DNA from: Clytia hemisphaerica
Lineage: Eukaryota > Cnidaria > Hydrozoa > Leptothecata > Clytiidae
DNA: 64,000 nucleotides
Assembly: GCA_902728285.1 (NCBI GenBank)
Contig: CACVBU010000050.1
Coordinates: 3,310,919-3,374,918 of the forward strand
Direction of reading: 5' to 3'
Below the pieces are notes generated by a model. That model ran no database searches. It saw only the letters and a list, made by a program, of their open reading frames with translations, and was not told the origin of the DNA. This document shows positions 1-64,000 of the stretch, piece by piece (positions within the stretch are counted from its first letter, which is position 1; each line of letters begins with the position of its first letter). The position numbers were made by a program, and so were the translations under genes.

Positions 1-444
1 GCTGAAAATGAAGCGGATTTGTTACTATAAGCGTCTGTTTTGCGGTAGTTGGCTATCAAACTTGACAGCCGTCCAGGAGATCCATGTTCGATTCCAACTC
101 TTAGCTAAGATTCACTTGGCAAGTGAAAATATCTTCGCCCAGACTAACGCAGTCTGTACATAGACCCGATATCTACGGCTAATTTCAAAGTTCATTGTAG
201 TATTTACTACGAAACGATAAACGTGAGATACACTCTAGTACAGAGTAGGGCTAACCAATGGCACGTGGGTAGCCAGAAACACAAGAAGTCTCCTGGTGAC
301 TGTGTCGCGTATCGATACACTGATAATATAATGCATGATTTAAAAAACTTGATTCAAATACTGCATTTAGCGTAAAACCAGACAGGATCAGGCTTTAAAG
401 ACGATAAACTGATGTTCTTTAAAGAAGGGACGTGTTTCACAAAC
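1..444. other. Downstream MVP intron or 3' flank, no exon found
   Basis: The last visible MVP exon ends in a good donor (GAGCAG followed by GTTTGT). The expected continuation of the cap helix and C-terminal tail was not found on the minus strand in this stretch. It is therefore probably intron sequence whose partner exon lies beyond the window. It contains one tRNA-like segment, listed separately. Confidence 0.5.
47..100 (+). other. tRNA-like segment (possible SINE or tRNA relic)
   Basis: A B-box-like stretch, GTTCGATTCC at 86-95, follows TTGGCTATCAAACTTGACAG, which resembles an A box and anticodon-stem region. A full cloverleaf with a paired acceptor stem was not found, so this reads as a tRNA-derived repeat or relic rather than a working tRNA gene. 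Confidence 0.25.
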
Positions 445-3400
445 CTGCTCGAGAATTTCCATTTTGGAGTTTTCTTCGATTTCCAACGCCTTTGCTTTTA
501 AATTAGCAGCTAAAATATAGATATAATTATGGCGATGAATGATGCTGTTAATACTAAATTGAATCAAACAAAAACTTTTTTAAACAAAATCCAGCCATTC
601 AGGCGGTATAAAATAGTATGCCAAAGCAAAACTTTTCTAACCTTCAATAGCCATGTGTCCTTCGATCAAAGTCTTTTCGGCTTGAGCCTAAAAGTGTGAA
701 CAGGTAAAGATTATGATGAACAGTGATAAAAAAGGCCCTTTGTGGCCCTATTTTGGCCTCAAATAAAGAATGCGGATGCTCAGATGGCGGGAGGGTCAAA
801 GAGCTGACTAAAAGAAGCCTCTTGTAACACGCTGTTCATCCCAAATTTGAAATGCATTTCTTTTTGATAATAGCTCGTCATAAAAAAAGAAACCTTTTAC
901 AAGTTTTATTATTAAATTTTGTGTAAACAACAAAACTCCTTACCTCGGCTTCCGCTTTGGCTTGACCAGAAGATTCCACAGCGGCTGTTTCTGCACGTAA
1001 TTCATAGAGGTTCATACGTGCTGATTCTGCCGCCTGTAAGAAATGGAAGAAACATAGGAGTTAAATACGACGCACTACCATTCAAAGTCTCAAAATGAGC
1101 AATAAAAAAAATAGAGCCGCTATTTCTAGAAGGTGATGTCTTAGAAATATCTCAATAAGAAAATAAATCTTTTAAGCGAACCTTTTCATTTTGTAGCTTA
1201 TTCTTCTCCAAATTTCCTTTGGCAGTTTGTTCGTGTCTGCGAGCTTCGTGCGATGCTGCGCGCTCAATCGATCTAAAGAACAACGGAAATAAAATGTATG
1301 TATGGTCTTTTGAGATCTAAGTTAAAAAATCACATCTAAAGGAAAAGCCGAAATAGAGTGAGCAGATTCGTTCACAAATAATTTCATTCGAGTTACTGTG
1401 TAGACGATGTTATCGTTACAGTGATAGTAAAGGCGGTAAAATATGGCAGTATGGCGTTATGGCGCTATACGGGAAAAAATCGGCGGGAGAGTTTCGAAGA
1501 AACAGAATGGCAACTCTACCGACCATAAACTCTTTTCGGCAAAAAAACCCGTTTGCGAATTTTCTTCGGCTTTGGGTTTTTTTCTTAGATAGTGATTCGT
1601 CTTAGACTATAACATAGTCTACTTACTGTGTTGAGATTTCGATGGCCATTTGCACGGATTTCAACAAACTGTCTCTCATTTGTGTATCCACTGGTTCGAT
1701 GCTTTGAACATCAATGTTTGTCACTGTCTGCAAAAAAGAAATGTGATTTGTTATCCCTTTTCTATTTAAAATACGATTGAAGTAAAGTCAACTTTTGTAG
1801 ACTAGAGTCTACTTTTGGCTGAAATTTGCTTTTTGATAATTTTTTATGACGCTGAGTCCAGTGAAGTAGACTAGGAGCATTTGACGAGGTTGCCATTTTG
1901 AAAGAAAAAAATGGTTAAAATCTAAATAACAAAAAAGATACTTGAAGTTGAAAAATATAATTAAGAATGAAAAAGAAACATCAATAACAGATTTCGAATC
2001 CCTTATATTCAAATAAAAACATTGCTTCATTCTTTTTTTACATGGCAAAAACAACGAAAATCTGGCGGACTGTATAAGCAAAAGCATATAACCATATACT
2101 ACCGGACCACTTGATCGCGCCATCCAGTCTATAAAAAAACTTTAAGTGGACCCCGGACTACAACTTTTGGGACAACCAGCAATCCCAAGCGCTTTGGAAA
2201 TACACAAAGCGGGTGCTCTCAACAAAAAAGACAGGCCAGAAAATTTCGGAACAATTTTCGGAGAGAGCATAACACTTAAGTAAGATGGGCCCTTTTCTAT
2301 TACGTAAAAGTGTTTATCTCTCTGTGTAGAAGAGCTTGTACCAAGATAGCCTGTACCAGACGGTGACAAAGATATGCCGTTCTTCGTGGACTTGGCAGAT
2401 TTCTAAGAAAGTGTAAAACCACCCGCGACACTCGAGATGGAATAATGACACGATAAATCGCAGCGTTGCGTCAACTTACCATGTTGTTTTCAGAGAAAAG
2501 GAGAGCATTTCGGACATTATCTTCTTCATCGACACCGAAGACTGCTTCTTTCACGATTCGTGTGGAATAACGATGAAACTCATCGAATGTTGTGCGTGCT
2601 ACTCGACCACGAATTCGACTCGCTGAAAAATGAAGAAAAAAATATATAATATACAGTTGATTCTCTAGAACTCGAATCTCTGTTACTTGAATGTCTCCTT
2701 AACTCGAACAAGTTTTCTTGTCCCTTCAATAAACAATGCCTTGTAAACCAGTGGTCTCCATTACTCGGAAATTCCATCACTCAAACAATTTCAAGCTCCC
2801 TGAGACACTGTACAATATTTATCCTCCGTCTTTTAGCGAGTGAGATTTCTAATGACCTTGCCACAAATAACCCTTCAATCAGTACAGGCTTCCCTAAAGA
2901 GAAAAATCCTTTATTTATTGTGATAAGGGTGGCAGACTTACAACTTTAACGCCGGTTGCCACCCACCAAAAGAAATTATTTTTACACTATATATCCGCTC
3001 TTTAAAATTACCAATAAAATCTGTACGCGCTAAATATGGAATCATTGCCACAAGAGATCACAAAGCCGAAAAGTCGAGGACAGTAAAAGTTCTGATTTAC
3101 CACTGTCCTCAGTCAGTCAGGATTTAGACAAATCAAAAGCTAGCCGTCTCCAGCACAGAAAAACGAATAAGAGAGATTATGTATCGGAGATATTCTACGG
3201 CTACGGTTGCGGGGCTACCCATACGGGTCGTCACCAAAGGTGACATGTCGTTGTCTACTTTGCTCTGTACGGGAAAAACACCAAAACACCGTACAAGCAA
3301 AGTCGACATAATGCCGTGCGTTAAATATCGAACTTGCTTTCACCCGCCATTACTTGCCTTACTCGCTATTTCCCTCACCACTCTAACCGTAGCCGTAGAG

Positions 3401-6400
3401 AATTCCAGATACATAATCTCGCTATAATCTCGCCAGTGACGCCAAATAGAACGAAACCAAGTATCTATTTGACGTCAAAAAAAACGTTCAGAAAGAAAAG
3501 ATTAAACTGCTACAGTCTGGGAACATCGTCGCCATCACGCTCCATGGCTGTAAACACACCACAACATCGCACACAAATTTCAGTGTAGAGTTAACATCAT
3601 ACTTTACTTTCTTTTTTAATTTCGCGGCTCAGTGAATTTTATTAGTTACTTGTCATGGACACCACTGTAAGTTATATTTGCTTGAAACTTTTTATACTTC
3701 TGTCGTAAAAGAAAACACGAGGAATAAGGTTATGATAGATTTGACTGGAATTTATATAATATTGTGTCACTGACTACTGCTAAATCGCCTCCCTTTTTTT
3801 GTACAGACCAATGCAAGCCAACGTCGTGTTGACAAGGACGACCCAAATGGGAAACGCATCGTTTCCGTCGCCGGAGTTTACATCAAGAGTCAGATGGCTC
3901 CACAGGCGGTCGAGTACACGTCTGATGACGACACAACGTTCACCGAACATATCCCAAAAACTGTTGAGACAGTAAAAACAGATCCTAGTTGTGAAACAAT
4001 TGCAAATACCAATCTTGCAAGCGTGGAAGAAGTCACAAACAACACCGCTCATGCAGAGACAGTCGTATCTAAACATACTGAAATTGTTGCTGATACAAAT
4101 AGTAATGATAGGTAAGAGTTCCATTCCGACATTTTATTCCAAACATAGATAGAATCCTGACTGGTAATCCAATCACTCTATACGTTTCATGGTTTGGCCC
4201 AAACGTAAAACTTGACTCCCGTATAGGAATATACACGAAATATCTATAGAGGCCTAAGATTTGCAAAGCCATTTCGGGTCTAAAGGTCGCCGACTGTTCT
4301 AATTTTGGTAGCCTGTACTTGTTTTTAACAATTCACTTCTTCTTTTTTCACATGGTAGGAACTTAGATGCTGATACTTCAAAGACAGTAAGTAAGAAATC
4401 AAAGTTTCTTACATATTTTACAAAGATCATGCTGCGTCCAAATAATTGGACACCACTCGTAATATTTGTCATGGCCTTGGAGTTGGCCACTATTGTTATA
4501 TCAAGATTTCTTACATATCTTACAAAGATAATGCGGCGTCCAAATAATTGGACACCACTCGTAATGTTTGTTATGGCATTGGAGTTGGCCACTATTGTTA
4601 TGGTGGCCCAATTGGGCACCATTGCTGTCATGAACTTGTCTTCCACCGTGAGCAGGTAGGTGAATATGCGAAAAACATTCTACAACTGTTGAGACATGAT
4701 ATTTAAACTACCTAAATTTGAGTTCTGATGTCTGATGTCTATTAAAGGGACATAACAGTACTTGCGAAATTTGTAAACAAACTGTATGCAGCGGATACAA
4801 AATCAAAACAAATGTCACATGTCAAAATAAAAAATCAAACCAAATATGGCTAATTCTGATTGCTCGATTGTTTTACAAGTTTGTTTTGGACACGTGATTT
4901 CAATTGTTCTCTTAAATGACACGGGGTTCGCGCAATGTTTACATTTTACTACTTTTATGTCCCTAAGACATTAGGTTTGAGCTACCTACTACCTACTAAA
5001 TTTGCATTTTCCAGAGTTCTGATGTCAGGTGGTGTTTTAACAGATGTGACATTTGATACATTTCTGTTTGCATGCTGGCTGACAAGATCAACTCGCAAAA
5101 ACATTTGTGACTGTCAAAAATTTGACGATTATTTGAATTTAAATGCTAAGAACTTAATATTTTTATTTTTAAAAATTTCAGAACATTTAGGGCTATTAAG
5201 ACAGAGTTCTGATGTCAGGTGGCGTTTTAACAGATGTGACATTTCGTTCATTTCTGTTTGCATGCTGGCTGACAAGATTAACTCGCAAAATACTTGACCA
5301 CTAACTCACGAAAACATTTGTGACACAAAACTAAAGTTTCAGGCCAAAGAAAGGTCGATTTTCTCCTCAGGAATGATCCTTTAAAAGGAACTTAACTGTG
5401 ATTTCTTCTTTTCTTATAGCTTTGTATTTCAACCAGAACCGAGCTGGTTAGAAAGCATTTTATATCGAGCTGCAACGCATTGTGGGTAAGTATTCATAAC
5501 ATCTTCCGAGCATAAGAAAACAAACAAAACTTTATTTTTGTTTTTTTCTCCTGTTTGTACCAGGGAAATGGTTTTACTGTGTTTTTAAAAACATTTTAAA
5601 CGTTCATAATTTTCTTATTATTATTATTTTCAGATTGGCGCCCCAGCCACCACCCTCGATGATTTCACAAATAGCCGATTACGTTACTGGGATCGCTGGC
5701 ATCAGCCAGTGAGCATCCTCAAACGTACACCATTAAGTATACGCATCAAATATTCAAAATGTCAAAAAAATAGTTTCAAACTTGTGTAAAAAGAAACATT
5801 TAGGCCTCAAAGCTCATTTTTGAGGGTATCGCTCGACAGGTTAAGGTTAAACGTTCTATGTCTAGTAAGGTGATAAGCTTTAATAGCGTAAACTTGAGTA
5901 AGACATAAGCCCTCAATGTCCTTCAAAAATTTTGAATATTTCGGTTTGAAGAAAAAAAGAGAGTAGGAGTGAATACCATTGAATTCTTTTTCCGCCCTTA
6001 AACTCTTAGTACCACCAAAAAGCCCTCACTTTTTGAACTGGAATATTTAGAAATGATTTCCAACAAACTGATAACAAGTCTATCATTGATACAACAACAT
6101 AGAACGCTTAACGTTAACCTTTCGAGGCTAGATCTTTGGAAGTGAGCTTTGACAAGTCTAAAACAAAAACAAAACAAAAATTGAGCTCTCCGATTCATGA
6201 CTCGCTACCTTTAAGAACTTGTCCAACGTACACGTTTCTTATAAGAATATCCAAAAGTCTTCGGATGTTCTTAACCTTTTGAGTTTCATATAAGCCTAAA
6301 ATGTTCTTAACATGTTCTAATTTTCACCATTTTGTGAGTATTTTAGTCCATTTTCTTAAGAAATTAGGTGTTTTAGAGACTGCGAAGCCTTAAAATGTTC

Positions 6401-9400
6401 TTAAATTGCAGCTAATATTTTGGCCATAATAGCCTTACGTTCTTATATAGTTTGTTCTTATAAAAAACGCATATTTATGTGTCTTTTCGAATTCTTATCA
6501 CTACAACCTGTTTTAGCTTGAGAGAATTCTACCTGGGGCTGTTCCATTTAACACATACATGGGGATGGACGAACCTTTTCAAGCTAAAAAAGATTCTCGA
6601 GAATGCGCCGATATCCCCTGGAAAAAAGGAAAATTTTGCTAAAAAACCATAGGAAAAAAAACCCTTGGAAAAATTCTCCTTTTGTCTCAAATTGGGGGGT
6701 GGACGAAGTAAAACCAGTCTTTTACACCCTGGAATGTATTTTAGAGTAACTTTAACCCCCTGAAAATTAGGTTGAGTCCCTTGAAATTACAAAAAATTTC
6801 CCTGACCCTTTGGATGAGTACACGTTTTTTTTATGAGGACATTCAAAAATTTGAAGCCTTTGGATGTTCTTACCATTTTCAGTTTTAAACCTAAGAACGT
6901 TCTTAGAGAGGCTCTATCTTACAATTCCTGCATTACTAAAAATAGACAAAAAGAACGACAAATTTCATATTTTGCCATCCACAACCCCAACTGAAAGTGA
7001 CTGTACCACCCCTTTCATTTGTTTTTGTTTATCACGGGAAATAACTACTTGTGGTCTAAAAGAACGACAAATTACGCATGCGTGTTATTAATGCAGGAAT
7101 TGTCAGTCGAACCCACTGTTACAATGTTTTTATTTTCACCGTTTTTGAGCATTTTTTGTTCATTTTCTTAAAAAGTTGGTTGTTTTTCAGTCCACAACGC
7201 CGTAAAATGTTCTTAGCTTCTTCTTAATATTTTGGTCATCGAATCCTTATGCTCTTATATAGTTTGTTCTTATAAAAAAACGTGTAATGAAACTTGCATT
7301 TCACACTTGGAAATGGGAAAAACGGGTAGACGATACTTCGTCATCCAAATATAAATTGGAATACCCAACACACTTCTATAAGACTAAAATCTGCGGACAA
7401 CCGAAATGCAGGCCAAATTTTTGCGGAACGACCATTTAGAGGGCGCGAAGCGCCCGAATAGGGAGTGTTGCATCCTTTCCTAGATCTGCTTGTGGCGTAA
7501 AAAAATCTGCACGAATTTTCGAAAATTAGAATTTTTTTTCCCGCTTCTTCCAGATGTCTGGGCCAAGGATTTTTTCTGCGTTTTATTTTTCAAAACAACA
7601 AAGATGGCTAGAAGACCAACGAGGACTTAAGTCAACAAAATTCTTCAGTTTTTGATATGTACATGCATTACTTTTGGACCCTTTTTTCGCATTGAAATAA
7701 TTTCTTGCTCAGAACTTCTTTCATTTTTTGTGAACATTTTGTTGGGTTTAGTCGAGCCGGTACTTTACAGAACGACTCTATTCTATCACGCTCAGACAAA
7801 ATCAATTTCCTTCTGTAAGATTGAGTCAGTTATGATTAATTTACAGAACGATTAATACTCAAAAAACTATTTGACGTCAGATCAACATTCTGACGTCAAA
7901 AAGCTATGGTTACTATTGGAGATTCCAGAAATGCACACATTGCAAGGAGCGAACAAGCTAGAACAGCACCACACTTACCAACTTACAACACGGAACAGAC
8001 GTATTCTACAATCACGGAATAACACCTAACTATCAACATAAACCATACCCCAGTAACCGGTTAGGAATAAGCAAGCAACACACCAAACACTGTACAGAAA
8101 TTTGCAATCATGTTTTCTTACTTTTCATTCAAAACGGTTGAGGTATGTATTGTTCTCATTTTGTCGAACGATTCCGTCTATACAGCACCTGACCCCGAGA
8201 ATGTAGGTGAAATTTGAATCAGACCTGTGAGATGTAGATTTGCATTTAAAAAAATATTGAATGTTTTAAACGAAATTTTGAACTCCCAAAATCCTTTCCC
8301 AGAGGTTAGTTTCATTACTTTTGATAGATAGGCTAATTTTTTTGGTCCTTGAAGTTGACTCCTATTTTCGTTATAACCCCCAGAATGTAGGTTTGGTTTT
8401 ATGGCTTTAAATCTAGTAATAGTAAAATGTTGATATTTTTTTCGATTGAATTAATTATAACAGGAAATTTTAGAAATATTTTATGCCAAAACAATATTCT
8501 AAAGAGCTTTTGTTATTCTGAAAATTGGATTTTTTCGCTTTTTAACCCCCAAATGTAGGTGAAAAGATTCGGTTGCTGAGAGCAAAATTTCAGTATTCAT
8601 CGGAAATTTTTGTTCTGTATGTGAAATTCATACTTTAGAAATATACTCTGACAAAAAATTAACAAAGGTATTAATTTTATCGTGCTACAAATGATGAAAA
8701 GTAAAAGAAAGGACGAAAAGAAGAGACAAGAAAGTTGTTTTTATTTTGTAGGTTGAAGATTCTGTGTTAAAATATGTGAATAATGTAACAACACCCCTGC
8801 CTCATAGAACTTTTCCCACATCGGGTCAAAAAATTTCTACTAAATTCCCAATGGGGATAGAAATTCTATTGTTCCAAACTTAGGCAAATTTTCTGATTGG
8901 GCTGGGGTCCCAGCGGGTCTGGGACACGTTGTAAAAGCTTAAAATGCCAACATTAATCATCTCTCAGGTAATACTTTCATGTTATGAAAGTACAACAAAA
9001 AAGTTTTATATAATTTGACAGACTTTTTATGTCGGGTTAAGAAGGCTCCCAAATTGTAGGTCAACTAACCCCAATAGGTAGGTCAAACATTTTCGTTAAA
9101 ATATCTAACTTAGAACAATAAATATTGAAATGGACTATTTTCCACATTTTCTTAGTTCATTAGGAATAAGAAAATACCCTATCGTCATAACTTAATTCCA
9201 ATAGATTTCGATTTAGAGAGGATTTATTTAAAAAATGTCTCAATTCGAGTAGTATCCAATCAACTTCGATTTAGATTTTCGCCTGAAAAAATCAATTCAA
9301 GTTAAAATTTTATGTCTAGAAATAATCAGTAATATGTAACAGTATGCTCTGAAACAACTTTTTATGAAGTTGAACTATCGTTAGGGCTACCATGCTAAAA

Positions 9401-12400
9401 AATGAGAAACCTACATTCTCGGGGTTTACTACATTCTCGGGGTCAGGTGTTGTACCTTCATAATTCATACACACAGTAATGTTATTCCAATACTTTTCAA
9501 AAATCTGATAAGAAATTATCTGACTCAAAAAATCATTTTAAAAATATAGGTAAAAAACGATTTAGCATGATACAAGCTTGTCGGGCGCCCTAAAATTACT
9601 TATACGGTGTTTTCTCGCTTATTTCGTAGGATAAACTCATTAGCCAAGAGCTGATCACTGAAAATAGTGAAAAACGAATGAAAGAAGATGAAAGTAATTC
9701 GACATTGACAGCTAGTGGTAGCACATATACAAACAATTTAACTTTGAATGAAAGTGGAACCTCGAGAACGGGTAGCACTTATTCGAGACATGAATGCTCG
9801 AAGGAGAATGTTATCTCAGGAACGGGGAGCAGATATTCACGTCATGAACGATCGAAGGAGACAGTTATCTCAAGAACCGGTAGCAGTTATGCAAGCCGTG
9901 GACATTTACAAGAGAGTGTTACCTCGAGAACCGCCAGCACCTATTCACGCCATGAACACCCGGAAGGTGTAGCCTCAAGAACGGGGAGCCCCTTTTCAAG
10001 TCACGATAGATTGAAGGAGAACGTTATCTCAAGAACAAATAGTGCCAATCCAAATGTCTCAGTTGTTGAGAGGAATGGGGAAGACGCCCTTGTGTCAGGG
10101 TCCAATGAGAGAGTGAATGGAAGTCAGATACTCTTTCATAGGTATATTATCTCTTCTTTTTGATATCCGATAACAGGTGTCTTTTATTGAGTCATCATTA
10201 ACACATATTTCCAGAATCTATCTATCTATCTGTCTAGAAGATAACTTTATATATTTTCCGTCCTGTTTATTAGCAAAGACACTAACGGATATCTTGCTTT
10301 AAGGGTTTTATTTTTACATATGTTTTCCCGTTTCATATCAGACATGTATTTAATACCAGGACAGTGTTTGCCTACTGTTATATTGTGCAAAAAATAGGTA
10401 AAAAATGTTTTTCTTTTCCTCTTTCTTTCTGATTAATCTTGCTCCACGTCCGTGTCAATTCAATATCAAAAAGCTTGTAAGTTAAAATTGATGAGTAAGC
10501 GAACGATATCACTCTTATTCAAAAACAAAACCTTTAATTAGCCAAATTATATGAGTAAAAATGTTAAACACCAAGAGACGTTAGACTAGAGATACGATAG
10601 CGGTTGCTGAGAGGTAGTTGTTTATAGCATATTGCTTTTCTTGACTTAAATTCACTTTGTTACAGCCCAAAGAGCCACAAAAACAAACAATTCACCGAAG
10701 CGATTACAAGTTTGACCGATACTGTTCTGGCTGCTGTGTTCATCTCCATATGGTTATTTGGAATGATTTTCTTGGTGTGCACACTGCTGTGCTGCACAAA
10801 CCAAGCCATTGCTTCTTTCAACGGGTAAGAAGTTCTCTGAACTCAATTTTAACTGTCTACTGAAGGTTATAATGACGAGGTCTTTAAAAGAAGGAACCCT
10901 TTAAAATGTCCAAGGGCGTGAAAGGTTATAAATTGTTTTAAAATTTAACCACTCAGGCAAAAATCATGTCACTACTTCATCCAAATTGACCAGAGAAAAC
11001 TCTTGGAAAATCTTAAAAATTAATCAATTACGCTCGACTTGTTCATTTATTTCTAAGTACAATTTCTTGTATTCTTCATTTCAGAGTGATTATCGCCAAA
11101 GATGGCCTTCCTACTAAAATTTATCATTACATGTGAGTCAACATTACTTTCGCTTTACACAAAAACAGCTCTCGAATCAACTTTCTATGCGTCTGAATGT
11201 CTGGGTTTCAAAGATCAAGAGTCCTTTCCCTAAAAGAATTGGTTACACAAAAGAACATCCAAATCTTCCTTCCTAACAACTCGGGTAAATTAATGCGTGT
11301 CCAAATTTTCGTTAATCTTTCGGACCCATCATCACCCCTCCTAACATAATAAATTATACCTTTAAAGAAGCGCATTACGATGTAGAACATGAAAATCGGT
11401 GTTACTTAAATTTAGGTTTTGCCAATTTTGCGAAAGACCGCAAAAACCAAAAAATGCTGACGTCAGCAAAACTTCTTTTTTAAATAACTCCAGTTTGGCT
11501 AATGGTATGAATATGAAATTTGGACGAAAGTTGCACATCATTAAACGGATCATTTTGAAAAAAAAATTTTCGAAATTTTGCTGATGTCTGCACTTTATTA
11601 CAAATTTTCGTAAATTGCTGATTTCTGCTGACGTCAGCAAAATTTGAAAAAAAAATTATGCAAAAATGTTTTTATTAATGATATGCAACTTTCGTCCAAT
11701 TTTCATGTTTATACCATTAGCCAAACTGGAGTTATTTAAAAAACAAGTCTTGCTGACGTTAGCATTTTTTGGTTTTTGCGGTTTTTCGTAAAATTGGCAA
11801 AACCTAAATCTAAGTAACACCGATTTTCATGTTCTACATCGTAATGCGCTTCTTTAAAGGTATAATTTATTATGCTAGGAGGGGTGATGATGGGTCCGAA
11901 AGATTAACGAAAATTTGGACACGCATTAATTTACCCGAGAATTATAACCAATATTTATTTAAGATTCTAACATTCGCTTTTCACTGAACAGCTCCACTTA
12001 GCACTTCCAGAACTTGGACAGTAGTCAAATCAATTTTTTTTTGAAACGGAAAAAAGATTTTACACAGCAAAGTAGAATCTATTCTTGAGATTTTAGCGAA
12101 TTATAATATATTTTGAGACGGAAAAGTCTTTTTGTAAGCTTCCCTGAGACAGAATAACTTTTGACACTGTAAAGACCTTAAACAGAGAAATTCACAAAAA
12201 TCTTCCTTCTTGACAACAACTATCATCAATGGTTCATTTTAGGTATGGAAAACCCGAACCAACATGGTCGGAATACGTGTCATTGAATGTTCATTTGATG
12301 TTGGAACACATCAAGTAAGTAAACACCTTCTTTCGTGAGGTATCTAGGTGAATCTCTTAGTCTTAGATCGGAAATAAAACCACTTATTTCCCATCTGAAG

Positions 12401-15400
12401 CGTGTAACCAACGCAGGGTTGAAAGTAAAATGTATCCCTAGATTTTCTAAAACATGCCGTGTGAAAGAAAAAAAAATTAAAACGCTATATTCAATTTTTC
12501 GCTGTTTTTCATTCTAAATATGGCGCAAATCTTCAAGATTCACTTTTTCTTGCTTGACAAAGGTTAAAGATTGATCTAGCCATTTGAGCTTTAAACTCGA
12601 TGGTATTGATTGTACTGTTTGTTGTCTTAGCGTTTGAGCGATTACTTAAACAAATATTTTATCTATTTAACAGATCTGTATGTTTTAAAACACCACCACC
12701 GCCTCCCACGTTGTCCGCCCGTGTGGCCCGCTATTTCCAAGACCTGCTGGACCAGGCTTATGGAATTACCTCAGCATAGTCTTTAACAGACTACAAATCA
12801 CTCAAAAAAATAATAAAATGTAAAATATAAAAAAAGTTTATAATGTCATTAAAAAAGAAACTGTTTAGGCCTCAAAGCTTATTTTCGAAGGTTGAGCACA
12901 ACAGTTTAAGGTTCTCAATGTTTTAAGGTGAAACTTCTTTTTCGCGCGACAATTTAGCATCAAAAAAGGAAAATAGCCCTCACATTCCTTGAGCGCCGAA
13001 AAAAAACAAATTAGCTTCTTTTTTATTTGGAAATCGACTTTTCTACCATTTTGAGATATTTTAGTTTGAAGAAGTGTGAAAAATTGAACACAATCAAATC
13101 CTTTCTCACTCTCTACAACATCAATAAAGCCCTCATTTTTCTAACTGGAATGTTTCGAATTGCAGTTTAGTTCATTTACAAAGGAAAATAGAATCAGTTT
13201 TACCACCTTAACTAATAGAAGTTTCCCTTAAACATCTGAACGTTAAACTTTTGTGCTCAACACTCGAAAGTGAGCTTTGACAAGTCTAAACAAAAAATAG
13301 GAAAAGATAAACTAATATCATTTCAATTCGATTTCTCCTCCCAAACCCGGTTACTATCTAAAGTTAAATAGAATAATTTTTACATACCGATGTTTCGACA
13401 GGCGAATCCAATGTAATCTGGTACGGAAAACAATTTGGTTTCTGATGCAAAATTGCCATTTTCGTACTGAAAGAAAAGAGAAAGAGGTCAATTATTTGTA
13501 TGAAATTGCCATTTTCATACTGAAAGAAAAGAGAAAGAGGTCAGTTATTTGTATGAAATTGCCATTTTCATACTGAAAGAAAAGAGAAAGAGGTCAGTTA
13601 TTTGTATGAAATTGCCCATTTTCGTACTGAAAGAAAAGAGAAAGAAGGTCAGTTTATTTGTATGAAATTGCCATTTTCGTACTGAAAGAAAAGAGAAAGA
13701 GGTCAGTTATTTGTATGAAATTGCCATTTTCGTACTGAAAGAAAGAGAAAGAGGTCAATTATTTGTATGAATTGCCATTTTCATACTGAAAGAAAAGAGA
13801 AAGAGGTCAGTTATTTGTATGAAATTGCCATTTTCGTACTGAAAGAAAAGAGAAAGAGGTCAGTTATTTGTATGAAATTGCCATTTTCGTACTGAAAGAA
13901 AAGAGAAAGAGGTCAATTATTTGTATGAAATTGCCATTTTCGTACTGAAAGAAAGAGAAAGAGGTCAGTTATTGTATGAAATTGCCATTTTCGTACTGAA
14001 CAAAAGAGAAAGAGGTCAATTATTGTATGAAATTGCCATTTTCATACTGAAAGAAAAGAGAAAGAGGTCAGTTATTTGTATGAAATTGCCATTTTCGTAC
14101 TGAAAGAAAAGAGAAAGAGGTCAATTATTTGTATGAAATTGCCATTTTCATACTGAAAGAAAAGAGAAAGAGGTCAGTTATTTGTATGAAATTGCCATTT
14201 TCATACTGAAAGAAAGAGAAAGAGGTCAGTTATTTGTATGAAATTGCCATTTTCGTACTGAAAGAAAAGAGAAAGAGGTCAGTTATTTGTATGAAATTGC
14301 CATTTTCATACTGAAAGAAAAGAGAAAGAGGTCAGTTTTTGTATGAAATTGCCATTTTCGTACTGAAAGAAAAGAGAAAGAGGTCAGTTATTTGTATGAA
14401 ATTGCCATTTTCGTACTGAAAGAAGAGAAAAGAGGTCAGTTATTTGTATGACATTGCCATTTTCATACTGAAAGAAAAGAGAAAGAGGTCAGTTATTTGT
14501 ATGAAATTGCCATTTTCGTACTGAAAGAAAAGAGAAAGAGGTCAGTTATTTGTATGAAATTGCCATTTTCATACTGAAAGAAAAGAGAAAGAGGTCAGTT
14601 ATTTGTATGAAATTGCCATTTTCGTACTGAAAGAAAAGAGAAAGAGGTCAGTTATTTGTATGAAATTGCCATTTTCGTACTGAAAGAAAAGAGAAAGAGG
14701 TCAGTTATTTGTATAGAAATTGCCATTTCGTACTGAAAGAAAAGAGAAGAGGTCAATTATTTGTATGAAATTGCCATTTTCATACTGAAGAAAAGAGAAA
14801 GAGGTCAGTTTATTTGTATGAAATTGCCATTTTCGTACTGAAAGAAAGAGAAAGAGGTCAGTTTATTGTATGAAATTGCCATTTTCGTACTGAAAGAAAG
14901 AGAAAGAGGTCAGTATTTGTATGAAATTGCCATTTTCGTACTGAAAGAAAAGAGAAAGAGGTCAGTTATTTGTATGAAATTGCCATTTTCATACTGAAAG
15001 AAAAGAGAAAGAGGTCAGTTATTTGTATGAAATTGCCATTTTCATACTGGAAGAAAAGAGAAAGAGGTCAGTTATTCTATTTAGTCGGACACTTATATCA
15101 AGAATCAGAGCTTTGGTCTGGCCATTTTTTTGTCTGAGCTTCGGGCTGTTCTCGTATCAGCTTATATAAAGAACACGACTTTGGTTCTCTTCGGCGAAGT
15201 AAAATTTTGGAAATAAGTTAATCGGGTAGTATAAGTACATACATCAAATTTATTGTTGGCAGCATATTTGATCTTCAATCGTGCATGATCAAGTGTCTCC
15301 ACCTGTTGGGAATTGAAACAAAAGAATTTAAAGGTGAGTAACTATTAAACCCCAAAACAAGGAAGCTTGTTTACAACAATGTAAACAATGTAGATAAGAT

Positions 15401-18400
15401 AATTTGGGCAAGCGCTCCTCAGAGCTTTATCTAGCAACATCTGTTTTACCTCAATGATGTCAGTGATATAGTCAGGACCAAGCATGATTGCTAAAGATTT
15501 CAATGCGTTCTCTTTTTTTGGTTTGCCAGCTGTAAGATATAAAGACAAAGAAATTATCATTATCTGATTTGACCTTTTGAAAAAGAGAAACCTTTTGTGA
15601 GTACGATAAACTTATACATGAAAGCAATGCGGTCGGGATTTTTTTTGTGGGCATATAAAAGTATTTAGGAAAGACAAGGGACAGAAGATAAAACCTACCA
15701 CTCAAACTCAAAACGTTGAATTCTTCTGAGGGCTCGAGCACAACCTGAAATTAGACAGGAACATAACAGCGTAATAAGTTAAAATGAGAAGTAAAAATTC
15801 TCATATTTATAATGGGAAGTTCATTGTAATGAATTAATCGTCAAGTTAACGAGTCAACGAAAGTTACGATAGATCTTTAAAAAATAAAGACGACTTTAAT
15901 GATGATAAAGTATCCACAAATTGAAACACTCCTTACCAAGTTTGGGCCAAAGACAACTCGACTGTCTTGTTTTCGATGGTCATATACTTGAACAGCTGAA
16001 TTGGGTGGAACACGATAGGTGACAGTTCGTGTCTTGTCACGCTGAAAAAAACGAATCGGAGAATTAAGGAACTCATTGTCGTTTTTCTTTCTTGGCGATA
16101 GACATATTTAAGGGGTATGAATCTTTATTAACTTACATCTTAAAACATTTAGAAGAAAAAACCGCAAATTAATGAGTAATAGGTAGAAATACAAAATGTT
16201 CCTTTCTGGATGAACGATAACGTGAACAAACCTTTCCAGAAGCATAAGCATTGTCGACTGAAGATTCAAAGTAAGCCATTTTTCGAATGTCTCCATCACC
16301 CCAGCATCCACCGTTCCTGAAAATGAAAGCAAGGAATAATTATTAATAAGTTTAAGTGCAATAAAAAAGCAAGCAGAAATTTGTGTTTCAAAAGTTATGG
16401 CCCTTTTAAGTACTACTGGTATCTTGACCCCTCTACTACAGTTTAGTCATAGTTGGCAGAGAACGTGTTAAAAATGAAATTGCTTACATTAACATCTTTT
16501 CCACGATAGGTGATAACTCTTTCTTCCATAAGACTTCGAATTGGTTCAGTAAGCATGCTTGAGGTCCCATTACCGTACGAACCTGGAGATAAAGAAAATG
16601 ATATTCTGGTGACTTGTGTCGTGCTGTGGCAAAGAAGAAGATATACTGATCTGATCTGATGACTTATCGTTGCACGGCTAGTTTTACAAGCTCAAGAAAT
16701 TCGGTTTATCTGCAAGTTTTTGAGAAGTTCCCAAGGGTTCTTACCTCTCCAGTCTTTTCATTTTGAACGTAAATTCCTTCATTCTTTCCAAGTGCAATAG
16801 GTTTTCTGTTTTAAACAAAATGAGCAAAGAATATCAATTTAACGTATCTACTACCACTTGCTTAGACAATGTTTTTAAACAAAAGAAAGAACGACTTTCA
16901 CTCCCTCCCTCAACGCGCGGGCATAAATTTGATGAAAAGTTTATTCTGCTTTATCAGCATAAGGGGAGCACCTGCTTTGTATAACATAAAAACTATATCT
17001 TTAAAATTTCCCAGTTGAAAAAAAGTATTTGGAAGCAAGCAAAACAGTTGGCTTAAAATAAATATTGAAAGGATTTCTACCTGAGATTCTTTACTTCCAC
17101 TTCGACAGGCGGTGTGTATACAACCGGCCCTTTGATCATCCAAACATCTCCAGGCTTTCGTTGGATGGGTTCTAAAATACAAAATACGAAGTTCTCCTTT
17201 ACCATGAAAATTGAAGAGTTCCTTTTTCACTAGAGCCACTATTTTTACTTTTTACAGCCATTTTAAAAAGCGTAGTGAAAAATGACAAAAACAGCCTTTC
17301 CTGTGGAAACTAACCAATTGGAAAATACACATACATTAACAAAACTTATCATCTCGAAAGAAGGGGATTTTGGAACAATTGGTATCATTGGTGATTTTCA
17401 TCACATAATGCGTCTTTTGAAAATCTTATTCTTCGTCAAACAAAGAAAAAAGACATCTGCTTTACAGACCTTCACCAAAGTTGTCAACAAATTCATCGAC
17501 AGCAGAGAGGATGAGGGCTTGATCATCTTGTAATAAGAAAATGTTTTGGATCCCTCCACTCAATGTCTCTCCTGTAAAAAGGAAAAAAGTAAAGAAGTTA
17601 TAGTGAATAGCTGCAAATAATAACTTATACGATAAGAGACATAGGTTTGAAGGAAATTCATATTCAGCAAACATTATGGTGCGAATCTGTAGACAAATAT
17701 TGCACAGTAAAATTTCCAGTTCTTCTAGAGGGTTGAACACATACCAGGTTTTAAGAAGAAAGAGAGGGGTCCTTTTCGGAGTTCTTTCTTGCCACGTTGT
17801 TGTTTTCCTTCGCTGTCATAGGGATCAAGAACAATACAGAATTGATCTTTCGATAAAACTGTTATGGCAACTCTTCTCACCAATTTCTAAAGATATGAGT
17901 GCATTTGTGTAAGAATTATAATTCAGTGCTAAAATGTCCTATGGCTTGTTATCTGTGGTTGCATCTGTATGTTTCCGAACATATAAATTTCACATTCAAA
18001 GACTCTCCTGATTGAAGAAGATCAATATTTAAAAGCTATAAAGAAGATGAAGGGAAATACCTCTCCACATTCTGGTATATAAGTACAACTATCACTGGAC
18101 GTGACCAACCATTCTTCACCGGCAAGTCTGAAATCAAAAGTGAGGTGGTGGTTTAGTGAAAAGTAAAAACACATCCAAAGGCTTTTAACGAAGTCAACCG
18201 GGTGGTATCCCCCAGTAATCCCTCCTTTTTTGAAGCGTTTTTGCACTATTTGAAAAGTGAATTTTAACTCCAAAACCACTAAACAAAATTTAAAAAGTTA
18301 GCCTTCAAAATTTAAGATAGAATATCCTCATCTAATATAAGTATTTTCAGGGTCGTTCAACAATCTATTCTTTCTCAAGAAGGTAACCAACGTCCGAAGT

Positions 18401-21400
18401 TTTTTTTGGACCGGCCGGTATTTGTTTGAATTACAGAGAGATTCGAGTTATGGAAAGTATTTAATACTGTTTTATCCTTATAAAGGGGATTAAGAAAAAG
18501 ATTGAACTATAGAAAGGTTCCAATGCTCGAATTAGAGAGAGTCAACAGTAGTTTGCTTTCACATTAAAACTTAAAATTGAGCTCACCTTTTCTTGCCCAG
18601 ACCATCAGTCAAGTTTCTTTCCGCAGTCATATATAAACCATTATTCTGTGTCAAAACATAGCTTTGAACAACAGACATAATTTCCTCGTATACTCCAGGA
18701 AGGTAAGCTCCAAGTTTTCGAACCATCCATTCTTCTCCTGTAATACAAACCAAAAAAGATCTTTAAAAGTCGAAAAGATCAAAGTTGGACCTTGTTTACC
18801 AATTGACCATGCCGCTTATGTTTGATTTTGTTCAATCTATATCCTCATATTGCTACTAACATCACGTTGGTTATGCCTGGTTATGCTATTGCAAATTGTT
18901 CATATCCCTTCAAATCCAAAATGAAATGAGTTCATTAAATTCTAGCAAATCATTTGAACATGCTTACCTGTTACTCTGTGGTTTCCATTTTTATCAACCA
19001 AATCAATTTTAGCTTTCAAGTGTAAAGCTGAATTCTTAAGGATAATGGTAGGGCTAACTTCTCCAATTCGTTTGCATTCGGGTTTTGGGTAAAATGTGCA
19101 AGGGCCTTCGATTTGCCACCTGTCACCGGCAACACGAATCGTTCCATTGTCATCAAAGTCTGCAAGGGCTTCTAACTTCAACGCTTTTCCAGCTGGGATC
19201 ACTGGAAGTTTGTTGATGCCTTTCTCAACTAAAAAAAAGAAAATTAAATATCAAATTATTTAGCCTGTACCAAACTCTTCTTCACAGGAAAAAAAACCAC
19301 GTGGTACACCGACAAGATTATTTATTAAAAGAGCAAAAAATCGACCAGTAGGGATAGGACTGGCTATAGCAAACTAGGAGTTTTGACTATCTTCATATTA
19401 TTGTTAGAGGGACCGATCGGACAATATATCTAACTATCAATATAAGTTTGTATGGTAATTGTTTCTGTTATCAAACTTTCCTGGGGTAAAGAGGGATGAA
19501 AAATATGTATTTTAAGCTAATGTTTTGATTTTTTTTAAATTTTTTGTATAAAACTAATTACAAAATTATCAAGTTTAGCTTAAGATAATACATTGGAGTC
19601 TCCATAACTCTCCATTGCAAATTTGTTCAAGTTTATGAGACATAGTTAAATGAAGGGACCATGAAACTTGTTTGAGTTAAGGAGACGTATTCGAGTTATG
19701 AATTTATCAAAATTACAAAAGTTATCTTCATTAATACAGTGAAAACCCAGCCACACTACCTTGGCAATTAATTCGAAAATTAGGGAAGGAACATTTTTCT
19801 CGACATGTTTCGGACTCGAGGTAAATTTGTAAAATTAATGAATAAAATTAATATGCATTACACACTTTTTTCTTTTATAAGAACAATTCTGTAAGAACAA
19901 CGATGCTCAAAATCCCAAAAAAATTTAAATTAAGAACAAATCTGAGCCTGGAATTACTCATTTCAAGCAATTTAGGGGTCAAAGTATTCTAAATTGCTTT
20001 AATTTCACCCTATAGATAAGAACAGGATAAAAACAATTTGAGGCTCAAAGTGGTAAAAAATAAGAACAGCCAAGCCTCGTCAAAAATTCACTAGTTCTAA
20101 TAAAAAAAAGGTGTACTAAAAGCAGCTAAAAGAGCCATTGATCATTCATTGCCTAATAACGTATGAAACTTTTTGAGGAGTAAATATATTTCTAAATATT
20201 GGACGGCAAAGTTTGGAATCTGAACGTTTCAATACGAATCAACACGAGCCTCATCCAAAATTTACTAGTTTGCATCTAAGCTAAGCAGTCTTATTTGCAA
20301 TTTGAAGATTTTAAACCTCCCATCTTGTTATTGCGAAGTTTTTATTTTTTTAACTACCTTATCGGCCCTTTTTACGCCGGCCCTTATTAGCGTTATTTTT
20401 GGGCTCATGGCGTAATAAGGGCCGTTGTTAAAAAGGCCGGCGTAGAAAGAACCGGCGTTAAATTAAGGTCGGCGTAAAAAGGGCCGATAAGGTAATCTTA
20501 TTAAATTGACCTTTCACGACCTCCACTTTACGTTATTATTAGACTCGAGGCTTGAAAAATGAATTGAAACGAAAAACTAAAAAGCTCAAAAATAAGATAA
20601 GAATGACAGTCAAAACTAAACTAAACGGATCCGTTGGTTTTCCAACGGTTCCGGTGACTGGTCAGAAGACAACATGAGAGCGACTGTATTCACTTCATTG
20701 TAATACATAAGGGCAATATTCATAAACTATATAATGCCAATATATAAAAATGATTGCATAAAAATATACCATAAATCTATTTTTTTGGGCAAATCTTCAT
20801 TTATGATATTCGAGCTTAGCTTTACTGTTTAAGTAATTGATAAAAAATTGAATTTTTCTCTCGTCACTGCCAGAGTTCATCCCGACTGTTTTTTCGGCTT
20901 CGGCGAATGGCCAATCCACCTCGACTTGTAAAGAATTCACGGTTCTGATGAAGCCGACGCAATCTTTATTGTTTAGTTCAATGACCAAACCTTGGGAGCC
21001 TATCATGACGTCAGGGATTTTCAACTTGAGCGAGAAAAACTTCATGAAAAACTTGATTTGCTGTTCGTAATATAAGGGAATTGTAGAATCCAATGGTACA
21101 CTTTGAATCTCAACTACAGTAAATGGTAATGGACAGAGAGGTTTGGTTTTTGATTGATGAAAGAACTTTAAAAACCATTTACATTCCGGTACGTCCATAT
21201 CGATAATCAGTGACTCGAGTCCGACCATTTTATCCGGGATTTTGAGGACTGATGTCACTTTTCCAGAGGAATCAGTTTTAACAATATTAGTACTGGTAAA
21301 AGATGCCTCCATGTCACGTATGTCTTGAGAAGTCAAATGACTACAAATCTCAAACTTTTGGAACGGGTCTTCATCTAACTTCAATGATGTGGCGGTGACA

Positions 21401-24400
21401 AGTTTAAGGAACCCCATGCATTCTTTATGGTGTTTGTTAATGAGCAACGTGTCACCACCCTTCATACAATCCGGTACTTTTAAAGTCGTGATATTGTTCT
21501 TTTCAAGCAAGTAAACAACTTCCTCAATATAATCAAGCTGTATATCAGACTTTACCTCAGCTGTTTTATCAAACGAACTATCAACAATAACAAAATTTCG
21601 ATCAACACCAATCAGAGCGATTAGGTTTTTGAACTCTGGGGTGTCCATATCAATAATCAAAGTATTTTGTCCAATCAAACAATTTGGTCTTTTGAGTTTG
21701 AGGTTCATATCATTTATGAAGCTTGCTACTTTAATTGGTTCACCTTCCATAAGCAGTCGCTGGATACTTGCTGTAGAATATGGACATTCAACTTGATAAT
21801 TTGAATAATAAATGAAGTTAATTAACTCTCTGCAAGCATCTATAGCTGTGTTGATGATTATAGAGTCAGTATCTACCATAGATCTAGGAAGTTCAAGTTT
21901 GAGATTCGAAGATTCAATAATGTATTTGATCTGTTCTATATTCTTTTGATTTATTTGACTGTGGATTTCGATCGATGTCATTGGATAAACTGGTTTCAAT
22001 TGCAGATCATAAGCAACGTTTATATGATGTCTACACTCTGGAAAATTCGTATTGATAATAATCGAGTCAGTACTAACCATACAGCTAGGAATGTCGAGTT
22101 TTAAATTCGAGGCTTTGATAATATATTGTATTTTTCTCATATCTGTACGATTGATTTGACTGTGAATTTCGATCGAAGTTGCAGGATAAACTGGTTGTAA
22201 TTGCAGATCATAAGCAATGTTTATATGATATCTACATTCGGGGGAATTCGTGTTGATAATTAAAACATCAGAGCCGATCATACAATCGGGGACTTTTAAT
22301 TTCAAATTCAAACGTTTGATAATAGACGGTAATTTATCTTTGATGAATTGTTCATCCTCAGGCTTTAAAAATGCTTCGCCTGCAGAAAATGGATATTTGA
22401 CGTAAGAATATGGACAATCCACCGACGCCCTAGTTCTATGGACAATTTTCATAAATTGGATACATTCAGTGTTCCTAGTGTTAACGACTAAAGCATTAGT
22501 GCTTTTCATCACGCGTGGAAGTCTTAATACGAGATTCAGATGTTGAACAAGAAAACTCACGAGGTCGAAGTCAAAATTAACCTCAAAGGTGATGTCAGCT
22601 TTGGCAAAGAGATGATCTTTTGATGTTAACTTCGAATCTCTCAAAAACTTAACCCACTGTTTACATTCTGGTATTGCAGTATTAATGATGAGACTATCCA
22701 CGCCCTGCATACATCTAGGTATTTTAAGCTTGAGATTCAAATGTTCGACAAGGAAAACGACATTCCTCAAATCAATTCCACGAAGATCACATTTGATCTC
22801 CACTGTAGAAAATGGGCATTCTACGCGCATGCGTCCTTCATAGAGCGTCGTCATGAATTCTTGGCATTCTGGGATTTCAGAATTAACGATCAGGCTGTCC
22901 GGTCCAAACATACAATCTGGTATTTCAACAACACTATTCTTTACCAGGTACCTTTCAAATCTCCAGGATCTGAAGGGCTGTACAAATCTTCCATACATGG
23001 ATGACCTACTCCGATGTAAATCAGATAGCCGTCTGAAGAATTTAATGAAAACGTCGTTCTCGTTCAAAAGTCGACCGATACCGAACATAACAGGTGCACA
23101 ACTTGAAAGCTCGCGGTTTCTTAAATATGGAGAGATTCCTTTAGTAACGTACAAATGAAGTCCTGTCAGGAATTCCTGAAGAACTAAGTGCTTGTACTGG
23201 TAAATCGGTTCTCGCATTTCACCACGATTGTATTTGACGATAAGACCCGTTTGCTCAAGATGTACGGGACATTTCAATTGACGAACCTCCTCTTCAGAAA
23301 ACAATACCTGGTTTTTCATATAAGTTTTTACCGATAAAGTCATCAATGAATAAATACAATCGATCACATTAGCATCGTCAAGCATTTCAAGCAAGTTGTC
23401 ATAGCCTTTATTACATAAACCTTGTAAATGTTTCCTCAAAAAGACAAGGCATGCATACATGTTAAGTTCAGTGTAAGTATTTAACGGTTTCGTTATGAGA
23501 TCCTCGCTGTACACGTTACAGATGACCCAAGCAAACACGGGAACGGTAGACATGACTTTCAAATTATGCGATGACCTAATGATCTCCTTCACTCGAATGG
23601 CTTTTTCAGTGTTCTCGTTAAAGAATTTATCGATGTATTGTTCGACTTCCTCCTCTTTGAAACCGCAAACCTCAACTGTTTTTATTTTGATCACCTTTCT
23701 GCTGGAAATTTTTAACTCCAGAATCTCTTTCTTTACAAAGTCACACGCTTTTGGTCTCCCAGATGCAATACATTTGTGGCCTTTCAAAATAGAACCTTGT
23801 GTGTTGATAAGATCGAAGACGATTTGAAAAGGAGTCAGACTTTTGACTTTCATCTTGGATTTATTCTTGGAGCGATCGTAAACACCTTGTAATTCGTCGA
23901 GCCCGTCAATGATTACCAGAATTTTATCCGCAACTGGTTCGAGATCTCTCAATGTGATCTTTTCGAAAATGTCAGGGTATTTGATTTTAAATAGATCATC
24001 AATTGATTCCAGCTTGTCGTAGATTTGATTGATTTCACGGCATGAAAAGAAGAAGACAAACTCCATCGGGAAATCTAATCCAAGTTGACGTTTGGCCCAT
24101 TTCTGGGTATACATTTCAAGCATGGTTGTTTTTCCCATGCCACCCACAGCACGAACAAAAACTGCTTCATCCTCCTTCTGGAACAAGTCATGGAGTTCTA
24201 TACTTTCTTTCTGTAAAAGCCTTTGTTCCATCAGCGCCTTACGGTCCGAATTATTGATCTCTTTTTCAACCTCGGTTGCTTTGAGGACCGCTAGTTCAGT
24301 GTATAAGTTTTCATCGTATTGGTAATTGACTTGATTCTTGTCTCCCATCAAAGGCTCGTGAACGAGTGACGTAATCACTTCCTTAGCGTATTGACATCGT

Positions 24401-27400
24401 AATTTTAACGATGCTGATTGGATATCTAAAAAAAAGAATTTTGACATGAATGCTACTGAATCTCTGTCGTCTCAGTATTTGAAGTTTTTTAGAGAATACA
24501 GTTGGGTCTCTCTAATTCGATCTTTAAGGGGGAAAGAATTTTCTTCGAATTGGAGAAAGATTCGAGCTACAGAAAATATTTTGGATGACTCAACAGCTGA
24601 GGAGACCAATGTTTTAGCTCGAATTACAGACATTCGAATGACAGTGGTTCGAATTAGACAGAGTTGACTGTAAGAAGATTTACATCGATTAATCTAAAAG
24701 TGTGTGATTCAGATGGTTGCTTATAATGTTTAAACAAATTCAAAAGTACACAAATATAAATATTTTTATTACATGAAAAGTGTCTTCAAAAAGGAATTTT
24801 TGAATAGAAATTTCCTTAAAGTACGCTCATGCTAACCTTCAGTAACAAGTGTATTCTGCTTGATATTATTGATAATATCCACTCCATTTAACCTTTCCAA
24901 CTCCAATTCTAACCGTGACCATTCGACTGTTTTGAGTTGATCCGTTAGATTTTCATCTTCATTCGACGATAAACCAAGTCGTAAAAGTAATTGATTTTTC
25001 TCTTCCCCAATCTTGTTGGATATAATTTCCAAAACTTCTGTGGTGCAATATATTCCAGGTTCTTAAAAAACAAAATTAAATTCTCTTAAAAAAGACTCCA
25101 TGACATAGTACGGTGGAGTCTCCATGACTCGAACACGCACGGGGAACACAAATTTGTTCGAGTTAAGGAAATTTCGAGTTATATAAGGAGTAAGGTATAT
25201 GAGGAATTGTTAACTGAAAGGACGAAAAAACTTGTTCGAGTTAATGAGACATTCGAGTTATAGAGGTTCGAGTTAAAGAGACACTGCTGTATTACTCGTT
25301 CGAGAAAGCCGGAATAGAAAGCCGGAGAAGAAAGTGTAAGAAGAGAGAGTAAGTGGGTGTTGATTTAGGGTGACTAAAAATCTATACAGTGCTCCGGTCA
25401 ACACGCACGCGGAACACAAATTCATTCGAGGTAAAAGAAGACATTTTAGTCTTAGATTTTCGAGTTAAAGAGACTCCACTGAATTATGGTGTTAATCTGG
25501 ACAAAAAACTATGAAAATCTTATTAATTAAAATATATGGTGAAAAATACCTTTAAGTGTGGGTAAATTGTCTTTAATAAATTCATGTTCTTCTTTCAGAC
25601 GCTCGACAAGGTGATAAAGATTTAAGATGCATTCTTTATTTTCTTGGTGAAAATCTTTGTGGTTCGCCAAGATGGTTGCATAATCATCCAATCTATCGCT
25701 GTGATCTTCAAGCACAATGTCGTGATCTACAAGGGTAGTATCGTGATCTGCAAGGGTAGTGTTGTGATCGCCAAGGGTAGTGCCATGTTCGTTCAAAGTA
25801 GTGTCATGTAAATTTAGGTTTTTATCTAGATTCGAAATTTCTTGGTTCTGAGTCACCATGTCTTTCTTTAATTGAATATTATCCGCTCCAACGTGGGAAA
25901 GTTCGTTCAATATCTTTTTCGAGAAAAAGGATAAAGATTGAACTACGAGATTATTTGTGACATCAAGTGGTCTGTTTTTCAATGCGTTGAAATTATAAGT
26001 TGTGAGTCCTAAACCTATGACGATATTTTCCCCTTCACTCCATCTCAAGTTGAATTCAACCGAATCAATACTTTTGCCGTCAGCATGTAAAAGACGATTT
26101 CTCCAATCGCGTGCAAGAAGGACAAACGCTGCAGGACTGACGTCGGTTGGATCTAAAGCCTTTTTCCAACCCTTTTTAGGAGGTGGTAATGTAGTAAAAT
26201 TGATAATCAAAACAATGATTAGAGTTATGTCAAACGTTTGACTGTCTGTTTGATTTGAGTTTGGGGGAAGTAAAGTATCTACTTGGCTTTTCTTTAAAAC
26301 GCCTTTCTTTGCTAACTGGTTTATTGTACTTTGTTGCTTTCGAAGTTCAATGTTAAGGGCTGTTGAGTTTCTCGGTAAGCCAACATAATTGGGATCGTTG
26401 TAATCATTATGTAAGAGAGCAAGTAGTGCGCCTTTTAGAGGCTCGTGAAGCAGAGTAGCTAATCTAAGCCAATTCTCTATCTCTTGAATGGCCTGAGCTA
26501 CAGTAACGTAGGATGACATCTTTCTTAATTCTTTGACAAAATCATTCTCCTCGTTTTATCTCATTATTTCAACCAAAAAATCTCTAAAGTGAAAGTTCGA
26601 AAAATAACTTCAAGCATGGCAAAAACAAAAATGACAAATTAACACATCTTCACCGAATACAAAAAATATATTTTCCTGATATTTCCCGATTTTTTTTCCA
26701 TTCTGAATAAAATGAAGGAAAAAACAATCCTTCCCTAATAAACGAAAGTTTGCAAAAAATATCAAGCTTGTAAACACAAAAAGTCACATGCCAAAATTTG
26801 ACACACACAAAATTCTCTTTCTCTTTATAAAGCACACATCTCAGATTCGATTAAAAACGCAATTAGTCAGCAATACAAACAAAAAATCTGATCTGAACCA
26901 TAGAGGTATAAAGAAAACAGGAGTTGAATGTGTTGGTAATTGGTCGTTAAAGTCTTTTGATTTCTTTTATAAAATGTATCAAAAGAAATTCTAAGCTCGC
27001 CCGATGAAATAAGACTTTTTAGTAGAACTCAAGTTTGCTCTGAACATTCTAATAATCAGTATTGAAGATTCTAGCCTTTTAATATACGAAAATTAGATAA
27101 AACTTCGTCCACGAAACAAATTTATGTTCCATTTCGCTATCCGTTCAATTTTGTTTTGAAAAGATATTTTCTCAAGCCAGAAAATGAAAAGTTCTTTATA
27201 AGCACACACGATTTCAGACTCGATTTGTAGACATAAAGTCGCTGGAGAATTTTGGAGGAAAGTATCAAGCAATAGAGTTCACCTGAAAGAAACCATTGAT
27301 CGAAAAATCTTATCATTTGATGAAGGATTGCCAAGTTTACAGGCCTTTTTTTAGTCCAAATATTTTCTTACACTGATGTCAGAAACAATGAATCTCGTCT

Positions 27401-28871
27401 CATCTAATTTCTAAAGCTTAAATGAGCCAATAAGATTTAACCTATGGATAAAAGAGCTCATTAAAAATGCACGATATATGAGATTATGAGCATGTATACA
27501 TCGTAACTTTTTTAATCGTAGGGCGAGCTTGGTTACAATAGCATACTTCTCCTGTCTTTCTTTATACCTCCATGTCTGAACCCACTGTGCTGTGCTGTCA
27601 CCGTTTGAATACCAAACAACAATTGAACAAAGAAATTTGAATTTAGCTTTGATAGACTAAAGAGACTTGAATTAGGCAGGAGGGGGTCTCAGAAATTTAT
27701 ATATAGGGGGTTTGGCCTTTAGGGGGGGTTGATTATAGAGAGGGGGTTTGAACCACCCAGGAAACTGTGTGAGTGATGATAATAGACATGTTTTAAGGTA
27801 CGTCATTTGTCTGATATTTTTGGAATGTAGAAAACTTTCAGACGATTCTTTTGGAGAGTTAAATTTTAATTTATCCCAAATTACCCTCAAAGTCATACGA
27901 TTACTAACACTAATAAATGCGATTTTCATGTTTCTAAAAAAGTGCCCTTCCATAAGGCACCACAAGGATTAGGATAAAAATTTAATCGATCATTACAAGT
28001 GATAAAATCACTCACCTCCTCCAGCAAGGATTTCACCTGGGTACAAAGAAAACGGTTCTTGATGGAGCCGAATTTCTTCAAGTCCAACTTTCAAACTAGC
28101 TTGCTCTCCATATTTTACAGGTAATCTAGAAAATTGTAAAAGCAGTTTTAAGTCATCCTATTTCTGACCAATAAGTAATTCTTGAAGGGGTTAATCGGCA
28201 AGTATTTTCCAGGTACCAATTTTTTAATTTCATCAAACAGAAAATTTTCTCTATAAAAAATAACAATACGGCGATTCTTGAGGATAAGGTATTCTCATTT
28301 TTGACTGGGTACCCCCAGTAGGGACCTGGAAGCCATGCACCATTTAGTTGGTTCAATCAGGCATAATGGTTGTGGCTGACAACCTTTTGGAATGACCTAA
28401 TAAGTGATGGACAAGGAACAAGGAGACTTACTTTGCAGGGTTAGAAATTTTACAATAGTGTCCAGGAGGGATGATGACAAATCTTTCTGGTCCATGTGTA
28501 ATTTTTTGATTTTCTTGCAGAATGACACTCTTTGGCCCTTTTTCCACATAGGTGATGTTAGAATTCTAAATGGAAAAACATTTCTAGGGCTTAATCAAAA
28601 TTAAAGGTTTTAATTTTCTTGGTTCTCTAATTCACAGGGTTTCCCTTTTTTGAAAATAGAAAATAAGTATTGACAAAAATTGAGGTTCCACAAAGAGCAA
28701 TTTTGAAAATTGATGATTTGATTGATAAGTAGTAGTAGCACGGGGAGGCTGGAAAGATAACAAGGAGATTCAAAAAAGTGTTAAGAAGAAGTATTTAGTT
28801 GTAAACATTCTTACCAAATCCAGAACATGAGCATACTCCAATGGTCTCAACCTCAAAATTGTGCTTGACAT
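445..28871 (-). CDS. MVP: Major vault protein (MVP), 23 exons, C-terminus outside window
   Basis: MVP is the main shell protein of the cytoplasmic vault ribonucleoprotein particle. Exons, in order: 28815-28871, 28432-28565, 28016-28125, 18968-19228, 18587-18737, 18061-18127, 17745-17886, 17470-17571, 17081-17171, 16745-16805, 16488-16582, 16232-16316, 15937-16041, 15699-15744, 15450-15529, 15243-15302, 13388-13466, 2480-2622, 1627-1727, 1182-1272, 944-1033, 642-687, 445-509. All junctions are GT-AG and all phases join in frame, giving 754 codons against about 890 in vertebrate MVP. Recognisable stretches are [15 protein letters not shown] (N-terminal vault repeats), [46 protein letters not shown] (shoulder), [15 protein letters not shown], and the cap helix ending [13 protein letters not shown]. 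The start is the only Met, in exon 1 ([19 protein letters not shown]). Introns 3 and 17 (8.8 and 10.8 kb) contain other genes. The last roughly 110-140 residues were not found in 1-444. Confidence 0.95.
2640..2790. mobile_element. pogo/Tigger-like MITE relic, copy 1
   Basis: Contains the repeated phrases CTTAACTCGAACAAG and CCCTTCAATAAACAATGCC, also found near 19600, 25100-25300 and 37650-37800. The 'tctccttaactcgaa' phrase resembles pogo-type terminal sequences by general knowledge. The ends are too worn to define a target duplication. Confidence 0.4.
3470..3477 (+). promoter_or_regulatory. TGACGTCA (CRE/ATF-type) site upstream of nested gene A
   Basis: A perfect 8-bp palindrome TGACGTCA lies in the context CTATTTGACGTCAAAAA, about 180 bp upstream of the ATG at 3655. 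The same context occurs upstream of the paralogue at 8110. By known family specificity this is a bZIP (CREB/ATF) site. That it works here is inference. Confidence 0.45.
3655..5712 (+). CDS. Nested gene A: small membrane protein, paralogue of gene B
   Basis: Five exons: 3655-3666, 3807-4111, 4359-4655, 5420-5485, 5634-5712. All have GT-AG boundaries and matching phases, giving 252 residues. I do not recognise the family. Exon 1 encodes only MDTT, followed by a polar acidic/threonine-rich region. Exon 3 carries two tandem copies of a 34-residue block containing the hydrophobic run [17 protein letters not shown], then a third hydrophobic stretch. The tail has PEPSWLES and a PPP motif and ends at ISQ. 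The tail motifs (PEP[ST]W, PPP, short C-terminal helix), the phase 2 introns, the promoter motif and a 3' MITE are shared with the gene at 8110-12779, so the two are duplicates. The gene lies entirely within MVP intron 17, on the opposite strand. Exon 1 is the least certain part. Confidence 0.7.
4399..4602 (+). repeat. Tandem 102-bp coding duplication in gene A exon 3
   Basis: Bases 4399-4500 and 4501-4602 are near-identical in-frame copies. Each encodes 34 residues: a basic stretch (FLTY..TKIM.RPNNWTP) followed by a hydrophobic segment. The few differences suggest a fairly recent exon-internal duplication that doubled a transmembrane segment. Confidence 0.85.
5013..5300 (+). repeat. Direct duplication in intron 3 of gene A
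   Basis: About 90 bp starting GAGTTCTGATGTCAGGTGG at 5013-5110 recurs at 5202-5300, 189 bp away, with a few substitutions. Both copies lie in the intron before the exon at 5420, and each is preceded by a possible acceptor. No coding role is seen. Confidence 0.7.
5799..6163. mobile_element. MITE with TIR TTTAGGCCTCAAAGCTCA, 3' of gene A
   Basis: The left end TTTAGGCCTCAAAGCTCA at 5799-5816 is matched in inverted, slightly diverged form at 6143-6163 (TGAGCTTTGACAAGTCTAAA). A related copy lies 3' of gene B at 12864-13290, so the element was probably part of the duplicated segment. Confidence 0.55.
6921..7103. mobile_element. 183-bp MITE with perfect 15-bp TIRs
   Basis: ACAATTCCTGCATTA at 6921-6935 and its exact reverse complement at 7089-7103 bound the element. 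Inside, AAAAGAACGACAAATT occurs twice. It interrupts a repeat whose uninterrupted counterpart is at 6220-6480, which shows it is an insertion. Confidence 0.65.
7872..7898 (+). promoter_or_regulatory. Two TGACGTCA sites upstream of nested gene B
   Basis: TGACGTCA occurs at 7872-7879 and 7891-7898, about 215-240 bp before the ATG at 8110. The first is in the same CTATTTGACGTCA context as the site upstream of gene A. Both promoters also share an ACACACC...GAAATTT-like segment close to the start. Confidence 0.5.
8110..12779 (+). CDS. Nested gene B: serine-rich repeat, single-pass membrane protein
   Basis: Six exons: 8110-8142, 9630-10141, 10666-10824, 11085-11132, 12243-12314, 12674-12779. All have GT-AG boundaries and matching phases, giving 309 residues. 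The family is not recognised. Exon 1 encodes [11 protein letters not shown]. Exon 2 contains five 18-residue repeats of the pattern S-R-T-G-S-x-Y-S-R-H-E-x-x-K-E-x-V-I (about residues 56-145). Exon 3 encodes a clear transmembrane segment (about residues 201-223, [19 protein letters not shown]) followed by Cys-Cys. The tail has PEPTWSEY, a PPPPP run and an amphipathic end. No signal peptide is seen, so topology is uncertain. It is a paralogue of gene A at 3655-5712, and both sit in MVP intron 17 on the opposite strand. Exon 1 rests on phase and the splice donor only. Confidence 0.72.
8183..9452. mobile_element. 1.27-kb TA-flanked DNA transposon relic in gene B intron 1
   Basis: The left end, TA then CAGCACCTGACCCCGAGAAT, is matched by the inverted right end ATTCTCGGGGTCAGGTGTTG then TA. 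The ends are therefore CA...TG with a TA target duplication, as in Tc1/mariner-type elements. The internal phrase 'cccc(g)agaatgtagg' recurs near 8380, 8546, 9050 and 9415. No transposase frame remains. Confidence 0.6.
8787..8935. mobile_element. Relic of the ACACCCCTG..C family
   Basis: This resembles the element at 56812-57103, sharing ACACCCCTG, ATAGAAATTCTATTGTTCCAA and GGGGTCCC.GGGTCT. It lies inside the larger 8183-9452 element. Confidence 0.4.
9762..10031 (+). repeat. Five 54-bp coding repeats in gene B
   Basis: The 18-residue units start at [11 protein letters not shown] and run through five diverged copies. Because the unit is 54 bp, a second reading frame also stays open for about 75 codons; I treat that as a by-product. 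Confidence 0.8.
11280..11939. mobile_element. 660-bp foldback element in gene B intron 4
   Basis: The arms begin with CTCGGGTAAATTAATGCG and end with its exact reverse complement. They are about 300 bp each, with high inverted identity. GCTGACGTCAGC palindromes lie within the arms. This is a non-coding foldback or MITE-type element. Confidence 0.75.
12812..12817 (+). promoter_or_regulatory. Polyadenylation signal AATAAA of gene B
   Basis: AATAAA lies 33 bp after the TAG stop at 12777-12779. This supports the last exon of gene B and its separation from the MVP exon that follows on the other strand. Confidence 0.55.
12864..13290. mobile_element. MITE with TTTAGGCCTCAAAGCTTA ends, 3' of gene B
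   Basis: The left end TTTAGGCCTCAAAGCTTA and the inverted right end TGAGCTTTGACAAGTCTAAA match those of the element 3' of gene A (5799-6163). The two copies support duplication of the gene together with its 3' flank. Confidence 0.55.
13467..15075 (-). repeat. About 30 tandem 53-bp copies of the MVP exon-17 splice acceptor
   Basis: Read on the minus strand, each unit contains the polypyrimidine tract CTCTTTTCTTTCAG, then TACGAAAATGGCAATTT, which is the first 17 nt of MVP exon 17, then CATACAAATAACTGAC. I counted 30 units plus the real exon at 13388-13466. Units alternate between TCAGTACG and TCAGTATG. The array fills most of MVP intron 16. A 53-bp period means that using the next acceptor upstream would shift the frame and meet a TAA. 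Confidence 0.95.
18833..18890. repeat. Dispersed repeat, shared inverted with 29156-29213
   Basis: About 55 bp containing CATATTGCTACTAACATCAC occurs here and in inverted orientation at 29156-29213, both near MVP exons. It is probably a piece of an unrecognised MITE. Confidence 0.6.
19588..19720. mobile_element. pogo/Tigger-like MITE relic, copy 2
   Basis: GGAGTCTCCATAACTCTCC and TTGTTTGAGTTAAGGAGACG match other copies in the window. Confidence 0.4.
20355..20494. mobile_element. 140-bp MITE with TACCTTATCGGCCCTTTTTA ends
   Basis: The two ends are exact inverted repeats of about 25 bp, rich in GGCCG and GGCGTAA phrases. A decayed relative with GGCGTAAAAAGGGCCAA lies at about 54485-54608. Confidence 0.7.
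20797..26519 (-). CDS. NLR-type receptor: HEPN - coiled coil - Death-like - NACHT - novel repeats
   Basis: Three exons: 25550-26519, 24837-25061, 20797-24425. Phases agree, giving 1607 residues. Residues 1 to about 180 resemble the HEPN domain of the DZIP3 family, including ITLIIVL, a conserved W and RNRLLH (R140 to H145, the RNxxxH RNase-type motif). Residues 225-320 form a coiled coil with heptads of the TL.DHDT type. Exon 2 (324-398) looks like a Death-fold domain ([20 protein letters not shown]). The NACHT ATPase has Walker A GGMGKTT at 492-498 and Walker [12 protein letters not shown] at about 566-576. From 899 to the end come ten repeats of 67-79 residues. NACHT proteins of this kind are cytosolic sensors that oligomerise. 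The ligand is unknown. The Met at 24447 is not the start: it lies upstream of the acceptor TTTTTTTTAG. The gene sits in MVP intron 3, on the same strand. Confidence 0.88.
20800..22923 (-). repeat. Ten 67-79 residue protein repeats of the NLR
   Basis: Each unit centres on a pattern like [20 protein letters not shown] followed by T..PEC and then CPYSTVEI. The I/L-P positions fall at protein residues 899, 966, 1033, 1109, 1176, 1243, 1310, 1381, 1460 and 1534. The period is most often exactly 67. This is not the LxxLxLxxN pattern of LRRs. Confidence 0.85.
24463..24668. mobile_element. pogo/Tigger-like MITE in NLR intron 2
   Basis: GAATCTCTGTCG near the left and GACAGAGTTGACTGTA at the right form imperfect inverted ends. 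The internal phrase 'ttcgaatt' occurs on both arms. The element fills much of the 411-bp intron. Confidence 0.45.
25106..25300. mobile_element. pogo/Tigger-like MITE in NLR intron 1
   Basis: TACGGTGGAGTCTCCATGAC on the left and AGTTAAAGAGACACTGCTGT on the right are imperfect inverted ends flanked by TA. TTGTTCGAGTTAA occurs inside. A second shorter piece follows at about 25395-25485. Confidence 0.5.
26520..28015. other. Right part of MVP intron 3, 5' of the NLR
   Basis: No exon was seen on either strand. This stretch must contain the NLR promoter if that gene is transcribed on its own. No TATA box at a convincing distance was identified. A G-rich stretch lies at 27677-27750. Confidence 0.4.
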
Positions 28872-29155
28872 TTTTTATTACTAGCCCTATAGATATACAA
28901 AAAATTACAATACCAGCATATCAGCTAGATGTTTAGGATTATGATTTCAAATAGATTTTTTTCAAGATATAGACAATGTAATAATGGTTGAAACAATGTA
29001 CTCTCTACACATTTTCAATCTATTAGATAATTCTCCTTGAGAATATCTTCATTGTACAGCTTTTTAACACAGCACAAAAGGTGAGAAATGTCACCATACT
29101 ATCAAAAGACAGAGCTAAATAATGATATTGTAATTAAAAAATAACCAAAAATTAA

Positions 29156-29213
29156 AAGCATAACCAGGCATAACCAACGTGATGTTAGTAGCAATATGAG
29201 GATATAGGTTGAT
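29156..29213. repeat. Dispersed repeat, inverted copy of 18833-18890
   Basis: CATAACCAGGCATAACCAAC and the following 35 bp are the reverse complement of the stretch near 18840-18890. Confidence 0.6.
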
Positions 29214-30420
29214 TAATGAACAGTATGAACAGTGATTATTGTAATTCATGGCATTAAAGATAAAATGCCAGCAACACTTGAACCTTATCTAACACAATAT
29301 TGACATAATTGAATAAACTACTCGAATGGAAAAAAATTTTTCAGGGGTTAAATTTTGTGGATTTTGCGGATTTGTCATCCACAAAGTTAAGTCCCTAAAG
29401 GACTAATCCTGTTGGATAATGAGGGGGTATTATCTGGGTATATTTAGAGTTACAAAAATGAATATGTAATTTGGGTCATTTTGGGTCAGTTGATTAGGTC
29501 CTCAGCAGTGTGACTTCTTTATTGATGAAACGAAACTGAAATAAATGTACAGACTGTTTCAAACATCTCGGAATTATATGTCAACTTCGCTGGTCTGGTC
29601 AAATCGCCTGTATGGACAACAGTCAAACTGCCAAACCACTTTTTCATGGGCGGCATACCAATTGGTTGTCCATGCCTGAGGTACAAAAATAACATCAAAG
29701 CTCTTCTCAAGACTGGTGGCATCCTTTATTCGTGGAAAGAGTCAGTTTTAGATCGACCTGATTGCAGGCGAAATGTGTAGTCTGTATTGTCTCAATTTCA
29801 AAGGTGAATAACACAGTAAAATTTTAAATTTTGAAGTAGAGCTTTATAAAGTCATGTGAGCGACAGTGTATATATGTGAAAAACTGAATGTGAAATGTGT
29901 GGAAGTGTGAAAGAAGAAAAGAAAAAAGAAAAAGATAGAATATTATTTTGTCTAGTTCTATTGTATTTTAACTGTATTTTGCTTGAATATCAAGTTTAGG
30001 GCGTACATAATCTATTTCTAGTTTTTCTTTCCCGAGAGAAGAAAATTTGGTGGATGGAAAGGCAAAAAGGTCTATTGACAGATTGAATTTGAAGGATCTT
30101 CTGTCAAGACTTAAACTAGTATATCAAGATAATGGGATTTCAAGTTTGGGCTGATTCTTTTTTCGTTTTCAGTGGTTTCAGTTTCGATTTCAAGCCAATA
30201 TCTTTACAAAGAGGTGTTTGCCTATAGTTACAGGGGTTTGTGCAAAAAACCAAAGTTTTCCAAATCCTTTTTTTCGATTAAAAACCAATAAAAATGAAAC
30301 TTAAAGTCTATTCACGATAAGTGTGCACTCTTTTTTCTTTTACCTATAACTTTTGAAGGAATTCGTCAATCTTTATAAATTTGGTGTCATTGGAAAGATA
30401 TTAGTGAGTGGAACAATTTG

Positions 30421-30775
30421 AAATAAAAAAATGAAGATCTTGTAGAAAAGTGCTATAACTATCATTTTCAATGAAGTGAAACCTTGATCATCGAACGTCA
30501 TCACTGTGAAAAAATTTCTCAAAAATAATCATTCAGTCAAAAGATATCAAACAAAGTTATAAGCTAATTAACGTCTAAAAACGCTGTTTTTTGCTGTTTT
30601 CTGCTGTTTTTTGGGGTCAATCACTTCATTAACTTTGTATCATAAACTTTGTATTGAATAAATATTTTAGTGAAATTTCTTCACAGTGATGACCTCCAAA
30701 GATCAAAGAATCACTCAAGTGAAAATGAAAGTTATAGCACTTTTCTACAAGATCTTCATTTTTTCTTCTTCATTT
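30421..30775. mobile_element. About 355-bp foldback element
   Basis: GAAGATCTTGTAGAAAAGTG near 30433 is mirrored by CACTTTTCTACAAGATCTTC near 30739. The arms stay recognisable inwards (CATCACTGTGAA against TTCACAGTGATG). No coding content. Confidence 0.65.
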
Positions 30776-31554
30776 TCATCTTCATTTTTAGAATTTTTTT
30801 GTGAAAAAAATTTGAGTTAGCTAACTCGAAAACTTTTTGCGAAAAATAAAATTAGGGTTAATTCTAACTCGAAAATCCTTTTTTGAAAATGAAATATCGA
30901 CTTACAGTGGAGTGATGTCATAATTTCCAATTTTATGACGTCATAATATAGCTAACTCGAAAATTGCTAACTCAAAGTTTTCTAAGTCGAAGATTCCGGG
31001 CCTCATAAAAAATCCGATATTATTCTGTCACAATTTTATTTCTTTGAATTACTTAGCTAAAAGGAGAGCCTGGATATCCAGGCTGTAAACTATTTCACAG
31101 TCTAGTTTTTGATATTTCATGTTCTGGTATACAGCCTGGTCTCCATAGAGCAATTTGCATTCTCCGATCAGAATGCAGTCCGCTTGCTTGCGCTCACTTT
31201 GCTAAAGCCGTAAGGACCAATCTACATGGCGCAGAGTAATTCTGAAACAAAAATAAGATAACCCTCTACTTGCTAGTGAACATACAGCTTTCTGTGAGTT
31301 TATTTCTAAGAAAACATGGTTGGTCATGGTTGCACATGCAAACCTGTTTAATATGGGCTTTGGTGTAATCTTTGAATGTTTTAAATAGCTTTAGATTTTG
31401 TAAGGCTCCTTTTCATTAACTTTTGTTTGGTTGCCCTGGGTTGGCTAGGAGAGTTTTGGAAACATGGGTTTGCACTTTCATTCTCTAGGGAGTTTTTAGT
31501 GCAGATTTCAATATAAACCCCTCACAGGACAGGGATTACACCAATTACATACTG

Positions 31555-31785
31555 TGAGTGGTCCTAAATCCGACAGCCCTGCCTAATTCCGATGGGGTCT
31601 TTCAAAGATACAAACTAAAATAAAAACAAACCTTTCACTGTGACGCAACGAGGATACCAAAGTGTCAACTAAACTGAGAGATTTTTAATACATTGAACCC
31701 ATTAAAATCAAATAACATTTGTTAACGTATAACAGTTATTTGGGGGGTCAGAATTAGGCAGGGCTGTCGGATTTAGGACCACTCA
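31555..31785. mobile_element. 231-bp MITE with 35-bp perfect TIRs
   Basis: The left end TGAGTGGTCCTAAATCCGAC and the following 15 bp are exactly inverted at 31751-31785. The internal sequence is unrelated AT-rich DNA. Confidence 0.75.
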
Positions 31786-33939
31786 TGGTATACGTCAATG
31801 TGTTGTGTCAACTTGTCAGCATTTCTGTTGCAAAGGGATAAAAGGAGGTAAGACTAGCTTAGTTTCTATTCCTGATATAGGAGTTATAAGTCTAGATTGT
31901 CTATGTGGCGTTTTTTTGCAAACTATAAAAAACTGCTTAAGTGCTAACTTAAGTACTTGCGTGCACAATTGTGTAAAAAGTCCAAAATATACATTTCCTG
32001 TAAATTTTGTATTAACAACAAAGAAGCGAGGAGTTTAGGGCTTGCTTATAAAATAAGAAATAACCGGCACAAAGACAGAAATAATACCCTTAGTCTTCTC
32101 TCGCTCTCTCTCTCTCCAACTCCAACGCAACCAAACTGTAACTATTGGGAACACCCTTTCACTATATATATACTGCCTGCGTTTAAATGGTTAAAAAGCC
32201 ATTCCAGAAACACATTAAACTGTTAAAGAAACAGTAGAAACCATCAAACCACCATCAGAATTCTTGTTTGGAAGGATCATCCCACTAGAAAGATTTCAAG
32301 AAGTCAATTAAATCCAATCAATATGACACAGCATCAAAAAACAAGGAGAACTGAACAACACAAGTTTTTAAAAAAGCTAGCTAGCTATCCAACAAACAAA
32401 TATGGCTGTATGGTGCAATGTTAAGCAAACTGAGCAAATTTCACCATCAAAATAAAAAATAGTAAGAAGATATGCTTTATAAGCAATTCCTTAGCGAGAT
32501 TCCTTACCATTGACGTCAACAAGAAACCAAAACGATAAAATAGAAATATGCAAAATTGAAAGGAAACTGCAAAAGAGGCTCTTTCCCTTTCAGTCTTTTC
32601 CAGTGATTTGTTGTGAATTTTTATGCTGAGGGGGCGTTTTTTTTGCAAAGCGAGCGTCACTTGGAGGGCGTTATTTGATATTCCGTTTGGCGCCTTGGGG
32701 CGACCGCCCGCAAAAGTCGCATTCTTTCCATTATTCAAACCACCACCAAAATCTCTACCCAGGCAAAGAAAAAGTGAAGCCACTGTCTCCCATCCAGATT
32801 GTCTGGCACCCAGATGGTGAAATTTTCATCCGACACGCTAAAGCTCTGATGTCTGAAAACTGAAGGTCGGGAAAATTTTCAAACATCTGGAAGGTTTACT
32901 ACAATACATTACGGAAATTTGCGAGACCGCGTCAAGAATTTTTGCAGCGCGAGAGGTCTGGTAACCCATCCCTCCTCGTTTACGGGGATTGGCGGGTCCA
33001 ACCGAAATATTTTTAACTTTACAAACAAGGGCTGTTGAACCCGACTGGGAATGCAACACATAAAAGGCCGACTATCATTAAATTCCTCTCCCCGATGGGA
33101 AATTGGCCCTTTAGTAGACATAGAGCTTGAGCGCCAATCCGCCATTGAAATATCAGATAACTATCCAGGACGCGCCTAGAACACTATTGTAGCGGTTCCT
33201 TTGTTTTTGAGGACTGCAATTTTTTAAATCTAGGGATAGATTTTACTCAACCTCGTCCCCGTGTATTTACGTTACTGATCGACGCCAGAGAATTACCACC
33301 GTAATACCAGCCTTAATTATGCTTACTGATACAATCAGTGCCATAATATTTTGGCACTTTTGGCTAATTTACCATTTTTCGAAATTTGAAGTTCGAGCGA
33401 GAATGTCAATTTCAGGCCTTCAACTTGATTTCATCGATAATTTTGATCTGGGAGGGATTTATTGGTTTCTAGGCTATATTTCAAGCCCTAATCTGGACCA
33501 TTTTTGAACTTTTAGTCTTAAGTCTAGCGTTAAAGCTCAGAGTTAAAACTCTACCCTTCCAACCTACTTTAGAGCGCTTACAAATCGATTGTGGTTTCAA
33601 CACTTCCCGGTGGATTTCCCTTTTGTGCCAAGTATTTTATCCCCAATTGTAGCGCCAGATAACACCCTGACATTGTCTGTTTTTTGAACGCAAAAAGATC
33701 CTTTGCTACTTTCCATCATGGAAGGATAAGGTGCCTTCCTCATCATTTGTGTGTTGCGTGATATAGCCCATTCAAAATTAATTTATAGAATCACCGATTT
33801 AACGAATTTCTTCTTATCCTTGTCTTTCGCATAAAGAATAAAATATTTGAATACTTTGGCGGAGCATCAACATGTACCCGCTCATCAGTGAAATGGTTTC
33901 TGCATAAACTGAAAGGAATACCTCCCCTTATCAGAGTAC

Positions 33940-34189
33940 TACAGGGTGTCCCTAATTAAAGTATCGAGTTTGAACATGCGATTGTGTAGAAAAGTTTGTG
34001 TGTGTTATCGCTAAAATATAAGAACGTTCTCCATCACACAGGCTTATTACAAAAGGTAGTTACAACGTATAAATTAATCGTAATGACAAAGAAAAAAGAG
34101 GGAGAGCTTAAAACTTTGTGAACACGCACATAAAACTTTCTACTCATAGTTGTGTTTCGACTCGATACTTTAATTTGAGACACCCTGTA
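33940..34189. mobile_element. 250-bp MITE with TACAGGGTGTCCC ends
   Basis: TACAGGGTGTCCCTAATTAA at the left and its imperfect inverse, ending GACACCCTGTA, at the right, followed inwards by AAGTATCGAGT on both sides. TA at each end suggests a mariner-type origin. Confidence 0.65.
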
Positions 34190-35221
34190 CAATAAACCTC
34201 TAATTCAAAGGGTCGTAAACGCTTTGACAATTGCTTTGGGAGTCGGTAATATTATCCTATCAATTTTCTTTGTTTCAACTTATCAATTTCTGCCAGACAG
34301 TCTCAGTAAGCACCCGTGATTTCTGTTAATAAATATGTTTCACTTTTCTTTCAAGGTTCTGAAAACAGGCACCCTCTCTCACACACAATATGCTTTATTC
34401 ACGCACGGCATTCAAAAGTAAATTTTTGGTACAAGAACTTGGACCAGTTGCAATGGAAGATGATTTTGTTCTTTGATGAACAGACTCTCAATCAGATGTT
34501 ATATAGAATGTATTGTGCACACACCACTTTTTAGAGATGATTTGGAGGGCGTTTGATCTGATACCTTGCACAAACACTTGATCTGTGGGAACTACCGTTT
34601 TCAGTATTAGTCCTGGAGCTGGGGGAGGTCAACTATGACAGTCGTAGAGGCACGTGCAAACATATATCATCATGTAGCACTATGCCTGAAGTTTCCGAAT
34701 TTACTCGTATGCCGTCCGAAATTTTCTTGTAGATGTCTATTTTACGGACCGGAATGCAATATATAAATATATTCTTTGGTAAGTGCCAAGATATTGGTGA
34801 AATTGTTCTTTACGGAGGTTTCCTTTTCCAATTTCTTTTTCTCCTTTTACTATGACACCAAAATATCGTGACAAATTCTGCAAATTTGGTGCAAATTTAA
34901 TCAACGTCATTATCAGTTGATCAAATATCATCGAAATAAAATCATATCACAAATTTTAAACAATTATCACAAATATATGTACAAACAAAATAATAAAACA
35001 TTGCTTTTGAAATTGCAAACTCTATTTTCAGAATTGCACACGGCTCGTTGTGGAAAATTTCGTCCAACTATTTGAATATATTGCAAAATTTGAATTACAA
35101 GAAGACCAGGTCAGAGGAACTAAGGGGGTGAGTAAATACTCAATTTGGCTCTCTACCATAAGAGTACAAACCTCCTGACTGTCAATGTTAAGCCATTGCA
35201 CAACTTTAGATTCATGGACCT

Positions 35222-35228
35222 TATAAAA
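35222..35228 (+). promoter_or_regulatory. TATA box of the astacin gene
   Basis: TATAAAA lies 60 bp before the ATG at 35288. That leaves about 30 bp for a short 5' UTR if transcription starts at the usual distance. Confidence 0.55.
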
Positions 35229-35287
35229 GCTCACTAGATTTTGCTTCGGACCAAACATCTTCTACTTTCTGAAGTACAGCAAACAAA

Positions 35288-38200
35288 ATGGCCTCATCCA
35301 AAACATTCATCTTTTTGCTGGTTGGCTTGGTATGCAGCGTGGCAGCATGGAACTCCAATATGGAAAGTAAGAGATTTTCTGTGAATCATCATCATCATCA
35401 TAATCATTATGCCAATGGAAAAAGTTTGAAAACAATTTACACCACAGGTATCTCCAGTAGCGTGGTACCCCCTAGGTGGGCAACTCTCCCCCTCCCTCAA
35501 GCGGCAAATTTTTTGGCAGCGCCGAATGACAAGCCTCTAGTTACTTATTTGAGCACCCCTTTGCTCTTTCCACCTTAGAATTAGCAATTCTAAGCCAAAA
35601 AAAAGGAAAAAAATACTTATAATTTTCATTCACGCTTCCCTCCCTCCTTATTTTTACAAACATATCTTATTTTCAAAAAGAGCGCCGAAATCCCTACTTT
35701 TGAGAATTGCCTCCCCGTTTGCCCCAATTTTGGTCGACCCACCATGCTACTGCATATCTCCTACAATATCTTTGATCTGTAAACATGAGATAGGGAGGTA
35801 CACGAGATAGAATTTTAGTCTTAATAGAGAGATAAATGGTGCAGAACTGTTCAGTCTGACCGTCGGTCCGACATGGGTATTTATTTTTGTGTTTCAGAGG
35901 AAGACCTCTTTGAAGGTGATATTATCCTGAATGATTTTCAGAAGAAAGCTTTGAGATCACCACTTGGCTATGGCCTCACATCCAAGAAAGGTTTCAATAA
36001 ACATTGGCCCAAAGGAGTTCCAATTGCGTATGAAATGTCAGCTGAGTTTGCTAGAGGTGAGTCAAAAAACCTTTACCTGGGTTTCACCAATTATCCTTGA
36101 CCCTTCTTATCAATTTTCTGAGTATCAAGTTAATACTGTAAATATAACTCAGCTGTTACCAGTGTCTCTCTTGTTTTAATTGTTGTTTTTTTGTTTTATT
36201 TATTTGTCGATTACTTAAACCTAGTATTGGCTGCTGAGCAAAAATATCTCCTCTAAGAGAAAATTTCCAGAAAAGATTAAATAATAGTTATCGCACGGTA
36301 CCGATTACAATATGGGATATATTTTTCAAGTTCAGATTTTTCGTCATATATTCGAGGAAAATATAGAAAACACTACAATTATACTTTTTAGATGCTTCGA
36401 AGAAAGCAAAGATTGAGGCAGCATTCAGAGATTATGAACAAAAGACATGCTTGAGATTCGTACCGAGGACTAACCAACAACAATTCATGCATTTCAGAAG
36501 ACAAGGACAGGGGTAACACTTTTTCTGAACAGCTTTTGATAAACAAACTAAGAAATAGGTAGTCTTTGAAAAAGCAATAACAAACACTTATTACTCTACA
36601 TAGTCCTTTCACCCGAGTGGGGGCAGCTGAGCAAAATGACCGACAGGTTTGCGTGGACTCTAAGGGTACCTTTTCAAAGATGTTTAAAATGAACTGTAAG
36701 GGTTGGAAAAACTAGAGATGCACTGTAAGGGTAGAAATTTCAGAAAGTTCTTGAAAAACCTAGATATTTTGCCCATTTTTTGCACGAAATGAATTGAAAA
36801 TTTGAAAATCTGGGGGGACATGCACTGTAAAGGTATGATTTTCACCAATTTTTGCTGCACTGTAACGGTGCAATTTTAAAAGCCAATTTTTGGCCCGCAC
36901 ATACCGTCAGTCCGCAAACCCAGTGCCCCTCCCCCGCGTCCTTTCACCATATGTTGATGGATACTTGTCCAGGGGGCGGGGAGGCAGTCGGCCAAAACTC
37001 ACCAATGGGTATGTTTTTCAAGATAGCAGAAATTCACTGTAAGGGTGGACTTTTGATAGATGCACAGCAAACCTAGGAAAAATTGCAAATTTTTGCCTGA
37101 AAATTCTGATTTTTTTGCTGTAAAAGAGTAAAAATGTCACACTGTAGGGTGCGATTCTAAAAGCCATTTTTCGCCGCACATAACGTAGGTTGGTAAACCT
37201 GTGACTGTTTTTGACTTTGAGTTAGGTATTGGTGTACCAGCAATTGGTAAAACAAAAACAATTTGACAAACGACTAATAAATGAACATTGTCTTTTCAGT
37301 TGTTACACATCAGTGGGTATGCAGTATCGTGGCAATTTCATCAATCTAGGAGTCGGTTGTTTCACACACGGCGTTTTGATTCACGAAATCATGCATGGTC
37401 TTGGGGTTTGGCACGAGCAAAGCAGAGGTGATCGAGACCAACATATCAAGATTAATTACCATAACATGAAATGCTGTAAGTTTTAAACTACTCAAACTAG
37501 AGTCTACTGGTGACGCCCAAAACTGTCATTCGTATAATTCAGTACACCCCTGTGTCACATACCCGCTGGGTATTTCAATAGAAAGTTTCATCCTCATTGA
37601 GAAAAAATCTTTCACCAGGGTGTCCCGCTTAATTTTTGTTAATTTGAACCTCTTTATAACTCGAATTTCTCCTAAAATCGAACAAATTGCTGGTCCCTTC
37701 AGTTAACAATGCCTTATAAACCTTACTCTATATCTCGAAATTTATTTAACTCGAACAGATATCCGTTCTACGTGCATGTTCGAGTTATGGAGATTCTATT
37801 GTACTTTGACTGACTAGAGTGTAGTGCTGATTGTCATAACTGGCACTCGGGCTATATACTACGTGGTCAGAATGAGAGTCAAAACCACTTCTTTTTTCAT
37901 TCATGTTTCACGAGATAAAGGACAGAATTTTTCAGAAGAATGAAAACCATTTGTTTTCCTGGGCTAAACAATTGGTTATCTTTCAAAATACCGAAATCAC
38001 TAGCGTCAGCAGTTTTTAATGAACATTTTTCCCATGAGGCCAAACAGTTTGGTTCTTCAATATATTTTGCTGTATTTGGTGACATGCTAAAAGAAATGTA
38101 GTGTTAGAAATAGTTGGTAATATCTTGCTACAACCAACAAAAATATTCAAATAAAATATACACTTCTATAAGGAAATAATCTGAGAATATCGTCTCAATA

Positions 38201-39126
38201 TTTCAGGTAAAAGTCAATTTACAGAGCGAGGCTACACCATCGACAGCCTTGGGTTTCCATACGATTTGAAAAGCGTGATGCATTATGGGCCCTGGGCTTT
38301 CTCGAACGGAAATGGTCCAACCATTGAACCCCTGAATAAAATGGAAAGAATTTATAACAACGGACAATTTTCAGATATTGATATTCAACAATTAAATGCA
38401 ATGTACTGCGGTGGACCACGTAAGTAATTTCTTTTGATATGAAAGCCAAACTCATTACAATCACGTCAAAACAAACAATAATCCTATACCGGATTTTTGA
38501 TTTAGGGGGCCGGTAATAACCGAATATACCTTTTAAGTCACTTTGAAGCTGAAAGAGTTATGAACACTTTCCATTCTGTTATGAAAAAGTTTAAACCATT
38601 GAAATTGACCTTGGTCTAGAGCTCTAGACGTATCACTGTCTTAGTACACTTCTTACAAAGGATAAAGAACATGAGTGGCCATATCAAGGTATCTTTCTCC
38701 CTCCTAGATGGATCAGGCACCACAACGACCAAAGCACCAGTCACTTCTGCGCCACGTGGCAAGCTCTTTAAACAAGTCAGCAGCAACAAATGTCTTGGTC
38801 ATGATCACAACGATAACCTCATCTTCACCAGTCGTTGTCAAACACGCTTTGAAGCAATGGAAGGAAAATTATTCCAGTCTAATGCACCAGGAGCTAAATG
38901 CGCCGAAGCTTTGAGCAACAACAGTGAATCTGGGATTCGTTTCAGAGCTAATTGCGATCAAGGCTTCAGAAAAGTTCAAAAAGGCAGATATTTTGTCCTT
39001 CAACACAAACAAACTGGCAAATGTATTCATCCTAACCGAGGATCATCCAACCCTTCTGATGGAACCAAAGCTGTTATTTACCATGATTGCAATTCTGGCT
39101 CACGTATTCAGTTCAGAGAAGAATAG
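35288..39126 (+). CDS. Secreted astacin (M12A) metalloprotease with ricin-type lectin tail
   Basis: Six exons: 35288-35447, 35898-36056, 36392-36512, 37300-37475, 38207-38419, 38708-39126. All phases match, giving 415 residues. A signal peptide (MASSKTFIFLLVGLVCSVAA) is followed by a propeptide with a His-rich run, then the catalytic domain. This has the zinc motif HEIMHGLGVWHEQSRGDRD (the HExxHxxGxxH signature) and the Met-turn SVMHYG. A Thr-rich linker (GTTTTKAP) leads to a C-terminal region of about 115 residues with the look of a ricin-B/R-type lectin (KCLGHD, GKCIHP, CNSGSRIQF). The protease would act outside the cell on matrix or food protein. The lectin half may tether it to glycans; that part is inference. 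The propeptide FEGDI motif is present and should supply the inhibitory Asp. Confidence 0.92.
37640..37800. mobile_element. pogo/Tigger-like MITE in astacin intron 4
   Basis: CTTTATAACTCGAATTTCTC, GGTCCCTTCAGTTAACAATG and TTCGAGTTATGGAGATTC match the copies at 2640, 19588 and 25106. Confidence 0.5.
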
Positions 39127-39504
39127 TTTGACCACTACAGTAATAACCGATGTATTAAATTATAGAGACATTTTTAAGTGAAAGATAGATTACTACCACC
39201 ATAAAGTTAAGGGTTTTGTTTTTTTATGCGGTTTATAGCAATACTCTTTTAGAGGTCAGCCCCCTTTTTTCAACGACGAAGATAAAAACATCTTGAGATA
39301 TTTACACTAAATTCGGTTTCTGGGTGAACAAGGTCAATCTTTTGTGGTAATGACCAAATAGTTTTAAATCAATTATTTAGAAAGCTGATCAAAAATCAAC
39401 AGAACTGCGCCTTTTAACGTACAATTTTTGTAAATTCTTAGTATCTCAATATTTAGATAAATTAAGTAATTATGTGTGAAGCAAACAAATAAGTAAACTC
39501 TGGA

Positions 39505-39510
39505 AATAAA
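39505..39510 (+). promoter_or_regulatory. Candidate polyadenylation signal of the astacin gene
   Basis: AATAAA occurs 379 bp after the astacin stop and only about 50 bp before the convergent end of the LolA-like gene. The two genes are tail to tail. Confidence 0.4.
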
Positions 39511-39561
39511 AAGTGCGAATAATTATATGCAGTAAGGTGGCATGTTAAGAAAATCATGTGT

Positions 39562-42500
39562 TCATTCGATTGGTATGTTTTCCATCTCAACATCACCATT
39601 CGCTTTTCTTTCTGTGTCGTCATCTTGGTGTTCTGGCGGTGCCTCGGTCTCTATTTCTGGCTTTGCAGGTGACGTCACTTGAGGTGAAGGGTCCTCGTTG
39701 GTTAGCCTCGGTATTACAATACCTTCATCATTGTTATTCACATAATGAGCCCTGGGTAACCCTTCATTATCTAAGTTACCTCTTTTACGAAGCATTTCTC
39801 TCAAGTGATGTCCGTTCTTAGCTAACCTCCAATTCAACAGGACAACTGCAACGATGAATCCAACCATAAGGGCGAAGAAGACGAAAAAAATGAGGATCCC
39901 AATTTCTTCTTTCTTCACTGAAGTAACAGGCTCCTCGAAATCACACCTGGCTTGTTCAAAGTCGATGAAATCTTTGGCGAAGTACCCTTCATGTGTCTCC
40001 CCATCGTCAGACACTAAAGAAAAAGAAAAAGTTTTTCAAATCATTGAATTTGAAATTAAACTAAAGAATCATAAAGATATTATTTTCTGATTCATGACTC
40101 TCTTTAATTCGACGTTCTATAATTCAATACCCTCCTTTATTCGATGATATCGAAAGTCAACATTAACGAGAAACTCTCATAAACGACGTTCTACCAATTG
40201 ATGAAAATCCAATGTTTGTTTATGTTTATGTTTCTTTTCTTTAAAGTTGATGTAATAGTCTGGGAGCAGAATTCAATATGTCGAGTTATAGACGACTTTG
40301 CTTAACCCAGAAGGTGAATGGGGTTGTTATACAAGTAGTGAGATAGTGACAGAGCTGGCACATTTTTAACACCTCCAGCAATGCCAAAAGTGAGTGACAC
40401 TACAGAAAGTGAGTGACACTACAGAAAGTGAGTGACACTACAGAAAGTGAGTGACACTACAGAAATTGAGTACACGACAGGACGTGATTGACACCTTACA
40501 GAAAGTGAGTGTCACCACAGAATAAGTTTCCAGTGGTAAATAATTTTCTAGTTATCTATAAAAGCATTAAAGTCATTTTCCCTTTCGGAAACACCCGAAA
40601 ACACCGGAATTTTACCAATGAGTGTTACTAAAATTGAAACACATGGGTCAAATTCAACACCTCCAGCACTACCTAAAGAATAAGTTCCAAGTGGTAAATG
40701 ATTTTCTGGTTATCTATTAAAGCACTGAGCTTCTTAGTCTAATTATTCATAAATCATAAAAACTGAGTACATTGTTGACAATAACACCATCACCATGTGA
40801 AAGATTTTATATATAGGTAATTTTATCAGTAACAGGAAACATATGCGAGATAGCAACAATTCTTATTAAAGAAAATAACCAAGCTTATTTCTAATTGTAA
40901 AAGATGAATTTGGAAACGTTCGTTTTTTGAAAGTCTTCAAGGCATTTGATTGAAAATTCTTTAAGCGTTTATTAAGCTTGTACATTTTTTGAGGTAAGCA
41001 ACACTGCTGCACATGTAAAAATCGAGTCAGGTATAAACAAGTCGAGGTTGATGAATTAAGCAAATCAAAGTGAAATTCTCAAATTGGAAGAACAAAAGAA
41101 CATTAAATTTTGATGTTGAAAACTACTTTAATAAAGACAAGGAGGAATTTTTTATCATAATTCAACGACCCAACATTTGAAGTCCAAAGAAAATTCGTGA
41201 AGGAGGCTCAGAGGAGTACCCAGAGTCAATTAAATTACCACTATTGTCTAGCCACTGGAAACAGGTGTTCATAGAAGATGGTTTTTCGAACTTCACGAAA
41301 GTTGTTAATGAACGGGAATCAAACGATATATTTGCAATAGTACGCTGGATGGATGGAGAAATTGAGTATATAAAGTTGGAACTCTTAGCCGATGATCGAT
41401 GGATTAAAAATCTAAGATTACAAAAATTTTAGATTGTTGAATAGGGAATGAATGAAATAGTTTATTTGAGAAGAAAAACAACAACAATGGTAGCAAAATT
41501 CAACGTGGATACACCAAATAAAAGATGTGTAAACGAATGTATTTAAGTTATTACTATAATCCAAAAACCCTATGTAACACTACTTTGAGCTAAAATCGTA
41601 GAGGCAATAAAAAGAACTAAGAAAACAAAAATATTTATTGCTTGATGGTAATATATTTCTAGCTTATAAAAACAATGTTATCATTTACAAGGATCAAATC
41701 TCATTCTTTCATTGCATCATTTGGAATTTGTCGATTAATTAGAAAGCGACGTTTTTCAACAGCAAAATCTAATGCTTCTTCAAAATCCATATCTTCCTCA
41801 TCTCTAACCCTTTGTAAAGTTTCCATCACAGATTTATGTGTTTTATCCTTTTCATTGCTCGAAGAAAAAGGATTTTATATTTATAAATCTCATGAATTGA
41901 TAAGTCAGTCTCTTGACATTCGTTCAACATGCTCTCCCAAATATTAAATGTTTCTTTAACACCTTGAGATTCTTCACTATCACTGGACATGGGCTCGCTG
42001 TCTGTAAAGTCTTCATCAGACTCTTCATCTTCTTCTTCAGATTCTTCAGGGTGAGCCTTTGCAACATGTCGATTATAATTGCTTTTATTGGAAAAAGTCT
42101 TTTCGCAAATGTCGCATTCATACATCGTGTTTCTCCCGCCGGTTTTAAACTTATTTGAAGAAGTAGCATCCTTACTTACGAATTTATATGCAAAACACAA
42201 GAGTAATCCGATATCGGGTTTCTCTTTAGGAGCCTGGTTTCTCTCTAAGATCTTTGTTTCTTCCAGATTACCTCCTAGTCTTTATTGGTCCACGTTCGTT
42301 TCTTGGTCCGGGACTAGCTTGAGAAATCTAGTCTTACTTGATCCTCTTTTGGGACTCCAGTAGTTCTTTACCTAGTCCTTGTTAGTCCCTTTTTGAGACC
42401 AACCAATTATTATTGGTGGCTGCAAAAAGTAATCCCTTTTTGTGTCGACATAGTCCCTTTTAGACTTCTATTAGGACTACCCGACTACCTTCCTGTTTCG

Positions 42501-45500
42501 GACTACTTAGTTTTGATAAACCTTTTTCGGAATTAGCTAAATCCTGTTTTGGATACCCAATTTAAGCTTCATGAGTATCTAATCCTCTTTTGTATCTACA
42601 TAGTCCTAGCTTAATTATCCTTAGGATTAACGGGACTACCTAATCCTTCTTTAGAACTAACCAATCCTTATTGGGATTGCCAAATCCCTCTTTGGGATCA
42701 ACTAATCCTCATTTGAGATTACCTGATCCCTCTTTAGGATCAACTAATCCTCATTTAGGATTACCTAATCCCTCTTTGGGATCAGCTAATCCTCATTTAG
42801 CATTCCCTAATCCTTCTCTGGGATCAACTAATCCTCATTAGGGATTACCTAATCCCTCTTTGGGATTACCTAGTCCCTCTTTGGGACCAACTAATCCTCG
42901 TTTAGGGACTAGCTTGAGAAATCTAGTCTTACATGATCCTCTTTTGGGACTATGTAGTTCTTCACCTAGTCCTTGTTAGTCCCTTTTTTGAGACCAACCA
43001 ATCGGAACTGCGTGATTCTAGTTAATCCCTCTTTTAGGATTACTTAATCACTAGTTGGATCCTTTCTTCCAATTCATATCAAAGACTCATGGTATGTTGT
43101 TGTTGTTGTTTCCTTTTTCTTTTCTTTTCTTTTTTTTTTTTTACGCGTTTTTTGTTTGGTGTGGGATTTTATTATTTTGTTAGTTACACTCAGTAAAAGT
43201 CGTAACGACTGCTAAGAAATTAAACTATGATTTAAACAATGGATGTAAAGCTAAAGCATCCTTTTAGTATACTCGTTAGCTGTTTAAGAGGTGCAGAGAA
43301 ATCTGTTTTTGCTCAAAATCTTATCAAATACAAAGATGATGTTTTCGATAAAGAGTTTGATAGAATAGTATGGTTGATCACCAAGCATCAGGAAGATGCT
43401 TATCAATTACTTGAAACGTTAAAGTTGATCGGATTTATATTTATCCCTAAATTTGACCTTCACTGCACTTCTGACGGGGCCCGGGGCGTAAGCCCCGCCT
43501 TTGGCGGGACTTACGAGTGTAACTAACAAAATAATAAAATCCCACACCAAACAAAAAACGCGTAAAAAAAAAAAAAGAAAAGAAAAGAAAAAGGAAACAA
43601 CAACAACAACATACCATGAGTCTTTGATATGAATTGGAAGAAAGGATCCAACTAGTGATTAAGTAATCCTAAAAGAGGGATTAACTAGAATCACGCAGTT
43701 CCGATTGGTTGGTCTCAAAAAAGGGACTAACAAGGACTAGGTGAAGAACTACATAGTCCCAAAAGAGGATCATGTAAGACTAGATTTCTCAAGCTAGTCC
43801 CCAAACGAGGATTAGTTGGTCCCAAAGAGGGACTAGGTAATCCCAAAGAGGGATTAGGTAATCCCTAATGAGGATTAGTTGATCCCAGAGAAGGATTAGG
43901 GAATCCTAAATGAGGATTAGTTGATCCCAAAGAGGGATTAGGTAATCCTAAATGAGGATTAGTTGATCCTAAAGAGGGATCAGGTAATCTCAAATGAGGA
44001 TTAGTTGATCCCAAAGAGGGATTAGGCAATCCCAATAAGGATTGGTTAGTTCCAAAGAAGGATTAGGTAGTCCCGTTAATCCTAAGGATAATTAAGCTAG
44101 GACTATGTAGATACAAAAGAGGATTAGATACTCATGAAGCTTAAATTGGGTATCCAAAACAGGATTTAGCTAATTCCGAAAAAGGTTTATCAAAACTAAG
44201 TAGTCCGAAACAGGAAGGTAGTCGGGTAGTCCTAATAGAAGTCTAAAAGGGACTATGTCGACACAAAAAGGGATTACTTTTTGCAGCCACCAATAATAAT
44301 TGGTTGGTCTCAAAAAGGGACTAACAAGGACTAGGTAAAGAACTACTGGAGTCCCAAAAGAGGATCAAGTAAGACTAGATTTCTCAAGCTAGTCCCGGAC
44401 CAAGAAACGAACGTGGACCAATAAAGACTAGGAGGTAATCTGGAAGAAACAAAGATCTTAGAGAGAAACCAGGCTCCTAAAGAGAAACCCGATATCGGAT
44501 TACTCTTGTGTTTTGCATATAAATTCGTAAGTAAGGATGCTACTTCTTCAAATAAGTTTAAAACCGGCGGGAGAAACACGATGTATGAATGCGACATTTG
44601 CGAAAAGACTTTTTCCAATAAAAGCAATTATAATCGACATGTTGCAAAGGCTCACCCTGAAGAATCTGAAGAAGAAGATGAAGAGTCTGATGAAGACTTT
44701 ACAGACAGCGAGCCCATGTCCAGTGATAGTGAAGAATCTCAAGGTGTTAAAGAAACATTTAATATTTGGGAGAGCATGTTGAACGAATGTCAAGAGACTG
44801 ACTTATCAATTCATGAGATTTATAAATATAAAATCCTTTTTCTTCGAGCAATGAAAAAGGATAAAACACATAAATCTGTGATGGAAACTTTACAAAGGGT
44901 TAGAGATGAGGAAGATATGGATTTTGAAGAAGCATTAGATTTTGCTGTTGAAAAACGTCGCTTTCTAATTAATCGACAAATTCCAAATGATGCAATGAAA
45001 GAATGAGATTTGATCCTTGTAAATGATAACATTGTTTTTATAAGCTAGAAATATATTACCATCAAGCAATAAATATTTTTGTTTTCTTAGTTCTTTTTAT
45101 TGCCTCTACGATTTTAGCTCAAAGTAGTGTTACATAGGGTTTTTGGATTATAGTAATAACTTAAATACATTCGTTTACACATCTTTTATTTGGTGTATCC
45201 ACGTTGAATTTTGCTACCATTGTTGTTGTTTTTCTTCTCAAATAAACTATTTCATTCATTCCCTATTCAACAATCTAAAATTTTTGTAATCTTAGATTTT
45301 TAATCCATCGATCATCGGCTAAGAGTTCCAACTTTATATACTCAATTTCTCCATCCATCCAGCGTACTATTGCAAATATATCGTTTGATTCCCGTTCATT
45401 AACAACTTTCGTGAAGTTCGAAAAACCATCTTCTATGAACACCTGTTTCCAGTGGCTAGACAATAGTGGTAATTTAATTGACTCTGGGTACTCCTCTGAG

Positions 45501-48500
45501 CCTCCTTCACGAATTTTCTTTGGACTTCAAATGTTGGGTCGTTGAATTATGATAAAAAATTCCTCCTTGTCTTTATTAAAGTAGTTTTCAACATCAAAAT
45601 TTAATGTTCTTTTGTTCTTCCAATTTGAGAATTTCACTTTGATTTGCTTAATTCATCAACCTCGACTTGTTTATACCTGACTCGATTTTTACATGTGCAG
45701 CAGTGTTGCTTACCTCAAAAAATGTACAAGCTTAATAAACGCTTAAAGAATTTTCAATCAAATGCCTTGAAGACTTTCAAAAAACGAACGTTTCCAAATT
45801 CATCTTTTACAATTAGAAATAAGACTTGGTTATTTTCTTTAATAAGAATTGTTGCTATCTCGCATATGTTTCCTGTTACTGATAAAATTACCTATATATA
45901 AAATCTTTCACATGGTGATGGTGTTATTGTCAACAATGTACTCAGTTTTTATGATTTATGAATAATTAGACTAAGAAGCTCAGTGCTTTAATAGATAACC
46001 AGAAAATCATTTACCACTTGGAACTTATTCTTTAGGTAGTGCTGGAGGTGTTGAATTTGACCCATGTGTTTCAATTTTAGTAACACTCATTGGTAAAATT
46101 CCGGTGTTTTCGGGTGTTTCCGAAAGGGAAAATGACTTTAATGCTTTTATAGATAACTAGAAAATTATTTACCACTGGAAACTTATTCTGTGGTGACACT
46201 CACTTTCTGTAAGGTGTCAATCACGTCCTGTCGTGTACTCAATTTCTGTAGTGTCACTCACTTTCTGTAGTGTCACTCACTTTCTGTAGTGTCACTCACT
46301 TTCTGTAGTGTCACTCACTTTTGGCATTGCTGGAGGTGTTAAAAATGTGCCAGCTCTGTCACTATCTCACTACTTATACATCGTTGGAACGGAAATTTTA
46401 TGCTGATTATGGAAACCCGGGTCTTAAAAAGTCCATCCTGGACAAAATTGCAAACGAGGCTGGAGTTCGCACTCCGTCGTGGTGTTTTTTCGATTTTACC
46501 TGTTTTAGAAAATTGCTTACTGTCGGCAAAGTTAAAGGTTTTAGAATTTCATTTTTTATGCAAAATGCTGTCAATAGAATGTGTTAATAGAAAAAAATTC
46601 AAAAATGTCGAAAAAAAATTTTTTTGCACTCCATCTTGGAGGATTTTGGCAAAAAATCGATGTTTTTTCTTAAAATTCGTCAAAAACTAGTCATTATGAA
46701 ATTATGTAAGAATAAGTCCAAAAATACTTTCCTGCTAAAAATACTATAAAAGAATAAGAAAGTATAACAAAATAAGGAAAAATCGGCTCAAAACGCTATT
46801 TTGCACTCCATCGTTGGTGTTTTTAATGAAAAAACGTGATTTTTGGTGTTTTTAAAAAAAATATAACATTTTCTAGCTTTTCTAGCTTTTTCTTTGATCT
46901 ACGACTGGAAATCCTTTCTTTCTCTTAGAATCATTTTTATCAAACACAAAATGCTAAAATATTCTGAAAAATGACCCTCCTTCGCTGGGGTTTGAAGTCA
47001 AACTCAGTATTTTGTAAGCCAAAATTCAGTATTTTTACTTAAAATTCGTCAAAAACTAGTCCATAAACCACTGAAATTGTGTCAAAGTAAGTCCAAAAAT
47101 ACTATAAAAGAATAAGAAATAATAACAAAATAAAGAACAATCGGCTCAAAACGCTATTTTGCACTCCCCCGTTGGTGTTTTTATTGAAAAAACGAGATTT
47201 TTCGTGTTTTTAAAAGAAGATATAGCATTTTCTGGCTTTCCCTTTGATCTACCACTGGAAATCCTATCTTTCTCTTAGAATCATTTTTATCCAACACAAA
47301 ATGCTAAAATATTCCGAAAAATGACCCTCCGTCGCTGGGGTTTTAAGTCAAATTCGGTATTTTGTAAGCCAAAATTCAGTATTTTTACTTAAAATTCGTC
47401 AAAAACTAGTCTATAAACCACTGAAATTGTCTCAAAATAAGTCCAAAAATATTTCCCTGTTAAATGTTTATAAACGAATGAAGTATAGGAAATATAAAAG
47501 ATGGCTCCAAATGCTATTTTGCACTCCTCTGTTGGCGTTTTCTTTGAAAAACGGGATTTTTGGTGTTTTTGAAGAAAATATAACATTATTTAGACTTATT
47601 TACGAAGCTGGAAATCCTATGTTTTCCGCTAGAATTTTTTTTCCAACACATATGCAAAAAAATATGAAAAATCACCCTCCTTCGCTAGGTGTTAGGCCAA
47701 AGTTTAGTATCTTTGCTTAAATTTCATTAAGAACTAGTTATTATCCATTGAAATCAAGCTTAAGTGAGCTTTTTAAAGTCACAGAGGTTCAAAATGTTCC
47801 AACTTGGACCGGCTGCCGGAAAATTTTGCCACTGAAACTGTCTCCTCCAACAATCATCGGGAATGGTCGTTCACTCCCTGCATCACTGACTGATGCTGAT
47901 GAAGTCTACAATATCTTGATCAATGTGGGGAAGATCCTACGTAATCTAGGACAACAAGATCAACGTGTTACCGTTGACCCCCCCCCCTACTACAAAAGTA
48001 CAAAAGAGTACCCAAATGGAACAATGCGAATGCGAATTTCAGGGTTTTCGGTGACACGGTATCGGGCTTTTTCTGTTCGGTATTTCGGTATTTTGTAAAA
48101 TATGTACGGTATTTATATTCAAAATGCTGCTAGTGATGGTAATATACCCATAAAACTTCAGCATTTCGGTATTTTACCTATGGAATCTAGGTATTATTTC
48201 CGTAACTCTTCCTGAACTATATTCTTCATGAAGAATTTTCCAAAAATTACCTGCGGCGCTAAACTATCTTCAAATTTAGAAATTTACTAAGTACACCCCT
48301 GTTTCAAATACGTTTGGCACTTGTATACTTATCCAACCGTCATAGTCCTTAAACAAGTGAAAGCTTTGTTGTTTTGCTAAGTTTTTGTACTAACTTTAAC
48401 GAATGTGATGGCACAGGAAAAAATCTTCAAATCCCAGGCCTGGAACATGGCCATTTTCGGGGTGGGAAATGTCCGTTTTCGGGGTTGGGATTTGCCCTGG

Positions 48501-51500
48501 AAAAGTGAAACAACTACAGGCCTGGTAAATGACCATTTCCCAGGCCTGGGATTTCCAAATTTCGGGGTGTATAATGATGATTTTCCAGGCCTCATTTCCC
48601 CAATGAACTTAACTGAGAACTAAGTCAAAGATATCCATAAAAAGTAGCGTTTGAGGTACTTAGTTTTCATAAAAATATCAGTCCAAAACATGGTGTAAAA
48701 ATCGAAATTTTCTCCTGTCCCTGAAAACCACGGTTGCGACTCCTCCGTCACGAAAACCTCAGTTCCTCGATACTAATTGTACGTCGAAATTAAGTCATTC
48801 TTTTACCATATGCTGTGATCGGAAAATGTAAACTAAAACTACTACTACTACGTTTGAGTTACGACATTACGTCATTCAGATCCCACATTCATTCGCTTTG
48901 AAAGTCTCAGCAGGTAGTTATTAATGCTCAAAACTTATTTCAACAATATTTGTGCAGCTTAAACGCCTTATTTCCTCCATTAAGCGCCACCATACCACCC
49001 CCTTGTAAGCGCTGTAACTAAGGTTTAAGTTTCAAAATAAGCGCCGCACCTCCCAATGCGGCTGGAAAGTGAAGAATCTTCAATAGCAATTTCGTCCTAA
49101 AATGTAAAAACCCAGGCGAAGGAGAGCAATTTTTCATATTTTTTTGCATATGTGTTGGAAAAAAAATTCTAGGAGAAAACACAGGATTTCCAGTCGTAAA
49201 TCAAAGGAAAACCTAAATAATGTTATATTTTCTTTAAAAACACCAAAAATCTCGTTTTTCAATGAAAACGCCAACGGAGGAGTGCAAAATAGCGTTTTGA
49301 GCCCACTTTTCTATTTTCTATACTTCATTCTTTTAAAAACATTTAGCAGGGAAATATTTTTGGACTTACTTTGACACAATTTCAGTGGTTTATAGACTAG
49401 TTTTTGACGAATTTTAATTAAAGATACTGAATTTTGGCTTACAAAATACCGAATTTGACTTAAAACCCCAGCGACGGAGGGTCATTTTTCGGAATATTTT
49501 AGCATTTTGTGTTGGATAAAAATGATTTTAAGAGAAAGATAGGATTTCCAGTCGTAGATCAAAGGAAAAGCTACAAATTGTTATATCATTTTCTTCAAAA
49601 ACACCAAAAATCTTGTTTATCTAAAAACACCAACGGAGGAGTGCAAAATAGCGTTTTGAGCCCACTTTTCTATTTCCTATACTTCATTCTTCGAAAAACA
49701 TTTAGCAGGGAAATATTTTTGGACTTACTTTGACACAATTTCAGTGGTTTATAGACTAGTTTTTGACGAATTTTAAGTAAAGATACTGAATTTTGGCTTA
49801 AAATTACTGAATTTTGACTTAAAACCCCAGTGAAGGAGGGTCATTTTTCAGAATATTTTAGCATTTTGTGTTGGATAAAAATGATTCTAAGAGAAAGATA
49901 GAATTTCCAGTCGTAGATCAAAGGAAAAGCTAGAAAATATTATATTTTTTTCAAAAACGCCAAAAATCACGTTTTTTCATTAAAAACACCAATGGGGGAG
50001 TGCAAAATAGCGTTTTGAGCCGATTTTTCTTTAATTTGTTATATTTTCTTATTCTTTTATAGTATTTTTAGCAGGAAAGTATTTTTGGACTTATTTTGAC
50101 ATAATTTCAGTGGTTTATAGACTAGTCTTTGACGAATTTTAAGAAAAAACATCGATTTTTCGCCAAAATCCTCCGAGATGGAGTGCAAAAAAATTTTTTT
50201 TCGAGATTTTTGAATTTCTTTCTATTACCCTATTCTATTGACAGCATTTTGCACAAAAAATGAAATTCTAAAACCCTTTACTATGCTGAGAGTAAGCATT
50301 TTTCTAAAACAGGTAAACTCGAAAAAACACCCCGACGGAGTGCAAACTCCAGCCTCGTTTGCAATTTTGTCCAGGATAGACTTTTTAAGACCCGGGTTTC
50401 CATAATCAGCATAAAATTTCCGTTCCAACGATGTATAACAACCCCATTCACCTTCTGGGTTAAGCAAAATTGCTATTTTGTGATTCTGCTCCCAGACTAT
50501 AAAGTAGTACAATGTGTACTTAGCTCGAGGCTAATCAATATCAACTATTAATTACAAATCTATCTAGAAGGTTGATACTCAAGATCAACTATTATTTACA
50601 AAGTAATTTAAATTCAATCAATGAAACCAACGCCATGGATAAAAGTGCGACAGTTTCGGCAAGGACAAGTAGTGGGCCTCCATTGCTTGATTTCTTTTTT
50701 AAATTCATCTAGGTTTTTAAGTTTTTTAAAGTCATCGGGAAGGGTAGCCCAGATTTTAGGTCCCAGGAAAGCTAAAGACGATTTTCCATTCATTTCACTT
50801 TCAACTACTCTACTACGAAAGGAATTCATTTTTCTCGTTTTGATCTTACATTGGTTTTTGAGAAATATTTTACTTTCTGATTCATTGAGTTTTGATTTAA
50901 ATAGCTCTGTGGATAAGGATTGAATTGCTCGTTGATGGAAGGTGGAACTGTTGTCAAGTTTCAACAGATCATCGAATGATGAGTTGTAGTCTGAGTAAAC
51001 GATTCTCAAGCATCTTTTATGTAGATTGTTTATTTTATCCTCTAGAGCTCTGCTATGAAACATCCATATGAGAGGACAGTAATTGAAGTGGCATTTAATG
51101 AAAGCATTCATCAAGCGTTTCTTTTTTTCTAAAGTGAGATATGTGCTCATTCTGGCTAAGGCGGTTATTTTCAAACTAGCTTTCTTGCAAAGATTTTCTA
51201 TATGCGATTCAAACGTCAAAAGATTATCGAAGGTTACTCCAAGAATCTTTGACGTTTTGGTATTGAAAACAGTTTCTTCTCTAATATTTAGATAGAGCGA
51301 GTCGTCAATGATGTTAACTATTAGCTGACATTTGTCAGCATTACCAACCATTTGATTAATCGAAAGCCATGTGAAGATTTTTTCTGCTCCAGAGCTTAGT
51401 TTACCACTTACTTCAATCCAGGTAGGAGCACCAACATAGGGTGTCGTATCGTCCGCATAATTCGCAACCTTAGTATCCTCAATGATGAAAAAGAGGTCAC

Positions 51501-54500
51501 AGATATAAATATTGAAAAACAGAGGGCCAAGGATTGATCCCTGGGGAACACCATCCTTGATCTTGATCCAGTTACTCAGTTCGTTGCCTACTTTTGTCCT
51601 TTGTTGCCTATTTTCTAGATAACTCTTGACTAACCCAGTGGAAAGGTCATCGAACCCGTATGCACTGATCTTTGCTACAAGTAATCTGTGGCACATGCAG
51701 TCAAAGGCCTTAGAAAGGTCGATGAGCAGTGCCCCAAAAACATCTTTTTTGTCATTGGCTAGCTTCCAGAGCTCTTCCATTGGGAGAAGAGAGGTTTGAG
51801 TGGAATATCCTTTCCTGAAACCACATTGTTGTTCATCAAAGTAGTGCTCAAAGTATTCTGATATTTGATTGTGATATACTCTTTCGTAAATTTTGGATAT
51901 TACCGGCAGTATACTTATTGGTCTATAGTTACTTTTATCGTTTTTAGAATTTTTCTTGTAGACTGGGGTGACTGTCGCGAACTTGGAAATGTTGGGAAAA
52001 AAGCCTGAGCTGAAGGAGTCATTTATGCTTATAGAGAAGCAGCTTGCAAATAAGTGAGAGTATTTTTTAATTATTTTCGCTGGTATATCATTTTCCGCTT
52101 GAGACTTATTTGTCTTAAGGTTACTAATTATCTTCTCTACTTCGTCTTCGGTGGTGTTTCTAAACTTGAAGGAGTTTTCATTGTTTGATACCTTTTCTTT
52201 TATTTTGAGTATACTAGGGTGGTTTCTAAAAAGCATTATTTCATTTTGAAGAATATTATCAGAAAGTTCATTGAGAGGCACTGGTTCTGTTGGTGGTTGA
52301 TTGAGATCTAATTTTTCAGTGATATTTATGAAGAATTCATTAGACATTTTTGCAATTTCTTTATCATCTTTAATCAGTTCATCATTTTCGACTAAGGTTA
52401 TTTTCTCACTTATTGGTCCTTTATTAGAGAAAAAAGGGCGCACAGTTTTCCAAAATCTTTTATTGTCAGTGATTTGCTTTTCATCCAGAGATTCATAAAA
52501 TCTTCTTTTAGTGTTTCTCAGAAGATATAAGCATCGGTTTCGCTGTTGGTTGTAATTATATTTGTTGATGTTAGAGGGGTCTTTTCGTTTAATGTTATTA
52601 AGTCGAGATCGATGCATCATGGCCTTTCGTAGTGATTTTGTCATGAAAGGTTTATCATTACCTCTTAGTATTTTAGTTTTTATCGGTGCTTCAGCGTTTA
52701 GAAGATTTACTACACTTTTCATTTTATGTTCAAAGTTGCGATTCGACTCTAGTACTTGTGTTAAATGATTTTTGAAAAGATCTTCGTTAAGATTTTTGTA
52801 GCATCTATATTTAATGGCTTTAGGTGGACACTTTTCAAAAGTGGTTTTTAAGACGCTTATTGTGATGTTGTGAAAGTCCGATAGGCTATTAGATACAGAG
52901 GAAGAGCCCTGAAAAATTCTTTGGTAATTTGTTAGCATCAGATCAATGCATTTCGGATTTTCTGCGTTTTTGAAGCACGTAGGTTCATTTATCAAGCTAG
53001 AAAGCTCCCTGCTAGCAAGAAACTCAGGCATTTTATGTTTGTCGATTTCACAATTGAAATCTCCCAGTAGTAAAAGGCGGTCATGATCTCCTATAGAATC
53101 AAGGCTATTTTGTAAAAGCTCTAAATGTGAATTTATATTGTCTACATGTGGATTATAAGAGCAACCCAGTAGCCATTTTTGCTTCTTCAGATTGACCTCG
53201 ATGAATATAGCTTCATAATTCTTGTCTTTTAATACGAGTTTAGAAGGAATGATTGCCGTTTGAAACTTTTCAGATCCCCCTTGAAAATCGAATTAGAGAG
53301 CATCAACTGTACTTCTTTATGGCTCAAAGGCTGTCTCGCTCACTGGAAGAAAATGTGTAAGGTGCAAACCTTGGTAGCTGAATTTCAGTGTCTTTGTTTT
53401 GATTGCGCGTTCGATCTTTGTAGCGATTTTGTAAAGATGATTGATGTTTTCATTCAGCATTGGAACGATACTTAAAAGCAGGTTCACGTGATCGCCACTT
53501 GTGATGAACTGAAAAAAAGTGAAAATTAAAGCGAGATAAATATTTAGTTGCATTACTTGAAAAACTTCCTTAGAGCAATCTGATATGAGTCTCGGGCACT
53601 TAAAGATTCCTATCTGAAAAGTTTCAAACGGCAATCTTGTACCCAGAGCCACTTGAACCACGTTTTCAATTTTACTGATGGACATGATACCATTTTTTTA
53701 TTCGTGAGTGCTATCAGAATCATAAAGAAGTGAACTAAAGAGACTGGGTTCAAGTTTGTTCAAACGGCTACAAAATATGATCAGTAGTCTAGCTGAAAAA
53801 CTGTACAATTTCAAATAAAAAATTCATACGTAAGTTAAGGGTCCCATTTTTGCATTAATTTTGGTCGCTATAAAAGTCTAAGTGTACATTGGTTTGATGG
53901 GAAAAGGTAAAAAAATAAGGATCGTCCGTTCTTTTACGACAGATACTTGATGGTAGAATTTGAAAGTTCTGCAAAGAATAATAAAACATAACAAGGTACA
54001 AACCTCCATCATAAATCTTCCTTCTTCTCTTCGTTCCGTGAACTCTTGCAATGCTTTCAAAATGGTAGCTTTCAAATGTGAGATGGTGGATATCTTTTGG
54101 AAGGGGATTCCCAAGACGAATAGTTGTACGGTGTACAATTTACCGTTCACTTTCAAACAATCCCTGATGACGAAAAAAGATACAGAAGGCTCAAATATGG
54201 AATTAATCTGAATCGCAGACCTCTATAGATATATACTTCCTATAAGAAACTCTTTTCGCTAGAGGATGAGCAGAATCTTATATGCCTAGGTTAAACTAAG
54301 GGCAATTCGATAACTGATATTTTACACCCTTATCTCACACACCTTGGTAGAAATTTTCCTGTATAGTAATAATAGGGAATTACTATGTTTTTTTGCAAAT
54401 AGTGATCACCAATTTCAACATGTCTTATTTCCACACGGGATCATTTCCAAACGCGTCTGTCAAAATACCTCATTGGCCCATATTCGTCGCTGGCGTAAAA

Positions 54501-57500
54501 AGGGCCAATGGATAGGAATTAAATAAGGGTCAAGCTAAAAATGGGAGAATCAAGCTTTGGCGTAATAAAGACCGGCGTAAAAGGAGCTGGCGTAAAAATG
54601 GCCGATAGCATGGACGCTTGTTTAAAAAGTCAACGTAATTATGTAAATCCTAGTCTCCTTCGTTTTCACAACTGGACGAAATAAGGGATTTCCAATCTTT
54701 ACTTTCTTGTAAATATGGAAATATGACTTTTCTATATTTCCAATTCTGAAATTGATTGAAACATCATATTTCCAAAAGTTGGAAATATTTTGAAAATATG
54801 ATTTTTCAGATTTGGAAATATTAAGCAGTTTCATGTTATTATCCGACGCGCGTAAATAGCGACATTTGATTGGCTTCTTTGCTGTCCAATATTTTCGAAT
54901 ATATAGCTTCCATGGAGGCTACATATTTCAAAAATTGACGTCACACAACGAGTTCAATGACAATTGAGCATCTTCTTTTTGACGTTACGTCACAAAATAA
55001 AAATAAGACTTTTGAATAAAAAACTACCAAGAAACCAGATTTACGAGCATATAAATTGGAATTATGTTTGAAAACGAGAAATATTTTAGCGATGAACGGA
55101 TAATAAACCATTTATTTGGACGCAGTCTCATCCAATATGAAAAATATTGGGCTACGAGAAAAGATATTGGACTCGGCGAAGCCTCGTCCAATATCTTTTC
55201 TCGCACGCCCAATATTTTTGCATATAGGATTCGACTTTGTCCAATAACTGCTTAATATGGTATTTCCACAACTTTGGAAATATAGAAAAGTCATATTTCC
55301 ATATTTACAAAAGTATATGGAATTATCATATTTTCAAGATATTTCCAGGATTGGAAATCTCTTATTTCGTCCAGTGCACTCTACCTGATAGGATTTTCAA
55401 AATCTTCGTCAGTCACTTCGTGTTTGTAATCATAAATCTCCATTTCGAACGATTCCTTCGTATAATTGCCATAGTAACCAACTACACGAACAGGTACTTG
55501 TTTCTCACGCAGGTTGCCAAGGGAACTGATCTCGGTTACATTCTTCTGTGTGAAATACCATTCGATCTCGTTAAACCCATCCTATAAAAAGTCCGGATGA
55601 AAAACATAATGTAACCAAAGAAAGTTCACTCAGTAAGTGGCCTGGGAATCAAATAGGGTTGTCCAAGATCATGCAATTATTATTGAGTACTATAAGGTCG
55701 AGAAGAGAGAGGATTGAGCGAGCAGTCAAATAAACGAGCGGCTATGCGTAATAACAAGAGAAAAATTAATCCAAATAAGATTTGACGACAGTGACTTAAA
55801 AAACTATAACACTTAATACTTGAAATTTGCTCAAGCTTTTCGGTTTTCTTTAGCTGGTCATTTTTAGTCTACACAATAGACAGATCCAGGCTTTTAGGCC
55901 TTACTCTTGGTCTATAGGCGGCCACTAGTGACCCCCACCGGGAATCGCTTATTAATAGGTTTGAACATAATAGACAAAATTCACAAAAGATGTTTATCAA
56001 TAGAGATTTTAAATAAAAGAATGTTTAAAACACAGCTGATTGGCTTAGGGTTCGAAACTCTCTATTGTTTCATTAAAACCTCAGTGCGCATGCGATTTAT
56101 CTGGAGAATTTCAATATTCAAAACAAGAGCAGTGCTCATAGCCCGAAGAGTAGCAGTTTTACGCTCGAAACGAAGGAAGATATGACGTAGCCTAGTCATT
56201 TTGGAATTTGCGAAGGTGAGAAGAAAACATCTTACCTCTCCCAATTGATCACTTCTGTAGATCCATACATCACACGGAACGCCGCGCACGAAACGTTCGC
56301 CTTCATATTTGAACTTATCTTTAAATTCTTTGAGGTGAAGGAAAGCTTCCCTGGCGTGAACCCAATGATGTTTGTTTTTGAAGTACGGGAAGCGTGTGGT
56401 TGCAAGGTCTTCGATCGTTTTGTTACGACATTTCATGGGTGAGAAAGATTCATATAAAATACCTGTGGAAGTGAGTGGGAAAATATATAATTGTTATGTT
56501 GGGTAAAAGAAAGTTCATCTGACTAGTTAAGCCCATGCTGTATGTAAAAGTAAGTTTGTGACCGCAGTCGAGGGCGACGGAAGGGCGTCACTCTATTCCC
56601 TGGATTTCTCCAATTATCCTTTTACCCCTCTTTTTACTTGCTGAGTATAAAGCAGAGAGGTATGAAGTAGCATTTTGAAATGTTTGGTATGACCCGGCTA
56701 GTATCCGAACCCACAACCTTGGGTACCGTAGCAGGATGCTCTAACTGCATGGCATGGAACAGCGGCACTCCCTGCTAACAGGAATGAAATATGATTGTCA
56801 ATAACCAGGAACCCTAAAACACCCCTGTCTCACTGCCCCGGTCGATCTTCTTTCCTCAGTGGGGGTAAAAATCCATATTGAAATCCAAATGAAGATAGAA
56901 ATTCTATTGTTCCAAGGTTAAAAAATCCAGTGGCGGGGATGGTTATGGAGTGAAATTTTAAACATTGAATTTCAAGTGGGGATGAAATCAAAGTCAATTT
57001 CCCAGTGCAGCTAAAGTTTCAGGATATTTTCCCGACGGGGACGAAATTTTTGACAAATTTCCCAGTGGGGATGGGGTCCCGGTGGGTCTTTGACACAGGG
57101 GTGAACTACAGGCTTCCTGAAAATATTACTGCTTATCATCCTGGTTAGATTTTTATGTCCTTTTAAAGAAGATTAATTTGTTGTTTTTCTTTTTATGGTT
57201 CTGACGTTCGAACCAAAATTTTTGTTATTGTTTGGGAATAAGGAAAACAAACTCTTGAACACTGTTTGTGGGATCATGGGATATCGATTATAGGGTTAAG
57301 CGTACTATATGGAGCGGAGGCGTAGATAAATAGCGTGACCGTATTTAGTGATTACATTAACATGTTGTTCTTTTCTATTATCAAAATCAACTGAAGTTTT
57401 GCAATAAGGAAAAATGATTCTTTGTTTCAAAAGTGGACCTATATTCTTGAAGCGGGACTTAATAATTTTCTTCTCCTATGGCTTTAAGCCTTCTTAAAAA

Positions 57501-60500
57501 TTAAGAAAAATATAAATACTTGCAAAAGCCATTAATGACTTCGAAAGAATTTCACAATGTCTTTAAGGTTGACGTAATGAGAATGTCAAAAAAACATCAC
57601 AAACTTTTTATGACGTGAAAAGTTTCCATAAAAAAGGATAGGCTTTAAAGGATAGGAACAAATTTGGAGCACTTCATATCTGAAAAAACCATCAAGGAGC
57701 GAAGATGAAATTGGTCACCATTTGTTTTCTTTTTCTTTTCATCCAGCTTGGAGAATGTATCAGTGCACTGGGAAGGACAAACTCTGTCGATGGAGGAAAT
57801 TTGCCAGAATGTAAACCTTCAATGACCAAACTGTTAACCTTCCAGAAGATGCATTATGACTTGAAGAATGTGGAGCAATCCAAAAAGTTGTATTACTCTG
57901 AGAAGTATACATCCAAAGCCAACACTGGTGCTATTAGATTCAGGATCTCGGAAAACAAATGCACTTATTACATTTCTTCAACCTTTGAAGAGCAAGTAGA
58001 CGGGGACACCATTTCTCAAGAATATAACAAGACCGTTAGCACACCTGTTGTTGTAAACGGACAGGTCATGGCAGAGGCTATCTTTGACCGAAGTGCAATT
58101 CACCGTGGTAAACAAAGCAACCATCACGAAAGAAGAATCATCAATTCGGAATTTCAATGCGAGAGCGAAGACACAGATGTGATATGCAAGGCTGATGTTT
58201 ACCTGACGGAATATCGTATCCCTTACAGAGCAGTATTCGGTTTGAATACCTATCAATGTCAACGAGAGGGCATGTATGTCATCAAAAACTACCCTGATGT
58301 TGTTTTCGATAAAGAAGCTATATAAAATGTCCACCGAGAATGACGTATGAGACCATTAAAAAAAGTACTTGCTAACTAAAATAAATATGAGCATTAACAG
58401 TTTGTACTTTAATACCACAGCAACTGAGTCAAAATTGCAGACCTTTACAAAACCTATACAAAGAATTTTTTAGTGGATGCCAGCAGCCGAATACACCTTT
58501 TCGACCGTAGTCGCGCGGTCAGACGCGTGTCACTTTATCATTTAATTATCCCCCTAAACTCGATCCATTCCTTTTTTACACCTTTTTCTATTAACTATAG
58601 AGGTGCGAAAAGACTGGGACGGTTTTAGGGTGGTAAAACGGACTTTTATGAGCCTATCACGTTGTAGTGAGCGACTGGTTTCTAATCTGCCAAATGTACA
58701 GATTTGTAACATAATTCCTATGTAAAGTATTTATCAATTTAAACATATAATATTAGAATACCAATTTACTACAATACCTTTATTGTTATCCATGATATCT
58801 TTAACTGGTTTCCAGTCCCCATCTTCTTTGATGTGATGATCATTTCGCATCATGTCGTTTTTCATGTCCCAAAAGATCTGTAAAATTGAACAAAAAATAA
58901 ATTCTAGTGGTTTTGTGCTACACTTTGAATGACAGAGGGTACAACAACGATTCAAAGGGCTTTTGTTTCAATAAATATTCTCCCTATATATTCTTCATCA
59001 GAGTATGTTGAAAAAGAAAATTCCTGATATCCTGTCAATACTAATTGCGTTTATTTAGGTCACCTTATGAATTCTCAGACAATAATGATTCGATCTCAGG
59101 GATTTAGGATCTCAGGGGGATTCCCCATTTATTCTGGTCAATAAATAATCATTGAGATTTTAATTTTATGTTGAAAATTTTTAAGACGGATCCATTTCTA
59201 TGCAATTTAGCCCTAAACCCCCCCTAAAAAGGTTAAGGCAAGCCAAAATGACCGAAAGGATCCAGTCACCTTGTAGTTAACAGCAAGCCACAGGTTGGAA
59301 TAATTAGCTAAAGTACGCATTCTGATTGGTCGATATTCTACGTTGAAAGTCATTTGCTCAGCAACCTCAGGGATGGTTTTGTTGTTCGAAGTGACATTTG
59401 CACAGTATGTACCTGTTATAAATAATAGAGAATAGATCGGTGTCATAAGAAATTCTCCTTGAATATGAGCAAGGAATAATCCTCATGGAAGAAGTAGAAC
59501 CATTTTCGGTATTTACTAACAAGCATGAAAGGCGCAGCCACAGAAACGTGCTGATAATAAACATTATGGCTTTGTTGGTATGGGTAAATAAAACATTAAA
59601 TAAAACATCTTTTCGCATCATAAGATGAGCTGGTTAACAAAACCTACCGAGAGGAGGCTGTAATTCTTCGAGAGTTGGTTCAACTTTACGGAAGCCGAAA
59701 TAATCATAAATGGAATGTCGATGGATCATGGTATTGGATTCTAGGATTCGGACCAACTTCATATCACCGGATGATGTTTGGAAGAAATGATAATCCACGG
59801 TTTCGTTCCCACTATGACGCTTCCAGTGATGGCAACTGAAAGAGAAAACATTGTTCAGCGAGTCTGTGAATAAATAAATAAGACTCAATTTATTATAATA
59901 TTGTAATTACTGGCTGAAAAACATTAATATCAACATCACAACATCATAACCATCGTCGACGCAATACACAGGTTGCGAAGTTAAAGTCTGAAGACAAATC
60001 ACATTTTTATGGGTGTTTGTTAAATGACATTTATTTCTGATTGGTTCGAATTTATTGACACTAATAAAGTTATCAGCTGTAAGTTGTAAAGCAAGAAACA
60101 CGGGAATAAAATCACGTGGATGTTTTGACTGCACTGATATAATTTTGCAACCCGTGTATTGAGTATTCATAAGAAGCTGCTGGTTTACTTGAACTTGAAT
60201 CGTGCTAGAAAAGTCTACCTGCCTTTTCAATTTGGCTCTATTAAGTCCCTTACTCTGGGGAAAAACATCAACCGACGGGATTGATATTCTCCAAAGCTGC
60301 TAATTCAAAACTACTCTACTCGTTGAAATGATCAAATCTGATTCTGGCTAAATTTATACCTCAAATTTCGAACAACAGTTTCGCCTTCATAAGTGTAATT
60401 GTTCGATTCAACGTCGCCGACCAGTTGTGAAGTCGTGGCGGCCGGTGATCGCCACATTTGCGCCACATCCTTCACATGTCGAGCTGTATTGTATGTGAAC

Positions 60501-60796
60501 CGACATTTTTTTCGGCCGTCCGTCGTGTCAACAAACTTCGCCTCTGCTTTGTCGAAGTCGAAGAACACAGCCATGTTTCTTACAGTTACGGTAATGTTCT
60601 TTGTTCTTTGAGATTCGAAATAATAAGAATATTTGTTCTGTTTTCGGTATTCTCTTGCTGTATATATGACGTGATTTACATTCATATCACTTTTTACTTC
60701 AACACCGGTCGTATAGGTGTCCGGCAACTGTGGAAACTCCATAGCAAAGCTTCTGGAAAGTCCAAGCACCAAAACAAAAAGTACGAACTTCATCAT
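39562..60796 (-). CDS. LolA-like type I membrane protein, ten exons
   Basis: Exons: 60360-60796, 59648-59835, 59270-59412, 58778-58877, 56236-56462, 55385-55581, 54004-54163, 53557-53613, 53370-53508, 39562-40013. Every junction is GT-AG and phases match, giving 699 residues. There is a signal peptide (MMKFVLFVLVLGLSRSFA), then an extracellular part with LPDTYTTGVEVKSDM, GERFVRGVPCDVWIY and VPVRVVGYY, a pattern I associate with the LolA-like family of invertebrate secreted/membrane proteins. A transmembrane helix follows at about 587-610 (IGILIFFVFFALMVGFIVAV), with a cytoplasmic tail of about 88 acidic residues. Function is unknown. The last intron is 13.4 kb, full of transposons. The intron between exons 4 and 5 holds another gene. 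The family call is tentative; the gene model is firmer. Exon 8 is the least certain. Confidence 0.75.
40328..40333 (+). repeat. Left 6-bp target duplication TATACA
   Basis: TATACA directly precedes AGTAGTGAG and recurs directly after CTCACTACT at 46375-46380. The uninterrupted site occurs once in the inverted copy near 50433. Confidence 0.88.
40388..40520 (+). repeat. Subterminal 19-bp tandem repeats, left arm
   Basis: GTGAGTGACACTACAGAAA is repeated about four times perfectly and then in worn copies. The mirror array is at about 46198-46325. Such subterminal arrays are often binding sites for the element's own proteins; that role is inference here. Confidence 0.85.
41244..41432 (+). CDS. 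Small 62-residue ORF in Polinton left arm
   Basis: The ORF begins MSSHWKQVFIEDGF and contains IVRWMDGEIEYIKLELL. An identical protein is encoded in the right arm at 45275-45463 on the other strand. Its conservation in both arms suggests a real element protein, but the arms may simply be too young to have diverged. Family not recognised. Confidence 0.45.
   Translation: MSSHWKQVFIEDGFSNFTKVVNERESNDIFAIVRWMDGEIEYIKLELLADDRWIKNLRLQKF
41688..42200 (-). pseudogene. Frameshifted zinc-finger ORF, Polinton left arm
   Basis: This is the left-arm copy of the protein at 44506-45006. It matches until about 41852, where the run of A after the Met-Lys codons is one base shorter than in the right arm (GAAAAGG against GAAAAAGG). 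The frame shifts and stops at 41826. The rest of the homology continues in another frame to about 41700. Confidence 0.75.
42640..42905. repeat. About 42-bp TAATCC tandem array, left arm
   Basis: Diverged units such as GGGATCAACTAATCCTCATT and TTAGGATTACCTAATCCCTC alternate. The mirror array is at about 43798-44065. Short palindromes (GGATTA/TAATCC) recur every 10-20 bp. Confidence 0.75.
43239..43526 (+). pseudogene. N-terminal fragment of a packaging-type ATPase in the Polinton core
   Basis: The 95-residue frame starts MDVKLKHPFSILVS and continues to IVWLITKHQEDAYQLL. This resembles the start of the P-loop ATPases found in Polinton-like elements and related DNA viruses. The P-loop is damaged (no GxxGxGK pattern; S-C-L-R-G-A-E-K-S instead) and the frame runs out into unrelated GC-rich sequence. 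No working enzyme. Confidence 0.45.
43478..43514. other. GC-rich hairpin-forming stretch at the core/right-arm junction
   Basis: GGGGCGTAAGCCCC and CCCGCCTTTGGCGGG are perfect short hairpins in otherwise AT-rich DNA, directly before the right arm begins. They may mark the point where the internal deletion was joined. Confidence 0.6.
43798..44065. repeat. About 42-bp TAATCC tandem array, right arm
   Basis: Inverted counterpart of 42640-42905, with units such as GATTAGTTGATCCCAAAGAG. Confidence 0.75.
44506..45006 (+). CDS. C2H2 zinc-finger protein of the Polinton, right arm, intact
   Basis: This 166-residue frame has one classical finger (C29, C32, H45, H50 in YECDICEKTFSNKSNYNRHV), then a very acidic segment of about 30 residues, then a helical C-terminus (KTHKSVMETLQRVRDEEDMD). 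A start at the Met before YECDIC (44581) is also possible. An AATAAA follows at about 45069. This is the intact version of the frameshifted left-arm copy. It is an element-encoded protein of unknown role; DNA binding is the obvious guess. Confidence 0.6.
   Translation: MCFAYKFVSKDATSSNKFKTGGRNTMYECDICEKTFSNKSNYNRHVAKAHPEESEEEDEESDEDFTDSEPMSSDSEESQGVKETFNIWESMLNECQETDLSIHEIYKYKILFLRAMKKDKTHKSVMETLQRVRDEEDMDFEEALDFAVEKRRFLINRQIPNDAMKE
45275..45463 (-). CDS. Small 62-residue ORF in Polinton right arm
   Basis: Encodes the same protein as 41244-41432 in the left arm, with no residue difference seen. Confidence 0.45.
   Translation of the reverse strand: MSSHWKQVFIEDGFSNFTKVVNERESNDIFAIVRWMDGEIEYIKLELLADDRWIKNLRLQKF
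46198..46325 (-). repeat. Subterminal 19-bp tandem repeats, right arm
   Basis: Mirror of 40388-40520, read as TTTCTGTAGTGTCACTCAC. Confidence 0.85.
47748..48098 (+). pseudogene. Degenerate ORF in the core of the outer element
   Basis: A 116-codon frame with VPTWTGCRKIL and LTDADEVYNILINVGKILRN looks protein-coding at its start (balanced codon use, amphipathic helices) and then runs into low-complexity sequence. I recall similar W-G-containing proteins in repeat-rich invertebrate genomes but cannot name the family. Confidence 0.25.
48420..48600. repeat. GGCCTGG / CGGGGT short repeats in outer-element core
   Basis: CCCAGGCCTGG, TTTTCGGGGT and CCAGGCCTG recur with inverted copies over 180 bp. 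Confidence 0.45.
50499..53295 (-). mobile_element. 5'-truncated non-LTR retrotransposon (jockey/CR1-like LINE)
   Basis: A long endonuclease-RT frame is followed by about 115 bp of 3' tail with TTTGTAAATAATAGTTGATC repeats. The 5' end is cut inside the endonuclease, the usual result of incomplete reverse transcription. The 3' end lies directly against the terminus of the outer inverted-repeat element at 50498. Confidence 0.8.
50614..53295 (-). CDS. LINE polyprotein: partial endonuclease and complete reverse transcriptase
   Basis: Open without a stop from about 53295 to the stop at 50614. The first Met at 53031 is internal. Before it lie GGSEKFQTAIIPSKL and LLLLGDFNCEI, the C-terminal half of an APE-type endonuclease, followed by IDLMLTN. 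The RT motifs, in residues counted from that Met, are FATVTPVYKK and NYRPISILPVISKI (351-381), GFRKGYSTQTSLL (404-416), ALLIDLSKAFDC (434-445), GVPQGSILGPLF (494-505) and the catalytic YADDTT (525-530). No in-frame stops or frameshifts were seen, so the insertion is young or was active recently. The truncation removes the catalytic start of the endonuclease. Confidence 0.9.
54485..54608. mobile_element. Decayed relative of the MITE at 20355-20494
   Basis: GGCGTAAAAAGGGCCAA, GACCGGCGTAAAAGG and GGCGTAAAAATGGCCGATA match the ends and interior of that element. The inverted ends are imperfect. Confidence 0.4.
54671..55375. mobile_element. 705-bp MITE with ACTGGACGAAATAAGGGATT ends
   Basis: The left end ACTGGACGAAATAAGGGATT, then TCCAATC, is inverted at the right (GATTGGAAATCTCTTATTTC, then GTCCAGT). 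A second palindrome (GATATTGGAC / GTCCAATATC) lies inside. The right end stops 9 bp from the exon at 55385-55581. Confidence 0.7.
56695..56790 (-). other. tRNA-like segment (SINE or tRNA relic)
   Basis: On the minus strand, TGCAGTTAGAGCATCCTGCT resembles an A box and anticodon stem, and GTGGGTTCGGATAC a B box. The T-stem partner is degraded (ACTAG in place of CCCAC). It lies in an intron of the LolA-like gene. Confidence 0.45.
56812..57103. mobile_element. MITE with ACACCCCTGTCTCA ends
   Basis: AAACACCCCTGTCTCA on the left and GACACAGGGGTG on the right are inverted. The interior repeats phrases such as 'cccagtgggga'. Related pieces lie near 8787, 37545 and 48288. Confidence 0.55.
57705..58325 (+). 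CDS. Intronless gene for a secreted protein, nested antisense
   Basis: A single 206-residue open frame with a signal peptide (MKLVTICFLFLFIQLGEC), several Cys in the mature part (CKPSM, NKCTYY, FQCESED, VICKAD, YQCQRE) and no transmembrane segment. I do not recognise the family. It lies in the intron between exons 4 and 5 of the LolA-like gene, on the opposite strand. An AATAAA at 58379-58384 follows the stop by 54 bp, which supports its own transcript. The lack of introns sets it apart from every other gene here and fits retroposition or simply a small gene. Confidence 0.7.
   Translation: MKLVTICFLFLFIQLGECISALGRTNSVDGGNLPECKPSMTKLLTFQKMHYDLKNVEQSKKLYYSEKYTSKANTGAIRFRISENKCTYYISSTFEEQVDGDTISQEYNKTVSTPVVVNGQVMAEAIFDRSAIHRGKQSNHHERRIINSEFQCESEDTDVICKADVYLTEYRIPYRAVFGLNTYQCQREGMYVIKNYPDVVFDKEAI
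58379..58384 (+). promoter_or_regulatory. Polyadenylation signal of the nested secreted-protein gene
   Basis: AATAAA 54 bp after the stop codon, on the sense strand of the gene. Confidence 0.5.
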
Positions 60797-60893
60797 GCTG
60801 ATTTTTCTAGATGAAACTCCAAAAAAAAGTATGCCAAATATAACCTGTTCAAGAATTCAACATCTGACTTATAACCCAGAATGTTCTCAAGAG

Positions 60894-60900
60894 CTTTATA
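60894..60900 (-). promoter_or_regulatory. TATA box of the LolA-like gene
   Basis: TATAAAG on the minus strand lies about 98 bp before the ATG at 60796. Confidence 0.45.
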
Positions 60901-61904
60901 AACTAATTTTCATTAGCAATTTGCTTACTAAAGCTCAAAATTTAATTTGAATCGTTTAAGTTATGGACCGTTCAAAACGAACGTCTCTTAACTTTCCTTC
61001 TTTATTCTCTTCTATGAATATCACTCAACCTCACTCAAATACAGACTAATCAAAAAAACGGTACATATCTCATACAGCATCGCGTAATCACAAAATGACT
61101 TTTTGATTACTTTTCATGGAATTACTTTCTCAACAAAAAGTGCTTTTGATTTGATCTAAGCTGATTATTGCTAAATGTAGGTATTCCTTTGTTAAGGGTT
61201 ACAAGAATTATTTTTTTGACAAAAGAGGTTTTACTGTTTATAGAATAGCCTCAGACTGTGAATCTTACTGATTTAAAAATCACTCATATCCTGTTCAAAC
61301 AAAGAAAAATGTAAAAGAGAATGCTATCGTTAAGGAGCTGACCCAGAAAAATAAATAAAAGAGCAAAAGCCACTATGTGCTACTGAACATTCGTTAGATT
61401 CTGTAGAGAATTTTTTTCTGAATAAAATACATCTTATATTTTCTAGTGCAAAACAAATTACAGCACAGAAATCCCTTCACGGTCTTATCAGTCCATTTCT
61501 ATAAGGAGGAGAAACGATATTCGAAAAATGTTTTCTAACATTCGTGAAAATCGTATACCTAAAAAGAAAGGACTTACAAATATCAGCGTTCGTCATGGTG
61601 CAGAAGATCATTGTAGTTTCCTTCTTTAGACGATGGCGGACTTTCGAGCCTACGGAAGATATATTGAGCTAGCATACATTTGAATAAGATTAGAATTTGG
61701 GTAGTTTTTACAAAAATTGAAGCTTTCAAGCCAAGGGCCAAGGGCCAAGGTTGAGATAGACAATTTATCGGACACGCCTACATCTTACGTCAAAAAACGT
61801 CAATGCAATGTTTTCGCTAGACGCGTAATAAAAGATACCAAAGTATTGCTACAAAAATTCCCAACGTCAATTTCAAATCAACAAACATTGCTCCTTGATG
61901 TCTA

Positions 61905-62227
61905 ATGAAGCAATATTTTGTCTATATACTATGGATATATTTATTCTTCTTATTAATCATTTTTGATATGCTACAAAACTTTTACGACATGGCAAGAAAA
62001 AGAGTTCGTAGAAAACCGAAGAAGTCAAAGCAAAATCCAGAATCTCAACCAAATCCAGAGATTCCTAAAGATTCATCGGAGACGACAAAATCGGATGAGA
62101 ATCCTACTGCAAACACTCTGGAAAACACAAATGATGTACCCAATACTAATGAAGATACTCAGAGTAAGTCGAGGTTTATTTACCTTTTGAGTGAACGATC
62201 AAACTCTCACATTTATGGAACAGTTTG
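61905..62227 (+). CDS. Hypothetical small ORF with hydrophobic N-terminus
   Basis: The frame begins with a hydrophobic run (YILWIYLFFLLIIF), then a basic patch (ARKRVRRKPKKSKQ), then a polar Asn/Pro/Thr/Glu-rich tail. Composition suggests a signal-anchored protein. A possible donor (CAGA then GTAAGT) at about 62161 could end an exon, but no partner exon was found. It could be non-coding. Confidence 0.25.
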
Positions 62228-62709
62228 ACTTAAGGATTTTATCTGATATCCCGATGGCTATAGTCTGGTTCAACGGCACGGAATTTGTTGAAACTCCTCG
62301 GACCAATCCTTTCAAATTTCAAGCTTTAGCGTGTAGGAAGAAGATTCCTATACATCTAAATCAGGTGATATCAGGTGCAAGATAATTAATAACAAGTAGC
62401 AAGGAAGGAGAGCTTGCTCTTTGATCCGTACATGTGACTCCAGACACCCTTCCTGACTAGGGTATATCTATGTAATCTGTTATTTTGTGATCATGCGTAT
62501 GTATGCATGTAATAGTTTATTTCATGTTGACGAAAAGGTAGCAGCAAAGGCTAATAAAAGTCAACACTACTTTACAATTAAAAAAAAGCTAATGTTTTGT
62601 TGGCAACATCATCGTCGCTGCTACTGAGGCTAGATATTGACAGCTTTTGGTTGGCAAAGTTTTTGTTTGCTTTTTATCAAGCGAAGGTTATCTGTTCTGT
62701 GACTTCCTC

Positions 62710-63009
62710 TCACACGCCAAATGAAATCACCATCACATTCGGAGTTCCATTTCTTAGCATTTTCGCATACATCTCTTTGATTTTTCTTCTTTCATTGATG
62801 GTGAAATCATCGGTGATGCTTAGATGATATCCAAGCCACTTCAACTTGTTGAAGTTGCTCATGATTCTTTCTTTTTCTTCTTCAATTTGCAAGGTCACCT
62901 TTATTTGACGCTTTCTCCTCGGCCTATTTTCATGTTCGAACCCAATACGATGTTGATGCGTTGGTTTGATGTCGCGGATAGTACTGTTGACTTTTCCGTG
63001 TTGTTTCAC
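62710..63009 (-). pseudogene. Possible retroelement ORF1-like relic
   Basis: The frame has a basic region (ENRPRRKRQIKVTLQ), then SNFNKLKWLGYHLSITDDFT and ERRKIKEMYAKML. This order resembles the C-terminal part of some LINE ORF1 or similar nucleic-acid-binding proteins. There is no other trace of an element around it. Confidence 0.22.
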
Positions 63010-64000
63010 GTGTGTTTCTTACTACCTTATGCACATGAAGTTTGCATTTTCTTTATGATACTGAGGGAAAAGTATAAACAAATATTCTTTGCTGGGGGGA
63101 ATTCAAAATATTGGTCACCTCCCTCGAAGTTATCCTGAATAAGACACTTTCTTACGTGTCTGGTTAAATGGAGTTATTATAATGTTTAATTGCGCTCAGA
63201 ATTCCACGCTATATTCCAAGGTATAAATCATTTCTGTTGAATGAATCCGAAATCTGAGAATGTTTCGTATGCTAAAGGGTTTGTACTCAAATAATGGGTA
63301 AAATGGAAAACTAAAAACACAGATTTCCATTCAAGATGGGCTTTGGTTTGGCATTTCTTCTTCTATTATCTTCCATACATACTGAACTCTCGAGCTTTCT
63401 CTTTAAAAGTACTTTGGTTTTAAAAAGAAAACAGAACAATACTCGGGAAAGCTCAATGAAACAAAACGATCAAAAGTTCGGTTTCGTATCGCTCTGGTAT
63501 GGTTTTACTCTGTACCAGAATGAATGCTTCGTAGTACACTCTGTGCGCATTTTCTGTTTGATAAAAAAATTCCCGTACGGAGACCTCTGCGATGAAGCTT
63601 GATTTATAAATAGCAACACTTCTCTAATCGTCTCCCCTCTCTCACCAACACTCCATTGCAGCGGTCGGTTTGAAAAATCTCAAATGAGAAAAGACAATGA
63701 CAACAGACCCTCTACGGCAATGAATTTTGAAATAAGCCGTAGACACTGGGTCTGTGTACAAACAAGTATGGTTTTCGTTACTGGTAGGAAGTGTTCGTAC
63801 TGATTGCGAAACATTTCGGAGCAATTATCTGATATTCCGATGGCGTATTGGCGGCCACCCACGCTAAAGCTCTGAAGGAGCGGGCCAATATCACCATCGG
63901 AGACCTTTAGTAGTCATCGTTTGATGTACCGCATCACAGTCGTGTCTAGCTGTCCTTACACTTTTTGCTTGACTATCGGTTGCACCCGACTGAATTTAGC

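Follow-up and report, generated by a model that had tools for sequence, protein, structure and literature searches.

In the gene for the major vault protein (MVP) of Clytia hemisphaerica, the boundary between intron 16 and exon 17 lies within a 53-bp minisatellite. As read from the DNA, the array itself, the splice signals carried by every copy and the status of acceptor 31 as the sole site yielding MVP are established. The reading that we favour, with a probability of roughly 0.6, is that of a young "mirage" of the type described in amphioxus, in which acceptor 31 is dominant via exon 17 and the other acceptors are mostly skipped. Coordinates (Table 1) refer to the window, that is the whole stretch of 64,000 nucleotides analysed.

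Table 1. Position of the MVP exons and of the acceptor array in the window
Feature	Position	Strand	Remarks
MVP exons 1-15	15450..28871	-	ATG at 28871; intron 3 of 8787 nt
MVP exon 16 (60 nt)	15243..15302	-	donor GATGTATGT
Span from exon 16 donor to acceptor 1 (196 nt)	15047..15242	-	
53-bp minisatellite, 30.9 copies, across the MVP intron 16/exon 17 boundary	13450..15076	-	TRF and unit decomposition
Stretch between the start of exonic sequence at acceptor 1 (15046) and the end of intron 16 (13467)	13467..15046	-	1580 nt added to the mRNA if acceptor 1 is used
MVP exon 17 (79 nt)	13388..13466	-	behind acceptor 31, the sole acceptor with the normal frame
MVP exon 18	2480..2622	-	continues exon 17 in frame; intron 17 of 10765 nt
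Further MVP exon matches (1724-, 1265-, 1030-, 516-)	436..1724	-	tblastn with a human MVP query; DNA read

The MVP gene is found on the minus strand, with a frame open across exons 1-18. It extends beyond the window start and its 3' end lies outside the window. Splicing of exons 1-17 from the ATG at 28871 gives 1726 nt of open frame with no frameshift. Exons 4-17, spliced by hand, form a single open frame whose product matches the MVP of the PDB (query residues 1-473 of 474, MVP residues 106-574, E 8e-136), while exons 1-3 and the matches downstream of exon 17 were located by tblastn with a human MVP query. The first-pass annotation was therefore correct in naming the gene MVP and in its numbering of exons 16 and 17. 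Apart from the array-bearing intron 16 (1776 nt), the introns preceding exon 18 comprise 14 of 147-459 nt together with the long introns 3 (8787 nt) and 17 (10765 nt). The exons have a GC content of 0.415, compared with 0.327 for 12 short introns and 0.313 for the array; over the window it ranges from 32.5 to 40.7% (2-kb steps).

The two long introns carry open reading frames of their own. Intron 3 includes, on the same strand (-) as MVP, a 1224-aa NACHT ORF (20797-24471) and a second ORF, of 342 aa, that has a DZIP3-like HEPN domain (25527-26555). An ORF opposite MVP within intron 17 (9630-10163, +) contains a 54-bp coding repeat and has no Pfam match at 0.01.

The array spans 13450-15076 according to TRF (period 53, 30.9 copies, 95% matches). 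Read on the minus strand, its unit consists of CATACAAATAACTGACCTCTTTCTCTTTTCTTTCAG followed by TACGAAAATGGCAATTT, corresponding to 36 nt from the end of the intron and 17 nt from the start of the exon. The first-pass annotation had described about 30 copies of a 53-bp unit with this composition, and both TRF and the decomposition into units bear this out. The array holds 31 complete acceptors, whose exonic sides begin at positions running from 15046 down to 13466. A script gave 30 inter-acceptor intervals: 19 of 53, 5 of 52, 4 of 51, one of 54 and one of 55 nt. Pairwise alignment of 30 units shows 23 substitutions. Two sites account for 18 of them (C3T in 12 units, C29T in 6) and the remaining five are scattered; C3T is synonymous in the exon 17 copy. 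Since the substitutions are few and concentrated at two sites, the array is either young or well homogenised. With only 5 singleton substitutions in 1580 nt, just 0.19 units would be expected to lack the AG, and the presence of the AG in all 31 acceptors is therefore not evidence for selection on the splice signals. Neighbouring units share either variable site no more than in shuffles, and hence no higher-order blocks were detected.

Within the window, the search for dispersed copies of the unit gave a best blastn-short match outside the array at E 0.3 and a longest match of 16 nt. Rfam and tRNA scans across the window returned no match, nor did the exact 44-nt unit pattern in viral_contigs, as expected for an animal gene. 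Other repeated elements occur in the window. A near-perfect inverted repeat (40333-43196 and 43511-46375; aligned arms of 2866 bp, 99.7%) has 19-bp tandem repeats close to its two outer ends. Each of its arms contains a C2H2 zinc-finger ORF, of which the one at 44425-45006 was tested, and the element is probably a foldback-type transposon. An 892-aa open frame at 50614-53292 (-) carries a reverse transcriptase domain (RVT_1) and corresponds to a LINE-like element.

All 31 array acceptors include a putative branch site, recognised as a sequence match (CTGAC or TTGAC, yUnAy) 20-22 nt before the AG, with no intervening AG, 16-19 pyrimidines out of 19 and the junction CAG/TA. With a matrix built from the 13 other MVP acceptors only, they score 11.2-15.4, versus -1.7 to 14.8 for the genuine acceptors (leave-one-out, which depresses the genuine scores somewhat). 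Of the 13 genuine sites, 3 score at least 11.2; among the 3512 other AGs of the minus strand the share is about 0.54%. The array decoys (acceptors 1 to 30) thus appear to match or exceed genuine acceptors in strength. Donor signals behave differently: the GT sites of the array score -5.3 to 3.1 versus 3.9-10.1 for the 14 genuine donors (leave-one-out). This excludes a minisatellite of the donor-side type and argues against excision of units as 53-nt introns, the array donors being too weak and none being re-formed. Recursive splicing and a dual-specific array were likewise rejected: AGGT is absent, all 31 junctions are of the CAG/TA type and no donor is re-formed.

Only acceptor 31 keeps the MVP frame, and all 30 decoys lead to a stop. 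From acceptors 1-29 the stop is reached inside the array, 24-81 nt past the junction. Acceptor 30 adds 53 nt, and the resulting frameshift ends at a TAG in exon 18; it meets no TAA in the array, contrary to what the first-pass annotation had stated for the next acceptor upstream. The broader claim made there, about 31 nearly equivalent 3' splice sites of which the last alone is productive, agrees with the motifs, the scores and the frames. NMD is expected to degrade mRNAs with stops ahead of later exon junctions. All decoy stops precede such junctions, and decay of these mRNAs would therefore be expected.

Arrays of this kind are known from other animals. In amphioxus, mirages are minisatellite-like repeats across an exon-intron boundary, reported in the BflGb6 and BflGb9 globins, Adh3, TnC and PGBD5 (PMC3087553, PMC3902484). 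The BflGb6 unit combines the 3' end of intron B12.2 with the 5' part of exon 2 and includes acceptor signals (PMC3087553, PMC3902484). The MVP unit likewise joins an intron end to the start of the next exon (36 + 17 nt), and its copies carry splice signals as those of the mirages do (31 of 31 by motif and score). However, the reported BflGb6 units number 6 or 3, measure 150-160 bp and are 81-100% identical, whereas the MVP array has 31 nearly identical units of about 53 bp, all with strong signals. Mirages of the amphioxus type are further defined by mRNAs that use the authentic outer boundary alone and by array lengths that vary among alleles or somatic cells; the MVP array is described from one sequence, in which acceptor 31 alone keeps the frame. 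Amphioxus acceptor mirages with repeated AG/GT signals were found by RT-PCR to splice normally (PMC3087553), and the Adh and TnC mirages are likewise reported not to disturb splicing (PMC3902484). The human IFI6 (6-16) gene also has splice signals within a coding-gene minisatellite, but on the donor side, and its downstream units are used, giving isoforms (PMC4526556). In human ABCA7, the intron 18 VNTR has a 25 bp unit whose first two bases form the exon 18 donor. Exon 19 skipping is reported to have risen with VNTR length, while use of repeat-unit splice sites did not (PMC5954066); this case differs from MVP in being on the donor side and in its length effect, which is exon 19 skipping. UBC, a repeat gene, likewise has an array of tandem splice sites, but these are reported as dual-specific AGGT sites serving as donor and acceptor (PMC10809524) rather than CAG/TA acceptors. 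According to these accounts, mirages, IFI6 and ABCA7 show that splice-site minisatellites occur at either end of introns. The MVP array is therefore a new, large acceptor-side example of an already known phenomenon; among the open-licence papers searched, no splice-site minisatellite was found described for MVP.

We propose that the array began when the 3' end of MVP intron 16 was duplicated in tandem along with the first 17 nt of exon 17, and that it expanded to 31 copies through slippage or unequal exchange. Under exon definition, the spliceosome would couple acceptor 31 to the donor at the far end of the 79-nt exon 17, as suggested by the lack of a good donor downstream of any array copy. 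The remaining 30 acceptors would mostly be skipped and the entire array removed with the intron, its length being nearly neutral. The introns on either side of exon 17 measure 1776 and 10765 nt, which favours this scheme: where both flanking introns exceed about 250 nt, a preference is reported for the acceptor nearest across the exon, and exon-intron GC contrast is linked to exon definition (PMC9225289). The GC contrast at MVP, the weak GT sites of the array and the normal splicing in amphioxus also support dominance of acceptor 31, a reading that assumes a need for MVP in the host animal. Against it stand the apparent strength of the decoys, at least that of genuine acceptors, and the position of acceptor 1, which is transcribed first and leaves an intron below 250 nt. 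Such short introns are reported to follow intron definition, with the upstream acceptor favoured (PMC9225289). The two rules conflict here because acceptor 1 closes a 196-nt intron whereas acceptor 31 opens a 79-nt exon between long introns. If decoys were skipped independently, half of the mRNA would be productive only with a calculated use of at most 2.3% for each of the 30.

A sizeable share of the MVP pre-mRNA might instead leak into array acceptors, chiefly number 1, leading to an early stop and degradation. The allele would then be hypomorphic and a longer array would mean less MVP, which is the dial on vault levels suggested in the first-pass annotation. This is less likely, though it deserves serious attention. 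In its favour, the 31 acceptors all have a branch match with no intervening AG and 16-19 pyrimidines of 19, they score at or above genuine sites, and all 30 decoys reach a stop. The 196-nt intron left by acceptor 1 is typical of the 14 other short introns before exon 17, and in human ABCA7 splicing and expression are reported to follow the length of the VNTR (PMC5954066). However, that length altered exon skipping rather than donor use in the repeat units (PMC5954066), and the amphioxus acceptor mirages are reported to splice normally (PMC3087553, PMC3902484). For these two reasons array length as a dial is possible but is not our default. Together with the weak GT sites of the array, the normal splicing of the published acceptor mirages is also why we place dominance of acceptor 31 ahead of sizeable leakage.

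The array might also, though improbably, silence itself, its length and its mix of C and T units setting the leakage into decoys. In a decoy, the sequence across the splice junction, GTATGAAA, has its reverse complement in the repeat joint TTTCATAC; acceptor 31 has no downstream TTTCATAC partner. The predicted decoy hairpin (8 bp) pairs the G of the decoy's own AG, with an energy of -6.7 kcal/mol for T at +3 (10 of 12 T units) and about -2.3 for C units. An 8-bp arm was reached in 66 of 5000 shuffles, and random joints reached the pairing of T units in 45 and that of C units in 117 of 2000 cases; a three-unit fold gave z -1.79. In the -3..+27 context, this G is paired at 0.78-1.0 in 30/30 decoys versus 0.09 in acceptor 31. 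However, acceptor 31 reaches 0.85 in the -3..+60 context, with 20 of 30 decoys at or below this value, and 0.57 in the -60..+100 context, where no decoy of the 30 is lower. Moreover, pairing at 0.95 or more is also predicted for 5 of the 13 genuine acceptors, so that pairing alone does not prevent acceptor use. Masking by hairpins is thus possible but gives mixed, context-dependent predictions. As the contrast fades or reverses in some longer contexts and genuine acceptors are also paired, our explanation does not rest on it.

Nearly constant use of acceptor 1, giving an allele close to null, would follow the proximity rule reported for introns of less than 250 nt (PMC9225289). We consider this very unlikely. 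Against it, the rest of the frame is undamaged over exons 1-18, although a young null would look alike.

The assembly itself may contribute to the array, in copy number or unit lengths. There are 20 single-base indels, in 13 of the 30 units, against only the five scattered substitutions outside the two variable sites, and no frameshift occurs across the 1726 nt of coding exons. Fifteen of the 20 indels lie within runs of two or more, and some may be sequencing errors. However, such runs cover 28 of the 53 unit positions, making the enrichment only moderate, and selection purges coding exons. The recurrent transitions (12 and 6 of 30 units) are scattered along the array, unlike copies of one unit. 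A largely artefactual array is thus very unlikely, while its copy number and unit lengths are provisional. We give hardly any credit to the idea that array RNA acts as a sponge for U2AF, SF1 or PTB: one intron does hold 31 pyrimidine tracts, and Gomafu RNA, with tandem branch motifs, is reported to bind SF1 and slow splicing (PMC3116199), but nothing at the locus indicates binding or abundance.

The locus offers a natural test of how one of several equal 3' splice sites is selected: the site nearest over the intron is acceptor 1, at 196 nt, and the one nearest over the exon is acceptor 31. Should the spliceosome ignore the array, exon definition would be overriding 30 decoys; otherwise the length of the array would exert heritable control over MVP output. 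The presence of a mirage-type array in another gene suggests a wider search for such arrays.
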